Below are positions 1 to 43,969 of a DNA stretch of 43,969 bases, piece after piece. Source of the stretch: a virus. The notes below the pieces were generated by a model, which made no database searches, had not been told where the DNA came from, and saw nothing but the letters and a program-made list of their open reading frames with translations. The stretch is from positions 1-43,969 of the IMG/VR virus record IMGVR_UViG_3300046451_001604. One strand, given 5' to 3'. The position numbers and the translations under genes were made by a program. Numbering within the stretch: position 1 is the first letter of the stretch; each line of letters opens with the position of its first letter.

Positions 1-3
1 TTA

Positions 4-204
4 ATGGGAATAGAGAATGAAAACTATATTTGGGAACCAATTAAACACATTGATAATGTGCGAATACAAATCCTAGAAGAAGAAATAGAGTATTATAGGA
101 CTCTAATTCAACCACATGATTGTGGTCATATTCATACTACCATAAGTTTTTTAGAGCAAAGAATAAAAAATCTTGCTGGTGGTAAAAGGGAATTCCCTTT
201 CTAA
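4..204 (+). CDS. Small conserved phage protein, unknown function (start uncertain)
   Basis: A 66-residue acidic, helix-rich protein with no signal peptide or membrane segment. The central segment HDCGHIHTTISFLEQRI resembles short conserved proteins of marine T4-like phages; that is recollection, not a search result. The codon before the ATG is TTA, not a stop, and only three bases of the window lie upstream. The real start could therefore be outside the window, and no ribosome binding site can be judged. The coding end contains a perfect 16-base palindrome. Function unknown. Confidence 0.55.
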   Translation: MGIENENYIWEPIKHIDNVRIQILEEEIEYYRTLIQPHDCGHIHTTISFLEQRIKNLAGGKREFPF

Positions 205-210
205 TATTAG
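185..210. other. Two adjacent perfect palindromes at a gene end
   Basis: AAAGGGAATTCCCTTT (185-200) is directly followed by CTAATATTAG (201-210). They span the last codons and stop of the first gene. The first could form a stem in RNA only by sacrificing central pairs, and no U-tract follows, so it is a poor intrinsic terminator. It may be an mRNA 3'-end structure or chance. Confidence 0.3.
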
Positions 211-235
211 GCCATTTTTCAACTTTGTGGTCAAG

Positions 236-243
236 TATAAATA
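236..243 (+). promoter_or_regulatory. T4-type late promoter box (TATAAATA)
   Basis: TATAAATA lies in the short gap before the gene at 311. This is the T4-type late -10 element. It sits 67 bases from the start codon, further than the other late boxes in the window (25-37 bases), and a better-placed sigma70-type promoter lies between it and the gene. Confidence 0.4.
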
Positions 244-256
244 ATTAAAATATAAG

Positions 257-285
257 TTGACAACTTAAACAAACTATGATACAAT
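257..285 (+). promoter_or_regulatory. Sigma70-type promoter (early/middle)
   Basis: A -35 TTGACA (257-262) is followed 17 bases later by a -10 TACAAT (280-285). An extended -10 TG lies at 277-278. It sits 25 bases before the ATG at 311. The same layout occurs before gp32 and before the radical-SAM cassette. It looks like a host RNA polymerase promoter for the block of small genes that follows. Confidence 0.75.
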
Positions 286-310
286 TCAGTATATCATGAA
301 AGGAAACTAT

Positions 311-562
311 ATGCTAACGAAATCAGAACTAATTGAACAACTCCAAACTGGAGTTTATGAAGTAACATTTACAAAAGTAAATGGTGATAATCGTGTTATG
401 CCTTGCACTTTGATGGCAGATCACCTACCAGAGTTTGGCACTAAAAAAGAATCTGATCCTGTTGACACTGATCTAGATCGTATTTCAGTTTGGTGTACAG
501 ATGCTGACGCTTGGAGAGCATTTAAACCATCAAAACTCATTTCTTTTGAGCGGATGGTATGA
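311..562 (+). CDS. Small phage protein, DUF2693/SH3-like
   Basis: An 83-residue protein. The pattern VTFTKVNGDNRVMPCTL, then a charged loop, then SVWCTDADAWRAFKPSKL, resembles the small SH3-like phage family often annotated DUF2693. That assignment is from memory of the family pattern. ATG 311 was chosen over an upstream in-frame ATG at 296 because AAAGGAAA lies just before it at good spacing. The stop overlaps the next start as ATGA, so the two genes are probably translationally coupled. Molecular role unknown. Confidence 0.65.
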   Translation: MLTKSELIEQLQTGVYEVTFTKVNGDNRVMPCTLMADHLPEFGTKKESDPVDTDLDRISVWCTDADAWRAFKPSKLISFERMV

Positions 563-813
563 TTGTAATTGACCAATATATATTAAGCGCAATAGTCACT
601 ATTGCGCTTTTTATAGCCTATCGTCTAGGACTTAAATCGGCAGTTGAAAAAAACGATACTCTTAGAGTAGAAAGAATTGTTGATCATACCGTTGATAAAC
701 TTTGTGACGAAGGTTACGTTGTCTATAAGAAACATGATGACGGTGAGGTAGAATTGATTCAATTGCCAGAATGGATTTTAGAAAAAGAAGACTTGACTTT
801 CATTGAAAAATAG
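559..813 (+). CDS. Small membrane-anchored phage protein
   Basis: An 84-residue protein. Residues about 5-24 (DQYILSAIVTIALFIAYRLG) form one hydrophobic helix that should anchor it in the inner membrane. The remaining about 60 residues are charged and likely cytoplasmic. It overlaps the preceding gene as ATGA. The codons of the membrane helix contain a near-perfect terminator-like hairpin (585-612). Function unknown. Confidence 0.6.
   Translation: MIVIDQYILSAIVTIALFIAYRLGLKSAVEKNDTLRVERIVDHTVDKLCDEGYVVYKKHDDGEVELIQLPEWILEKEDLTFIEK
585..612 (+). terminator. Terminator-like hairpin inside a coding region
   Basis: AAGCGCAATAGT (585-596) and its exact reverse complement (598-609) are separated by one base. 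In RNA this gives roughly a 10-bp stem with a small loop, followed by T609-T612. It has the shape of an intrinsic terminator but lies about ten codons into the gene at 559. If it works, it would attenuate transcription from the promoter at 257-285 unless translating ribosomes cover it. Confidence 0.4.
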
Positions 814-850
814 TTTAGGGTTATGAAAATAATCACTAGGAGTGAACCAC

Positions 851-1957
851 ATGGCACAATCAAAAAAAAGAAAAACTTTCTCTAGAAAAACTAAAACTGG
901 CTTTGCTGCCGCGCCGACTGATAACTTTCAACACTTCAATGACTATATAAGGATAGAAGTGGATAGGAAAGATATTGCCATAAAAATAAAAAACCATGTG
1001 AAGAAGTCTTTATCTAAGGAAGATGCTAAAATTGCATTACAAGCACCAGAATGGGCAATCAGTCAATCTCCTGGTTTAGCAGCAACCATTGCATGGGCAG
1101 AACTACAATTAGAATTTCCTACTTGGTGGAACGCTGAAAAGGTTCTCACAAAACAAGTTAATGAAATTCTGCGTCTTGGCAAGCGTAAACTTTTAAATAA
1201 AACTGATAATATTGGAGTTGTTACGACTCCGAGAAAATCTCCAGCAGAAATTATTAAAGAGCGCACTAGTGATTTTATTGGTGGTATTGAAATTATTATT
1301 GATAATTGGAAAGACGAAAAAGATTTCTCCATTTATAGTGAAATGAAAAAACACGATGTGCCTTACATTACAGCCAAAACAACGTATGATCATTACGTCC
1401 CATTAAAAGATGAATTAGACGAATTAGTAAACAAAAAAACTCCTGATCTTGTTGAGGGATATTCATCTATGAAAGTGAGCGACCAGAAAAAATATTTAAA
1501 GTTCGTAGATAATATTCTTACTGACATTGAAAAATATATGACAGCAAAGAAAGCAACTCGTAAGACACGTAAGCCTGTAGTAAAATCTGCTGAAAAACAA
1601 GTAGCGAAAATTCAATACTTAAAGGACTCTGTAGAATTTAAACTAGCGTCTATTAATCCTTCATCTTTGATTGGAGCGATGCGAGTTTATTTATTCAATG
1701 TAAAGACTAGGGCATTAACCGAATTGGTTTGCGAAAAGAGTTGTGGTTTTGAGGTAAAAGGGACAACTCTTCAAGGTGTTGATCTTGCGGCATCAAGAGT
1801 TACAAAATTGCGTAAACCAGAGGTCTTTATTCCAATGGTACTTAAAAAGACTTCAAACCAGATAAACAAAGAGTGGTCTAGTCTTACCACAAAAACAACT
1901 ATCGCAAATGGTAGGATTAATAAAGATACCATAATTTTAAGGGCAATGAATAAATGA
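851..1957 (+). CDS. Conserved T4-like phage protein, unknown function
   Basis: A 368-residue, Lys-rich soluble protein. The N-terminus is strongly basic (KKRKTFSRKTK). The middle is predicted helical, with a basic linker near KKATRKTRKPVVK. The C-terminal third (QVAKIQYLKDSVEFKL, INPSSLIGAMRVYLFNVKTR) resembles a protein common in marine T4-like phages; that is recollection. ATG 851 is preferred over an in-frame GTG at 842 because AGGAG (838-842) is spaced correctly for it. The stop overlaps the gp33-like gene. The basic character suggests nucleic-acid contact, but no motif proves it. Confidence 0.65.
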   Translation: MAQSKKRKTFSRKTKTGFAAAPTDNFQHFNDYIRIEVDRKDIAIKIKNHVKKSLSKEDAKIALQAPEWAISQSPGLAATIAWAELQLEFPTWWNAEKVLTKQVNEILRLGKRKLLNKTDNIGVVTTPRKSPAEIIKERTSDFIGGIEIIIDNWKDEKDFSIYSEMKKHDVPYITAKTTYDHYVPLKDELDELVNKKTPDLVEGYSSMKVSDQKKYLKFVDNILTDIEKYMTAKKATRKTRKPVVKSAEKQVAKIQYLKDSVEFKLASINPSSLIGAMRVYLFNVKTRALTELVCEKSCGFEVKGTTLQGVDLAASRVTKLRKPEVFIPMVLKKTSNQINKEWSSLTTKTTIANGRINKDTIILRAMNK

Positions 1958-2184
1958 TAGACAAAAGTTTTATGAACAGAGCAAAATTTAGCAAACTGAT
2001 TGAGGAACAAGTAATTGATAAAAAACTAGGTTATATTGATGCGGTTGTTGAGGTGTGCGGTATAACCAAACTTGAACCAGAAGATGTGAGCAAATTTATC
2101 TCACCAGTAATAAAGGAAAAGATTGAGGCCGAAGCAATGAGTCTTAATTTTTTACCTAAACAGAATGAATTGATTTTTGAATGA
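1954..2184 (+). CDS. gp33: gp33-like late-transcription accessory protein
   Basis: A 76-residue helical protein. The pattern NRAKFSKLIEEQV, GYIDAVVEVC, LEPEDVSKFISPVIKEKIEAEAMSLNFL matches my recollection of marine T4-like gp33. In T4, gp33 bridges RNA polymerase and the sliding clamp to activate late transcription at TATAAATA boxes. The presence of such boxes in this window fits. It is shorter than T4 gp33 (112 residues). It starts within the stop of the previous gene (ATGA). An internal ATG at 1972 is an alternative start. The assignment rests on pattern only. Confidence 0.6.
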   Translation: MIDKSFMNRAKFSKLIEEQVIDKKLGYIDAVVEVCGITKLEPEDVSKFISPVIKEKIEAEAMSLNFLPKQNELIFE

Positions 2185-2354
2185 TACGGTGGTATGATTA
2201 TTTTGTTATTGCAATAACGTCAGTCCTTATATTTCCGTTTGCAATGATAATACTACCACCAATTATAAATCTAAATGCAGTTTTCCCTTTATATGCCTTT
2301 TGGTGGTTTTGGGAAATGTATTGTGATAAAAGACAGAGTATAGAAAATGTCTGA
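2181..2354 (+). CDS. Very small membrane protein
   Basis: A 57-residue ORF, missed by length cut-offs, that starts inside the stop of the gp33-like gene (ATGA). It has a basic start (MIRWYDY), a strongly hydrophobic stretch over residues 8-46 (one or two membrane passes), and a charged tail (CDKRQSIENV). It overlaps the next small ORF by eight bases. The chain of overlaps supports its being translated. Function unknown. Confidence 0.5.
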   Translation: MIRWYDYFVIAITSVLIFPFAMIILPPIINLNAVFPLYAFWWFWEMYCDKRQSIENV

Positions 2355-2478
2355 TAAAGAGATAAAAGAATTTATATTAATGTTTAAAGGAGTACTGCCA
2401 GACCCAGATAACTATCCAATGTCTTTTGAATATTACTACCAACTATACAAACATATAAAAGGAAATAAAAATGTTTGA
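2347..2478 (+). CDS. Very small conserved phage protein
   Basis: A 43-residue ORF. The core PDPDNYPMSFEYYYQLYKH resembles short proteins of marine T4-like phages that carry a PDPxNYPxxFxYY pattern (from memory). It overlaps both neighbours: its start lies in the end of the preceding membrane ORF and its stop lies inside the start of the next gene. Soluble; function unknown. Confidence 0.5.
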   Translation: MSDKEIKEFILMFKGVLPDPDNYPMSFEYYYQLYKHIKGNKNV

Positions 2479-2665
2479 ACTAATTATGATCACGATGCTC
2501 TTTCTAAATGATAATGAAGATTTCTTCACTGCTGGTGATGCAAATCGCGCAGCGGGTAAGACTTGGCAATATGTAGGAACGCAACCCGTCCCTAATGGTC
2601 ATGTTGCACTACCATCAGTGAATCCAGACACTGGTAAAGAGACCATTATTTTTCAGAGAAAATAA
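2471..2665 (+). CDS. Small conserved phage protein
   Basis: A 64-residue protein with a hydrophobic start (MFELIMITMLFL), then a soluble part containing GKTWQYVGTQPVPNGHVALP. AAAAGGAAA directly upstream is a good ribosome binding site. It is the last of the overlapping small genes before the gp32 promoter. No functional motif seen. Confidence 0.55.
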   Translation: MFELIMITMLFLNDNEDFFTAGDANRAAGKTWQYVGTQPVPNGHVALPSVNPDTGKETIIFQRK

Positions 2666-2679
2666 TCTGATAAATATGG

Positions 2680-2708
2680 TTGACACACACACAAAAATAT
2701 GATATAAT
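2680..2708 (+). promoter_or_regulatory. Sigma70-type promoter of gp32
   Basis: TTGACA (2680-2685), a 17-base spacer, then TATAAT (2703-2708) preceded by TG at 2700-2701 (extended -10). This is a consensus host-type promoter. A leader of about 50 bases follows, ending in TGGAGAAC before the gp32 ATG at 2765. Confidence 0.85.
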
Positions 2709-2764
2709 ACAGTTATACTAAAAAATATTACAGCAATAATTCAGCATATATGGAGAACTAAAAT

Positions 2765-3661
2765 ATGTCTTTTGCAAATCTAAAACGAAATCGTGGTCAG
2801 ATTGACCGATTAAGTGCTGCCGCAACAGCAACACAAACCACTACAAAATCTTATGTGGATGAACGCATGTGGAAACCCACTGTTGATAAACAGAATAATG
2901 GCTATGCTGTTATTCGTTTCTTGCCAGATGGGAAAGAAGGTTCTGAAGTACATTTTGTACGTTATTGGGATCATGCCTTTAAAGGTCCAACTGGTAAATG
3001 GTACATTGAGAAGTCTTTGACTTCAATTGAACAACAAGACCCTGTTGGTGAATACAATTCCAAACTTTGGAATAGTGGTATTGAATCTGATAAAGAAACA
3101 GCGCGGCGTCAAAAGCGGCGTCTGCATCATGTTTCAAATATTCTGGTAGTTTCTGATCCAGGAAATCCAGAAAATGAAGGCAAAGTTTTCATGTACCAAT
3201 ATGGTAAGAAAATCTTTGATAAACTTATGGATGCTTGGTCGCCAGAGTTTGCAGATGAAACACCTATGAATCCATTTTGTATGTGGGAAGGTGCAGATTT
3301 CAAACTTAAAATTCGTGATGTTGAAGGTTATCGTAATTACGATAAATCTGAATTTTCCTCAACTCGCGTATTATCAGAAAGTGATGAACGCTTGGAAGAA
3401 GTATATGACAAGTGTTACGATCTTTCAGAGTTTACTGATCCAGCAAACTATAAGTCTTATGCAGAACTAGAAACTAAGATGCGTAATGTTTTAGGTCAAA
3501 CTGAACCTCAACCGACAATGGCTCAAACTGCTTCATTGGGTGTGGAAAAGGCTCCAGCATTGGATGATAATATTCCAGACTATGCCGCGCCTAAAAAGAC
3601 AGAAGTAGATGGCGAAGATAATACTATGGATTACTTTGCAAGTCTAGTTAACGAAGACTAA
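2765..3661 (+). CDS. gp32: gp32 single-stranded DNA-binding protein
   Basis: A 298-residue protein with the T4 gp32 layout. An N-terminal basic cooperativity region (MSFANLKRNRGQIDRL) is followed by the core domain, including WKPTVDKQNNGYAVIRFLP and GKWYIEKSL, and an acidic C-terminus ending DYFASLVNED. It would coat ssDNA during replication, recombination and repair. The segment that in T4 carries the His/Cys zinc ligands reads SIEQQDPVGEYNSKLWN and has no cysteine, so structural zinc is probably absent. The stop overlaps the stop of the convergent gene on the other strand. Confidence 0.93.
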   Translation: MSFANLKRNRGQIDRLSAAATATQTTTKSYVDERMWKPTVDKQNNGYAVIRFLPDGKEGSEVHFVRYWDHAFKGPTGKWYIEKSLTSIEQQDPVGEYNSKLWNSGIESDKETARRQKRRLHHVSNILVVSDPGNPENEGKVFMYQYGKKIFDKLMDAWSPEFADETPMNPFCMWEGADFKLKIRDVEGYRNYDKSEFSSTRVLSESDERLEEVYDKCYDLSEFTDPANYKSYAELETKMRNVLGQTEPQPTMAQTASLGVEKAPALDDNIPDYAAPKKTEVDGEDNTMDYFASLVNED

Positions 3662-5670
3662 TTTCCATAATGAGGAAATGCCCAGCGCAGTGCATTGTCT
3701 GCTGCGCTGGTCAACACCCCACCATTTAGATTGGTAGTATTCTGTTGAACATTTGATGATGTTGAATTATCCATAATTACTGCACCACTTGGATGTGGAA
3801 CTCTATTATTATCAATCAAAACTCTATTTGCTATTGCTGCTTGTTCCAATTCACGCGAAGTAGGTAGAACAGCATTAAGTCTATTTGCTATTGCTGCTTG
3901 TTCCAATTCACGCGAAGTAGGTAGAACAGCAGTCATCTCTTCAATTTTTTCCTTTGTACCTAGAGACCACTTTAAAAAAGTATCTCTCATATCAGTTACA
4001 CCACCTGCTAAATTGGTATCAAATCCGAATAAGCCAGTTGTCATATCTGCCAACCCAGCAAAACTTTTTGTAATTCCAGCAGCAGCACCAACCATACCCA
4101 CTTCAATACTATCGGTAAGAGTTTGCGGTTTAAATGTTTTTAAAGCATCACCAGCACCAGTGACACCATCAAATACTGCCATACCAGCAGCAAGAACTTG
4201 TCCAGCAACTGGAACACCTCTGAGGAGACCACCTACTTTTGCAAACTTTGCAATGTTTGCAGACTCTGCCAGAGATAATGCACCTCCAGCAGTTTTACTT
4301 CCAAATTGAACACCTTTTTTACCACCACGATTCATATCATATACATCATCCATTCCAAAGCCAAACATATTTTTAAATCTTTGAAATTTACCTCGTTTTT
4401 TACCACCACCTTTACCATCAATATCAAAACCACCTAATCCCCCAGCACCTATTGCGGCGGTCAGTGCGATAAGTGCAGCAGTGTTCGCGAGTGTATTAAT
4501 CGCTTGAATCCCAGAAATAACAGCCCTTACTCCCGACATTGCCACCCCCAACAATCTCATAGGGCCACCCAACGCAATTATTGCTGCTGTTAATCCAAGC
4601 ATTTCTGCGATGCCAAACTCTTTACCCATAAACTCAGTTATTTTATCTCTCAATGGTCCAAGACCTAAATTCTGTACTGTATCTTCAAAAAATATTTTTG
4701 TATCTTTCCACAGGGTTGTCATACCATCAAGTGCTGTTTGAAGAGATGGAAATGCTGTAAGCATTTGACTAACAGTTTCTTTCAAGACACCAAAAGCACC
4801 CCCTTCAGCAAAAGCACCACCGATTGATTTTAAAGCACTAGTCATTGTTTCACCAAATATAGGCAAACCAAAAAGTTCTTCTGATTTTTTGTTGACAGCA
4901 TCAAGTATACTGAAACCAGGATCAATACCTAACTGATCTCTAAATCTTGCTACTAAAAATGCAACAGCACCGCCAGCGAGAACTGTCGCTAAAATTGCTC
5001 CAGTAAACCCACCAAACCCTTGCATAATTTCAGATATATTTGCTAGGTTTCCAAGCATTCCACCTTGTCTATTTCCAGACCGCATGACCCCTTTTTTGCC
5101 TAGTGCGCCATCAACCTTTTTTCTATCACGTTTTTCTTCAATATCATCAAGCCTTGACATCTGTTGATTTGCAAGAAATTTAGAAAACATAGAAACTAAA
5201 TTAGACATACTTTTGCCTATGTCTCTAACTTCACTCATTAGTTTTGGATCAGTACCTTTACCAAAAAACCTTCCGAATAAACTTCCAAAGAAACCAAAGA
5301 AACCACCAAATAATTTTTTAGTTCCTTCCCATGTGGCTTTTAGGCTATCTCTTACAGATGTAAATGCTTTTATAAATGGAGCAGTAAGAGTTATTGCAAG
5401 GGCTTTGAACGGTGCTGTAATGGAGTTTGTTAAGTTCATCGCTAATGTTTTAGGCATCATTGTCAATGATTTTGCCATATCAGTAAGACTTTTCAAACCA
5501 GGAATTCGTATTCCACCATTCATTTTTTGAACAGATTTTTCTAAATTAGTGAAACCCTTTTTGATTTCATCAAGAGTTGACTTATTCAACTCCATGGTTT
5601 TGAAATTAATGTCAGCAATATCCTTGCTGTTTATTTCTCTAACCTCATTTACTGTTGTTCCAAATGCCAT
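3658..5670 (-). CDS. Tape-measure-like tail protein (gp29 analogue)
   Basis: A 670-residue protein with a helical N-terminus (about residues 15-60). Long hydrophobic Gly/Ala/Phe-rich segments follow (GFFGFFGSLFGRFFG, GFTGAILATVLAGGAVAFLV, MLGLTAAIIALGGPMRLLG). The composition is typical of tape-measure proteins, which set tail length. Neighbours fit: it follows a gp26-type hub gene and a small ORF that seem linked by frameshift, the classic order upstream of tape measures. CTAGGAATAAAAA before the ATG gives an AGGA ribosome binding site. Near the C-terminus, 17 residues (AVLPTSRELEQAAIANR) are repeated in tandem. No clear T4 gp29 signature was recognised, so the name is by context. Confidence 0.6.
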   Translation of the reverse strand: MAFGTTVNEVREINSKDIADINFKTMELNKSTLDEIKKGFTNLEKSVQKMNGGIRIPGLKSLTDMAKSLTMMPKTLAMNLTNSITAPFKALAITLTAPFIKAFTSVRDSLKATWEGTKKLFGGFFGFFGSLFGRFFGKGTDPKLMSEVRDIGKSMSNLVSMFSKFLANQQMSRLDDIEEKRDRKKVDGALGKKGVMRSGNRQGGMLGNLANISEIMQGFGGFTGAILATVLAGGAVAFLVARFRDQLGIDPGFSILDAVNKKSEELFGLPIFGETMTSALKSIGGAFAEGGAFGVLKETVSQMLTAFPSLQTALDGMTTLWKDTKIFFEDTVQNLGLGPLRDKITEFMGKEFGIAEMLGLTAAIIALGGPMRLLGVAMSGVRAVISGIQAINTLANTAALIALTAAIGAGGLGGFDIDGKGGGKKRGKFQRFKNMFGFGMDDVYDMNRGGKKGVQFGSKTAGGALSLAESANIAKFAKVGGLLRGVPVAGQVLAAGMAVFDGVTGAGDALKTFKPQTLTDSIEVGMVGAAAGITKSFAGLADMTTGLFGFDTNLAGGVTDMRDTFLKWSLGTKEKIEEMTAVLPTSRELEQAAIANRLNAVLPTSRELEQAAIANRVLIDNNRVPHPSGAVIMDNSTSSNVQQNTTNLNGGVLTSAADNALRWAFPHYGN
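3824..3931. repeat. Tandem direct repeat in the tape-measure-like gene
   Basis: A 51-base segment at 3824-3874 is repeated exactly at 3881-3931 (period 57 bases, in frame, 19 residues). The perfect identity suggests a recent duplication. Confidence 0.95.
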
Positions 5671-5679
5671 TTTTTATTC

Positions 5680-5841
5680 CTAGTTATTTTGTTGCAATCT
5701 TATTCTATCATTTTCCGCTTCAACATGCTGTATTAATAATGTAATGTATACTTCTCTTTCCCACGGCATCATATTATCAAGTTCTGTTAATGAATATTTG
5801 TGGTCTTGCATTAATTGAAAATTGGTCTTATAATGGCTCAT
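5680..5841 (-). CDS. Small tail gene, probably expressed by -1 frameshift from the hub gene
   Basis: A 53-residue ORF from the first ATG: MSHYKTNFQLMQDHKYSL, then LDNMMPWEREVYITLLIQHV. The reading frame is open further upstream and joins the end of the gp26-type gene at an eight-T run (5867-5874). A -1 slip there adds LIALSHDNL before this ATG and makes a 297-residue fusion. No ribosome binding site precedes the ATG, whereas the next gene has one. The position between a hub/chaperone-like gene and the tape-measure-like gene matches G/G-T-type tail assembly chaperones. Role inferred. Confidence 0.65.
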   Translation of the reverse strand: MSHYKTNFQLMQDHKYSLTELDNMMPWEREVYITLLIQHVEAENDRIRLQQNN

Positions 5842-5864
5842 TAAGTTATCATGAGAAAGAGCAA

Positions 5865-6572
5865 TTAAAAAAAATCATCTAATCCTTCCAAAGTATACTC
5901 GTTTACATGCTTACATCTTAGACAATTAAAATTAACTGTTTCGGATAATTTTGGCATAGTTTGAATCCATTCTTTTACTTTATCAAACTGACTTGCAGAT
6001 AAAGACCCAATAAACTCTTGAATTTCATCCTGACTTTCATCAGCAAGATCAAATCTTTCAGCAGTAGTCTCCAAAACCTTCATACATTTACCTATCATTT
6101 GAAATGTTTTTATCGTGTCACTTGCCGTTTCGGTTGCGTCTGCGTCCATAATAGATTTGAAGTTGGGGTATCCCATATGTAAAGTCATATCATCTGTTAT
6201 TTTTATTTCTTTATTTGAAGTTTGTTTTGTCACTTCAATTGATGATAAATCAATTGATATAGGGTTGTCTGCCTCACATTCACTACATTTTATCGTCACT
6301 TCAGTATTTTCCCCTACGGATTTTGATCTCAATTTTAAAAACATATACTCAATATCAAACGATGTTAGTTTACTTTGATCTATATCCCCTTCTATACATG
6401 CCATAATTGTATCAACAATAGCATTTACAGTTGCTTTTTTATCCTCAGATTCCATCGCTAACATCAAGATTTTTTCTTCTTTTACTAAGTACGGTCTGAA
6501 TCTAACTTTTGTTTTGCTTGATGGTACTGTCAATTCATATTTTGGTACATCATTTAACTTTGGTAATGCCAT
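5865..6572 (-). CDS. gp26: gp26/gp51-type baseplate hub protein
   Basis: A 235-residue protein. The start MALPKLNDVPKYELTVPS, then RFRPYLVKEEKILMLAMES and FDIEYMFLKLRSKSVGE, match the T4_baseplate family used for gp26/gp51 in marine T4-like phages (from memory). Two CxxC knuckles, CSEC near residue 97 and CLRC near residue 221, could bind one zinc. It acts in assembly of the central baseplate hub. The gene ends in a T8 run at its stop and appears to frameshift into the next small ORF. It abuts the tail-tube-type gene upstream. gp26 versus gp51 cannot be decided here. Confidence 0.75.
   Translation of the reverse strand: MALPKLNDVPKYELTVPSSKTKVRFRPYLVKEEKILMLAMESEDKKATVNAIVDTIMACIEGDIDQSKLTSFDIEYMFLKLRSKSVGENTEVTIKCSECEADNPISIDLSSIEVTKQTSNKEIKITDDMTLHMGYPNFKSIMDADATETASDTIKTFQMIGKCMKVLETTAERFDLADESQDEIQEFIGSLSASQFDKVKEWIQTMPKLSETVNFNCLRCKHVNEYTLEGLDDFF
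5867..5874 (-). promoter_or_regulatory. Candidate -1 programmed frameshift site (T8)
   Basis: On the minus strand the hub gene ends GAT GAT TTT TTT TAA. The heptamer T TTT TTT immediately before the stop fits the X XXY YYZ slippery rule. After a -1 slip the ribosome reads TTA ATT GCT CTT and continues for 62 codons to the TAG at 5680-5682. I did not identify a firm stimulatory hairpin or pseudoknot downstream. Confidence 0.55.
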
Positions 6573-7213
6573 TATTTACTTCTCCAATTTGTATAAGTCA
6601 AAGATAGACTCACTTCAACAAGTCCATCCACATCGTTTGATAATTCAATTGATCCCATTGAAGTTGGGAATGCTCTTTCTAAAACACAAGTATAAACTGG
6701 TTTTAGATCATTTTTATGTAACCCATTCATTCCAGGAATACTTAATGGGGTATTAGCATTTAAAATGCGTTCATTCGCAGGATTATTGTTTATTTGTTTT
6801 ATTCCTGTTGATCCTGAATTTTTAGCAAGTTGATGTATTACAACTTCTTTACCGTATCCACTTGTAGAATTTCTTCCAATTTTATAACCTAACTCATATG
6901 ATTCATTATTAACCGCCAAGTTCATCCAACTTTCAATATATTTTTTTATATTATAATCGTTTGTTACATGAAAGGTTAGGTTTACATCATCAGTTACGAA
7001 TGTGTTTGCTACCTTTTCTGTTACTATTCCTATTACTCTATCTGTTGTGGAAATTTGGCGAGATGGGAGATTCACACGACTGCAAAATAGATTTAAATCT
7101 TCCGACGAAATATTATTACCTGAAATTCTTGGTAGTTCTACATGAAATAGATTTGATCTTGCTATACCTTTTGCAATTGCACTTTTAAATTTTTCTATAC
7201 TATATGCTTCCAT
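6572..7213 (-). CDS. Tail-tube-fold protein (gp54/gp19 family)
   Basis: A 213-residue protein. The N-terminus IAKGIARSNLFHVELP and C-terminus ERAFPTSMGSIELS and SLSLTYTNW parallel T4 gp19 (RPNLFQVEI, WPTNVGELQL, FEVTLALDYW). The gp19 fold builds the tail tube and is shared by gp54, which starts the tube on the baseplate. The tube gene itself is normally beside the sheath gene, which is not seen here. Given the baseplate neighbours, a gp54-type initiator is more likely. It is shorter than T4 gp54 (320 residues). It overlaps both neighbours by one base. Confidence 0.75.
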   Translation of the reverse strand: MEAYSIEKFKSAIAKGIARSNLFHVELPRISGNNISSEDLNLFCSRVNLPSRQISTTDRVIGIVTEKVANTFVTDDVNLTFHVTNDYNIKKYIESWMNLAVNNESYELGYKIGRNSTSGYGKEVVIHQLAKNSGSTGIKQINNNPANERILNANTPLSIPGMNGLHKNDLKPVYTCVLERAFPTSMGSIELSNDVDGLVEVSLSLTYTNWRSK

Positions 7214-7797
7214 TAGATCATACCTCTTGATATTTTATGTACTTTTGCTTGAGACATTTTCTGAAAATCAGCAGTTGGTAAAAATGCAGCAATTTCCCAT
7301 TCTGGGGCTGGGACCAAAGCAAAACGACTTCTTACATGATTTGCCAAATAGTGTTTATAACAAGGTCTGAAATATTTAAACTTTGCTGCACCTTGAAGTA
7401 AATCATACGACATTTTAAATTTGGTTGTATCGTTATATTTTTTATTATTTGTAATCTCTAATAAACTATCAAGAAATTTTGCTCTTAATGTCATAGGCAA
7501 ATAGTGTAGATTTAGTCCAGCGAATCCACCTTTTGCTTTACCAACAATTATAGTAAGAGGAAAACTATCATAGTATGGTAGTGTGGATTTACCTTTTGGA
7601 TCATAGAAATACATAAACATCTTGCCGACTGCTTGCCGATTTTGAAGTCTGAGTGTATCATCTTTCATGAGTTCGTTTCTATTTATTTTACCCATTTTGG
7701 ATGCTTTATCCTTGAACCAAGAAATTGATTCCTTAGTTCTAGGGGTAATTCCCGCTCTAAACGCTTGTACTTCTAAATTTTGAAACAGATTAGACAT
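7213..7797 (-). CDS. Conserved T4-like structural-type protein, unknown role
   Basis: A 194-residue protein. The pattern FQNLEVQAFRAGITPRTKES, KMFMYFYDPKGKSTLPYYDSF, GLNLHYLPMTLRAKFLDSL and YLANHVRSRF is one I associate with a conserved unnamed protein of T4-like phages. No catalytic motif seen. It is the first gene of the minus-strand hub block, behind a TATAAATA box 26 bases upstream of its start, so it should be a late protein, probably of the tail or baseplate. Confidence 0.7.
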   Translation of the reverse strand: MSNLFQNLEVQAFRAGITPRTKESISWFKDKASKMGKINRNELMKDDTLRLQNRQAVGKMFMYFYDPKGKSTLPYYDSFPLTIIVGKAKGGFAGLNLHYLPMTLRAKFLDSLLEITNNKKYNDTTKFKMSYDLLQGAAKFKYFRPCYKHYLANHVRSRFALVPAPEWEIAAFLPTADFQKMSQAKVHKISRGMI

Positions 7798-7822
7798 TTA
7801 TATTCCCAAAGTTATTCATTGT

Positions 7823-7830
7823 TATTTATA
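7823..7830 (-). promoter_or_regulatory. T4-type late promoter box, minus strand
   Basis: TATTTATA on the plus strand reads TATAAATA on the minus strand, 26 bases from the ATG at 7797, in a 38-base intergenic gap. The distance matches the other late boxes. It would drive the block 7797 to 3658. Confidence 0.7.
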
Positions 7831-7835
7831 TCAAT

Positions 7836-8318
7836 TTATAGACGTTTTAATTTTTTCAACTTGGGTAGTGGTTTCAATTGCTTGGGCATAATACCCATTT
7901 TAATCAATGTTTTTTCAGTCCAAATTTCAAATATCCATCCCCTATCTTTGGCATAAGATTCTGCTGCTTTCCACTTATTCATATTCTTTACATAAGCCAT
8001 ACCTTCATTAATATAACGCTTAGTTTTGCGAGATGGTACTTTTGGCGGTCTAGTTTGTGAATCTGGTTTTATTTCTATGAGGTAAACTTTATCATTTAAT
8101 TTTATTTTTAGGTCCATAAAATATCTATGATACTTCTTATCAACGTCATAAAAATAAGGAATTACAACTTCCTCACTTGACCATTCAGTAATTTGTGTTT
8201 GACTATCGCACCATTGAAAGGCATACCTTTCCCACCCAGAACGATATATGACATTATCTGGATCACCCTTGTACTTTTTACGATTTTTTATTTTATATTT
8301 GCCTTTGTGTGTTCTCAT
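7836..8318 (-). CDS. gp4: gp4-like head completion protein
   Basis: A 160-residue basic protein. The pattern KGKYKIKNRKKYKGDP, VIYRSGWERYAFQWCD, WSSEEVVIPYFY, RYFMDLKIK, VYLIEIKPDSQTRPP matches T4 gp4 (gp50/gp4 head completion). The D...EIK arrangement resembles a PD-(D/E)XK nuclease core. gp4 acts on the DNA-filled head before tail joining. The ATG at 8318 was chosen because its N-terminus (MRTHKGKYKIKN) aligns with the family start. The frame is open upstream to 8453, but that stretch looks non-coding and overlaps gp48. Confidence 0.85.
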   Translation of the reverse strand: MRTHKGKYKIKNRKKYKGDPDNVIYRSGWERYAFQWCDSQTQITEWSSEEVVIPYFYDVDKKYHRYFMDLKIKLNDKVYLIEIKPDSQTRPPKVPSRKTKRYINEGMAYVKNMNKWKAAESYAKDRGWIFEIWTEKTLIKMGIMPKQLKPLPKLKKLKRL

Positions 8319-8326
8319 TTTTCTCA

Positions 8327-8334
8327 TATAAATA
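8327..8334 (+). promoter_or_regulatory. T4-type late promoter box, plus strand
   Basis: TATAAATA lies 31 bases before the gp48 start at 8366. It is in the divergent gap between gp4 and gp48 and would drive the gp48-gp53-gp27-gp5 block. Confidence 0.75.
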
Positions 8335-8347
8335 ATAGGTACAAATG

Positions 8348-8355
8348 TATTTATG
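8348..8355 (-). promoter_or_regulatory. Possible late promoter box for gp4
   Basis: The minus strand reads CATAAATA, one mismatch from TATAAATA, 29 bases before the gp4 ATG at 8318. With the plus-strand box it would make a divergent late promoter pair in about 50 bases. Confidence 0.45.
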
Positions 8356-8365
8356 GAAAAATAAT

Positions 8366-9376
8366 ATGCCCACAAAAAAACTAGAGTTTCCAATTCACGA
8401 CACTGACCGTTATAGAGCAAGAATAAAATTTCAAACTGTAGAAGTGATCCCAATTTCTGTTGGTTCAGTGAGAGATGCTTTCAATTCTAATACTACCGAT
8501 GCTGCATTGGCAGGAAATTCTGAGTTAGGGGGTACTAATACTTTGGACCTTGGTCAAAAATTGGAAAGAAAATCTATAATAAAAAAGTTTGCAGAAGCGA
8601 CAGCAGCGAGTGGAAATAATATTTTAAAAAAACAACAGAAGCGATTGACAAACGAAAGTTGTACTCTTTATTTACCACCATCAATACAAATACAAGACGG
8701 TGTTCAATACGAGAATATGGAATTTGGATCATTCGCAAGCGCACTCAATAATATTGTAAATGGGGGTTCTAGCGGAGCAGATGCCGCGATAAAGGCAATA
8801 AAAGAATCAAGTATTTTTTCTGATGTCGCAAAACTTGCTCGTAGTGAATTTGAAAGTCAAGACCTTGCAAGAGTGGGTATTTCAAAACTAGTTAATAAAT
8901 TTGGGGCGGTTGGCGGTGCAGTAAGATCATCATTACAAACAACACCAAATCCAAACATGAGGGCAATATTTAAATCTGTTAATCTAAGAGAATTTTCTTG
9001 GTCATTTAAATTAATACCAAATTCACAAAAAGAATCTGAAGAGATTGCAGAAATTATTTCTTGGTTTCGTCAAAATTTATACCCATCAGGTGTTGAAAGA
9101 GCAGGTATAATTGTTGGATATAGATTTCCACCTATGTTTAGAGTTCGTCTTTTTTATGGTTCTAGTCAAATGGATCAACAAAGATTTTTCTTTAAGGATA
9201 TGCATATGAAATCTTTTAATGCAAATTATAATTCTGGGGGGATGGGGTTTCATGATGATGGCGAATTTTCTGAAGTTGATATCAGTATGTCGTTTGTTGA
9301 AACTGAAACACTTACTAGAGAAGATTTAGATGATGGAAAAAGATGGACCATGTTAGATGGATTAGGAGTAGGATAA
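8366..9376 (+). CDS. gp48: gp48-like baseplate tail-tube cap
   Basis: A 336-residue protein. It begins MPTKKLEFPIHDTDRYRARI. A Gly/Ala-rich helical middle (about residues 110-190) follows, then the C-terminal tube-like domain NPNMRAIFKSVNLREFSWSF, KLIPNSQKESEEIAEII and MRVRLFYG-type strands. This matches the gp48 tail-tube cap of T4-like phages (T4: 364 residues). ATG 8366 is preferred over 8345 because the late box lies at 8327-8334 and TGGAAA precedes 8366. The stop overlaps the gp53 start (TAATG). Confidence 0.82.
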   Translation: MPTKKLEFPIHDTDRYRARIKFQTVEVIPISVGSVRDAFNSNTTDAALAGNSELGGTNTLDLGQKLERKSIIKKFAEATAASGNNILKKQQKRLTNESCTLYLPPSIQIQDGVQYENMEFGSFASALNNIVNGGSSGADAAIKAIKESSIFSDVAKLARSEFESQDLARVGISKLVNKFGAVGGAVRSSLQTTPNPNMRAIFKSVNLREFSWSFKLIPNSQKESEEIAEIISWFRQNLYPSGVERAGIIVGYRFPPMFRVRLFYGSSQMDQQRFFFKDMHMKSFNANYNSGGMGFHDDGEFSEVDISMSFVETETLTREDLDDGKRWTMLDGLGVG

Positions 9377-10095
9377 TGAGTTTTTTTAGCGGATTTCCAT
9401 TCACAAGTTATAAGTTTGGTAACGAAACTGATGTGGCCTATATTCAAAATATTTCGGCATACGTTGATATTGTTGATCAAGTAAAAGAAAATGTTTCTGT
9501 TTACCAAAAATATGATATTTTAGATGGTGAAAGACCTGATACATTATCACAAAAATTGTATGGCTCAACAAAATATTACTGGACGTTTTATTTGATGAAT
9601 GATTCAATTCGTAAAAATGGATTTCCATTATCATCTAATGAGTTAGACGTTTGGGTTAAACAAAAATATCCAAACACAACTTTAGTTACAAGAGACTATT
9701 TTTTTACTAAAATGAGAATCGGTGATAATATAACTGGAGTCAATTCTTCAACAAATGCTACAATTATTGACAGAGATGTTAATCTAGGTCACATTGTTGT
9801 AAGTGGTGTAAAATCATTTACTAATGGTGAAACTATTCAAAAAACTGGTGACGCTACGCAATCAGTAGTTTTAAATTCTCACTCTTTAGAATACAACGCA
9901 GCAAAATACTTTACTGACGCCAGCGGAAATCAAGTTGATATTGATCCAACAATTGGTGGAGGTTCAAACACAGAAGTCACCCATAGTATACATTATCACA
10001 AACAAAACAATGAAAATAAATCTATTAGAGTTGTAAGGCCAGAAATGATTTTAGAATTGTACGATATTTATAAATCATCGTTGTCGGTGGAATAA
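9376..10095 (+). CDS. gp53: gp53-like baseplate wedge protein
   Basis: A 239-residue protein (T4 gp53: 196). The block DGERPDTLSQKLYGSTKYYW and FYLMND corresponds to T4 RPEELANAIYGNPQLYWVLLMCND. In T4 it clamps the inner baseplate wedge. The middle contains a small beta-rich insert (GDNITGVNSSTNATIIDRD). ATG 9376 follows AGGAGTAGGA. The frame is open upstream into gp48 but that part is non-coding. Confidence 0.88.
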   Translation: MSFFSGFPFTSYKFGNETDVAYIQNISAYVDIVDQVKENVSVYQKYDILDGERPDTLSQKLYGSTKYYWTFYLMNDSIRKNGFPLSSNELDVWVKQKYPNTTLVTRDYFFTKMRIGDNITGVNSSTNATIIDRDVNLGHIVVSGVKSFTNGETIQKTGDATQSVVLNSHSLEYNAAKYFTDASGNQVDIDPTIGGGSNTEVTHSIHYHKQNNENKSIRVVRPEMILELYDIYKSSLSVE

Positions 10096-11427
10096 ATGAT
10101 AAAAACTCAGATAGTTGATTCAGAAAAAGAATCCCCATTTAATTATGTTTTAAAACATTTAATAGTATCTGGAGAAAGAATTGTTAATGAGATTGATTTA
10201 CATGCTGTGTCAATTGAAATTCAGATATTTGAGAATCTGAATAACCCATATTTAACAGGTGAGGTTAGTATATTGGATAACGAAAATTTATCTAATAAAA
10301 TAGGTTTTGTGGGAACTGAAAAATTATTAATAGAAATAGAAACAGAAATGGGAACAGTTAGAAAGAATTTTATTATTACCGAAGTTCTTAGTACATTGAG
10401 TACAAATGGAAAAGATAAAGTTTTTGTCCTAAGTATTTTAGAGGACATTTCATTCTTATCTAAGTTAACAAGAATTTCTAAATCTTATACTGGCACTCCA
10501 GATAATATAATAAAAACTATTTTAAAAGAACATCTCAACAGGGACATGTTAAATATTTCTTCCGACCACCATGGCGAGATTATGAAAGTTATTGTTCCTA
10601 ATTTGACACCTTTATCTGCTTGCAGTTGGATACAAAGAAGGGCGGTGACAAGTAATGGAATGCCGTTTTATTTATTTTCATCTTTGGTAGACGATAATAT
10701 ACGATATATTGATTTAGAAACAATATTAACATCAAATGCTTTAAATTCCAAACTAACGCCCTACATTTATAATCAAGGGATTTCCAATAATATGTTGGAC
10801 GCTAATGGACAATCATTTATAATTACTGATGTTAATCAATCAAATTCATACAACACTATGATGCTTTGTCAACTTGGTCTTATGTCTAGCACATATACTC
10901 ATATAGATACTGTAAAGGGTATAAAACTAGAAAAAAAACATAATATGTCTGAATTTTTTGAAGATTTAAAAACTAAAGTCTTAAAATCAGGTCAGAAAGA
11001 GGCTATAATAGATACCACTAATACTTTTAATAATAAAACAATCCAAGAATACGACACCCGACAAATTAGTAGAATTACGCCAACAAGTTCATATGGCGAT
11101 AATTACAAAACTTATGGTGAAGCAAGCGATATATCTAAACACATGCTAAGAGCAAAAGCGGCTGCATTAATTGGTATATTGAATACTGCACCTATAGACA
11201 TATCTGTGCCGGGCCGAAATTTTTATCAAGAAAAAACTAATGTTAGTATTGGAAATACTATTAATTTAGAATTTTTTAATTTTTTAGATAATGGTGATGA
11301 GGAAAAGGACCAAAAAAGGTCTGGTAGTTACATGATTCATGCGACAAGGCACATATTTTCTGGTCCAAAATATTCTGCGGTTGTTGGCTGTAGTCGCTTA
11401 TCTCAAAAAACACCAGAAAGAGGATAA
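10096..11427 (+). CDS. gp27: gp27-like baseplate hub protein
   Basis: A 443-residue protein (T4 gp27: 391). The N-terminal beta-domain (LIVSGERIVNEIDL, VSIEIQIFENLNNPYLTGEV) and the later FLSKLTRISKSYTGTPDNII, NLTPLSACSWIQRRAV match the gp27/tail-hub fold. A trimer forms the hub cylinder that carries the gp5 spike. It starts directly after the gp53 stop and is followed by gp5, the usual partner. Confidence 0.85.
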   Translation: MIKTQIVDSEKESPFNYVLKHLIVSGERIVNEIDLHAVSIEIQIFENLNNPYLTGEVSILDNENLSNKIGFVGTEKLLIEIETEMGTVRKNFIITEVLSTLSTNGKDKVFVLSILEDISFLSKLTRISKSYTGTPDNIIKTILKEHLNRDMLNISSDHHGEIMKVIVPNLTPLSACSWIQRRAVTSNGMPFYLFSSLVDDNIRYIDLETILTSNALNSKLTPYIYNQGISNNMLDANGQSFIITDVNQSNSYNTMMLCQLGLMSSTYTHIDTVKGIKLEKKHNMSEFFEDLKTKVLKSGQKEAIIDTTNTFNNKTIQEYDTRQISRITPTSSYGDNYKTYGEASDISKHMLRAKAAALIGILNTAPIDISVPGRNFYQEKTNVSIGNTINLEFFNFLDNGDEEKDQKRSGSYMIHATRHIFSGPKYSAVVGCSRLSQKTPERG

Positions 11428-11432
11428 TTATT

Positions 11433-12308
11433 ATGCAACCACACGATTTTTATGGCGATACTATGAGATGGTTTATAGGAATTGTTGAAGATAATCTAGA
11501 CCCATTAAAACTTGGAAGAGTTAGGGTTAGAATTCAAGGATTACACAGCGAATCTTTGAGTGATATACCTCTAAAAGATTTACCTTGGGCGCAAGTAATA
11601 TTACCAACAACAGAAGGTGGTATTTCTGGAATAGGTAAAATGCCTAGAGTTCAACCTGGTGCGATGGTAGTAGGATTTTTTACAGATGGTTTAAATTCGC
11701 AAAATCCACTTGTCATAGGATCAATACCTACATTAGAATCTGAAATGACAAAATTAAATAAACCACCGGGTTATGACGATGGTTTTTTTGATAATTTTGG
11801 ACCAGATGAATATTTGGGTGGTGAAGCAAAACTATTAGATATACCTGGAGGAAGTAACCCAGAAAAAGCATATTATTATTTTTTGACTCAACAGTTTACC
11901 TCTGAACAATCCGCAGGCATAGTTGGAAATCTTATGGTAGAATCTACGCAATCAATGGATACGAGTGCAGTAAATAAAGGCGATGGTAGCGATGGTAGTG
12001 ATAGTATAGGTATTGCTCAATGGAATTCTGATAGAGCAGATAATTTAAGAAAATTTGCTATAGATAATGGACTAGTCTTGTCAAATTTAGATACACAATT
12101 ACAATTTATTATGTGGGAACTTAAAAATACTCACAAATATGTTCACACACAAATGTTGACAACTAAAACTATAAAAGATGCTGCATGGGTATGGGAAAGA
12201 AAATATGAAGTTCCACAATTAGGTTCGGCAGCAGAAAGATATCGCTTGGCAAAAGAAGTTTATGCGACTTATAATAAAGCAGAATATACGCCAGCAGCGG
12301 GAGAATAA
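11433..12308 (+). CDS. gp5: gp5-like spike protein: OB fold plus tail lysozyme
   Basis: A 291-residue protein. Residues about 10-105 are a gp5 OB fold (WFIGIVEDNLDPLKLGRVRV, PWAQVILPTTEGG, GAMVVGFFTDG). Residues about 142-280 are a phage tail lysozyme domain (FTSEQSAGIVGNLMVES with candidate catalytic Glu170, SIGIAQWNSDR, LQFIMWELK). It would cut peptidoglycan glycan strands during DNA injection. T4 gp5 (575 residues) also has the beta-helix, which here is a separate gene downstream (14247). Confidence 0.88.
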   Translation: MQPHDFYGDTMRWFIGIVEDNLDPLKLGRVRVRIQGLHSESLSDIPLKDLPWAQVILPTTEGGISGIGKMPRVQPGAMVVGFFTDGLNSQNPLVIGSIPTLESEMTKLNKPPGYDDGFFDNFGPDEYLGGEAKLLDIPGGSNPEKAYYYFLTQQFTSEQSAGIVGNLMVESTQSMDTSAVNKGDGSDGSDSIGIAQWNSDRADNLRKFAIDNGLVLSNLDTQLQFIMWELKNTHKYVHTQMLTTKTIKDAAWVWERKYEVPQLGSAAERYRLAKEVYATYNKAEYTPAAGE

Positions 12309-12311
12309 TTA

Positions 12312-14243
12312 ATGTCATTAACTAATAGCATAGATTTTTCTAGTGTTAAACAATCATTGAATAATATAAAAAATATATCTGATATTGATGAATATTCAGA
12401 TCAAATACAAAGTGCTGCGAATACTTTATTAGACGTAAAATCTACAGCATTGGGTAGTGAAATTGGAGAGGTTCTTGGTGGTGTTGAATCTTTAACTCAA
12501 GAAATAGATTTTCCATCTACTGATGATTTGCTGGAAAATATTGGTATCGCTAAACTTACTGATAAAATATCAGGATTTTCCGATCTACTAAAAATTCCAA
12601 CTGGGCCTGTGACACTTTCAGCACTAACGGGTTTAAGTGGGGATATTGCAAATACTCCAGTACAGTTAACACAAATAATATCATCACCATCACCAGCATC
12701 TGTTGCTGCTAACTTGGAAAAGGCGACTGGGAAAAAACCATCTGGATTGGCATTGAGTGCGTTGTCTGGTGATTTTGGATCATTATCATCAATATCAGCG
12801 TTAGGTTCTGTGAATGATCTTTTAGATAAAGCAAATTCTATAACAGATGGAATATCAAATATTGAAAATACATTCGGTAAAGCGAAATCTAACTTTGAAT
12901 CTAAAATTAATAGTGCCTTATCTGATGTATCTGGAGGTGTGTTAAACAGACTATTAGAAAAAACTAATCCAGCAATTCTTAATGAAGTTACTGTATTGTC
13001 AAAAGGATTATTAACAGCCTCTGAAAGTATGGACACTGTTCAAAACATATTGAATGGTGATAATTCATTAGTTTCTGATTTGTTAACAAGTAAGGTGTTT
13101 GAGAAATTTCCATTAGATGACATAAATGTACTGCAAGAAAAAATTAGTTTACTTGATCCATCTATCACTAATATGGTTGGTTCAATATCCCCTTCTACTC
13201 AAAGAAAAACAGTACCCCATAAGGTAGTATCAAATAATGAAAAATCTTGGACAAATCCAGATGCCGATAAAAAATATGTATTTACAAGGGTACATTCTTA
13301 TGAAGAACTTTTATCTGATATGCAAGGTTCTACCAGAGATATCAGTGAGGTTGTGGTTCATTGGAGCGCGACATATATAAATCAAGATGTTGGTGCCGAA
13401 GAAATACATCAGTGGCACCAAGATAGAGATTTTAGTGGTTGTGGATATCATTACGTGGTAAGAAGAGATGGGTCATTACAGCGTGGCAGACCTTTAAACC
13501 TTGCTGGAGCACATGCTAAAGTAGGAGGTCATAATCAATATAGTATAGGAATATGTCTTGTTGGTGGTTATGCTTGTCCAAGTGGCACTAAAAATGCAAA
13601 ATCTTTTGCAAATAGTTCTTCAATAAACAATAGTCAATGGAAAACTTTAAAGTCATTTTTAAGTTCATTTTATACAGTATATCCGGGCGGTCAAGTATGG
13701 GGTCACAATGATACTGATCCTAAAAATAAAATAGATCCTGGAATATCTATGGAGACTTATATTTTTCAAAATTTTGGAAAAAGAAATTTAAGTATTGACG
13801 GTAGAAAAGACGCAATATCTTCAGAAGTATTGGCTTCAGGTAAAAGAGATATTTCAAACTCACAATCAGCCGCGCCAGAATCTGTGGAAGTTGTTGAACC
13901 TAAAGCAAATACGCGAGATGGTCCTTTTGTGGGTTCACAGTATCTTGCAAAATCAAAAGGATTTACTCAACACGCATCTTATCCAGAAATGTATGACTTT
14001 CAATCTGTAACTGAAGATTGGAAAGATGCAAGCAGATATCCAATTGGAACAAAATTCACTGAATATACTGGACACCAGTTCTATAAAAAAGGGTTTGACA
14101 CAAATGTTTGGCAAATATGGGAACATATAGTGGGTAGTACAGGCAGAAGAATTTTAGTGAATACTAGTGATAGTGCGGAAGTAAATAGATGGGCGAAATT
14201 AGAACAACGTCAAGCACCCATGGCAAGAATTAATAGAGGTTAG
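12312..14243 (+). CDS. Hub protein with N-acetylmuramoyl-L-alanine amidase domain
   Basis: A 643-residue protein. Residues 1-300 are Ser/Leu-rich helical, probably a hub-binding or scaffold part. Residues about 340-490 are a type-2 amidase (T7 lysozyme/PGRP fold): zinc ligands His350 (VVHWSA), His465 (WGHND) and Asp475 (KIDPG, replacing the Cys of T7 lysozyme); Lys473 and the Tyr of GCGYHYVV complete the site. It cuts the muramic acid-L-Ala bond. The last about 110 residues form a further unknown domain. Position between gp5 and its needle suggests it sits in the spike complex. Confidence 0.85.
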   Translation: MSLTNSIDFSSVKQSLNNIKNISDIDEYSDQIQSAANTLLDVKSTALGSEIGEVLGGVESLTQEIDFPSTDDLLENIGIAKLTDKISGFSDLLKIPTGPVTLSALTGLSGDIANTPVQLTQIISSPSPASVAANLEKATGKKPSGLALSALSGDFGSLSSISALGSVNDLLDKANSITDGISNIENTFGKAKSNFESKINSALSDVSGGVLNRLLEKTNPAILNEVTVLSKGLLTASESMDTVQNILNGDNSLVSDLLTSKVFEKFPLDDINVLQEKISLLDPSITNMVGSISPSTQRKTVPHKVVSNNEKSWTNPDADKKYVFTRVHSYEELLSDMQGSTRDISEVVVHWSATYINQDVGAEEIHQWHQDRDFSGCGYHYVVRRDGSLQRGRPLNLAGAHAKVGGHNQYSIGICLVGGYACPSGTKNAKSFANSSSINNSQWKTLKSFLSSFYTVYPGGQVWGHNDTDPKNKIDPGISMETYIFQNFGKRNLSIDGRKDAISSEVLASGKRDISNSQSAAPESVEVVEPKANTRDGPFVGSQYLAKSKGFTQHASYPEMYDFQSVTEDWKDASRYPIGTKFTEYTGHQFYKKGFDTNVWQIWEHIVGSTGRRILVNTSDSAEVNRWAKLEQRQAPMARINRG

Positions 14244-14246
14244 AAT

Positions 14247-16361
14247 ATGACAACAGAAATAGATGATATTATAACCAGAGAAAAAAATCATCCTTTTGCT
14301 AATGCTACACAAGGTATTAATAAAGGATTTTCTGATCCATCTGGGCAGTTTCCGAAACCTGAATATAATGGAAAAAGTTCTGTTAATAAAGCATCTCGCG
14401 GAGAGTCTTCAAATAATTTAGATATAAAAAATGGAATTCCAGGTAAAGGGTTGGGTTATCAACCGATAAGTGATTATGATTATACTAAAGTTCAAGTTGA
14501 TGAATCTCTTTGTGGGCATATTATTGAAGTAAATGATACTCCGGGTGGAGAGAGAATACTTTTGAAACATGCTTGCGGTGCTGGAGTTGACATACAACCA
14601 GATGGTACTATAATTATCAATAGTACTGGCAATAGAATTGATATTTGTAGTGGCGAACACACAATGACGATTGAGGGTGATGGTACAGTTTTATACACTG
14701 GAAATTTGAATATGACAGTTACTGGTGATTACAATTTAAATGTAAAAGGTGACTACAATATCAATGTTGGTGGCAGAAAAGTTTTAGATATAGTTGGCTC
14801 TTTCACCAAAACTGTTGGTGGAGTAATGAGAGAATATATTAAAAAATCCAAATCAGTGACAGTTCTTAAACAATCCACTAATACTTTGCTAGGTAATGTT
14901 ACAAATGCAATTAAAGGAAATCTTTCAAACATTACTGATGGAACTGCCGATTATTCTCATAGTGGAAATACTACATTCACGGCACAAACAGACTTGGCTA
15001 TAAGTTCACCAAATGTTAATATGGCGGCACAAAATATGACTTGTATAGGAGCAGAAGGTACTTTTGGCGGTGAGGGAGTTATAACTTATTCTAAAAATGT
15101 TTTTGTGGGTCAAACAGTAAAGAGTAATGTGGTAAAAGCAAATATCATGAAGGCAGATACTAAATTTGTTGGATATTTAGCAGGAAATGCTGCTGGTGCA
15201 AAACATGCAAATACAGCGGGTACAGCAGCAAAAGGACCAGCCACAAAACCAGGAGATCAGACATTTATTGGTGATAAAACTGTCACGGTTAATTTGGATG
15301 AAACTGTATTGCCAACTGCCAGTGAACTAAAAAGATTTTTAGAAGAGACACGTTTTGGTGTGAGAGAATGTAGTGTTGATGCAGATAATGGTATTTTTGA
15401 CTCTATTGACTTAACAGTACCAACTGGCGGTATTACAGAGAAAATTTTGGACATTCATGCTATAAGATCAAAAATGAAGAACAAAAATAACAAAAATAAT
15501 AATAAATTTATCTTAAAACAAGTGAGTAAAGGAATTTTGGCACCAAATTATAGTGATCCTGTTCCAACTGAACTAGGAAGGATGTCTAATAAAAAAGAAA
15601 ATTCTGGAACTGGTTATACTGGAATTGGGCCTCATGAAAGAGAGGGTGTTCTAGTAAAAAGTGTTTATTCTGAAAAATCAAGTCAAAATCCAAATCAACA
15701 ATTTATACCTAATCCTATGTTCAATCCAGAAGTTTTAGATAATATAGATTCTAAAACTAAACTATCTATCAATACAACTATATCAAAATTTTCAGCGAGT
15801 ATTGGTGATCCAGTTACTATATTGCATATAAAGACATTAAACGAAAAAAAAGCATTAGCCAGAAATCTTATACCGCACGTTAAGATTTTAGAAATTTTTC
15901 AAACATTAAAGCAATTTAGTGGATATTCTTTAAATGTTGCCGAAGGTATTTACAAACCAGGACCAAAAGAAAATATAGAAAGTGGTAGCATATCAGATTT
16001 AAAACAAACTGGCAGAGCAATAGTTTATGAATTAACTTCTGTCACAACAGGTAAAATTGCTTTAAGTAAAACTTATGATTTGGCTGTTTATCTTAAAGAC
16101 AATGCACAATATGATAAGTTATCTTTGTATTATGATAACTTTGATCCAAATGATAAGAATCATAATGCTCAAATTGCTATTAGTACGCCAGAAATACCAA
16201 GAAATTATAAAGCGTTCTGTAAGATGGATTTAGATACCTACTGGAACGGTGAAACTATAAGTTCAACAGATTTAATTGAAGTTCCAGAAAATCCTAATTC
16301 TGTAATATCAGATTCTATGGATATTGTTGATGCTTATGGTGAAGATTATAGTTCAAGTTAA
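14247..16361 (+). CDS. gp5 C-terminal-type beta-helix needle protein
   Basis: A 704-residue protein. Residues about 90-260 contain short regular strands typical of the gp5 triple beta-helix (GVDIQPDGTIIINSTGNRID, NMTVTGDYNLNVKGDYNINV). This is the cell-puncturing needle that in T4 is part of gp5. The C-terminal about 350 residues, after a Lys/Asn-rich linker (MKNKNNKNNNKF), are an unrecognised domain including FSASIGDPVTILHIKTL and GRAIVYELTSVTTGKIALS. A split of gp5 into three genes is supported by order and content. It ends just before the gp25 late promoter. Confidence 0.8.
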   Translation: MTTEIDDIITREKNHPFANATQGINKGFSDPSGQFPKPEYNGKSSVNKASRGESSNNLDIKNGIPGKGLGYQPISDYDYTKVQVDESLCGHIIEVNDTPGGERILLKHACGAGVDIQPDGTIIINSTGNRIDICSGEHTMTIEGDGTVLYTGNLNMTVTGDYNLNVKGDYNINVGGRKVLDIVGSFTKTVGGVMREYIKKSKSVTVLKQSTNTLLGNVTNAIKGNLSNITDGTADYSHSGNTTFTAQTDLAISSPNVNMAAQNMTCIGAEGTFGGEGVITYSKNVFVGQTVKSNVVKANIMKADTKFVGYLAGNAAGAKHANTAGTAAKGPATKPGDQTFIGDKTVTVNLDETVLPTASELKRFLEETRFGVRECSVDADNGIFDSIDLTVPTGGITEKILDIHAIRSKMKNKNNKNNNKFILKQVSKGILAPNYSDPVPTELGRMSNKKENSGTGYTGIGPHEREGVLVKSVYSEKSSQNPNQQFIPNPMFNPEVLDNIDSKTKLSINTTISKFSASIGDPVTILHIKTLNEKKALARNLIPHVKILEIFQTLKQFSGYSLNVAEGIYKPGPKENIESGSISDLKQTGRAIVYELTSVTTGKIALSKTYDLAVYLKDNAQYDKLSLYYDNFDPNDKNHNAQIAISTPEIPRNYKAFCKMDLDTYWNGETISSTDLIEVPENPNSVISDSMDIVDAYGEDYSSS

Positions 16362-16371
16362 GATAAAACTT

Positions 16372-16379
16372 TATAAATA
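16372..16379 (+). promoter_or_regulatory. T4-type late promoter box for gp25 block
   Basis: TATAAATA in the 42-base gap between the needle gene and gp25, 24 bases before the ATG at 16404. AGAGAAAAAG just before that ATG is the ribosome binding site. Confidence 0.8.
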
Positions 16380-16403
16380 GTAAGAATAGAAAAAGAGAAA
16401 AAG

Positions 16404-16844
16404 ATGGCGAAGAAATTATCACTAGAAGATAAAGATTTAGGGGTACTACCTCAAATAACACTTAGGACTTCATCTTATAGTGATGTTGATCTATCTTTTA
16501 CTAAAAGAAAAAATGGAGATATTTTTCTAAAGAAAGATGCTGCTGCCGTAAAACAAGCAATTAAAAACTTAATAATGACCAATCATTACGAAAAACCTTT
16601 TAATCTTTTTTATGGTGGTAATGTAACGAGACTTTTATTTGACCTTGCAGACGATCTGCACTCAGAAGATGTTGAAACTCAGATAAGAGAAGCAATAGAA
16701 AATTACGAACCTAGAGTAAGAATTTTAGATATTTCTGCTAAGATATTAGGAACATATAATACTTGTTCAGTTATCGTAACTTTTCAAGTTATAACCACTA
16801 ACGAAATAGTAACATTAGAAACAGATATCGCAAGGTTAAGATAA
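16404..16844 (+). CDS. gp25: gp25-like baseplate wedge protein
   Basis: A 146-residue protein (T4 gp25: 132). The pattern DVDLSFTKRKNGDIFLKKDAA, VKQAIKNLIMTNHYEKPFNL, RLLFDLADDL, REAIENYEPRVRI is diagnostic of gp25. It joins wedges to the inner baseplate and initiates sheath assembly. It is first in a run of wedge genes and is followed directly by gp6. Confidence 0.95.
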   Translation: MAKKLSLEDKDLGVLPQITLRTSSYSDVDLSFTKRKNGDIFLKKDAAAVKQAIKNLIMTNHYEKPFNLFYGGNVTRLLFDLADDLHSEDVETQIREAIENYEPRVRILDISAKILGTYNTCSVIVTFQVITTNEIVTLETDIARLR

Positions 16845-18662
16845 ATGGCAACAAACATTACATCAGCACAACTAGATTTTGAACAAATAAAATCTTCCTT
16901 AAAAACGCATTTTGCAAATAAAACTGAATTTAGTGATTATGATTTTGAGACATCTGGTTTGTCAAATATATTAGATGTTTTAGCATATAACACACACTTA
17001 AATGGATTAGTAGCAAATTTCGCCACCAATGAGTCTTTTTTGAATACAGCCCAATTAAGATCATCTGTTGTTTCACATGCAGAAGGTCTTGGATATAGAC
17101 CAGCATCAAGTAATGCGTCAGAATCTACAATAACCGCTTCTATAGATTTATCAGCAGTAGGGTCGCGACCAGGGTCTATAAGTTTACCTATTGGTACAGT
17201 TTTTACTGCTTCTAATGACTCAGAAACTCATACCTTTAATAATAAATCAACGGTAACCGCCAATGATGTGAGTGGTGTATATACATTTGAAGATATCGTA
17301 GTTTATGAGGGCGTTTCTAAAACTAAAACATTTTTGGTTGATTCTTTAAGTGCATATCAAACATATGTTATACCAGATGAAACTATTGATACAAATTCTT
17401 TGGAAGTCAGAGTATATAATTCACCAACATCTTCGGTCTTTTCCACATATACGTTTTTAGATGATGCCATTCAAGTTTCTGCAACTACGGAATACTATGA
17501 TATACGAGAAGCACCCAATGGATATTATGAAATTAATTTTGGAGATGGTAAATCTTTTGGAAAAGCCCCACCTGTTGGGGGTAAAATATTAGTTACTTAT
17601 GATAGTGTTACTGGCTCAAAGGCTAATGGATCAACAACATTTACAGCATCAAACCCTTTAAATGTTAATGGTATAGATTATCCTATTAGTGTTGGTTCGC
17701 AAATCGCCTCTCATTCAGGGAGTGAAAGAGAAACTATAGAATCCATAAAACTTCTTGCCCCAATACAATTTTCCGCTCAACAAAGATTGGTAACATCTTC
17801 AGATTATAGGGGGGTGATCTTATCTAGATTTTCTTCTGTACATGATGTTGCAGTTTGGGGTGGGGAACAAAATGTTCCAATAGATTATGGGAAAGTGTAT
17901 ATATCCCTATTATTTGCAAGTGGTACGACTGATGCTGCAAAGAAAATTGTAAAAGATAAGATCAAATCAATATTCACTGATAATTTATCAGTCATGTCTA
18001 TAGACAATGTTTTTGTTGAACCAAACACTTCGTATATTGAGTTGACTACAGAGTTTTACTATAATGAGGGATTAACTAAAAAAACAACAACAAGTTTAGA
18101 AACTTTAGTCGATTCTTATAATTCAACATATTTTACAAATAATCTCGGAAAATTTAGTAGTAAATTTAGACGATCACCACTATTAACAGGAATTGATAAT
18201 GTTGATAGATCAATTTTATCGTCTAAAATCGATTTAAAAATTCAACAAAGATTCTCTCCAACATTAGGAACTTCTAAATCATATCAATTAAATTTTCCAG
18301 TTTCGCTTGAGGCATTCAACGCAGAAAATTATATTATACAATCTTCTGAATTTACATATAGAGGTAATATTTGTATTTTCAGAAATAAATTATCGTCAAA
18401 TAAAATAGAGATTTTTGTACCTGGAACTGGAACTGTACTTGAAACTGGTATTGGTTCATATGATAATATTAATGGAGTTTTGATTCTTAATACTTTCGCG
18501 CCTGATACAATTCTTGGTGGTTTGACTGAAATAAAAGTTTCTGCGAAGCCCCAAAATCAAGCGGTTATTTCACCTCTAAGAAATTATATTATCACACTAG
18601 ATACTGGCGCATCACGATCATATGGTAATGTAGAGTATTCAAGTCAAAAGATAGTATTATAA
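16845..18662 (+). CDS. gp6: gp6-like baseplate wedge protein
   Basis: A 605-residue protein (T4 gp6: 660). The N-terminus LDFEQIKSSLKTHFANKTEF, FSDYDFETSGLSNILDVLAYN and later FGDGKSFGKAPPVGGKILVTY, LVTSSDYRGVILSRF match gp6 and the gpJ-like baseplate fold. It forms the inner wedge ring that opens during contraction. It starts immediately after the gp25 stop. Confidence 0.93.
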   Translation: MATNITSAQLDFEQIKSSLKTHFANKTEFSDYDFETSGLSNILDVLAYNTHLNGLVANFATNESFLNTAQLRSSVVSHAEGLGYRPASSNASESTITASIDLSAVGSRPGSISLPIGTVFTASNDSETHTFNNKSTVTANDVSGVYTFEDIVVYEGVSKTKTFLVDSLSAYQTYVIPDETIDTNSLEVRVYNSPTSSVFSTYTFLDDAIQVSATTEYYDIREAPNGYYEINFGDGKSFGKAPPVGGKILVTYDSVTGSKANGSTTFTASNPLNVNGIDYPISVGSQIASHSGSERETIESIKLLAPIQFSAQQRLVTSSDYRGVILSRFSSVHDVAVWGGEQNVPIDYGKVYISLLFASGTTDAAKKIVKDKIKSIFTDNLSVMSIDNVFVEPNTSYIELTTEFYYNEGLTKKTTTSLETLVDSYNSTYFTNNLGKFSSKFRRSPLLTGIDNVDRSILSSKIDLKIQQRFSPTLGTSKSYQLNFPVSLEAFNAENYIIQSSEFTYRGNICIFRNKLSSNKIEIFVPGTGTVLETGIGSYDNINGVLILNTFAPDTILGGLTEIKVSAKPQNQAVISPLRNYIITLDTGASRSYGNVEYSSQKIVL

Positions 18663-18663
18663 A

Positions 18664-19893
18664 ATGAAAGAAAATAGAGTAGATGAAAAAATAAATTTAA
18701 ATTCTATAAAAAGTGTTCTACCAGAACACTTTACCAGCGATTATCCAAATCTTATAAGTTTTGTAGAGACTTATTACGAATATATGGATTCGGATGGTCA
18801 ATTTGGAGATATTATTAATGATCTAAATGGGATAAGAGATATTGGAACAACTGATCTTTTATATATTGATAATATGTTTGAAGAGTTTGCGCTTGGCCTA
18901 AGTAGTGAATTTTTTGACGAACCTAGAGAAATATTAAGAAACTTTGCAAAATTTTTCAGAGTAAAGGGGTCTTTGCATTCAGCACTGGGCTTTTTCAGAA
19001 GTTTTTACAATGATGATTTTGTTACAGTGGAATATCCTAAAAGTAAATTATTTATTGTTGGCGATCATGCATCAGAAATTGGACCACATAGTGATAAATT
19101 AATTCAAGATGGCGGTGTTTATCAAGTTCTTTCTATTTTAATTAAATCAAAAATTTCATTAGGTAAATATAATGAATTTTATAGACGCTTTGTTCATCCA
19201 ACAGGATTTCACCTTGCAGCAGTAATGGAAATAGATAATACCAATATTGTAACTATGACCTCTGAACCAGCGCAATTAATAATACCAGATGATATTATTA
19301 GATTTGAAGATTCTTCTCACAACATGACTATGGATCACACTACATTAGGATGCACATCATTGGTGGCGTCTGGTCAAACTGTTATTTTAGAAGCGCGAGG
19401 CCCAGAAACCCTATATAATGAAAATAAAATTATACAGTTGGACGGAGGGCAGATTTTTGAATGGGGGTTATCCGCTCATGCCAGCCCTGGGTGGCTTTAT
19501 GATCATGGGATGAATTCACAAGGATATCTTGGACCACATTCATTTAATTCAGAACTTATTACCTTAAATAGAGTAAATAATACACCTTTAACTAAAATAA
19601 AATCGTTTATAGATTCTGATTATTATGCACCCAGTGATCATTTTAGAAATCATAGTTTAGATAGTATTGACATCAGCGCACTAACTGTCCAAAACTTTTG
19701 CTTTCAATCAGCAGCGGCTAATGCACCTTATGATAGTGTAGGAAATACGCCTAATTTTCCAATAAATAGATATAGGACAATTAAAGAATTTTGTGCTTGC
19801 GAAGAAGATATTTATGATATAAATACTAAGGATACTATCATTAATGGCATTAACGGACTAACAATACAACAAACTAAGGACGCTTTAATCTAA
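18664..19893 (+). CDS. gp7: Shortened gp7-like baseplate wedge protein
   Basis: A 409-residue protein that aligns with only the C-terminal part of T4 gp7 (1032 residues). PNLISFVETYYEYMDSDGQF corresponds to the T4 NFEAFCEAYIQYLSDGYGTQ segment; ILRNFAKFFRVKGSLHSALG corresponds to AVARFFESRSYDFYSTKGIE; RFVHPTGFHLAAV corresponds to RFVHPVGFGFIAI. The large N-terminal gp7 region is absent. Position between gp6 and gp8 fits the wedge. The remaining C-terminal about 200 residues are not recognised. Confidence 0.75.
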   Translation: MKENRVDEKINLNSIKSVLPEHFTSDYPNLISFVETYYEYMDSDGQFGDIINDLNGIRDIGTTDLLYIDNMFEEFALGLSSEFFDEPREILRNFAKFFRVKGSLHSALGFFRSFYNDDFVTVEYPKSKLFIVGDHASEIGPHSDKLIQDGGVYQVLSILIKSKISLGKYNEFYRRFVHPTGFHLAAVMEIDNTNIVTMTSEPAQLIIPDDIIRFEDSSHNMTMDHTTLGCTSLVASGQTVILEARGPETLYNENKIIQLDGGQIFEWGLSAHASPGWLYDHGMNSQGYLGPHSFNSELITLNRVNNTPLTKIKSFIDSDYYAPSDHFRNHSLDSIDISALTVQNFCFQSAAANAPYDSVGNTPNFPINRYRTIKEFCACEEDIYDINTKDTIINGINGLTIQQTKDALI

Positions 19894-19906
19894 AGTAGGA
19901 AATAAT

Positions 19907-21292
19907 ATGGCATCAATTGTAACGGAAGCACTTAAACAAGAACTAATTCGACCAGTATTGAAAAATATTACTACTGGTGTTAGTCCACATTTTTATCTGG
20001 GATTGTCAAAATCTCAATCTTGGCCTAATGGTTCAGATTCAGCACCCACGCCAAGGCAAGATGTTGATGAAGAAAATGATTTCCGAAAAGGACTACAAGG
20101 TGTTGTTAAAATCAATGCCGCTTCATTTATTATCCCTCGGCAAAATTGGAGAACTGGTGTAATATATCCAGAGTATGATGATCAAAAAACTTTGGCTGAA
20201 TATAAATCTAATTCAATATATTATTATGTGATGACTGATGCTCAAGATGTTTATATGTGTATGGTAACTGGTAGGGATGCTAACGGCACACCAGTACCAT
20301 CTACAACAAAACCACAAGGTCAAAACAACCACATTTTTGGATATTCAGATGGTTATAGATGGAAATTTTTATATACAGTTTCTCCATTGGCTTCTAATTA
20401 TTATATGACGCGAGAATGGATACCAGTACAAACTATAGATACTACAGATTCAAATTCTCCAGGAACAGACCTGAAACAAAAAATTATTCAAGATACAGCC
20501 AGAAGAAGTGAAATCACATCTTTTTTCATAGAAAGTGGTGGATTAAATTATACAGATTCTTGTATGATTAAAGTTAATAATGTTCTTGACGCTAATATTT
20601 TAGTTACAACAGATGCGGCGGCTGGCGGTGCAATTACAAAAGTATTATTCGCTTCAGATTCCACAACATTTCATACTCAAACAGATTTGGATGGAGCATT
20701 AATTACAACAGAACATGCTACTGGAACAAATGCAATAATAAGACCTATATTATCAAATTCTATGGGTATTGGTGCATCTGCTGAAGTAGATTTACGAGCC
20801 GAAGCAATACTTATTAACTCTAAAATTACAGGAGATGATTCAGATTTTATAGTTGCTCAAGACTTTAGACAAATAGGTATCCTTAAAAACATAAAAGACT
20901 CTCATGGAGTAGGCGGTGATTATTTTCAAAACAACACTGGGCAAGCGTTGAATAGTATGAATTTAACAATATCATCAGCATTTACTAAAGATAAATATAT
21001 TGTTGGTAGCATATCTGGTGCGAAGGCGTTTGTGGACAATATTGTAGGAAGTACTATATTTTACCACCAATTTGATTCAACTGGATATGTTGATTTTAGA
21101 GAGAGTGATACTGTTACCGAAATCGGTGGTAGTGGTGCTGGTGATATCAACCCAAATTTGAGTAAGATTAAACCCGAAGTTCATCCAAGGTCTGGTAGTA
21201 TTCTTTACATAGATAATAAATCAGCCATTGCGAGAGTGTCAGGTCAAACTGAAGATATTAAAATAATTATTAAACTAGACAACTGTACTTGA
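19907..21292 (+). CDS. gp8: gp8-like baseplate wedge protein
   Basis: A 461-residue protein (T4 gp8: 334). FYLGLSKSQSWPNGSDSAPT, SFIIPRQNWRTGVIYPEYDD, DGYRWKFLYTVSP and the end SGSILYIDNKSAIARVSGQT follow T4 gp8 (FGRSEPW, VIPRRDWGDTRY, GYVWEYLFEIP, GEMIYMENRPPI). It has an insert in the second half relative to T4. It bridges gp6/gp7 and gp10 in the wedge. AGGAAATAAT precedes the ATG. Confidence 0.88.
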   Translation: MASIVTEALKQELIRPVLKNITTGVSPHFYLGLSKSQSWPNGSDSAPTPRQDVDEENDFRKGLQGVVKINAASFIIPRQNWRTGVIYPEYDDQKTLAEYKSNSIYYYVMTDAQDVYMCMVTGRDANGTPVPSTTKPQGQNNHIFGYSDGYRWKFLYTVSPLASNYYMTREWIPVQTIDTTDSNSPGTDLKQKIIQDTARRSEITSFFIESGGLNYTDSCMIKVNNVLDANILVTTDAAAGGAITKVLFASDSTTFHTQTDLDGALITTEHATGTNAIIRPILSNSMGIGASAEVDLRAEAILINSKITGDDSDFIVAQDFRQIGILKNIKDSHGVGGDYFQNNTGQALNSMNLTISSAFTKDKYIVGSISGAKAFVDNIVGSTIFYHQFDSTGYVDFRESDTVTEIGGSGAGDINPNLSKIKPEVHPRSGSILYIDNKSAIARVSGQTEDIKIIIKLDNCT

Positions 21293-21307
21293 TAGAAAGA
21301 AACTATA

Positions 21308-22255
21308 ATGGTTAAGACATTCACTACAAACACCTTTTCAAATGTTTATAAGGATGACTACGATGAAGATAAAGGTTTTCAGCGTATTCTCTTTAACAGC
21401 CAAAAGGCGTTACAAGCAAGAGAACTTACCCAACTTCAAACGATTATTCAAGAAGGTATAAATCGTTTTGGTAAAAATGTTTTTAAAGAAGGTGCGGCAG
21501 TATCTGCTGGTGGTGTTGCTATTAATAATAGATATAGATTCATTAAATTAGATATTACACTAAACCCATTACCAGCAACATCTATAGTAGGCAAATCTTT
21601 TGTTGGTCAAACTTCTGGTATAACAGTAAAAGTATTAGAAGTTGTTCCGCAAGTTTCTCCTGATCCTGCAACAATTTATGTTCAATATATTAATACTCTC
21701 ACAGCAACATCAGGAACATCAACTATAGCCGTAACACCTGGTGAAGAACTTGTGGAAACTGATGGACAAATTCGTTTGGTGGTTCAACCTATAAATTCTA
21801 CTACTAATCCAGCGTTTGGATATGGAACCAAATTCTCAGCAGGCGATCAAGATTTTTTTACCCAAGGTTTTTTTATTCACGCGCCACTACAAGAAATTAT
21901 TATTTCAAAATATAGCGACATAGTATCAAAAACTATAGGATTCAAAGTGCTGCAAGATATCGTCACAGTAGACGATGATAATACTTTATATGATAATCAA
22001 GGTAGTCTTCCAAATCATACCGCCCCGGGCGCAGATAGGTTTAGAATTAGGTTGATACTTACAACAAAAGATTTAATATTAGATGGTGAGACCTTTGTAT
22101 ATGTTGCAAGTGTGGTTAATTCTCAAATAGAAGAAAGAGTAACTGGATTTGACCAATACAATCTAATTAATGACCTGATGGCAACTAGAACAAATGATGA
22201 GTCTGGTGATTACACAGTTAAACCGTTTTTCATAAGATTCGAGGATAGCGCATAA
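21308..22255 (+). CDS. DUF4815/gp10-type structural protein, N-terminal half
   Basis: A 315-residue protein. The start DDYDEDKGFQRILFNSQKAL, QARELTQLQTIIQEGINRFG matches the N-terminus of the large DUF4815 structural protein of marine T4-like phages (gp10-associated). In those phages the region continues directly into a segment like LRISPGKAYVNGY. Here that segment begins the next ORF, in another frame, at a TAATG junction. A split gene, or a frameshift that breaks one gene, are both possible. Confidence 0.7.
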   Translation: MVKTFTTNTFSNVYKDDYDEDKGFQRILFNSQKALQARELTQLQTIIQEGINRFGKNVFKEGAAVSAGGVAINNRYRFIKLDITLNPLPATSIVGKSFVGQTSGITVKVLEVVPQVSPDPATIYVQYINTLTATSGTSTIAVTPGEELVETDGQIRLVVQPINSTTNPAFGYGTKFSAGDQDFFTQGFFIHAPLQEIIISKYSDIVSKTIGFKVLQDIVTVDDDNTLYDNQGSLPNHTAPGADRFRIRLILTTKDLILDGETFVYVASVVNSQIEERVTGFDQYNLINDLMATRTNDESGDYTVKPFFIRFEDSA

Positions 22256-25200
22256 TGGCTAACATTAAATTAAGAATTTCACCTGGCAAAGCATATGTCA
22301 ATGGATATAAAATACAGAAAAATTTACCTACATTTTTATCTGTAAGTAAAGCGACAGAAACAGCGACTATTACGAATGATACTATTGGTGCTAGTTATGG
22401 GCATTTTGTTTATATCACTGCGGATACTTCATCCTCTGATGTTAATGTAAAACACCTTCCAAATATCTCTGATCTTGGTCTTGTTCAGATTAGGAATGCT
22501 ACTGCTTATGGTGGAACAAGTGTGGGAAGTTGTAGAGTTCGGGCGATGGAAAAATATGACAGTGTAAAAGATTCTGCTGGCGTGGCTTTGGTTTCACATA
22601 AACTTTACATCTTTGATATTCAAATGTATGCTGGTCAATTTTTTTCAACTGGTGCGAAAAGTATAGGAACATCTGATCAAAATTATGTTAATATATACCA
22701 AGAAAATTTACGATCAGTTGTACATAGTGCCAATAACAAAGGGCTTATTTTTTCAGCAGCACACCCAAGAATAAAATCTGTTGTAAACTTATCAATGTTT
22801 CAACAGAAAAAATATACCGTTTCTCGGTCTGCGAATACAACATCAATAACATTTTCTTCTGCTTCAGGTGAAATATTTTCAAATACAAATGATTGGATTA
22901 TTACAAATCATAACGGGCTTATTGAAACTCCAACTATAACTTTAAACGGCTCTTTTAATACAGTAACTATTTCAGGACTATCAGTAGGTTCTACTGTAAA
23001 CGCAACAAATGTTGAGGTTATAGGATACATTTATAAATCAAATGCGGTCTTGGCTCAAAAAACGCGACAAAATGGCACAAGAAATTATACGGTCCCTTGG
23101 ACGCCGGGTGTGAAAGATGCATTTGTTGATTTAAATGAACTTGACATTATTTCTGTAACTGCGGTAAGATATGCTGATGTAAATGGCGACGATATTACAG
23201 ATAAATTTATTTTGGATAATGGGCAGAGAGATTCTTTTTATGAAACAGGTAAACTGAGATTAAAGAATGGACAATCTTTAGATGATACTACAATTTGGGT
23301 TGCATTCACTCATTTTGAACATGGGCCAGGAGATTATTTTGCTCCTAATTCATATGTAGGGGCTGGATTTGGCTATAATGAGATCAATACATATACGATG
23401 GAAGATGGCTCAGAGGTTGATCTGAAAGATGTTATTGATTTACGGCCATCTAAAGGACAAACTGGTAACGATTTTACACACTCATCTGCAAGAGTTTCAC
23501 CAGTTCCCAAGCCAATATCTATTATTACAGCAGATATTGAATATTATCTTCCAAGGTATGATAAACTAGTTGTTCAGCAATCAGGAGAATTTAAGTACAT
23601 TGAAGGTGTTGCATCAATGGACCCAAAATTTCCAGATGCACCAACAAGTTCTATGGAAATATATCGTATTAGGTTAAATCCATTTACTTTGGACAGTACC
23701 GATTTGTCGTTTAGTTTGATTGAGAATAAGCGATACACTATGAGAGATATTGGAAAAATTGATAAAAGAATTGATGATTTAGAAGAAGCAGTTTCACTAT
23801 CACTACTTGAAATGGATACTAAAAATATTCAAGTTTTTGATGAGAACGGCAATCCTAGAACTAAAAGTGGGTTTACGGCAGATAACTTTTCTGATCAAAC
23901 CCATACAGATATATATAGCACGGAGTATCGCGCATCTATTGATCCACAAGAGCAATTTACAAGACCTAAATTTAACCCCAATAATATTGGTTTGGTGTAT
24001 GATCACACACAATCTACTGGAACTGTTTTAGTTGGCGACAATATTTTTCTTAACTATACTAACCAAGATTATCTTGAGCAAAACTTAGCATCAGGTGCTG
24101 AAAATGTTAATCCATTTATGATTTCGTCATTTAGAGGTCATGTAAAAATGTCTCCTTCAAGTGATGATTGGAAAGAAATTGGATATATGGGTGCCAATAT
24201 AATTGATAATGGTACTAGATTAAATACTGATGCTGCAATTCTTTGGAATGAGTGGGAGTGGAATTGGGGCGGCTCAGATTTAAATGGGTTGGAAGTTGGT
24301 AATGAAATTTCGCAAACGGGCGTGACCAACGAAGACCCATATAGTAATGTAACTGAATGGAGAGTTAGAAGTGGATGGTTAAAAACTGGAAAAAGATATT
24401 ATAGAAGAACAATAACTGGTGTGAACAGAACAACTTCAACTGTAGTAAATAGGATTGTTGGTAGTGAAACTATTAATGAAGTTGTTGGCGATAGATTTAT
24501 TCAATGGTCTTTCATTCCATATATGCGATCCAAAATGGTATTTTTCAAAGCATCTGGCTTACAACCAAACACAGAAATGTTCGCCTTTTTTGATGATCGG
24601 CCTGTCACTGATTGGGTTAAACAAGAATCTTTCTCTTCGTATAATACACACAAGCAAACAGAATATGGTAACAGTCAGGTCAACGCTACAGGGCATCCTA
24701 GTGGTAATACCAAATTATATAGTGATAATAATGGTCAATTAGAAGGATCATTTTTTATTCCAAGTACCGATAATATAAGATTTAAAACGGGAGCCTTAGA
24801 ATTTAAACTAACAGATATTACTAAAATAGACGATGATAAAGCAATAAGTATTGCTTCTGGTATATTTAATTCAACTGGTATATTAGATACTCATCAAGAG
24901 GATATTGAAACTACTAGAGTATTAGAAGTTGTAGGTACAACTGAGGAAACCAGTCAGCGAAGAATTCAACTTAGCGATAGCGGTGCGGTAAGAATACCTC
25001 ATTGTGTGATTGATCCACTTGCACAATCCTTCACTGTTTCCGAATCAACTGGTGTTTATATTACTAATGTTACTCTGTATTTTAAACAAAAAAGTTCCAC
25101 AATGCCTGTTTGGATTCAAATTCGTCCAATGGTTAATGGATATCCATCATCTGATGTTATTGTTCCAGGATCACAAAAACTTTTAACCTCGCCACAAGTT

Positions 25201-26625
25201 TCTATTAGTTCTGACGGTACTGTTGGAACTATATTTGTATTTGATGAACCAATTCGTCTAAAGGGTGGTAGTGATTATGCATTAGTATGCTTGACTGACA
25301 ATACTGATTATTTGTTATATACTTCAAAAGTTGGTGAATTTGTTTTGGGTACAACTGAAGAAAAAATCAATAGGCAACCATTTTTGGGTTCCTTGTTCAA
25401 ATCACAAAACAGTAAAACTTGGGAAGCGGCTCAATGGGAGGATATGAAATTTAAAATCCAAAGAGCAAAATTTACTGAAACTAGTGGTACAGTATTTTTA
25501 AAAAATGCTACAGTGCCAACAAGAGTTCTTGGTGTTGATCCAATCACTCTCTTTGGAAAGGATAGTCCAACACTTGTCGCATCAAAAACCACTGTTAAAG
25601 TTTCTGCGCCAAATCACGGATTATTGATTGGAGATAGTGTAGTTATATCGGGAGTTGTTAATTCTACCTATGGAAATGCAATTAACAATGGTGGCACGGC
25701 CCATACGATTACAGAAATTGATCCATATGGTTTTGCTTTCGTATCTTCAGACGGATTTATCACAGGTGCAGCAGCCACTGCATCTGTTGGTGGGCCTTTA
25801 TCACCAGTGATAACTGGTGGTTCAAATGTTACCATAACCCCACAATACGCCTATAATTTATCTTGGCCTAATATTGATGGTATAACACCGATTGGCACCA
25901 CTATCAATTTCACACATAAAGGTATAAGTGGAAAATCTTATGCAGGAAATGAATCTCCATATGTGCAGTATGGGGCGGAATCTGTCATAACAAAAACTAA
26001 TAATTATTATGAATACCCTAGAGTAATTTCTAACGCTATTAGAGAATCCCAACTAGGATATTCTTCTTTACAATTTTATGGTAATATGACAACCGTTTCG
26101 GATTTTGTATCACCAGTAATTGATATACAAAGAGCGTCAGTAACTTTAGTTGAAAATATAATAGATAACCCTGTTTCAGTTGATTCCTCTGCTCAAGGTA
26201 ATAATGTATTGTTTGATGTTACCACTACTGGTTACGATACATATAATCCAGAAACTGATCCCCTTGATGGGTCATCAGCAGCGAAACATATCACAAAATC
26301 GGTAAGATTACTATCCCCAGCAAATGGTCTGAAAGTTTTCATGGGAATTAATAAACCATCAGTTTGTAATGTGGATTTATATTATAAAGCAGAAATGGGT
26401 GAAATAGATTTTGAGAGTGTCAATTGGACTTTAGCAGAGTTAGACACTGCAATGCCAAGTGATGATGACGCTTCAACCTTTAGGGAATATATATACACTA
26501 TAGGTGGGGATATAGGAACATTACCAGATTTTACTAAATTTAAATTAAAAATTGTAATGCAATCTACAAATAGTTCCAGAGTTCCTGCGATTAGAGATTT
26601 AAGAGCAATAAGTTTAGGGGATTGA
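22255..26625 (+). CDS. Large DUF4815/gp10-type baseplate or fibre-socket protein
   Basis: A 1456-residue protein, the largest in the window. It starts with ISPGKAYVNGYKIQK, a conserved internal motif of the DUF4815 family. The middle contains WNEWEWNWGG, RYYRRTITGVNRTTS, FIPYMRSKMVFFKASGLQPN, MFAFFDDRPVTDW and GQLEGSFFIPSTDNIRFKTG, typical of this family in marine T4-like phages. C-terminal beta-rich domains follow, including a VKVSAPNHGLLIGDSVVISG segment. Likely part of the baseplate periphery that holds fibres. It is translationally coupled (TAATG) to the preceding ORF. Confidence 0.78.
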   Translation: MANIKLRISPGKAYVNGYKIQKNLPTFLSVSKATETATITNDTIGASYGHFVYITADTSSSDVNVKHLPNISDLGLVQIRNATAYGGTSVGSCRVRAMEKYDSVKDSAGVALVSHKLYIFDIQMYAGQFFSTGAKSIGTSDQNYVNIYQENLRSVVHSANNKGLIFSAAHPRIKSVVNLSMFQQKKYTVSRSANTTSITFSSASGEIFSNTNDWIITNHNGLIETPTITLNGSFNTVTISGLSVGSTVNATNVEVIGYIYKSNAVLAQKTRQNGTRNYTVPWTPGVKDAFVDLNELDIISVTAVRYADVNGDDITDKFILDNGQRDSFYETGKLRLKNGQSLDDTTIWVAFTHFEHGPGDYFAPNSYVGAGFGYNEINTYTMEDGSEVDLKDVIDLRPSKGQTGNDFTHSSARVSPVPKPISIITADIEYYLPRYDKLVVQQSGEFKYIEGVASMDPKFPDAPTSSMEIYRIRLNPFTLDSTDLSFSLIENKRYTMRDIGKIDKRIDDLEEAVSLSLLEMDTKNIQVFDENGNPRTKSGFTADNFSDQTHTDIYSTEYRASIDPQEQFTRPKFNPNNIGLVYDHTQSTGTVLVGDNIFLNYTNQDYLEQNLASGAENVNPFMISSFRGHVKMSPSSDDWKEIGYMGANIIDNGTRLNTDAAILWNEWEWNWGGSDLNGLEVGNEISQTGVTNEDPYSNVTEWRVRSGWLKTGKRYYRRTITGVNRTTSTVVNRIVGSETINEVVGDRFIQWSFIPYMRSKMVFFKASGLQPNTEMFAFFDDRPVTDWVKQESFSSYNTHKQTEYGNSQVNATGHPSGNTKLYSDNNGQLEGSFFIPSTDNIRFKTGALEFKLTDITKIDDDKAISIASGIFNSTGILDTHQEDIETTRVLEVVGTTEETSQRRIQLSDSGAVRIPHCVIDPLAQSFTVSESTGVYITNVTLYFKQKSSTMPVWIQIRPMVNGYPSSDVIVPGSQKLLTSPQVSISSDGTVGTIFVFDEPIRLKGGSDYALVCLTDNTDYLLYTSKVGEFVLGTTEEKINRQPFLGSLFKSQNSKTWEAAQWEDMKFKIQRAKFTETSGTVFLKNATVPTRVLGVDPITLFGKDSPTLVASKTTVKVSAPNHGLLIGDSVVISGVVNSTYGNAINNGGTAHTITEIDPYGFAFVSSDGFITGAAATASVGGPLSPVITGGSNVTITPQYAYNLSWPNIDGITPIGTTINFTHKGISGKSYAGNESPYVQYGAESVITKTNNYYEYPRVISNAIRESQLGYSSLQFYGNMTTVSDFVSPVIDIQRASVTLVENIIDNPVSVDSSAQGNNVLFDVTTTGYDTYNPETDPLDGSSAAKHITKSVRLLSPANGLKVFMGINKPSVCNVDLYYKAEMGEIDFESVNWTLAELDTAMPSDDDASTFREYIYTIGGDIGTLPDFTKFKLKIVMQSTNSSRVPAIRDLRAISLGD

Positions 26626-26626
26626 T

Positions 26627-26836
26627 ATGTTACTTTCTCAAATACAGGGCGAAAATAGATACGTTAAGGATTTAGAAACTGGGGCGATACTAAACACTGA
26701 TGTCACAGAAATTAAAAAATCAAAGGCGAGAAAGAAAAAAATGCGAGAAGAAAAAGAAGAAATTCAAATTTTAAAGTCAGAAGTTGCAGATATAAAAACT
26801 CTGCTGTTAGAAATTCACAGAAAGTTAGGTGATTAA
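26627..26836 (+). CDS. Small coiled-coil structural-type protein
   Basis: A 69-residue protein with a short N-terminal YVKDLETGAILNTD motif, a Lys-rich stretch (KKSKARKKKMREEKEE) and a C-terminal heptad-like helix (IQILKSEVADIKTLLLEIHR). It probably oligomerises. It sits between the large gp10-type protein and a fibre gene and overlaps the latter by one base. Function unknown. Confidence 0.6.
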   Translation: MLLSQIQGENRYVKDLETGAILNTDVTEIKKSKARKKKMREEKEEIQILKSEVADIKTLLLEIHRKLGD

Positions 26837-28041
26837 TGGCACGATTACAAAATGTTGATCTTAGCAATTCGGTAAATGCTTGGAGACTGAAAACAAACAT
26901 TACTGCTGGATATATTGGCGACTTAGATGATTTGAATACAAATATAACTAATAGTGTTGTAGGGTCAATAAATTCAATTCAGAGTAAATTTATTATTGGC
27001 GGTGAGGTGCAATCATTGGCAAAAACCGCATTAGCATTATCAACTGGTGGGGCTGGTACTTATGCAAGTTTATCTTATGCCGACTCAGGAGGTATTGGTG
27101 GAGGACTTTTCACATTTACATGTAATCCACTTACCCCAAATGATATTCCTAATTTAGATGCTGGAAAAATTACAACTGGTCAATTTCCATCATCTTTTTT
27201 AACCCAAATGGATGCTGGAAATATAACAACTGGAACATTAAACAGTGCTAGGTTACCTTATTTATCCGCAAATCAAACAACTTCTGACGTATTTCATGTT
27301 GATCGTATCCCAAATCTTTCTGCCACTAAAATAACATCAGGAATTCTTGGTCAAGACAGAATTCCGAATATTCCTTCAAGTAAAGTAATATACGATGGTA
27401 CTAAATTACCACTTTCGGCTATGGACCCTGCCCTTGTTAGAAATAATGTATCCACAATATATACTGGAACTAGACTGTATAATGGTACTAGTACGTTTAT
27501 GAATACAGTTACTGTTGGCAGTCCGGGAGCAACACCAGTTAACTCTACTTTTCATGGTCAAATAGATCATGATGGTAATATTATTCCCAGTACTACCGAT
27601 ATATATCAAATCGGTAGTACTGGATTCAAATATGCTGGTGTATATGCCACTACATTTTTTGGTAATGCCACTTCTGCAAACTTCGCTGACCTTGCGGAGA
27701 AGTATACCACAGATGAAGATTATCCAATAGGAACTGTTATGATGGTTAATTTTGATACTAATGGTGAAACCACAAAATGCGGCACTTCTGGTATTCCAGT
27801 TGGGGTTATCTCAGCAAAACCAGCGTTTTTGATGAACGCTGAAGCGGAAGGACAAGCACTTGCTCTTAAAGGTAGGGTTCCTGTTAGAGTATGTGGTCAA
27901 ATTAGAAAAGGTGAGGCTGTTTATACTTGGAAAAATGGGTGTGGTAGTACAGAATTTAATGGCGCACATATGATTGGAATATCACTTGAGACCAGTGATA
28001 TTGAAGATGAAAAAATGATTGAGTGCGTTCTTAAACTTTAA
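26836..28041 (+). CDS. Tail fibre protein with peptidase-G2-like C-terminal domain
   Basis: A 401-residue protein. The N-terminus (SNSVNAWRLKTNITAGYIGD, LDDLNTNITNSVVGSINSIQ) is related to the fibre after the cassette (EVWRNATNTMAEYVGDPDNL). The middle has repeated fibre turns (ITTGQFPSSFL, ITTGTLNSARLP, ITSGILGQDRIP). The C-terminus (SANFADLAEKYTTDEDYPIG, GVISAKPAFLMN, GRVPVRVCGQIRKGEAVYTW) resembles the peptidase-G2/intramolecular-chaperone domain of phage fibres. Likely a host-recognition fibre. It is the last gene before the accessory cassette. Confidence 0.72.
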   Translation: MARLQNVDLSNSVNAWRLKTNITAGYIGDLDDLNTNITNSVVGSINSIQSKFIIGGEVQSLAKTALALSTGGAGTYASLSYADSGGIGGGLFTFTCNPLTPNDIPNLDAGKITTGQFPSSFLTQMDAGNITTGTLNSARLPYLSANQTTSDVFHVDRIPNLSATKITSGILGQDRIPNIPSSKVIYDGTKLPLSAMDPALVRNNVSTIYTGTRLYNGTSTFMNTVTVGSPGATPVNSTFHGQIDHDGNIIPSTTDIYQIGSTGFKYAGVYATTFFGNATSANFADLAEKYTTDEDYPIGTVMMVNFDTNGETTKCGTSGIPVGVISAKPAFLMNAEAEGQALALKGRVPVRVCGQIRKGEAVYTWKNGCGSTEFNGAHMIGISLETSDIEDEKMIECVLKL

Positions 28042-28049
28042 ATTGTCTA

Positions 28050-28078
28050 TTGACATTCTAAATTATAAGGTTTATAAT
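28050..28078 (+). promoter_or_regulatory. Sigma70-type promoter of the radical-SAM cassette
   Basis: TTGACA (28050-28055), a 17-base spacer, then TATAAT (28073-28078), between a late fibre gene and the first cassette gene. The start codon at 28105 lies 27 bases downstream and AGAGGAT is its ribosome binding site. Same geometry as the gp32 promoter and unlike the TATAAATA late boxes. It implies that host-type polymerase reads the cassette, perhaps earlier than the surrounding late genes. Confidence 0.8.
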
Positions 28079-28104
28079 AACTTTAGTCATTAGAGGATTT
28101 TGTT

Positions 28105-28623
28105 ATGATCACTAAAAGTCAATTCTTGAGTATAATCTCAAGTGATATTGCATATGAGCAAAATATGGTCTATGCCATAGACGAAAATGGTAGAGAACAT
28201 CTCATGAAAAATTTTGCAGATACACTTGCAAATAAAGATACAAATTCAATAAAAATTGAAAGAATGGAAGCATACAACTCGGAAATTTTTTCTTATTGTT
28301 TAGAACTAGAAGATATGTATGAGCATAGTGGTCCAATAACATGTCATTTATTTTATGCTGAAAAAAATACTCATTCATTCAAAAAACATACTGATCCAGA
28401 TAATGTTGTTATATATTGTTGTGAAGGTATGAAAACTATAGCAATGGAAGGTCATACTATGGGCGGTGAACCAGTATTTACTTTGACGGCGGGTACAAGA
28501 TTACATATTCCTGCAAATACTCCACATCAAGCATTTAATGAACATGAAGCAATTACTTTAAGTTTTGGTCTAGAAAAATTTATAGAGGATAAAATAAATA
28601 GTGTTTTGGTCAGTATATCTTAA
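28105..28623 (+). CDS. Cupin-fold protein, possible Fe(II)-dependent oxygenase
   Basis: A 172-residue protein. The C-terminal half is a cupin barrel: HTDPDNVVIYCCEGMKTI, then LTAGTRLHIPANTPHQAFNE. His95 and Asp97 (HTD) with His141 (PHQ) form a plausible 2-His-1-carboxylate metal site, as in Fe(II) oxygenases of the cupin/JmjC type. The N-terminal about 70 residues are not recognised. First gene of the cassette; its end overlaps the radical-SAM gene by 23 bases. A hydroxylase of a peptide side chain is one possibility; a non-catalytic binding cupin is another. Confidence 0.65.
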   Translation: MITKSQFLSIISSDIAYEQNMVYAIDENGREHLMKNFADTLANKDTNSIKIERMEAYNSEIFSYCLELEDMYEHSGPITCHLFYAEKNTHSFKKHTDPDNVVIYCCEGMKTIAMEGHTMGGEPVFTLTAGTRLHIPANTPHQAFNEHEAITLSFGLEKFIEDKINSVLVSIS

Positions 28624-29620
28624 AACCACAGAAACTTGTCAATTAAACTGTAAGCACTGTTTTACTTCTGGTAGCAATGGTGCTAAAATTTATTGGAATA
28701 CTGATAAGATAGTTGATTGGATACATAGATTTCGTGAAGAAAAACCTGCGAAGGGTGATGGTATTCATTTAGAGTTTCATGGCGGCGAACCATTTCTTGT
28801 ACCTGTAGGGCAAATGAGAAAGGTATATGATGCTTGTGATGGTCTTTGGGATAATATGAGTTGGGGTGCAACAACCAATTTAGTGTATAAATTAAAAGAT
28901 CAACATAGAGAATTTATAAAAGGTCCACTTAGAAATAGATTGGGAACTTCATGGGACAGAAAAATAAGATTTGATAATCAAAGACAATATAACTTATGGC
29001 ATAAAAATGTCAAGTCTCTTTTAGCAGATGGTGTAACTATACGTTTGTTTATTAGTCTTACTAAAGATACTTTAGAAAAAGACCCTATTGTATTATTGAG
29101 ATGGTGTAGAAGATTAGGGGTTCAAGAGGTATCTTTAGAGAGATTGACTAATAATGGTTCAGCGCGTGAAGCATCAGAAATATTTCCATCAAATAAAGAG
29201 TTAGATGCTTATTTTTTGAAAATGCATCAACAAAGTGAAGAATATGGGGCGCGAGAATGGTTTGAAAATGATTTTTTTGAAAATATATATGCTAAATTTG
29301 AGAAAACTCTTACGACATGTGGTACTTTTTGTAGAGATTGTGAAACAAAACTATTCACAATAAACGGTGATGGTACAATAAGTGGTTGTCCAAATTCAGC
29401 ACCAGAATTTCAGTTCGGAACTTTAGATGATTCCATTAAAACTCTTATAAATAGTCCTAGAAGAATAAGAACTATTATTGAAGAAAAGATGAGAAACCCC
29501 AATTGTCTCTCTTGTCCTGTTGCAAAATATTGCGGTGGTGATTGTCACCAATTAGGATGGGAAGGTGATGTATGTGGCGCACCTAAAAGTTTAATGATGG
29601 AATTGGCAAAGAATGTCTAG
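28601..29620 (+). CDS. Radical-SAM protein with SPASM-like domain (rSAM 1)
   Basis: A 339-residue protein. The [4Fe-4S] SAM motif is CQLNCKHC (Cys13, Cys17, Cys20), and EFHGGEPFLV is the GGE SAM-binding motif. The C-terminus has many cysteines (CGTFCRDC, GTISGCPNS, CLSCPVAKYCGGDCHQ), typical of SPASM auxiliary cluster domains of peptide-modifying enzymes. The start is GTG at 28601, inside the cupin gene, with AGAGGAT upstream. It lies directly before the Cys-His-tailed protein, which makes that protein the prime substrate candidate. Confidence 0.85.
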   Translation: MFWSVYLKTTETCQLNCKHCFTSGSNGAKIYWNTDKIVDWIHRFREEKPAKGDGIHLEFHGGEPFLVPVGQMRKVYDACDGLWDNMSWGATTNLVYKLKDQHREFIKGPLRNRLGTSWDRKIRFDNQRQYNLWHKNVKSLLADGVTIRLFISLTKDTLEKDPIVLLRWCRRLGVQEVSLERLTNNGSAREASEIFPSNKELDAYFLKMHQQSEEYGAREWFENDFFENIYAKFEKTLTTCGTFCRDCETKLFTINGDGTISGCPNSAPEFQFGTLDDSIKTLINSPRRIRTIIEEKMRNPNCLSCPVAKYCGGDCHQLGWEGDVCGAPKSLMMELAKNV

Positions 29621-29630
29621 GAGATAAAGA

Positions 29631-30500
29631 ATGACGATATCAGACCCTATTACAGAAAATCCTGTAGTTACAAAATACAGACAGTTTGTGACTGATAGAA
29701 TTAATAATCAAATCGTGTATGGAGATGATAATTTACCAAAGCGAAGTATGGCTTCGTTTTTTAATGGAACAACAGATGGAATTGTATCGAATCCTGATCT
29801 TTTTGATGGGCCAATTGATGCTGCAAATATATTTGCTATTCTTTTGAATGATGTTAACAAATATACTAGAGTTAGAAGATTTAACGCGAATATTACAGTT
29901 ACTGGTGGTTCACCTACTGGTAATACACCTATTCCAGCCGTAAATACTTCTGCGAATAATGCCGCAAATTTAGAAAAAGCGTTCGCTTGTGAGTGGGTTA
30001 CGACAGTGAATTCAGGAATTAAAACAGTTCCTATTGGTACAACAGGGCCATGGGATAATAAATCTTGGGCTAATGATTTTTATGCAAAACACAATACTTT
30101 AGGTATCCAAGATTATGATGCTATTCAAATCGCACTAGACTCATCTGGATCATTTATCTCAGCGGTAGCACATAGTGATGTTGGAAATGCTTGCATAAAA
30201 GCAACACAAAAATATGCTGTGACAATCAAAATCCCTGCACTGGTGGGGAGCAGTAAATCATATAATGATATTGGTATTCTGACAGCAAAACATTCATTTG
30301 AAATTGATTCGGCAGATGTTGATCACTCTATGATTGTCCAAGGAGATGTTATGGATGACGCCGACTTTGAACAATTATTCAATAATCTTTATACAGCATG
30401 GGAGACTGTTGCACTGGGTTCCTCACCAATTAATTATAAAGAAGTAGTTTGTCATGCAAATTGTCATGCAAGTTGCCATTCATCAAGAAATAGGAGATAA
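29631..30500 (+). CDS. Protein with C-terminal Cys-His repeat tail; candidate modified substrate
   Basis: A 289-residue protein. The N-terminal about 260 residues look like a folded, beta-rich, fibre- or virion-like protein (SDPITENPVVTKYRQFVTD, ITVTGGSPTGNTPIPAVNT). The last 18 residues are VVCHANCHASCHSSRNRR: three CH dipeptides at exact four-residue spacing (Cys274, 278, 282), then a Ser/Arg end. Only one or two cysteines occur elsewhere. AGGAGATAAA just before the ATG gives strong translation. Being embedded among radical-SAM and oxygenase genes, the tail resembles a RiPP core. Function inferred; metal binding by the unmodified tail is an alternative. Confidence 0.7.
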   Translation: MTISDPITENPVVTKYRQFVTDRINNQIVYGDDNLPKRSMASFFNGTTDGIVSNPDLFDGPIDAANIFAILLNDVNKYTRVRRFNANITVTGGSPTGNTPIPAVNTSANNAANLEKAFACEWVTTVNSGIKTVPIGTTGPWDNKSWANDFYAKHNTLGIQDYDAIQIALDSSGSFISAVAHSDVGNACIKATQKYAVTIKIPALVGSSKSYNDIGILTAKHSFEIDSADVDHSMIVQGDVMDDADFEQLFNNLYTAWETVALGSSPINYKEVVCHANCHASCHSSRNRR

Positions 30501-30507
30501 TTTTATT

Positions 30508-31161
30508 ATGAGTAATCATGTTACAGTGACTGCACCATTGGGTATTGACGATTTGCAGAAATATTTTTCTGATGACAGTATTAATTTTATTATTGACTAT
30601 GAAAATAGTGAGTTACAAGGCGAGAAATTACTTGTATATTTAAGTAACTTAGAGTTACCTTGTGATATTAAAACTGAAGGAAAGGATTTAGAGAACCTTG
30701 CGAAAATTTATCTTCAGTTTCCACAAATATTAAATATTAAAGTTTTAGAAGAATTTATTCTTGAGGTTCTTTTGGTAAGAAAAAACCTATCTTTAGAGTG
30801 TTTAGGTTGCTATCAAGATTTTATTAATGATAATGAAGAAGTGATTGATATTTGGATTAAAAAATTGGATTCATTGACACTCTATAATATGTATATTATC
30901 CAAGATGATGAAATGAAAGATTGGGTATTATCGTATAAAGAAGATGATACAGATGATATAAAGGGTATAAATTTCGTATCTTTGTTGAAACATGAAGATT
31001 TTTATTATTACTATAACGGTTTAGATGAAAAAAACTTGACCTATTATTCAAAATATTTTAATGAATATATGTTTAACGGAAAGAGTTTATTTGATTATTG
31101 GTCTTATAAAAAAAATCCACTTTTCTTATTGACTTGGGGAGTTGGCGCAGGAGAAGTTTAA
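30508..31161 (+). CDS. Cassette protein, unknown function
   Basis: A 217-residue acidic, helix-rich protein (DDLQKYFSDDSINFIIDYEN, LEEFILEVLLVRKNLSLECL). ATG 30508 was chosen because AGGAGA, encoded in the last codons of the preceding gene, is correctly spaced. An ATG at 30454 in the same frame would overlap the Cys-His tail codons. It ends LLTWGVGAGEV. No domain recognised. It sits between the candidate substrate and the second radical-SAM gene, so it could be a partner or recognition protein. Confidence 0.6.
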   Translation: MSNHVTVTAPLGIDDLQKYFSDDSINFIIDYENSELQGEKLLVYLSNLELPCDIKTEGKDLENLAKIYLQFPQILNIKVLEEFILEVLLVRKNLSLECLGCYQDFINDNEEVIDIWIKKLDSLTLYNMYIIQDDEMKDWVLSYKEDDTDDIKGINFVSLLKHEDFYYYYNGLDEKNLTYYSKYFNEYMFNGKSLFDYWSYKKNPLFLLTWGVGAGEV

Positions 31162-32202
31162 TTGGATTTAGTAGATTTTATTTTAAGAGATAAGAGAGAC
31201 AAACAACAAGAATACACAATTCATTTATTTGAATTTTGTAATCTGTCTTGTCCATTTTGCTGGCAAGACCACGACAACATTGTGGGTATTGATACGGTAT
31301 TAGACAAGTTGGAATCAATAGAAAAGTTTTTTCAAAAAGAGATGCGGAAACATGTAGTTTTAAACATCATGGGTGGTGAAATTTTTGCCGATGAGATTTT
31401 TGATGAAAAACTAAAAAATGATTATATTTCTCTTGCACAAGGCATAACAGACTTAGGAAAAAAATATAAGTTTGAGAGCATAGGTATTAATTGGGTTACT
31501 AACCTTGTAATTAGTAAAAGAGACTATGTGCGCGATCTATTGAAGGCGTGTAGAGATATGGGGTGCAAATCCAAACTCGTAACTTCATATGACCCTAGAG
31601 GTAGATTTAACAAACCAAACTTAGAGATTTTCAAAGAAAATGTATATGATTTCTGGGATGATTTAGAAGGCATAGGAGTCCTTCTTACTAAATCAAATAT
31701 CAAATATTGGTTAAGTGATCCAAAAGATTTTATGCACGAATTATATCATAAGGGTGTTAAAGTTTATGCTGATTACTACATGCCTGATTGTCAGGCAGAA
31801 AGAAGTATGCCGACAGACAAAGAGCATTATGATATTTTCACGCATTTTATAGATAAGTATCCTAAAATTGAGCCTATTCGTTCTTGGATAGAAAATGAGC
31901 GTAATGTTGTTTCATGCAGATCATCTAAATTAGTTCTTGAGGATGGAACCATGTGTTTGTGTGGAAATCTTGTTCAAGAGCCAAGAGATAAAGCGATGTA
32001 CAAAACAGACATACAGAAGGCTAATAACAAACCTATTGAAAAGGCTTTCCTTGAAAAGTATAATTGCTCTACTTGTGAATATTTTCATAGATGTACTCTT
32101 GGGTGTTTCATGGCACATGATTATAAATATGCAGAAGAGGTTTTTGATGAATGTGTCTATAAAATGACACATAGATACATTGAAAATAAAGGATTAAGAT
32201 GA
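31162..32202 (+). CDS. Radical-SAM protein with Cys-rich C-terminus (rSAM 2)
   Basis: A 346-residue protein. The cluster motif is CNLSCPFC (Cys26, Cys30, Cys33) and NIMGGEIFAD is the GGE motif. The C-terminal part has VSCRSSKLVLEDGTMCLCGN and CSTCEYFHRCTLGC, a SPASM-like auxiliary cluster region. The start is TTG, directly after the previous stop; GGAGAAG seven bases upstream supports it. Probably a peptide- or protein-modifying radical-SAM enzyme. Confidence 0.8.
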   Translation: MDLVDFILRDKRDKQQEYTIHLFEFCNLSCPFCWQDHDNIVGIDTVLDKLESIEKFFQKEMRKHVVLNIMGGEIFADEIFDEKLKNDYISLAQGITDLGKKYKFESIGINWVTNLVISKRDYVRDLLKACRDMGCKSKLVTSYDPRGRFNKPNLEIFKENVYDFWDDLEGIGVLLTKSNIKYWLSDPKDFMHELYHKGVKVYADYYMPDCQAERSMPTDKEHYDIFTHFIDKYPKIEPIRSWIENERNVVSCRSSKLVLEDGTMCLCGNLVQEPRDKAMYKTDIQKANNKPIEKAFLEKYNCSTCEYFHRCTLGCFMAHDYKYAEEVFDECVYKMTHRYIENKGLR

Positions 32203-32203
32203 G

Positions 32204-32839
32204 ATGTTTTTTTATAAAAATGGCGATAAATCTCCAATTAGCCAATCCTTTATAAATAGATTTCCAACAAGAAAAAGATTAACTAATCCAATTAAAGAAA
32301 TTGATATAGAGTATAATGTATGCCATACAGTATTTGATTATTTAGTTGATACTAAATTACCACCATGCATTCATTTTTTAGATAATTTTTTGAGAAGTGA
32401 AGTGTACGTGTTTAGTGTTCCACTATCAAGTAATTTATTATCTAAAGTTAATAGTAAATCTATGATGGAAGATTATACTACTCAATTTACTGGATCACCC
32501 AAAACAGTAGTAAATAATGATTATGAGTTAGGATGGATTGGCATAGAGAAAACTAAAAATTATACAATAATGTCAAATATTCAAATAAATGGAATTTATA
32601 GAGATTGCTTAACCAGAAGGCAAGAAATAGATTTTTATAAAACTATGATCAAGTTTTGTAAAGGTGAAATATTGAATATGCCAATTTATGTGCCTACAGC
32701 CGAAACACTATACACACAAATGAAAAAAAACCCTGCACATCCTGATAGTGCTATAATGGAAACACCTTACACATCTAAGGTTTTAAAGGGGTTCACAAAG
32801 ATACAATTTATGAATATGGAGTTTTATAAAAATGATTAA
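32204..32839 (+). CDS. Cassette protein, unknown function
   Basis: A 211-residue soluble protein starting MFFYKNGDKSPISQSF, with KLPPCIHFLDNFLRSEVYVF and YELGWIGIEKTKNYTIMSNI. No domain recognised. A TATAAATA string at 32251-32258 lies within its coding sequence and is probably chance. It overlaps the next radical-SAM gene by eight bases. Confidence 0.6.
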   Translation: MFFYKNGDKSPISQSFINRFPTRKRLTNPIKEIDIEYNVCHTVFDYLVDTKLPPCIHFLDNFLRSEVYVFSVPLSSNLLSKVNSKSMMEDYTTQFTGSPKTVVNNDYELGWIGIEKTKNYTIMSNIQINGIYRDCLTRRQEIDFYKTMIKFCKGEILNMPIYVPTAETLYTQMKKNPAHPDSAIMETPYTSKVLKGFTKIQFMNMEFYKND

Positions 32840-34499
32840 AGTAGGTTATGTGAATCCAACAGGAATACCCTCAAGAGCAGAATTTAACTATCATTGGATG
32901 CTTTTTAAATGTTTTTATGAAGATTATGGAAAATATCCAGAAAAAGTTACTTGGGTGGAGCCAATATTCAAATGGAATGAAGTTACAATACAAGATTGTT
33001 TGGATAATGTTAAAGGGTGTTCCATTGTATTTTTTACCAACTATGTTTGGAATTATAAAATTAACCAAAGGATACGAAATGGTCTTGATCCAGATACCAT
33101 AGTAGTTATGGGTGGGCCTCAACAAGACCCTGATATAATAAAAGATTATGACTATGTTGCAGACCCTCTTGCTCCAGGAGAAATATTTGTACAATACTTT
33201 CTTGATATGTATCTAGAGGATTCTGTTGATAAGAAAAAGATTCCATTTTATTTGGGTAGTTCTTTAAAAATTCCTCTTCCATTTGGACATACGAATGTAT
33301 ATAGGAGGTGTGAAGATTATTTTACCAAAGAATATGAACACTTCATAAAAAATATAGACCTATATGAGCGAATAACATTGATATATGAAAGCACTAGAGG
33401 ATGCCCATTTAAGTGTTCTTATTGCGAGTGGGGTGGTGGTACTGGCACAAAGGTTTTAAAAAAACCTATGAATATCATAAAAGATGAAATGGAATTTATA
33501 GGGGGCTTTAAGGGTGTGCATATCGATTTGTGTGATGCTAATACAGGAATGTTTAAAGAACGCGACAGAGAAATGATGATGCACATGGTAAATAATGGAG
33601 TTCAAATTGGTGAAAATCTATCGGTATTAAAAACTTTAAAATTGGAGCAGAAAAAAGAAATGCTTGATTTTATGATTGAGCATGATATTACTCGCCAAGT
33701 CATCAGTATTAGTTTACAGTCTATTTCAGAAGAAGCGAGAAGAATAGCAAATAGAAGAGACCTTAATGTTGAAGAAACCTATGAATTGGTAGATCATTTA
33801 ACTAGTAAATGGAATAATTTTAAAGAAAAAGAATTATGGTTAGATTTAGAATTAATTTTAGCAATGCCAGGGTCTACATTAAAAGATTTTTACGAAGAAT
33901 TTAAAGTATATTATAGAGTTGGATATAATGAAGGAAAGGATTGGGAAGAATGGAAAGGTCTTGATGTATGGGCAGACACTAGATATCCTTATATGGTTTT
34001 ACCAGCAACTGAAACTGCTAGTAAAGAATATCAAGAAAAATATAAAATAAAAACATCAAAGGTACTGACACAATTTGATGGCAACTATAGTGGAAAATGG
34101 GATGATGTTGAAGTAAATCCAATATATGGTGATGTGTCATACGAATATGATACTATAGTTGAATGTTTTTCATATACGTTTGAAGAATATTTAGAAATGT
34201 TCATAATGAATTTATTCACACCACATGTGGGTTTAAGTTTTATAAAAGAATATACCAATTATGAAAACGTGAGTGAAGTGGCAAAAGAGTTGTGGAATAT
34301 ATTGAACGATATACCAATGTTTTTTGTTTACAAAGAACTGATAAGAAATATATTTCTTGATAATAATTCTCATAGTATAGATAAGTTTGAAGTGGGTAGT
34401 TTTAAAGGCAAAGATATTGTAAATGAAATGAAACTCTTACTAGATAAGAATGAAGAAATGGTAAAGGAAAGATTAGATGAATTCTGTAGAAATTTATGA
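32832..34499 (+). CDS. Cobalamin-binding-type radical-SAM protein (rSAM 3)
   Basis: A 555-residue protein. Residues about 1-140 look like a B12-binding Rossmann domain (GCSIVFFTNYVWNYKINQ, DTIVVMGGPQQDP, YDYVADPLAPGEIFVQYF). The DxHxxG base-off histidine motif is not seen. The radical-SAM cluster motif is CPFKCSYC (Cys191, Cys195, Cys198) after LIYESTRG, with HIDLCDANTGMFKERDRE typical of the family. B12-radical-SAM enzymes often methylate unactivated carbons. The substrate is unknown; the cassette suggests a protein or peptide. Confidence 0.82.
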   Translation: MIKVGYVNPTGIPSRAEFNYHWMLFKCFYEDYGKYPEKVTWVEPIFKWNEVTIQDCLDNVKGCSIVFFTNYVWNYKINQRIRNGLDPDTIVVMGGPQQDPDIIKDYDYVADPLAPGEIFVQYFLDMYLEDSVDKKKIPFYLGSSLKIPLPFGHTNVYRRCEDYFTKEYEHFIKNIDLYERITLIYESTRGCPFKCSYCEWGGGTGTKVLKKPMNIIKDEMEFIGGFKGVHIDLCDANTGMFKERDREMMMHMVNNGVQIGENLSVLKTLKLEQKKEMLDFMIEHDITRQVISISLQSISEEARRIANRRDLNVEETYELVDHLTSKWNNFKEKELWLDLELILAMPGSTLKDFYEEFKVYYRVGYNEGKDWEEWKGLDVWADTRYPYMVLPATETASKEYQEKYKIKTSKVLTQFDGNYSGKWDDVEVNPIYGDVSYEYDTIVECFSYTFEEYLEMFIMNLFTPHVGLSFIKEYTNYENVSEVAKELWNILNDIPMFFVYKELIRNIFLDNNSHSIDKFEVGSFKGKDIVNEMKLLLDKNEEMVKERLDEFCRNL

Positions 34500-35007
34500 C
34501 GATTTTTTGAATCAAGAACAAATTAATGATATACGAAATATGTTTTCTTTTGATAAGTCGGCAATGGATGATCTTCCAAGATTTAATATGCAAAAAAATA
34601 TGGCAATAAATATTAAAAATCATATGGACGATTTTCCAAATTTAAATAAAGCAAAAACTATTGCATTATGTAAAGATTCAAATATAGGTAAAATTGCTAT
34701 ATCACATTTAATTAAGATTGTCAAGTATGAAGAAGATAATAATGAAAATATGATTTGGGAACCACATCATGATGGAACAGAGTCTAAAATCATTACTTTA
34801 TTTTTTATAGATATAGATGATAATGGTTGGCAAGGTGGTGAGTTAGATATTTATGATTCTCTTGATATTTTTCAATATCCAAAAAATAAGACTAGAATAC
34901 AACCAAAAGTGGGTAGGTTAGTAGTTTTTAATAGTTCTATGGTACATTGTATTAGACCTTATTTTGGCTCTAAACCAAGAATGACTGTAAGTGTGGGTTG
35001 GGAATAA
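34477..35007 (+). CDS. Fe(II)/2-oxoglutarate oxygenase, prolyl-hydroxylase-like
   Basis: A 176-residue protein. The pattern EIYDDFLNQEQINDIRNMF, EPHHDGTESKIITLFFIDID, GGELDIY, VGRLVVFNSSMVHCIRPYFG, PRMTVSVGW is the classic 2OG-Fe(II) oxygenase barrel. Fe ligands are His97, Asp99 (HxD) and His157; Arg168 would bind 2-oxoglutarate. It likely hydroxylates a peptide or small molecule. The gene starts inside the end of the B12-radical-SAM gene with AAAGGAAAG upstream. Confidence 0.85.
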   Translation: MNSVEIYDDFLNQEQINDIRNMFSFDKSAMDDLPRFNMQKNMAINIKNHMDDFPNLNKAKTIALCKDSNIGKIAISHLIKIVKYEEDNNENMIWEPHHDGTESKIITLFFIDIDDNGWQGGELDIYDSLDIFQYPKNKTRIQPKVGRLVVFNSSMVHCIRPYFGSKPRMTVSVGWE

Positions 35008-35008
35008 A

Positions 35009-35563
35009 ATGAATATTGATAAAAATTCTGGATGCTTTATTGAGAACAATCCCGATATGTTTATTCATATAAAAGATACGTTACCAAAATTAAAATGGTT
35101 ATACTTAAAGAGAAGCGATTCAAAAAAATCTGATAGATGGCAAAGTGTGGCATGGAATTATTATTTTCACTCTATGAGAAGTAAGATGTTAAAAACTGCC
35201 GATTTACTTTGGGAAACATACTTACCGTGGGAGACCGAAAAGAACTTGGATTATTATACTATGTGGAATGGGACTGACACTGGTTCGTGTGAGTGGCATC
35301 ATGATACTGAAGGTGGTAACTTACAATTTAATTTGTATTTTACAGACTCAGAACCGAATAATGGTGGTGAGATAATGTACAGAAATATGAAAGAAAATAA
35401 TAGAATAACTACTTTTCATCTACCTAAAAAATACGATATAGTAATGGGAAGTGTAGGTGATGATTTAAAGTTCCAGCATAGAGTTGAGCATACAAGAGAA
35501 TTGAAGCAAGAAAGAATAACAATGCTTTTTAGATTTAAAGTAAAGGAATCTCCATGGAAATAA
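35009..35563 (+). CDS. 2OG-Fe(II) oxygenase-like protein, tandem copy A
   Basis: A 184-residue protein. EWHHDTEGGNLQFNLYFTD, NNGGEIMYRN and FQHRVEH, QERITMLFRF indicate a 2OG oxygenase core: His97, Asp99, His157 and Arg169. It is clearly paralogous to the next gene. ATG 35009 was chosen over an upstream start at 34991 because it follows the stop of the preceding gene and aligns with the paralogue's start. It overlaps copy B by ten bases. Confidence 0.78.
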   Translation: MNIDKNSGCFIENNPDMFIHIKDTLPKLKWLYLKRSDSKKSDRWQSVAWNYYFHSMRSKMLKTADLLWETYLPWETEKNLDYYTMWNGTDTGSCEWHHDTEGGNLQFNLYFTDSEPNNGGEIMYRNMKENNRITTFHLPKKYDIVMGSVGDDLKFQHRVEHTRELKQERITMLFRFKVKESPWK

Positions 35564-36138
35564 AAGACCAAGGATACGTTATGGAAAATAATAAAAATAT
35601 GTTTATTCATATTGATGATACCATTCCAAGATTAAAATGGTTAAGTATGAGTAGTGATAATATTCCAAAAATAAAATGGTTAAATGAGGGTGATGATTGT
35701 AAAAGTTATAGCATCTGTTGGAATTATCATTTGAATGGTATGCGAAATAAGATAAAGAAAACTGCTGATTTATTGTATGAGACATATCTATCAAAGTATG
35801 ACAATTGTTATGAGAACAAAAAATTAATATATTCATATATTTGGAATGGAGCATGTGATGGTTCTAGTTCTTGGCATAATGATTTAAAAGAAGGTGCAAA
35901 TGTTTTCTTTTTATTATATTTTACTGATATGGAACAAGGAGTCGGCGGCGAAATAATGTTCCGAAATATGACCCAAAATAAAAAAGTCACTTGTTATCAC
36001 TTACCAAAAAAATATGATCTTATATTAGGTAGCCAAGATTTAAATTTTCAACATAGAGTTGAGGATTTTAGAAAACCTAACGTGCAAAGAATCACAATGA
36101 ATTTCGGATTTAATATAAAGAATTCTCCATGGACTTAA
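35554..36138 (+). CDS. 2OG-Fe(II) oxygenase-like protein, tandem copy B
   Basis: A 194-residue paralogue of copy A. Shared blocks are ENNxxMFIHIxDTxPxLKWL, KTADLLxETYL, GGEIMxRNMxxN, HLPKKYDxxxGS and FQHRVE. The site is His108, Asp110 (HND), His167 and Arg179. It starts in the TCTCCATGG junction at the end of copy A and ends with the same junction at the start of the next gene, so the duplication carried the overlap with it. AAAGGAA is the ribosome binding site. Confidence 0.78.
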   Translation: MEIKDQGYVMENNKNMFIHIDDTIPRLKWLSMSSDNIPKIKWLNEGDDCKSYSICWNYHLNGMRNKIKKTADLLYETYLSKYDNCYENKKLIYSYIWNGACDGSSSWHNDLKEGANVFFLLYFTDMEQGVGGEIMFRNMTQNKKVTCYHLPKKYDLILGSQDLNFQHRVEDFRKPNVQRITMNFGFNIKNSPWT

Positions 36139-37163
36139 TTATTAAACCAACAGAATTATGCAATTTTAAATGCACATTTTGTTCTTCATCTAAAATTACT
36201 CAAGAGGATAATACTGCTGTACTTGATTTGAATAAGATATTCAAATTTCTTAAAAGATTTCCTGAAACGCAAACTATTATCGTAAATGGTGGTGATCCTT
36301 TAATGATGAAACCCAATTACTATTGGAAGTTAATAGAGTTTTTAGATAAGCATGACATGCCAGCGACGATATCCCTTACAACTAATTTGTATCCTTTTTT
36401 AATGAAACCAAAAAAATGGGTAGAACTCTTTAATCATAATAGAATTGGTGTTGGAACTTCATTTCAGTATGGTGGGGGTAGACTTAAAGGTGATTACAGC
36501 GAATTTACCGAAGAAGATTTTTGGAAGTGTTCTGATGCGATGCTTGAGCATGTGGGGTATAGACCTTCGTTTATTGCAGTGATTGTGGATGAAAATGAAG
36601 ATACTGTAATACAGACTGTAGAACTTGCTAAGAAGATGGATGTTGTTTGTAAGGTGAATTATGCTATGGCATCTGGTTCTCAATCTGCGCCATATAGACT
36701 TTCAAAAATATATGAAAGATATATTCAAATTTGGAAAGCAGGTTTAAGTGATTGGGAACATAACACTCAACAAATGTTAAATAGGTTAAGAAAAAAGCCA
36801 ACTATATGTCCTCAGTCCAGAAATTGCGATAGCGGTATTCGTAATATTCAACCAGAGGGTGATTATTATTCTTGTGGGGCTTTTGGTGATGATCTTGACA
36901 AACCAATAGATTTTGAATATGAAATGAATGGAGGTTTTGAAACACCTCTCAGTAATGATTTGAGTTTAATGAGTCTTAAAAATTCATGTTTTACTTGTCC
37001 TATGTTTGAAATTTGTAACGGATGCCGTAAAACAATTAAAGACTTGAAACAACATAACATGGTTGAAGATCATTGTAAACATATGAAATCTATGGCAAAA
37101 GACATAATTTCTTTAAATAGAATGGACACTAAAGTTACTGAATATGTAAGAGAATATGCATGA
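36129..37163 (+). CDS. Radical-SAM protein with SPASM-like domain (rSAM 4)
   Basis: A 344-residue protein. The motif CNFKCTFC (Cys11, Cys15, Cys18) follows MDLIIKPTEL; IVNGGDPLMM is the GGE-equivalent, with Asp for Glu. C-terminal cysteines ICPQSRNCDSGI, GDYYSCGAFG, CFTCPMFEICNGCRK, EDHCKHM fit a SPASM domain. It overlaps copy B by ten bases and the next radical-SAM gene by four (ATGA), so translation is coupled. Confidence 0.83.
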   Translation: MDLIIKPTELCNFKCTFCSSSKITQEDNTAVLDLNKIFKFLKRFPETQTIIVNGGDPLMMKPNYYWKLIEFLDKHDMPATISLTTNLYPFLMKPKKWVELFNHNRIGVGTSFQYGGGRLKGDYSEFTEEDFWKCSDAMLEHVGYRPSFIAVIVDENEDTVIQTVELAKKMDVVCKVNYAMASGSQSAPYRLSKIYERYIQIWKAGLSDWEHNTQQMLNRLRKKPTICPQSRNCDSGIRNIQPEGDYYSCGAFGDDLDKPIDFEYEMNGGFETPLSNDLSLMSLKNSCFTCPMFEICNGCRKTIKDLKQHNMVEDHCKHMKSMAKDIISLNRMDTKVTEYVREYA

Positions 37164-38089
37164 TTGTATCTGTAAATCCATCTTATTTTTGTAATTTCCG
37201 CTGTGATTTTTGTTATCTTACTTCAAAACAATTAGGCGATCAGAAAAAAATTTCAATTGAGAGACTTGATGAATTACTTTCACAAATTCCAGATATAGAG
37301 CATGTTGATCTATATGGCGGTGAAATTGGTGCTATGAAAAAAAATTATTTTTATGATGTTAAAAATACAATTAAAAAGTATTATGATGGAAAAATAAATA
37401 TCAACACAAATTATTCCATGATGCACGATGGTTTCTTTGATGATGACGTTTATTTATCAGTTTCTTATGATTTTGAAGCAAGAGAGAAATCAGATTTAGT
37501 GTTTCAAAATATGATGATGAGTACAGTGCCTCTCGCAGTTCTTATTCTTGCATCACCACAAGTTTTGAGTATGAATGTAAGTAAGATGATAAAACTATTG
37601 AATATGTGTGGTGCTGTTAAATCAGTAGAAATTAAGCCATATTCTATTAATCAAGCAAATGCGTTTACTGTGACGCATTTGGATTTTGAAAACTTTGTTA
37701 TTCAATGGATGGAACTAGAAGATCAGATGAATTTTCAGTTTGTAAATGGAGATAAGATAGAGGAGTCTTTTAATGGACTATACAATGCATTTTCGGATGA
37801 TCATGTTTACATTACTCCTAACGGCAAGTTTGGAGTACTGGAGTTTGATGTACATGATAGAGAATACTTTCACGAATTGGATTCTTTCCAATCTTATATA
37901 GAATGGACAGAAAAAGAAAAAGAAGAAATGATAAGTCCGATTTGCACTTCATGCAAATATTTTGGTAATTGTTTAACAGAACATTACCGATATGTCAAGG
38001 ATTTAGATAATGGGTGTAACGGATATAAAGGACTATTGGATTGGTATGAAAAAATGGAGAACAGCATCCCAAGTTTATCACTTACTTAA
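37160..38089 (+). CDS. Radical-SAM protein with short Cys-rich C-terminus (rSAM 5)
   Basis: A 309-residue protein. CNFRCDFC (Cys11, Cys15, Cys18) and VDLYGGEIGAM are the radical-SAM motifs. The C-terminus CTSCKYFGNCLTEHY and DNGCNGYKGL has fewer cysteines than a full SPASM domain, closer to a twitch-type domain. It is related in size and layout to rSAM 4 and starts in its stop codon. Substrate unknown. Confidence 0.8.
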   Translation: MIVSVNPSYFCNFRCDFCYLTSKQLGDQKKISIERLDELLSQIPDIEHVDLYGGEIGAMKKNYFYDVKNTIKKYYDGKININTNYSMMHDGFFDDDVYLSVSYDFEAREKSDLVFQNMMMSTVPLAVLILASPQVLSMNVSKMIKLLNMCGAVKSVEIKPYSINQANAFTVTHLDFENFVIQWMELEDQMNFQFVNGDKIEESFNGLYNAFSDDHVYITPNGKFGVLEFDVHDREYFHELDSFQSYIEWTEKEKEEMISPICTSCKYFGNCLTEHYRYVKDLDNGCNGYKGLLDWYEKMENSIPSLSLT

Positions 38090-38456
38090 TAGAGAGTATT
38101 CAGATGACTTGAATAAAATGGATGTGACATGGAGTGAAGAAAATATAGTTAGAGATGCTGTTTTGCATTTCAATGAATATGTTGATGAAACTATTAGACC
38201 AGCGAAATCATATTTTGTTGCTATATGTTATGCACATTGGTTATCTGAAGATTTCAATGAAGATTTCTTTGAATTACTAAATGATAAATACTTACTGGCA
38301 GAGAATGATCCACATTTTATTCAATATAATTTAGACATTGATACTTATGATCAAATATTGAAAAATATAGAATTTCCTTTAGAAATGATAGGAATGGTTC
38401 CAGATGTTAGAAAATATTATGAGGATGAGTTTAAACTAGCACTAAAAACCTTATAA
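38046..38456 (+). CDS. Cassette protein, unknown function (last gene)
   Basis: A 136-residue helical acidic protein (WSEENIVRDAVLHFNEYVDE, KSYFVAICYAHWLSEDFNED). It overlaps the end of rSAM 5 by 44 bases. ATG 38046 is the best internal start; an ATG at 38010 in the same frame is possible, and no strong ribosome binding site decides between them. Its end merges with a late promoter box. No domain recognised. Confidence 0.55.
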   Translation: MKKWRTASQVYHLLNREYSDDLNKMDVTWSEENIVRDAVLHFNEYVDETIRPAKSYFVAICYAHWLSEDFNEDFFELLNDKYLLAENDPHFIQYNLDIDTYDQILKNIEFPLEMIGMVPDVRKYYEDEFKLALKTL

Positions 38457-38459
38457 ATA
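38452..38459 (+). promoter_or_regulatory. T4-type late promoter box for downstream fibre genes
   Basis: TATAAATA overlaps the stop codon of the last cassette gene and lies 36 bases before the fibre ATG at 38496. It restores late transcription after the cassette. Confidence 0.7.
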
Positions 38460-38495
38460 AACATGAGCAACCTATGATAAAAATGAGTATGGTAT

Positions 38496-39827
38496 ATGAC
38501 TAGAAAAATTACAGTAAAATTAACAGATACAATAGAAGTTTGGCGCAACGCGACAAATACTATGGCCGAATATGTCGGTGATCCTGATAATCTTAATACT
38601 ACAAACAAAAACGATTTGGTTCAAGCAATTAATGAAATTGCAAGTGCCTCAACAGTGGTTGGATTCACAAGTGCATTAAGTATGATTAATACTGGGAATG
38701 GTAATCACACCCAACTAACCTACGATTCGGGCAGTGGTCAGTTTTCATTCAATTCAAATTCTATTGGTCCAACACATTTGGCTCCATTACCTGCAACTGT
38801 TATTACCAGTGGAGTATTTCCACAATCACGTATTCCAACTCTAACTACAACAAGTGTGACTAGTGGTGTTTTTGCAGCAGCACGAATTCCACCTATTCCA
38901 CAACTAAGTGGTTCGCTTGCACCCGGACAGGTTGGTTTTGCGACACAAGATGTTCCAGAAAGTCCTTCTGCGCTTTATTATACCGATGCTAGAGCGAGGG
39001 CGGCAATTTCTACTGATAGTAATTTATTTATGGATTCTAGCGGAAAATTAGGTATCGAGTTATCACCTGCGACATTAGCATCAATAGCGGCTTTTGAAGG
39101 TCTGGCAGGCACTGGTGTTACTATAGGTACTCTTGATTCAATTTCTATTGGTCAAGATATTGGAGTAACGAACAGCCCAACTTTTGTAGGAGTTACTGCT
39201 AGTAGTGTAACAACTAGTACTTTAAATTGTACTGGTGCAGCATCATTTACTGGAACTGTAAGTGCCACTGCGATTGGTGGAGGAATAGTTGCAAGTGATG
39301 CTGTAGCAGACGCTGGTACTGCAAATGATGTGGCTATAACTCCTGCTCAACTTGCAAGACAACTTTCATCCAATAAAACAATAATCTTTAGAAGTACTTA
39401 TACTAGCCTGAATTCATTTACTGGCACAGTGCAAATACCTCTTCCTATCTCATGGTCTGTTCATCCAACGCATGTAAGCCAAGGGGGGTACAATCCTCAA
39501 GGCGATCATGGACTTCCAGACTTTGTTACTTATCGGATTCGTAGAAATGGTGGCACTGCATCAGATCAAGGTGGTTACCTTTCTGGTGATATGATAGACA
39601 TATATCCAAATAATACAGCAGACACAAGTGGTAATGGCACGGCATTTAGAGCGGAAATCACTGGGCAAGCATCAGGATTGGATTATGGGGGGTTTAGGGT
39701 ATCAGTGGCAAACGATGGTCCGGGATATGCTTTAGGCGTAGGCAATAACTCCAATTATTTCAAAATTGACAATAGCAGATGGGATTTACAAATAATAGCA
39801 ATCAGATTTGGTGAGGGTGTCGCTTGA
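38496..39827 (+). CDS. Tail fibre protein
   Basis: A 443-residue protein. The N-terminus DTIEVWRNATNTMAEYVGDP, DNLNTTNKNDLVQAINEI is related to the fibre at 26836. The middle has ITSGVFPQSRIP, VTSGVFAAARIP turns and the ALYYTDARARAAI motif common in phage fibres. The C-terminus is a beta-rich Gly/Asn-rich domain, perhaps a receptor-binding tip. It is the first gene after the cassette behind a late box. Confidence 0.72.
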   Translation: MTRKITVKLTDTIEVWRNATNTMAEYVGDPDNLNTTNKNDLVQAINEIASASTVVGFTSALSMINTGNGNHTQLTYDSGSGQFSFNSNSIGPTHLAPLPATVITSGVFPQSRIPTLTTTSVTSGVFAAARIPPIPQLSGSLAPGQVGFATQDVPESPSALYYTDARARAAISTDSNLFMDSSGKLGIELSPATLASIAAFEGLAGTGVTIGTLDSISIGQDIGVTNSPTFVGVTASSVTTSTLNCTGAASFTGTVSATAIGGGIVASDAVADAGTANDVAITPAQLARQLSSNKTIIFRSTYTSLNSFTGTVQIPLPISWSVHPTHVSQGGYNPQGDHGLPDFVTYRIRRNGGTASDQGGYLSGDMIDIYPNNTADTSGNGTAFRAEITGQASGLDYGGFRVSVANDGPGYALGVGNNSNYFKIDNSRWDLQIIAIRFGEGVA

Positions 39828-39845
39828 GACATATAGGAGAAAAAA

Positions 39846-41039
39846 ATGGTTAGAATAACAGATTTACCCGCCGCCACAAACAGTGATTTAAGCACCACAC
39901 AAAACTTTCTGGTAGTAACTGGCACCAACTTGTCTGGAGGTTATGGTGCTGCTAGAGTTTCAATGGGGGAAATATCTTCTTTCTACAATGCTACTGGTGC
40001 TTTAACTAGTGTTGATGTTTTGGACCTAATAGATTCTAGTTATATTTTTGGTAAAGTAAATAACTCTACTCTTAATTCATTAACAAAACCAACTACAATG
40101 ACATTTGCGGCAGTCACTTCTAAACCTAGCACATTAGGGGGTTATGGAATTAATGATGGACTAAGTTTTTCTGATTTAAAAGATGAAGATAATATGGCAT
40201 CAAATAGTCCTATCCATGTCGCTTCACAACAATCAATAAAAGCATATGTCACAAGCGCAGTCGCTGCTGTTGCGGTGTCAAATACAGATACAGTTACAGA
40301 AGGTTCAACTAATTTATATTATACAGATGCAAGAGTAACTAGTCGTATTACAGGTTCCAATCTTAATATGGGAAGTAATAATATTATTACAACTGGTAAA
40401 TCTTTGTATGCAAATATGTATTCGGCAGAAGGCGATCTGCCTTCAGCGTCAACATATCACGGTATGTTCGCTCATGTGCATGGAACTGGTAAGGGATATT
40501 TTTCTCATGGTGGGGCGTGGCACAAATTAGTTGATGAAACAAATCTATCAACTCAAGTTGATTCTGCATATGTATTAGCACGATCTTCCGCTGGAGTCGA
40601 TTCTGCTTTGATAGTTGGTACTATAACTGATCCAAAATATCTTAGGTCAGATGTATTAGATAATGGACATTCATTATCTCTCTCATCAACATTACATGCT
40701 GATGGTGCGATTACATCAAATGCTGATATTACTGCATTTAATTCCGCTTCTGATAGGACATTAAAAGAAAATATTGAGCGCATTGAGAATGCTCTTGATA
40801 AAGTCGGCACACTTGCTGGATATACATTTAACTATAAAGGCCGAGAAGAAAAAATGTCTGGTCTTATGGCAGATGAAGTTTCTGAAGTTCTTCCAGAAGT
40901 TGTTTATGAATTTGATGGCGAACATAAAGCAATTCGTTATGGTAACATGATGGGTCTTATTGTAGAGGCAATAAATGAGTTAAGGGTGGATGTTGAATAT
41001 CTTAGGGAAAAGATAGAGTCTAATGCCGACACCATTTAA
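39846..41039 (+). CDS. Tail fibre with self-cleaving S74 chaperone domain
   Basis: A 397-residue protein. The N-terminal part has fibre motifs (LYYTDARVTSRI, VDSAYVLARSSAGVDSALIV). Residues 302-397 are an endosialidase-type intramolecular chaperone (peptidase S74): SDRTLKENIERI, GTLAGYTFNYKG, SGLMADEVSEVLPEVV, IRYGNMMGLIVEAINEL and a coiled-coil end. Self-cleavage would occur before Ser302, with Lys307 as the likely partner, after it has trimerised the fibre. TAGGAGAAAA precedes the ATG. It overlaps the adhesin gene by 17 bases. Confidence 0.87.
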   Translation: MVRITDLPAATNSDLSTTQNFLVVTGTNLSGGYGAARVSMGEISSFYNATGALTSVDVLDLIDSSYIFGKVNNSTLNSLTKPTTMTFAAVTSKPSTLGGYGINDGLSFSDLKDEDNMASNSPIHVASQQSIKAYVTSAVAAVAVSNTDTVTEGSTNLYYTDARVTSRITGSNLNMGSNNIITTGKSLYANMYSAEGDLPSASTYHGMFAHVHGTGKGYFSHGGAWHKLVDETNLSTQVDSAYVLARSSAGVDSALIVGTITDPKYLRSDVLDNGHSLSLSSTLHADGAITSNADITAFNSASDRTLKENIERIENALDKVGTLAGYTFNYKGREEKMSGLMADEVSEVLPEVVYEFDGEHKAIRYGNMMGLIVEAINELRVDVEYLREKIESNADTI

Positions 41040-42315
41040 ACCTACAGATTTACATAGCAATAATTATCCTTACTTAGAGGGAGACAGTTCTTTTGGTTTT
41101 TCTGATATTAAGAATCAGTTTAGCGATACTGGACCAGCATCTTTATCAGAATATTATAAGGGTGGTAGTTTAGTTTCAGAGTCTGATGGTAATTTAATCA
41201 TAAATTCTGGAATATCTGGTAGTACTAGTGTCCCATCTTCTGGTAAAATATCTTTAAGTGATCTTATGATAAGACCGTATTTTGATGTTGTATATACTGT
41301 TGCATCATACCAACAAACGACAACATCTGATTACACATATACAATTCCACAAAATTGTGCATTTTCATACATGAAAATTTTTATACAAGGGTCTGGGGCT
41401 TCTGGTCATGTTGGCCCTTGGAATTGGAGTGGTAGAGGTGGAATTGCAGCGTCACACATCACTGCACCTGCTGGTGGTAATGGTGGTGATTATGCTCAAA
41501 CACATTGGATTCCTATAACTGGTGGTGATGTACTTACAATTAAAGTTGGTAATGGTGGTTATCCACCAAACGGTTCACCGAATGATGGTCAGTGGGGATT
41601 TCAAGGCGTAAATGGTAATGCAAGTAGTGGTGGAACTTCTTACGTCTATAAAAATGGAAGTAATGTGCTTACGGTAGGTGGTGCTTTAAAATCCACTAAT
41701 TATATAAGAAGTGCGGCTGTTGATAGTGGAACTAAAAGTGTAGAAACTCATGGTTATTTTAATTCTGGATATGCAAATGGTCCTGGAACTGGAAATAGAG
41801 TTACCATATATGATAACTCAAAATTAGACTTACACTATGCTGGCGGTTGGGGAGGAACTTCTTATCTAACATCATGTCTAACTAACAACGCCGCGACATT
41901 AACTGCTAGTCCTAGTTTTAACTATAATTCGTCTAGGTATGGTGGCGGTGGCGCACCCGGATACCAGTCTTATTTTGGGACTCCCCTAGTTGAAGGTCAA
42001 ACTCACGATATTAGAGGAAGAGGTTGGGGATGGCGAGTGTCTTACTCGGATTGGATTCAAGAAGTGCCAACAGTAACACATGGCGGTGCATTAAATTCAG
42101 CAGGTAATGGCTTTGATGAAATTTTTAATAGAGTGTCAGAGAAGACTACCTATCCTCTGGGTTATGGACGCGGTGGGGCAGGAACAAAAGGAACCTCAGT
42201 TGGCGATAAGATTCGCGGTGGGCCGGGAATGGTAAGAATTATGTTTAACAGCCTTCCTAGTACACTTACTTCTGGAATTACACACAATAGAACAAAAGCA
42301 AGATTTGCTGGATAG
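41023..42315 (+). CDS. Glycine-rich receptor-binding adhesin
   Basis: A 430-residue protein. The N-terminus (HSNNYPYLEGDSSFGFSDIK, KISLSDL) probably attaches to the fibre. From about residue 120 it is Gly-rich with motif islands (GRGGIAASHITAPAGGNGGD, GGGGAPGYQS, GRGGAGTKGTSVGDKIRGGP), like phage tip adhesins with exposed loops between polyglycine layers. It starts inside the S74 fibre gene, analogous to the T4 37-38 order. It should set host range. No sequence match to gp38 itself is claimed. Confidence 0.72.
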   Translation: MPTPFKPTDLHSNNYPYLEGDSSFGFSDIKNQFSDTGPASLSEYYKGGSLVSESDGNLIINSGISGSTSVPSSGKISLSDLMIRPYFDVVYTVASYQQTTTSDYTYTIPQNCAFSYMKIFIQGSGASGHVGPWNWSGRGGIAASHITAPAGGNGGDYAQTHWIPITGGDVLTIKVGNGGYPPNGSPNDGQWGFQGVNGNASSGGTSYVYKNGSNVLTVGGALKSTNYIRSAAVDSGTKSVETHGYFNSGYANGPGTGNRVTIYDNSKLDLHYAGGWGGTSYLTSCLTNNAATLTASPSFNYNSSRYGGGGAPGYQSYFGTPLVEGQTHDIRGRGWGWRVSYSDWIQEVPTVTHGGALNSAGNGFDEIFNRVSEKTTYPLGYGRGGAGTKGTSVGDKIRGGPGMVRIMFNSLPSTLTSGITHNRTKARFAG

Positions 42316-42333
42316 AAATACTGGAGAGAAAAA

Positions 42334-42720
42334 ATGGCACAATCTGAAGATATTATGGTTGATCAAGGAAGTGATATAACACTTAGACTTGAATGTTTTG
42401 AAACTGATGGTAGTAAAAAAATATTTAAAAAACTTGATCCAAGTAGTGGTGGAACAATCGCACCATATGTCGCAACTGGAAAAATAAAAAAATCATACTC
42501 AACAAGCGATTCTTCTGCTATATCATTCGGAACTTCATTTCTTGATCTTGATAATCCAAATATATTACAACTATCACTTTCAAATACTATAACAGAAACA
42601 ATGAAATCAGGAAGATACGTTTATGATGTTGAATTAAGTTATCAAGATTCTGCAACTAACACAACAATAGTTGAAAGAATACTTCAAGGGACACTTACAG
42701 TATCACCAAGCGTTAATTAG
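42334..42720 (+). CDS. Small virion-type protein of T4-like phages
   Basis: A 128-residue beta-rich protein. The pattern DIMVDQGSDITLRLECFETD, ILQLSLSNTITETMKSGRYV, YDVELSYQDS, VERILQGTLTVSPSVN matches a small protein found with fibre genes in marine T4-like phages (from memory). Probably an Ig-like structural or decoration protein. GGAGAGAAAA precedes the ATG. Confidence 0.65.
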   Translation: MAQSEDIMVDQGSDITLRLECFETDGSKKIFKKLDPSSGGTIAPYVATGKIKKSYSTSDSSAISFGTSFLDLDNPNILQLSLSNTITETMKSGRYVYDVELSYQDSATNTTIVERILQGTLTVSPSVN

Positions 42721-42723
42721 ATT

Positions 42724-42894
42724 ATGATTACTCAGAATATAAAAGTCATATCTTCAAATACTGTTCAAAAAAAAGTTTTTATAGACAAGGTAGTTTCAAA
42801 GTATAGTAAAGTTGAATTTACAGTTCAGTCTTATGGTTCTGTAGATTTACCATCAACTATTAGCAAAAGAGAATTAATTAGGAGATCATCATGA
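42724..42894 (+). CDS. Very small protein, paralogue of the next gene
   Basis: A 56-residue ORF. MITQNIKVISSNTVQKKVFI resembles the start of the following protein (VKVVSTNTIVKKITLG). It starts three bases after the preceding stop, and its stop overlaps the next start (ATGA), with AGGAGA near its end serving the next gene. The similarity plus the coupling support it as a real gene. Function unknown, probably structural. Confidence 0.6.
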   Translation: MITQNIKVISSNTVQKKVFIDKVVSKYSKVEFTVQSYGSVDLPSTISKRELIRRSS

Positions 42895-43127
42895 GTGATA
42901 CTGTAAAAGTTGTTTCTACGAATACGATTGTTAAAAAGATTACTTTGGGTACTCCTGTGCCACAAATCGCTAAAATTGAAGTAGTTTCAGATATAGGTCA
43001 ACTTAGAAATGTTGCAGGAAACGGGGCAGTGAATGGAGATGTATTAGTTTTTAACGCTACCAATGCACAATTTCAACCGCAACTATTATTTGATAAACAA
43101 ACTATTGATGCTGGAGAGGGTTTTTGA
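42891..43127 (+). CDS. Small structural-type protein
   Basis: A 78-residue protein. The N-terminus shares the KVVSTNTIVKK motif with the preceding ORF. The second half, GQLRNVAGNGAVNGDVLVFN, ATNAQFQPQLLFDKQ, resembles the short DVLVYN.. fibre segments seen in T4-like phage fibres. AGGAGATCATC precedes the ATG. Likely a fibre-associated small protein. Confidence 0.6.
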   Translation: MSDTVKVVSTNTIVKKITLGTPVPQIAKIEVVSDIGQLRNVAGNGAVNGDVLVFNATNAQFQPQLLFDKQTIDAGEGF

Positions 43128-43139
43128 TCCATATAATTA

Positions 43140-43147
43140 TATAAATA
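43140..43147 (+). promoter_or_regulatory. T4-type late promoter box
   Basis: TATAAATA in the 52-base gap before the repeat fibre gene, 32 bases before its ATG. TTAAGGTT near the start is a weak ribosome binding site. Confidence 0.75.
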
Positions 43148-43179
43148 CAAAAAGAAGTATAAATTAAGGTTCAGATTTT

Positions 43180-43969
43180 ATGCCAGCAACTATAAGAATA
43201 AAACGATCATCAAATGTTGATACCCCATCAAATCTTAAAGTAGGTGAAATAGCATATTCATATGCAAATACATCTAAAAAACTTTTCATTGGTATAGGTC
43301 CAGAAGTAAATATTAATGGTGATGCCACTAGAATTGCCACGATTGGTGGTGAATATTTTACAACACTATTTCCAGATACTCCTGGAATAGCACAAGATGG
43401 TAAATTAGTATTACTAGATGATGATCGTGGATTAGATTATATAAAACTCCAAAGTCTTGTTGGCGATTCTGGTAGTTTTAATAACCTAAGTGTTGACAGT
43501 GCATATATTCGTTTTTTCAATGCAGACAGTGCGGTTATAAAGGGGCTTATTTCTGATTCCGCGCACATTACATTTTTGGAGGCAGACAGTGCCTATATTC
43601 ATGATCTTCGTGTTGATAGTGCTTATATACGTCATTTTGACATGGATAGTGGACACATTGATAATGTTTCTATTGATTCTGCTTACATCAAATATATGGA
43701 TGTTGATAGTGGTCATGTTGATAATCTAACTGTAGATAGCGCGTATATTAAATATGCTGATATTGATAGTGGACACATTGATAATGTAACTATTGATAGC
43801 GCATACATTAAATATATGGATGTTGACAGTGGACACATTGATAATGTAACTATTGACTCAGCGTATATTAAATATGCTGATATTGACAGTGGGCATATTG
43901 ATAATGTAACTATTGATTCTGCTTACATCAAATATATGGATGTTGACAGTGGGCATATTGATAATGTAA
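43180..43969 (+). CDS. Decapeptide-repeat fibre protein (incomplete, runs off the window)
   Basis: At least 263 residues, open to the window end. The N-terminus MPATIRIKRSSNVDTPSNLK, VGEIAYSYANTSKKLFIGIG is the attachment module common in T4-like phage fibres. From 43492 to the end there are 16 decapeptide units with the pattern xDSxxIxxxx (VDSAYIRFFN, IDSGHIDNVT, IDSAYIKYMD). Later units alternate AYIKY and GHIDN types. Such regular units suggest a beta-solenoid shaft. The C-terminal receptor-binding part lies outside the window. Confidence 0.82.
   Translation, partial: MPATIRIKRSSNVDTPSNLKVGEIAYSYANTSKKLFIGIGPEVNINGDATRIATIGGEYFTTLFPDTPGIAQDGKLVLLDDDRGLDYIKLQSLVGDSGSFNNLSVDSAYIRFFNADSAVIKGLISDSAHITFLEADSAYIHDLRVDSAYIRHFDMDSGHIDNVSIDSAYIKYMDVDSGHVDNLTVDSAYIKYADIDSGHIDNVTIDSAYIKYMDVDSGHIDNVTIDSAYIKYADIDSGHIDNVTIDSAYIKYMDVDSGHIDNV
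43492..43969 (+). repeat. 30/60-base coding repeats in the fibre gene
   Basis: Sixteen 30-base units, arranged late as 60-base pairs (AYIKYMD/GHIDNVT). Synonymous codons vary between copies (GCATACATT, GCGTATATT, GCTTACATC), while the protein stays nearly constant. The array continues past the window end. Confidence 0.9.

Follow-up and report, generated by a model that had tools for sequence, protein, structure and literature searches.

Positions 28105-38456 of the window (the whole stretch of viral DNA analysed, 43,969 nt, IMG/VR record IMGVR_UViG_3300046451_001604) carry 13 mostly overlapping + strand genes bracketed by two related fibre genes. Nine of the products are enzymes, which raises the question of what such a set of activities, lodged in a fibre region, could act on. 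Our analysis suggests that the locus is probably a dedicated protein-tail maturation cassette, covalently modifying the tail of a fibre-associated contact protein.

Organization of the cassette

The window cassette codes for five radical-SAM proteins, one of them of the cobalamin type, one JmjC-type cupin, three 2OG-type oxygenases, three proteins of no known family and one 289-aa protein ending in CHANCHASCHSSRNRR. The genes, the tail and the two flanking fibre genes are as follows.

26836..28041, +, upstream fibre gene (PHROG tail fibre match, E 1.3e-12)
28105..28623, +, JmjC/cupin oxygenase with an HxD...H site, MINA53/ROX-like (PF08007 above cutoff)
28601..29620, +, rSAM1, SPASM radical-SAM protein directly upstream of the tail protein (TIGR04085 above cutoff)
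29631..30500, +, tail protein of 289 aa, proposed substrate (aligned in sets of 6, 102 and 98 sequences; AlphaFold pLDDT 83.7)
30450..30497, +, C-terminal tail CHANCHASCHSSRNRR, CH-x2-CH-x2-CH-x2-R-x-RR (74/80 rSAM1 loci, 80/80 helper A loci)
30508..31161, +, helper A, PHROG 20767 (listed ORF from 30454; AlphaFold pLDDT 91.1)
31162..32202, +, rSAM2, radical-SAM protein with SPASM-like C-terminal cysteines (PHROG 1802, E 5e-41; 56/57 loci)
32204..32839, +, 211-aa protein of unknown family, accessory (5/57 loci)
32832..34499, +, predicted cobalamin-type radical-SAM methyltransferase-like protein (KedN5 model, TokK, CysS; recognised in 35/57 loci)
34477..35007, +, 2OG-Fe(II) oxygenase (PF13640, 2OG-FeII_Oxy_3, 33.1 bits, cutoff 27)
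34991..35563, +, 2OG-Fe(II) oxygenase-like protein, tandem copy 1 (PF13640 20.3 bits, below the cutoff of 27)
35554..36138, +, 2OG-Fe(II) oxygenase-like protein, tandem copy 2 (50% identical to copy 1)
36129..37163, +, rSAM4, radical-SAM protein with SPASM-like C-terminal cysteines (PF04055 41.4 bits)
37160..38089, +, rSAM5, radical-SAM protein with one C-terminal Cys cluster (PF04055 32.2 bits; 56/57 loci)
38046..38456, +, helper B, PHROG 20737 (listed ORF from 38010; 46/57 loci)
38496..39827, +, downstream fibre gene, related to 26836-28041 (PHROG tail fibre match, E 7.4e-5)

This agrees closely with the initial annotation, which had described 13 mostly overlapping same-strand genes between related fibre genes: all 13 ORFs are present on the + strand. 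The five proposed radical-SAM proteins all match PF04055 and contain CxxxCxxC, and 32832, taken for the cobalamin-type member, resembles cobalamin radical-SAM methyltransferases, below the cutoff of the named model. The four cupin or 2OG-like proteins are likewise recovered, 28105 by JmjC_2, 34477 by 2OG-FeII_Oxy_3, 34991 by a match under the cutoff and 35554 through its identity to 34991. The protein with the Cys-His tail and the three unknowns (30454, 32204 and 38010) are confirmed, the tail being located at 30450-30497. Sequence comparison with relatives indicates that 30454-31161 more likely begins at 30508, and 38010-38456 at 38046. As the gene set and the tail recur across other loci, the cassette is not a chance arrangement.

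An invariant Cys-His tail

The tail consists of 16 residues, three CH-x-S/N repeats followed by R-x-RR. A protein with the CH-x2-CH-x2-CH-x2-R-x-RR end was found in 74 of 80 loci selected by rSAM1, and in the six with no tail in view the contig stops 0-302 nt past rSAM1. In all 80 loci selected by helper A, the tail lies between -46 and +25 nt of the helper match, and at least 113 of 119 tail-selected stretches contain a cassette radical-SAM gene. Selection by rSAM4 gave 22 of 80 loci with no tail within the fetched stretch; 21 of these 22 run to a contig end, the exception being L285. One contig, L214, has the tail with neither a downstream helper A nor a cassette enzyme in view. The constancy of the tail, and the fact that it tracks rSAM1 and helper A wherever the locus in these two scans extends far enough, support a role as substrate, as proposed from the sequence of the 29631-30500 product.

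All nine C/H/R positions of the tail are invariant in 53 non-redundant tail proteins from the rSAM1 loci. Outside the tail, the mean majority identity of the same proteins is 0.53, and 43 of the 53 are free of Cys. Whole tail proteins of the non-redundant set measure 124-364 aa. Synonymous codons alternate at the Cys and His positions of the tail (TGT 306/TGC 243 and CAT 296/CAC 253 in the motif-selected set); consequently, it is the peptide itself that is conserved. An adjacent gene whose product combines a conserved core with a variable remainder is what is expected of a precursor in RiPP clusters, and the tail protein has these properties. It matched no NCBIfam model at E 1, and AlphaFold predicts a mostly confident fold for the front part of the window protein. 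No enzyme family was recognised for helper A. Searches of the PDB gave no convincing match for the tail protein or for helper A, so that no adhesin or peptide-binding fold is in evidence.

Radical-SAM enzymes and oxygenases

The SPASM model TIGR04085 (NCBIfam) matches rSAM1 with 35.7 bits against a cutoff of 27, which places a SPASM auxiliary-cluster domain in this protein; its aligned cysteines read CX10GX4C...CX2CX5CX3C...C. rSAM1 is 39-50% identical to five aligned phage relatives and has 361 relatives in IMG/VR. The same model gives 15.8 bits for rSAM2, under the cutoff, and is absent among the best 25 NCBIfam matches of rSAM4 and of rSAM5. PF04055 exceeds the Pfam cutoff for 32832, 36129 and 37160, and is present below it for 28601 and 31162. 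CxxxCxxC was found in every radical-SAM ORF counted, in 85, 71, 63, 59 and 37 loci.

All named NCBIfam maturase models scored far below their cutoffs (for three of the radical-SAM proteins, among the best 25 matches). For rSAM4, which is 55-64% identical to four aligned phage relatives, the nearest named model among the best 25 was DynA (E 2.9e-15, 56 bits, cutoff 450). The 32832 product matches the KedN5 model NF033712 at E 1.2e-23 with 83.2 bits, far from the cutoff of 700, and aligns with TokK (7kdx) over residues 40-355 at E 4e-14; in 22 of 57 loci this enzyme went unrecognised. The initial annotation would have been contradicted by matches to characterised nucleotide, lipid or glycan pathways. 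We looked for these in Pfam and NCBIfam, and no such family scored above cutoff (for three of the radical-SAM proteins, among the best 25 matches).

The cupin, a small single-domain protein of 172 aa, matches JmjC_2 (PF08007) over a short stretch (residues 125-157) with 25.1 bits against a cutoff of 22, and the histidyl-hydroxylase structure of MINA53 (2xdv) at E 4.9e-7. PF08007 was recovered at E 0.001 or better in all 39 cupin family members scanned, the iron triad H95, D97 and H141 is invariant in 39 sequences and the motif is kept in 83 of 83 loci counted. The likeness to MINA53 and PF08007 fits a tail in which three His and three Arg never change. Since the cupin was recognised in none of nine Bdellovibrionota loci, the system does not require it everywhere. 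The second tandem 2OG-like protein, 35554, has no Pfam match; H108, D110 and H167 (copy 2 numbering) are invariant in nine sequences.

Fibre neighbourhood and distribution

The relationship between the two flanking fibre genes lies in their N-termini (BLASTP E 4e-17, 29% identity), and the C-terminal ADLAEKY...GRVPVRV domain of 26836-28041 is common to cassette-side fibres in other phages. In 54 of 57 loci, a model built from 26836-28041 and two phage fibres found a relative of the upstream fibre gene, located upstream on the same strand with its start no more than 6 kb away. Six sequenced jumbo phages and the fetched IMG/VR contigs carry versions of the cassette, as do, minus the cupin, genomes of Bdellovibrio-like bacteria belonging to predatory families. 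An S74 fibre gene lies near the cassette in six of nine Bdellovibrionota genomes; the contigs of the other three measure 5.7, 10.9 and 11.6 kb. In pelagimyophages, radical-SAM cassettes, which may or may not be of the present type, are reported inside the host recognition cluster in the available part of PMC7029224.

Proposed function and alternative explanations

The initial annotation had postulated a RiPP-like cassette whose product may be a modified virion or adhesin protein, and had proposed asking whether the gene set recurs between fibre genes. The upstream fibre relatives and the S74 genes nearby in Bdellovibrionota support the link to the fibre region. Comparison thus favours the candidate substrate and the fibre link, while the modified product itself stays within the proposal that follows.

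The tail protein would comprise a folded body, variable in sequence, and a fixed 16-residue tail, which helpers A and B might present or hold, although these roles are guesses. rSAM1 and the other SPASM-type enzymes would cross-link Cys, His or Ser of the tail or form C-C, C-S or C-N bonds there; our choice of bonds is conjectural. The tail would also be hydroxylated, with His or Arg as the most plausible sites, by the JmjC-type cupin in the phages and by 2OG enzymes in many loci, and the cobalamin radical-SAM enzyme, where present, would add methyl groups. We infer that the tail is the substrate, and that once modified it would remain attached and uncleaved on the virion, displayed with the fibre. 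There it would contact the host or prey envelope, conceivably as a receptor-binding element. This proposal is based on the gene set, the strict conservation of the tail, the tight linkage of tail, helper and enzymes, the fibre neighbourhood and the intact catalytic motifs.

A true RiPP, in which the modified tail is cleaved off and set free to act in the infected cell or on competitors as a small peptide effector, appears unlikely. The variable front and invariant C-terminal core resemble a leader and a core, and fibre proximity could merely reflect a variable island, the position of which does vary in pelagimyophages according to the accessible part of PMC7029224. However, no protease or exporter was recognised among the 13 window proteins, three of which belong to no known family, and in the relatives, scanned for cassette models only, such genes could be missed. 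The predicted fold of the front part of the window protein and the persistence of the fibre neighbourhood in distant phages and bacterial genomes also argue against a released peptide. We give a similarly low probability to the tail being an unmodified metal-binding tip, with the enzymes acting elsewhere, on the fibre, a glycan or a surface lipid. Metals are well liganded by repeated CH pairs, and a CH-rich tail could bind them without modification; T4 gp37 reportedly has HxH iron sites, and histidine-bound iron is known in fibre tips. Against this, the tail gene lies within the operon between rSAM1 and helper A, tracking them in 74/80 and 80/80 loci, and the window enzymes include none above cutoff for a glycan or lipid family (for three proteins, among the best 25 matches). 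Radical-SAM/SPASM and MINA-type enzymes are known chiefly for acting on peptides and proteins.

Two further explanations seem very improbable. Low-oxygen metabolism has been proposed for the clusters of five radical-SAM genes in the Campylobacter phages CP220 and CPt10, described in the consulted part of PMC2853527 as an interchangeable block in virulent phages, and the present genes might likewise be auxiliary metabolic genes aiding the host at low oxygen. Nevertheless, the 49 kb of CP220 that were read lack a CH tail, and the cluster includes genes annotated as amidinotransferase and nucleotide-diphospho-sugar transferase. With these other companion genes and no such tail, the cluster represents a different system, whereas the present cassette has a fixed peptide as candidate target and recurs beside fibres. 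As for a role in defence or counter-defence through viperin-like radical-SAM genes, which we rate just as low, four of the radical-SAM proteins are hit by pVip models of PADLOC (E 6e-8 to 5e-7; 10 of 13 proteins scanned). Yet these matches span just 56-84 residues around CxxxCxxC, the NCBIfam viperin model is far below its cutoff, and the tail protein and helper A have no defence-model match at E 0.01.

Significance and relation to known systems

No description of this cassette was found in the literature, the parts of which available to us list some of its enzymes without a function. We know of no system combining this proposed target, setting and gene set, although the cassette enzymes belong to known superfamilies and the logic resembles RiPP maturation. 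It is possible, and we suggest this more tentatively, that a dedicated covalent contact tip, CHxS-CHxS-CHxS-RxRR, is common to distant phages (marine T4-like, Rak2-like jumbo and phiKZ-related) and to bacteria of predatory families, and that it would be cross-linked, hydroxylated, sometimes methylated and displayed with an attachment fibre. If so, the particle or predator would gain a chemistry at the prey surface beyond the reach of the twenty amino acids. Virion attachment proteins are usually viewed as bare folded polypeptides, and this would be, to our knowledge, the first maturation system of such complexity for a virion contact protein. If a widespread cassette spends several radical-SAM enzymes and oxygenases on as few as 16 residues, as it appears to do, the chemistry of cell contact should be unusual in phages and, separately, in bacteria of predatory families. 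The cassette offers a testable route to host recognition by marine T4-like and jumbo phages, a possible source of new peptide chemistry and, with helpers A and B, two unnamed protein families for the peptide-modification field.

Among characterised systems, RiPP maturation by SPASM enzymes (PapB for ranthipeptides, DynA for dynobactin) likewise places SPASM-type enzymes beside a ribosomally synthesised protein whose short Cys/His-rich end is conserved, and the best named models for the cassette radical-SAM proteins are of the PapB/DynA kind. The cassette differs in that no named model passed (for three proteins, among the best 25), in its fibre neighbourhood, in combining five radical-SAM proteins with JmjC and 2OG enzymes and in a target borne by a whole protein. 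The His-Xaa-Ser system (HxsA/B/C/D) involves two radical-SAM genes, and the tail repeats are readable as His-Xaa-Ser. Identity with it was rejected: HxsB (rSAM1) scored 33.5 bits against 370 and HxsC (rSAM4) 32.2 against 267.9, and the tail protein has no NCBIfam match.

S74-domain fibre-like proteins, found near the cassette in predator-family genomes, also occur among the MAT fibres of Bdellovibrio bacteriovorus. In the sections of PMC10769870 available, S74 is a chaperone/protease domain present in 13 of 21 MAT proteins, and its self-cleavage is the only covalent change described. Some of the fibre-like neighbours of the cassette start with a prepilin signal (PF07963), whereas 'pilin' appears nowhere in the main text of that article (PMC10769870).

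Kinship with the cobalamin C-methyltransferases KedN5, TokK and CysS is predicted for 32832-34499 from its alignment with TokK and the KedN5 model. The cassette cupin has in common with the ribosomal oxygenases MINA53, NO66 and YcfD (PF08007) the family signature, the HxD...H triad and the MINA53 match. These enzymes target ribosomal proteins, whereas the single-domain cupin of 172 aa would, judging from sequence, act on the tail of a phage protein.

The cassette in its fibre region

The window, an IMG/VR virus record of 43,969 bases, has T4-like structural genes; the product of 16845-18662, for example, finds its matches among baseplate wedge proteins of T4-like phages, marine ones included. 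Two fibre genes with related N-termini (BLASTP E 4e-17) enclose a cassette of 13 genes, ordered from 5' to 3' as follows:

26836-28041, upstream fibre gene
28105-28623, + strand, JmjC/cupin protein (the cupin)
28601-29620, + strand, rSAM1, radical-SAM protein with SPASM domain
29631-30500, + strand, tail protein (289 aa); its last 16 residues (30450-30497), CH-x2-CH-x2-CH-x2-R-x-RR, are the tail
30508-31161, + strand, helper A (PHROG 20767)
31162-32202, + strand, rSAM2, radical-SAM protein
between rSAM2 and the next gene, + strand, unknown protein of 211 aa
32832-34499, + strand, cobalamin-type radical-SAM protein (the cobalamin enzyme)
34477-35007, + strand, 2OG-type oxygenase
34991-35563, + strand, 2OG-type oxygenase
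35554-36138, + strand, 2OG-type oxygenase
36129-37163, + strand, rSAM4, radical-SAM protein
37160-38089, + strand, rSAM5, radical-SAM protein
38046-38456, + strand, helper B (PHROG 20737)
38496-39827, downstream fibre gene

PHROG 1802 takes in rSAM1, rSAM2, rSAM4 and rSAM5, four of the five radical-SAM proteins, and PHROG 35144 is matched, to the end of the model, by the last 56 residues of the tail protein (E 6.5e-5). The last two of the three 2OG-type oxygenases (34991-36138) form a tandem pair with 50% identity, as if the two copies served different residues or repeats within the tail. Elsewhere in the window, a fibre-like ORF that runs off the end (43180-43968) carries an almost perfectly repeated unit of about 20 residues (IDSAYIKYxDxDSGHIDNVT) and is possibly a receptor-binding stalk; a structural ORF at 12312-14243 contains a segment which, judged by eye, resembles N-acetylmuramoyl-L-alanine amidase.

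Recurrence in phages and viral contigs

Searches of 50,697 phage records with rSAM1, helper A and rSAM4 (tblastn) all returned the same seven records from six phages: Atu_ph07 (two records), Phosso, SURPRISE13, FLC6, FLC8 and pPa_SNUABM_DT01. The tail protein as query (E 0.1) found two of those phage records only, and only through its C-terminal 45-55 residues. Annotated neighbourhoods were compared in five of the six phages (Atu_ph07, Phosso, SURPRISE13, FLC6 and DT01), and all five keep the order cupin-rSAM1-tail protein. Helper A follows immediately in Atu_ph07, Phosso and DT01, and after one intervening gene in SURPRISE13 and FLC6. A gene annotated as virion structural lies 5' of the cupin, adjoining it in SURPRISE13 and one gene away in FLC6; in Atu_ph07 and Phosso a gene lying upstream shares its C-terminal domain with the window fibre. 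The tails of the five phages read FCHSSCHASCHNSRSRR, YCHTSCHASCHSSRSRR, VCHSSCHTSCHGSRGRR, ICHTSCHTSCHSARGRR and VCHSSCHTSCHGSRGRR, that of the window VCHANCHASCHSSRNRR, and the whole tail proteins are 21-29% identical to that of the window.

Atu_ph07 is described as near Rak2-like phages and as having homologues of 16 T4 core proteins (PMC6102473). FLC6 is classified in Chiangmaivirus, Chimalliviridae; RSL2 and RSF1, of the same genus, are called phiKZ-related (PMC5468394), and the FLC6 cassette enzymes are stated to resemble RSF1 proteins (PMC8066314). The model of the cobalamin enzyme has no match in the SURPRISE13 and FLC6 cassettes. Two genes annotated as dihydrofolate reductase lie within Burkholderia phage cassettes (SURPRISE13, FLC6), at 18406-19583 in L003 and 18319-19532 in L005, L-numbers designating the fetched viral and genomic stretches.

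Scanning IMG/VR with the rSAM1 alignment gave 361 relatives, of which 80 loci were kept. An ORF ending exactly in CH-x2-CH-x2-CH-x2-R-x-RR is present in 74 of these 80, and in the other six the contig stops 0 to 302 nt beyond rSAM1. In a census of 1,955 ORFs of at least 100 codons, drawn from the rSAM1 loci, the window and five phage loci, 80 have this ending, a single ORF in each locus that extends that far. Scanning for the DNA pattern of the tail gave at least 119 stretches; in all of the 119 listed the motif forms an ORF's C-terminal end, and 113 contain a cassette radical-SAM gene. The remaining six are short or end early: L117, L185 and L196 are only 1.1-3.0 kb long, L113 and L160 stop soon after the tail, and L191 stops 1.65 kb past it, after helper A. 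All 80 loci kept from the 153 relatives found with the helper A alignment have the tail, its end lying between 46 nt inside and 25 nt before the helper match. Among the 80 loci kept from 323 rSAM4 relatives, 58 show the tail; of the 22 with no tail in view, 21 reach a contig end, and L285 does not. Many contigs turn up in more than one of these four scans, which cannot be counted as independent samples.

L275, L276, L278, L279 and L304 (also L285 and L290) contain at least four extra radical-SAM paralogues in a row. In the phage clusters of this kind the paralogues lie on the strand opposite rSAM1 and rSAM4, and the tail, where visible, is upstream on the strand of the paralogues; it is not in view in L285 and L290. 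Two tandem tail genes of about 125-140 aa each occur in L213, L217 and L222, where they lie directly 3' of a very large fibre-like ORF, and also in several viral stretches, L086 and L160 among them. Such tandem genes suggest two-chain contact proteins.

Constant core and changing tailoring genes

Gene content was counted in the 57 rSAM1 loci that extend 7 kb or more past the tail, from -4 kb to +12 kb of it. Helper A and rSAM1 are present in all 57, rSAM2 and rSAM5 in 56, the cupin and rSAM4 in 55, the fibre in 51, 2OG type 2 in 50, helper B in 46, the cobalamin enzyme in 35, a further 2OG type in 31, 2OG type 1 in 25 and the 211-aa protein in 5. On these counts, the core of the cassette is the cupin, rSAM1, the tail protein, helper A, rSAM2, rSAM4 and rSAM5, while the tailoring genes change. 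The initial annotation had asked whether this gene set recurs between fibre genes. Versions of it occur in the six named phages and in IMG/VR contigs, and a fibre relative on the same strand starts within 6 kb upstream in 54 of the 57 loci.

Among 53 non-redundant tail proteins from the rSAM1 loci, all nine C, H and R residues of the tail are invariant, and majority identity averages 0.88 over the 16 tail columns against 0.53 over the other 174 well-filled columns. Cysteine is absent outside the tail in 43 of the 53. In a separate, motif-selected sequence set the codons for the invariant Cys and His residues are mixed, and selection therefore acts on the peptide. Pairwise-distance correlations among the cassette genes, fibre included, range from 0.34 to 0.88 across 52 loci; they are consistent with joint inheritance, and no inference is drawn from them as the loci belong to related phages.

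The cassette in bacteria of predatory families

A single search of genome_contigs (84,980 species, one genome each) with the tail pattern returned 19 genome stretches: in 16 the tail closes an ORF 67 or more codons long, in one it closes an ORF of 29 codons, and in two it is not at an ORF end. Cassette genes are visible in 15 of the 16 real-ORF hits. The sixteenth is L214, a 5.4-kb contig in which (3108-5408) the tail gene at the contig end is followed by a gene that by eye is prepilin-peptidase-like, not by helper A; a prepilin-like ORF lies about 1.6 kb away. A phylum draw of 290 genomes contained the tail in eight, all already among these hits, and the reversed pattern had zero matches in the same 290. 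Nine of the hits are Bdellovibrionota, eight by family and L221 by the phylum draw. Among the remaining hits are three contigs from a Rhodobacteraceae bin, with two tandem tail genes and a giant fibre-like ORF; these contigs look like phage.

Five of the Bdellovibrionota copies were examined across 20 kb. L226 and L228 at least look chromosomal, since their neighbours read, by eye, as genes for ribosomal protein S20 and cytochrome oxidase. In six of the nine genomes (L226, L227, L228, L229, L323 and L327) the cassette has a Peptidase_S74 protein nearby, together with a conserved protein of about 199 aa; the three genomes with no S74 protein in view are represented by contigs of 5.7, 10.9 and 11.6 kb. 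A prepilin signal at the start of the S74 protein scores above the Pfam cutoff in L227 and L323 and below it in L327. The 199-aa protein had no Pfam match in the five scanned; its homology to the phage fibre C-terminal domain appeared likely by eye, hhalign gave a probability of 17% in a different register, and it is not claimed. The cupin model had zero matches in all nine Bdellovibrionota loci, and the system there thus either runs without a cupin or relies on a substitute that the model does not recognise.

S74 is described as the domain that serves phage fibres as chaperone/protease, and it does the same in 13 of the 21 MAT proteins of Bdellovibrio bacteriovorus; some MAT proteins were observed at the surface of the predator (PMC10769870). 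We read the cassette in these predatory families as a probable second setting in which it accompanies a fibre used against other bacteria.

Enzymes, structures and proposed function

Motifs were counted in one ORF per locus, excluding ORFs that touch a stretch end. CxxxCxxC is present in every ORF of rSAM1 (85/85), rSAM2 (71/71), rSAM4 (63/63), rSAM5 (59/59) and the cobalamin enzyme (37/37), and the triad pattern of the cupin in all ORFs counted (83/83). The 2OG motif was found in 26/28 OG1, 52/53 OG2 and 3/35 OGx ORFs, the last count being low perhaps from the spacing limit used. All 39 cupin members scanned match JmjC_2 (PF08007), and H95, D97 and H141 are invariant in 39 sequences. With the cupin profile, positions 24-136 of 159 match human MINA53, named as a histidyl-hydroxylase (E 4.9e-7); the score of quercetin dioxygenase is better (E 2.3e-9) but covers 34 positions only. 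Judged from its sequence, the cupin is the most telling catalytic clue in the phages. For its part, the tail presents three invariant His and three invariant Arg.

Among the matches listed, the named models nearest to rSAM1 are the peptide maturases TIGR04083, PapB and DynA, all far below cutoff; for rSAM4 the nearest is DynA, likewise far below cutoff. PDB profile matches of rSAM1 are the anaerobic sulfatase maturase and the radical-SAM proteins 8vpo, 5wgg and 9gm3. Other identities were considered and rejected. A His-Xaa-Ser system, raised by an HxS reading of the tail, had no model match; for a viperin-like defence, PADLOC pVip matches are limited to the generic cysteine-motif region; and the match of the candidate-defence model PDC-M51A to the cobalamin enzyme (E 1.3e-11) is taken as shared superfamily. 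A metabolic role as in CP220 is set aside, since the gene set there differs and the 49 kb read contain no tail.

AlphaFold models helper A at pLDDT 91 (pTM 0.85) and the tail protein at pLDDT 84 (pTM 0.66), the last nine residues of the latter averaging 52. Profiles against PDB sequences gave nothing credible (best E 0.028 for the tail protein, none for helper A), and Foldseek against the PDB gave neither protein a match at E <=0.001. Helper A is thus predicted to be well folded, with no close known structure, and would be the dedicated partner of the tail. A second structural look (VIA) gave Z <5 throughout for both proteins. For the tail protein the best matches are helical hairpins of type III tip proteins (residues ~99-202), and one further match is to a phage Milano baseplate/receptor-binding chain (Z 3.4, residues 1-266); helper A reaches Z 3.5 at best. 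None of these is taken as homology. In BFVD the tail protein matches only two proteins at E below 0.001, both small phage proteins (178 and 173 aa); a 296-aa protein of Atu_ph07, equal in length to the tail protein of that phage, follows at E 8e-3. Three proteins of Myoviridae sp. ctijX18 (A0A8S5USJ8, A0A8S5USV2 and A0A8S5USJ7; 504-660 aa) are weakly like the predicted fold of the window tail protein (E 8e-3 to 5e-2, Foldseek probability 0.94-1.00).

In the open-access literature, at the level of titles and abstract starts, we found no description of the cassette system. The FLC6 and SURPRISE13 (S13) papers, as far as consulted, list cassette enzymes without interpretation (PMC8066314, PMC11898562); the latter gives flagella as the S13 receptor and leaves receptor-binding proteins for later identification. 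Radical-SAM genes are listed for RP12/RP31 (PMC5468394), and the term 'radical SAM' is absent from a jumbo phage overview (PMC7824862). Pelagimyophages are reported to carry radical-SAM cassettes within a host recognition cluster (PMC7029224).

Beyond the composition, linkage, invariance and setting of the cassette, which are documented here, we propose that the tail would be the substrate of its enzymes. The SPASM enzymes might form bonds from Cys or His residues to backbone or side chains close by; hydroxylation might fall to the JmjC protein and the 2OG enzymes, and methylation to the cobalamin enzyme. The tail would remain attached to the tail protein, because no protease or exporter is recognised among the 13 proteins, three of which belong to no known family. 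The tail protein itself would partner the fibre. In some T4-like phages the fibre gene is followed by the gene of a tip protein (gp37-gp38), and the same order here makes a tip role natural for the tail protein.

Follow-up and report, generated by a model that had tools for sequence, protein, structure and literature searches.

The stretch of DNA analysed here (virus record G000; hereafter the window) is a genome fragment of 43,969 bases from a T4-like phage, whose gp32 was found by tblastn to be closest to those of Phage C48C1, Melnitz and HTVC008M (50–54% identity). A plus-strand tail cluster of 31 genes extends from 8345 to 42720 and contains a cassette of roughly 10 kb (28105–38456), which is opened by a cupin-like gene and encodes several putative protein-modifying enzymes and their candidate substrate (Table 1). 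Genes of the same kinds occur in cassettes of distant phages, jumbo phages included, and a literature search for a described phage radical-SAM cassette found no paper about one. A second set of such genes is present in the related genome G001 (48460–59999; L164 8119–8551; L052/L051 region), consisting of a pair of CHxxCH genes in tandem and, on the minus strand, a group of cupin, RS1, RS3 and RS2. The tail cluster has just three gaps that are 25 nt or longer. Two of them, upstream of gp25 and of the fibre gene at 38496, contain TATAAATA late boxes, and the third, the widest (63 nt), contains the site that is the subject of this work, at positions 28050–28078. The fibre-like gene at 26836 has no promoter-sized gap upstream.

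Table 1. Features of the window relevant to transcription of the cassette
Feature	Position	Strand	Evidence or remark
Same-class promoter 5' of phrog_1086 gene	257..285	+	TTGACA-N17-TACAAT; TATAAATA at 236 beside
gp33-like late-promoter transcriptional regulator (late co-activator)	1954..2184	+	phrog_254, 3e-19
Same-class promoter 5' of gp32	2680..2708	+	TTGACA-N17-TATAAT; gp32 by tblastn
Nearest 5' late box, before gp25	16372..16379	+	possible read-through source into cassette
Tail-fibre-like gene just 5' of site	26836..28041	+	PHROG tail fibre 1e-12
-35 hexamer TTGACA	28050..28055	+	exact
-10 hexamer TATAAT, 17-nt spacing	28073..28078	+	exact
Predicted short 5' leader	28085..28104	+	ribosome site AGAGGA 28092-28097, read from sequence
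Cupin-like, first cassette gene	28105..28623	+	Pfam Cupin_2 1e-5 (below curated cut-off); JmjC_2 above cut-off
Radical SAM/SPASM protein RS1	28601..29620	+	phrog_1802 5e-61; SPASM domain above cut-off
Candidate substrate	29631..30500	+	C-terminal CHANCHASCHSSRNRR; no own late box here
phrog_20767 protein	within 30454..38456	+	profile match
Radical SAM	31162	+	profile match
B12/KedN5-like radical SAM	32832	+	profile match
2OG-Fe(II) oxygenase-like	34477-36138	+	profile match
Radical SAM genes	36129 and 37160	+	profile match
Last listed cassette gene	38010	+	part of 30454..38456
Late box TATAAATA closing cassette	38452..38459	+	overlaps last stop; 5' of fibre gene 38496

A sigma70-type site at the head of the cassette

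The original prediction placed a consensus sigma70 promoter upstream of the first cassette gene, and the plus strand at 28050–28078 was indeed found to read exactly TTGACA-N17-TATAAT. The -35 hexamer begins 8 nt past the stop of the fibre gene (28041), and 27 nt separate the -10 hexamer from the cassette ATG (28105). Thus, the site has the traits of T4-like early (sigma70) promoters, namely hexamers 16–18 nt apart in an intergenic position near a start. From the spacing, transcription would begin at about 28085, and the A(G/A)AGGA ribosome site in the predicted leader is preserved in relatives L005–L009. No late box NATAAATA was found in the gap 28042–28104, and the cassette head therefore does not qualify as a T4 late promoter. 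A MotA middle promoter of the T4 kind (TGCTTtA near -30 plus a -10 hexamer) was considered and rejected, as neither the 17-nt spacer nor the -35 region holds such a box and a full -35 is present instead. A match on the minus strand (ATGACT-N17-TATAAT, 28090–28062) was dropped because it is absent in L007.

Exact matches to TTGACA-N15–19-TATAAT number three in the window (2680, 14587 and 28050), as compared to a mean of 0.24 in 100 dinucleotide shuffles, none of which reached three, and in a PWM scan of the whole window 28050 and 2680 shared the top score. Simulation with Markov sequence of intergenic composition puts the expected number of exact N17 sites in a 63-nt gap at about 3.5e-5, a rough figure given the few simulated hits. 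The match at 14587–14614 (TTGACA-N16-TATAAT) lies within a baseplate (structural) ORF, is identical in G003 and G005, is common to near relatives only, and is probably a coding chance. That the cassette site is itself a chance match might be argued from the AT-richness of this DNA (window GC 34%) and from the fact that weak sigma70-like matches occur about as often as shuffling predicts (97 versus 95.8), for which reason only strong sites count as evidence. However, a perfect site 27 nt 5' of a start and kept in about 20 contigs is hard to reconcile with this explanation, which the conservation of the hexamers, described below, renders extremely unlikely.

The upstream regions of 22 cupin genes from the marine T4-like clade, window included, were compared. 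All of them have the site, with TTGACA or TTTACA as the -35 hexamer, and the -10 is TATAAT in every marine T4-like relative with the site except L018 (TAAAAT). Since some hexamer positions are dictated by the search pattern, a fair test is provided by groups A and C, which are collinear without the pattern. In group A, comprising the six closest sequences, the -35 starts 55 nt 5' of the ATG in all, and 12 of 12 hexamer positions are invariant versus 5 of 17 in the spacer (p = 1e-4); the corresponding test in group C gave p = 2e-3, positions and sequences not being fully independent in either case. Across 15 sequences from three lineages, 10 of 12 hexamer positions and none of the 17 spacer positions are invariant. 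Retention of hexamers and spacing while the spacer diverges supports conservation of the site by selection. It also argues against the site being an inactive or vestigial relic in a cassette expressed only late by read-through, as does the tandem pair of promoter copies in the L017 lineage. Such a relic would fit the existence of several related cassettes that abut a fibre gene and are promoterless (gap below 25 nt in 32 of 74 distinct heads), yet is judged very unlikely.

The arrangement of the site varies among relatives. In L017 (about 9415–9519) the two tandem copies 5' of the cupin gene read TTTACA-N17-TATAAT, and L027, in which the cupin ORF start and the site overlap, was left out of the judgement. 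In lineage C (L011 9485–9520 and equivalents) only 6 nt separate the end of the -10 from the cupin ATG, so that a leaderless transcript is predicted; the same is predicted for a primase of G001 at 92682. At the cassette heads of L090 (3677), L127 (2325) and L166 (6598) a composite TTGACA-N17-TA(T/C)TATAAATA was observed, in which the sigma70 -10, reading TA(T/C)TAT, overlaps the late box. Among the 74 distinct cassette heads the exact site is found in 18, nearly all from the marine T4-like clade, and most of the distantly related cassettes have no such promoter at the head. That many related cassettes lack a promoter here indicates that it is dispensable for the function of the cassette.

Promoter classes in these phages and origin of the site

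The same promoter type had been predicted before gp32 and before early-type genes at 257–285. The former is an exact match; in the latter the TTGACA and the N17 spacing were confirmed, but the -10 (TACAAT) agrees in five of six positions and a late box TATAAATA is adjacent, at 236. The contig G003 (90 kb) shares most of the window, at 75–97% nucleotide identity, and reaches 57 kb further to the left; in it, nrdB, an exonuclease, a phrog_385 regulator, gp32 and the cassette are each preceded by a site of this class. The main strand of G001 has fourteen TTTACA-N17-TATAAT sites, 5' of gp45, gp43, primase, nrdB and gp32, among others. Thus, in the window, G003 and G001 alike, the class that heads the cassette also heads early and replication genes. 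The 'early' and 'middle' classes are not distinguishable by sequence. In C48C1, which is cassette-free, the gene junction is closed at the cassette position, and 15 exact sites are located outside the tail cluster and none inside.

The style of the -35 hexamer differs between genomes. Among N17-TANNNT sites the ratio of TTGACA to TTTACA is 15:1 in G003, 0:13 in G004, 3:37 in G001 and 2:17 in G002, and at the cassette head the -35 is TTGACA for the G003 lineage and TTTACA for the G004 lineage. The -35 of the cassette promoter thus follows the phage genome in style, not the cassette. This bears on the proposal, part of the original prediction, that the cassette could be self-contained mobile cargo moving with its own promoter, as in the shuffling of T4 promoter-early-stem-loop (PeSL) elements. 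In line with such cargo, the same gene kinds are found in distant phages including jumbo phages, and novel genes in T4-like phages are often under early promoters (PMC1524935). Apart from the host-style -35, however, the promoter is missing from most of the distant cassettes, whereas PeSL elements are shared at the borders of shuffled modules; no plus-strand terminator-like site was detected in 26000–28105, leaving the promoter without the adjoining stem-loop of a PeSL; and RS1 shows 86% protein identity to that of G004 with only 45% identity at 4-fold sites, as core genes do, a level of divergence that speaks against recent transfer. The proposal accordingly fared poorly and is considered quite unlikely. 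Host-style -35, patchy distribution and core-like divergence combined indicate that the promoter is regulatory wiring of the phage clade and not a recently moved package.

Late boxes, the candidate substrate and the order of expression

Structural genes had been said to use TATAAATA boxes. Their number in the window shows no excess (11 versus 9.0 expected), but their positions are informative: five of the 11 lie 8–75 nt 5' of a gene start, where only 3.7% of positions fall (p = 2.5e-5), and this enrichment was found in four of four genomes tested (p 2.5e-5 to 9e-13). The statement thus holds for operon heads only, namely the gp2-like gene (7823, minus strand), gp48 (8327), gp25 (16372) and the fibre gene (38452). 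In G003 such boxes stand 5' of endonuclease VII, the gp2-like gene, gp48 and gp25. The box at 38452 is conserved in L007–L010 and L018. The scan of proteins, which covered part of G003, gave no match to the late sigma factor gp55. The sigma70-type site of the cassette, predicted to be separate from these late boxes and of the gp32 class, was borne out as such by the same-class sites and by its conservation.

The gene after RS1 ends in CHxxCHxxCHx(S/A)RxRR in all cassettes examined, those of jumbo phages included; in the window the tail reads CHxxCHxxCHxSRxRR. The non-motif part varies between 140 and 319 residues (window, L004–L048). When searched for by the motif only, the tail lay directly 5' of the stop codon in 114 of 118 viral stretches. 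As in radical-SAM RiPP systems, a precursor candidate with a conserved core adjoins a SPASM maturase, and this gene is likely the substrate of the cassette. Its predicted fold (mean pLDDT 74) had no match among solved structures in the PDB and two significant matches in BFVD, with an Atu_ph07 protein below them. All three look like members of the substrate's own family, so the fold is uninformative on virion membership. The CHxxCH terminal motif was also seen in L207, L215, L234, L263, L268 and L281, contigs binned as Bdellovibrio and Bacteriovorax relatives.

It had also been proposed that the modifying enzymes might be made ahead of their substrate. This is not written in the window genome, since the substrate gene is third in the same sigma70 operon, 10 nt after RS1, and has no late box. 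The proposed arrangement is, however, present in a sister lineage. In lineage C (L011–L023), 11 of 11 sequences have a sigma70 site, TTTACA-N17-TATAAT, at the cupin head and TATAAATA 33–34 nt 5' of the substrate; this box overlaps the RS1 stop. More generally, TATAAATA occurs within 90 nt 5' of the substrate start in 28 of 129 distinct copies versus 8 of 1467 control stretches (p = 2.5e-25, overstated because sequences are related). A further possibility, given somewhat less than an even chance, is that these phages encode a timetable for protein modification: the first enzymes would be under host-sigma70 control and a gp55-type late box would govern the substrate, for which the maturases would then wait. 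Lineage C carries this timetable in writing, whereas enzymes and substrate share the sigma70 operon in the window lineage.

Expression of the cassette and comparison with known systems

These observations make it highly probable that 28050–28078 is a functional sigma70-type promoter of the early/middle class, by which expression of the cassette is uncoupled from that of the late genes. Initiation near 28085 by host RNA polymerase carrying the host sigma factor would allow the operon of cupin, radical-SAM, substrate and oxygenase genes to be transcribed without the gp55/gp33-dependent late switch, the late promoter at 38452 then taking over for the fibre genes. Transcripts reading through from the late promoter at 16372 would probably contribute late expression of the cassette as well. 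We infer that the site is recognized by unmodified host polymerase and that the cassette is expressed ahead of late genes; it is probably switched on separately from, and earlier than, the virion genes. As background, the analysis of Melnitz treated predicted sigma70 promoters as early and TATAAAT as late and detected no middle promoters (PMC9004378), and cyanomyoviruses are without MotA and AsiA (PMC2984593).

The most substantial alternative, to which we give somewhat less than an even chance, is continuous expression, in which the early promoter is joined by equal or greater late read-through from 16372 and serves dose, the role proposed for overlapping early and late promoters in RB49-like middle transcription. 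Enzymes would then be present throughout and timing would not be the point. Plus-strand terminator-like sites are few between 16372 and 28105, which favours such read-through, as do the composite heads of L090, L127 and L166 and the dual-promoter model of RB49/S-PM2 (PMC2984593). The cassette head of the window, however, has no late box, and the box at 38452 would be little needed if strong late transcription crossed the cassette. Continuous expression is compatible with a real promoter and differs from the preferred reading, early uncoupled expression, only in when the promoter matters.

For a cassette that is widespread and unstudied, the choice between virion assembly and host takeover becomes a simple question of timing. 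Separate promoters for enzymes and substrate, each conserved, would show a phage scheduling a multi-enzyme protein modification, and would help to name the substrate.

The site resembles the T4-like early promoters of Melnitz, S-PM2, Syn9 and RB69 in its TTGACA/TATAAT hexamers, 17-nt spacing and intergenic position; those promoters similarly precede replication and novel genes, and their use by host polymerase has been inferred (PMC9004378, PMC2984593, PMC1524935). Unlike them, it lies among the tail-fibre genes of the late cluster and heads a 10-kb modification operon. The arrangement resembles the PeSL elements of T4-like phages in that an early-type promoter borders an accessory module, but no stem-loop terminator was found next to it and distant copies of the module do not share the promoter. 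Overlap of early and late promoters has been proposed for RB49 (PMC2984593), a layout matched at the heads of L090, L127 and L166, whereas the window head is sigma70 only. RiPP family models gave no match to the cassette at cut-off except for the general SPASM domain. The cassette is nonetheless like RiPP clusters (DynA, PapB, CXXX-repeat) in pairing radical SAM/SPASM enzymes with a neighbouring protein whose C-terminal Cys/His tail is conserved, and unlike them in being phage-borne and in the large variable N-terminal part of its substrate candidate.

Follow-up and report, generated by a model that had tools for sequence, protein, structure and literature searches.

Why should a virus encode, a few bases downstream of a SPASM radical-SAM gene, a protein that ends in three evenly spaced Cys-His pairs followed by a run of arginine residues? 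The window analysed here, a virus contig of 43,969 nucleotides (IMG/VR record IMGVR_UViG_3300046451_001604), carries baseplate and tail-fibre genes. An open reading frame on its forward strand (29631-30500) encodes a 289-aa protein that ends VVCHANCHASCHSSRNRR, with the tail codons at 30450-30497 and the stop codon at 30498-30500, and the SPASM radical-SAM gene, rSAM1 (28601..29620, + strand), ends 10 bases 5′ of this frame. A preliminary description of the window had reported both features correctly and proposed the tail as a candidate core of a RiPP-like precursor, noting that a large structural protein would be an unusual leader. The DNA pattern for CHxxCHxxCHxxRxR occurs once in the window and not at all in 100 shuffles.

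The tail gene belongs to a cassette with all genes on the + strand, in the order cupin, rSAM1, CH-tail protein, P4, rSAM2, P6, B12-type radical-SAM protein, three 2OG-oxygenase-like proteins, rSAM3, rSAM4, and a protein of ~150 aa. The cassette sits between a tail-fibre gene (26836..28041, +; phrog_19602 tail fiber, E 1.3e-12) and fibre genes from 38496 onward, which include a tail fibre with an S74 chaperone-of-endosialidase domain (39846..41039, +; PF13884, E 6.4e-14; phrog_5668 tail fiber, 2.8e-27), and therefore lies inside a fibre module. The first gene (28105..28623) encodes a small cupin/JmjC-like protein with an HTDxD ... PH metal-ligand motif that matches Pfam Cupin_2 at E 1.3e-5 (25.2 bits, against a cut-off of 27.2) and, over a short stretch, JmjC_2 at E 1.4e-5 (25.1 bits, cut-off 22). 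Its homologues retain HxDxD in nearly all cases and PH in many, and the gene is found upstream of rSAM1 in most loci. With these motifs and the short JmjC_2 match, the protein could be a hydroxylase that acts on the tail. P4 (30508..31161; phrog_20767) is a partner protein encoded 3′ of the tail gene in most loci. It is followed by rSAM2 (31162..32202; phrog_1802, E 5e-41), a second SPASM-like radical-SAM protein that is present in most cassettes and matches Pfam Radical_SAM at E 8.7e-5, below the cut-off. P6 (32204..32839) lacks a family match and occurs only in the cassettes of close relatives. The B12-type protein (32832..34499; Pfam Radical_SAM, E 6.7e-8) reaches 83 of 700 bits with the KedN5 C-methyltransferase model/subfamily. 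The three 2OG-Fe(II) oxygenase-like proteins are encoded at 34477-35007 (Pfam 2OG-FeII_Oxy_3, E 1.1e-7), 34991-35563 (a weak phrog_19592 match only), and 35554-36138 (homologues seen again in other cassettes). The genes for rSAM3 (36129-37163; Pfam Radical_SAM, E 2.2e-10) and rSAM4 (37160-38089; E 1.5e-7) form a pair that is conserved in phages and Bdellovibrionota, and a protein similar in size to the ~150-aa product of the last gene (38010..38456; phrog_20737) is encoded near this pair in Bdellovibrionota loci.

The tail itself, CHANCHASCHSSRNRR (30450..30497, +), consists of CHxS repeats, the proposed core, and an Arg-rich end. A tail-pattern scan of viral contigs gave at least 120 matches; of the 120 listed, 101 have a real tail and the rest are low-complexity sequence; matches of the form CHRHCHSH were rejected as low-complexity chance hits. 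CHxSCHxSCHxSRxRR-stop is the exact C-terminus of an open reading frame in at least 101 phage contigs. In an alignment of 48 proteins with a mean column identity of 24%, the only invariant columns are one proline and the C, H, C, H, C, H, R, R, and R of the tail, and the tail is likewise invariant in alignments A2 and A4, where mean column identity is 24-25%. The bodies of these proteins are folded, 120-360 aa long, and highly diverged, with 116 non-redundant bodies falling into 12 BLAST families with a median length of 190 and a median of 0 Cys. The 177 different DNA sequences of the tail all encode the same C, H, and R residues but use their synonymous codons without restriction (TGT/TGC, CAT/CAC, AGA/AGG/CGN), which indicates protein-level selection on the tail.

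For tails found by pattern, the query itself dictated most of the C, H, and R residues, and a fair, unbiased test is therefore provided by loci anchored on rSAM1. We collected the 80 loci nearest to the window rSAM1 with no tail criterion: all 74 complete loci end in the tail, the other six being cut off by the end of a contig, and 41 of the tails are non-redundant after a k-mer filter. The rSAM1 gene directly adjoins the tail gene in 70 of the 74, and its constant downstream neighbours are the CH protein and P4. In the tail-anchored direction, among the matches listed, a cassette radical-SAM gene flanks the tail gene in 82 of 101 loci and rSAM1 is directly next to it in 64 of 101. Searching the whole records of 17 other tail loci located rSAM1 elsewhere on the same contig in 11; the six records that lack it are contigs of 5.6 to 39 kb. 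These 17 loci mostly represent a class with twin CH proteins of ~127 aa, encoded in tandem, both tailed, and kilobases away from the radical-SAM genes (L004, L029, L038, L040, L065, L086, and others). Given the 82 of 101 flanked loci and the 11 of 17 with rSAM1 on the contig, tailed homologues do not regularly occur apart from radical-SAM genes, the pattern that the preliminary description had named as evidence against its proposal. The part of that proposal that stands is a stable, widespread pairing of a C-terminal repeat with a SPASM gene, which has the form of a precursor with a conserved core beside its enzyme in 74 of 74 complete loci and extends across phages and Bdellovibrionota; the role of rSAM1 as the modifying enzyme is a presumed one. 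Because the tail is the one constant feature of the neighbour of rSAM1, the simplest account would be that rSAM1 modifies the CHxS units.

In a 24-row alignment of proteins with 39-88% identity to the window rSAM1, the CxxxCxxC motif and the SPASM cysteines are invariant (C13, C17, C20, C244, C247, C263, C302, C305, C311, C315, and C325), and the match to TIGR04085 (35.7 bits) is above the cut-off of 27. By these sequence measures rSAM1 is a genuine SPASM enzyme. No curated maturase model comes close to it (best 49 of 300 bits), and among proteins of solved structure the nearest in sequence include sulfatase maturases and ChlB.

The preliminary description had pictured the CH-tail protein (29631..30500) as a fibre-like body with its Cys and His residues on one face of a helix. 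AF2 instead predicts a compact alpha/beta domain (mean pLDDT 80), with the last nine residues (281-289) disordered at pLDDT <50. The suggested use of structure prediction to look for an exposed tail thus gave a flexible, exposed end. Such an end is well suited to be acted on by an enzyme and offers no support for the helix face, an arrangement that we reject on account of the predicted disorder and of tail variants with Pro-Pro-Pro spacers. A match to PHROG 35144 spans residues 234-289. The CH protein has no PDB match at E 0.001, and the best VIA-align result (Z 5.6 over 69 residues) falls within residues 94-207, a region that is largely an insertion absent from short homologues, so we claim no fold. 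The best viral-library matches to the model include an Atu_ph07 protein of 296 aa, the length of gp170 of that phage. Models of two proteins of Myoviridae sp. ctijX18 in BFVD, A0A8S5USJ8 (660 aa) and A0A8S5USV2 (506 aa), weakly resemble the body. P4 is predicted to be confidently folded (pLDDT 89.6) and also lacks a PDB match at E 0.001; we considered it as a second substrate through its C-terminal LTWGVGAGEV and rejected the idea, since the C-terminus of P4 is not conserved.

The same cassette occurs in predatory bacteria. A strict tail scan of genomes returned 19 matches, of which 16 are real tails, about half of them in Bdellovibrionota; matches in Frankia, Pseudoalteromonas, and Bordetella genomes were rejected as chance. 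An rSAM1 homologue at E 1e-90 or better is present in 13 of 241 Bdellovibrionota genomes. The cassette is chromosomal there, lying among housekeeping-like genes and in one case on a contig of 4.15 Mb, and no sheath family scored above cut-off in nine rSAM1-bearing genomes, with the proviso that the family may miss jumbo-phage sheaths. On the rSAM1 tree, the label must switch between phage and Bdellovibrionota at least six times, and the system has therefore moved between them. An S74-chaperone-domain protein adjoins the cassette in all eight Bdellovibrionota loci tested. These S74 proteins are short, and several have a prepilin-like N-terminus. In Bdellovibrio, S74-containing MAT fibres are trimeric predator adhesins (PMC10769870); S74-containing proteins likewise stand beside the Bdellovibrionota cassette, but those at cassette loci are short, and the report on MAT fibres makes no mention of radical SAM (PMC10769870). 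The loci with a complete chromosomal cassette, variant tails, and an adjacent S74 protein (L234-L240 and L251-L258) also encode a ~192-aa protein ending GRHWVKIK and a ~122-aa MNRRxFFT protein. In L256 (9301-12572), with equivalents in L253-L255, three tandem proteins of ~365 aa show faint radical-SAM similarity and are possibly degenerate radical-SAM proteins.

Variation in the tail shows which of its parts are constant. In a second search, with more diverged rSAM1 queries, 42 loci have canonical tails, 24 have CHxxCHxxCHGS[IL] without RxRR, two have variants, and 12 have no tail in reach. Some of the 12 are contig ends, and in two (L319 and L322) a CH motif occurs at another place. In one 122158-base contig with rSAM1 and rSAM3 (L259), neither a CH tail nor an SRGRR end was found; this is the exception so far, and its rSAM1 possibly has a different substrate. 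In a freshwater phage clade (L261, L274, L299, and L311), the CH protein ends CHSNCHGSCHGS[IL] with no RxRR, and the tail of phage L037 contains four CH units, so that the repeat number varies. Variant Bdellovibrionota tails (CHGNFPPPCHGSRGRR, CHTNVPTPPPCHASRGRR, CHSSHSSHSSHSSRGRR, CHSNHCSHSNHGSRGRR, and CHSNCYTPPPKSRSRR) differ in their number of Cys residues and include a one-Cys HSS-repeat form and forms with Pro-Pro-Pro spacers, so no single Cys-based bond fits all variants. True tandem HSS repeats occur only in the tail of L257, whereas the canonical tail is made of Hx[SN] units at a period of four with Cys. The tails with fewer Cys suggest that Hx[SN] units, and not Cys alone, are the common denominator; as far as these sequences go, these units vary least, Cys accompanies most of them without being required in every one, and the Arg end can be lost independently. 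We infer that modification falls on the repeat units, the core, and that RxRR serves for recognition or has a function of its own.

These variants also bear on whether the tail is modified at all. HxH iron sites are present in T4 gp37, and some spike tips are metal-capped. An unmodified tail could similarly stack layers of CH pairs in a trimer that binds Fe or Zn to make a rigid tip, with the radical-SAM cassette acting elsewhere. The regularly spaced Cys/His pairs, the Gly/Ser/Asn residues that serve as spacers, and the placement of the gene in fibre modules are all compatible with a metal site. However, rSAM1 accompanies the tail almost without exception in phages and bacteria alike, and the one-Cys HSS-repeat and Pro-Pro-Pro variants break a constant ligand geometry, which makes this explanation unlikely.

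Named cultured phages carry the system as well. Although full-length CH protein from the window gave no match in a tblastn search of cultured phages, its last 56 aa did, and all seven cultured jumbo-phage records with rSAM1 have the tail: Atu_ph07 (two records), Phosso, the Burkholderia phages SURPRISE13, FLC6, and FLC8, and pPa_SNUABM_DT01. A tblastn query of 48 aa made of joined tails gave no match, likely because of low-complexity filtering. By gene counting from published anchors (gp125, head completion; gp132, sheath; gp141, lysozyme; and gp215, major capsid), which is consistent throughout, the Atu_ph07 CH protein AUZ94952 is gp170. Most virion proteins of this phage identified by mass spectrometry fall in CDS 31-76, 170-215, and 284-329 (PMC6102473). 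The gp170 gene is the boundary, and first, gene of the cluster CDS 170-215, and from this boundary position gp170 itself was likely detected in virions. The position of gp170 at the start of a virion-protein cluster and that of the window gene in a fibre module count against a classical RiPP, in which the tail would be cleaved and freed as a small modified peptide (a toxin, inhibitor, or metallophore) and the body would be a very large leader. The short invariant C-terminal repeat next to SPASM genes invites that interpretation, as does the clade that lacks the Arg-rich end, since part of the tail may be removable, but we recognised neither a peptidase nor an exporter or immunity gene in the cassette and consider release of the tail very unlikely.

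A different question is whether the cassette serves the tail or something else. It contains many enzymes for one tail (four SPASM-like radical-SAM proteins and a further one of B12 type, 2OG oxygenases, and a cupin), as if it made or decorated a small molecule or surface glycan with the CH protein as a metal-handling accessory, and the extra enzymes may indeed have other substrates. However, the neighbours that constantly lie downstream of rSAM1 are the CH protein and P4 and not tailoring enzymes, and the nearest models to rSAM1 are peptide or protein maturases; we give this explanation only slight credence. Attachment of c-type haem, which the CX3CH spacing within each CHxxCH recalls, has a negligible chance of being correct, as the cassette has no recognisable gene for haem lyase or cytochrome maturation and the motif is lost in the HSS-repeat and Pro-Pro-Pro variants.

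Among known systems, the HSS repeats in one tail, which resemble those of HxsA, make the His-Xaa-Ser system (HxsA TIGR03979, HxsB TIGR03978, and HxsC TIGR03977), in which a protein with C-terminal H-x-S repeats is encoded next to radical-SAM maturases, the closest relative in concept. At the level of profile scores, membership fails at every cut-off: the L257 tail CHSSHSSHSSHSS reaches 16.1 bits against HxsA (E 0.008; cut-off 121.65), rSAM1 reaches 33.5 of 370 bits against HxsB, and rSAM3 reaches 32.2 of 267.9 bits against HxsC. The canonical CH tail also differs in its Cys-containing period of four instead of three, its phage fibre context, its association with P4, and its RxRR end. Maturases of CXXX-repeat peptides and ranthipeptides similarly act where Cys recurs at every fourth residue, but rSAM1 remains below the cut-offs of both TIGR04115 (37.8 of 350 bits) and PapB NF047865 (42.6 of 340), and the putative substrate here is a folded protein of 120-360 aa in a virion module in which Cys repeats are not universal. 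Anaerobic sulfatase maturase (anSME) and QhpD are SPASM enzymes that act on a protein and not on a short peptide, as we propose for rSAM1, and anSME is among the closest solved structures, with a TIGR03942 match of 38.8 bits that is below cut-off. In contrast to these enzymes, the cassette includes no sulfatase or amine dehydrogenase and its repeat tail is at the extreme C-terminus.

We favour, with a probability of roughly 0.7, the reading that the 289-aa protein is a virion or adhesin protein whose disordered tail is modified by rSAM1 at each Hx[SN] unit and stays in the fibre-associated structure. The protein would belong to the tail-fibre/baseplate region of the virion, and the flexible C-terminal tail beyond its folded body would serve as substrate for rSAM1, the product of the adjacent gene. 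The enzyme would probably act on each C/H-x-[S/N] unit, most likely by Cys- or His-centred crosslinking or oxidation, and the cupin, 2OG, and extra radical-SAM proteins may add further chemistry to the tail, with P4 as a putative adapter or chaperone. The modified Arg-rich tip would be displayed on or beside trimeric fibres, where it could touch or breach the outer envelope of the target bacterium. Such a product would be RiPP-like and yet remain on the fibre apparatus, as its tip or as a patch, and predatory Bdellovibrionota would employ this cassette as well, next to S74 fibres of their own.

A cluster of many radical-SAM genes has been described before in phages, as an exchangeable module of Campylobacter phages CP220 and CPt10 that was interpreted as metabolic (PMC2853527). 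The CP220/CPt10 module is like the cassette in grouping many radical-SAM genes, and none of the Campylobacter phage records matched rSAM1. In the open-access literature on radical-SAM enzymes, RiPPs, phages, and virions we found no description of the CH-tail system. A broader proposition, for which we see even odds, is that tailed phages and predators share a dedicated radical-SAM assembly line, which equips a fibre apparatus in contact with the envelope with a covalently modified CHxS tip, and that this represents a new class of protein modification that has been exchanged several times. The tail offers a probable substrate for a radical-SAM cassette that many environmental phages possess and that had either lacked an explanation or been taken for metabolic, and the system is also present in named cultured phages. 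It suggests that virions carry RiPP-like covalent chemistry, and it connects phages with predatory bacteria by a part in common that meets the envelope: a modified tip for touching other bacteria is probably borne by many tailed phages and by some Bdellovibrio-like predators.
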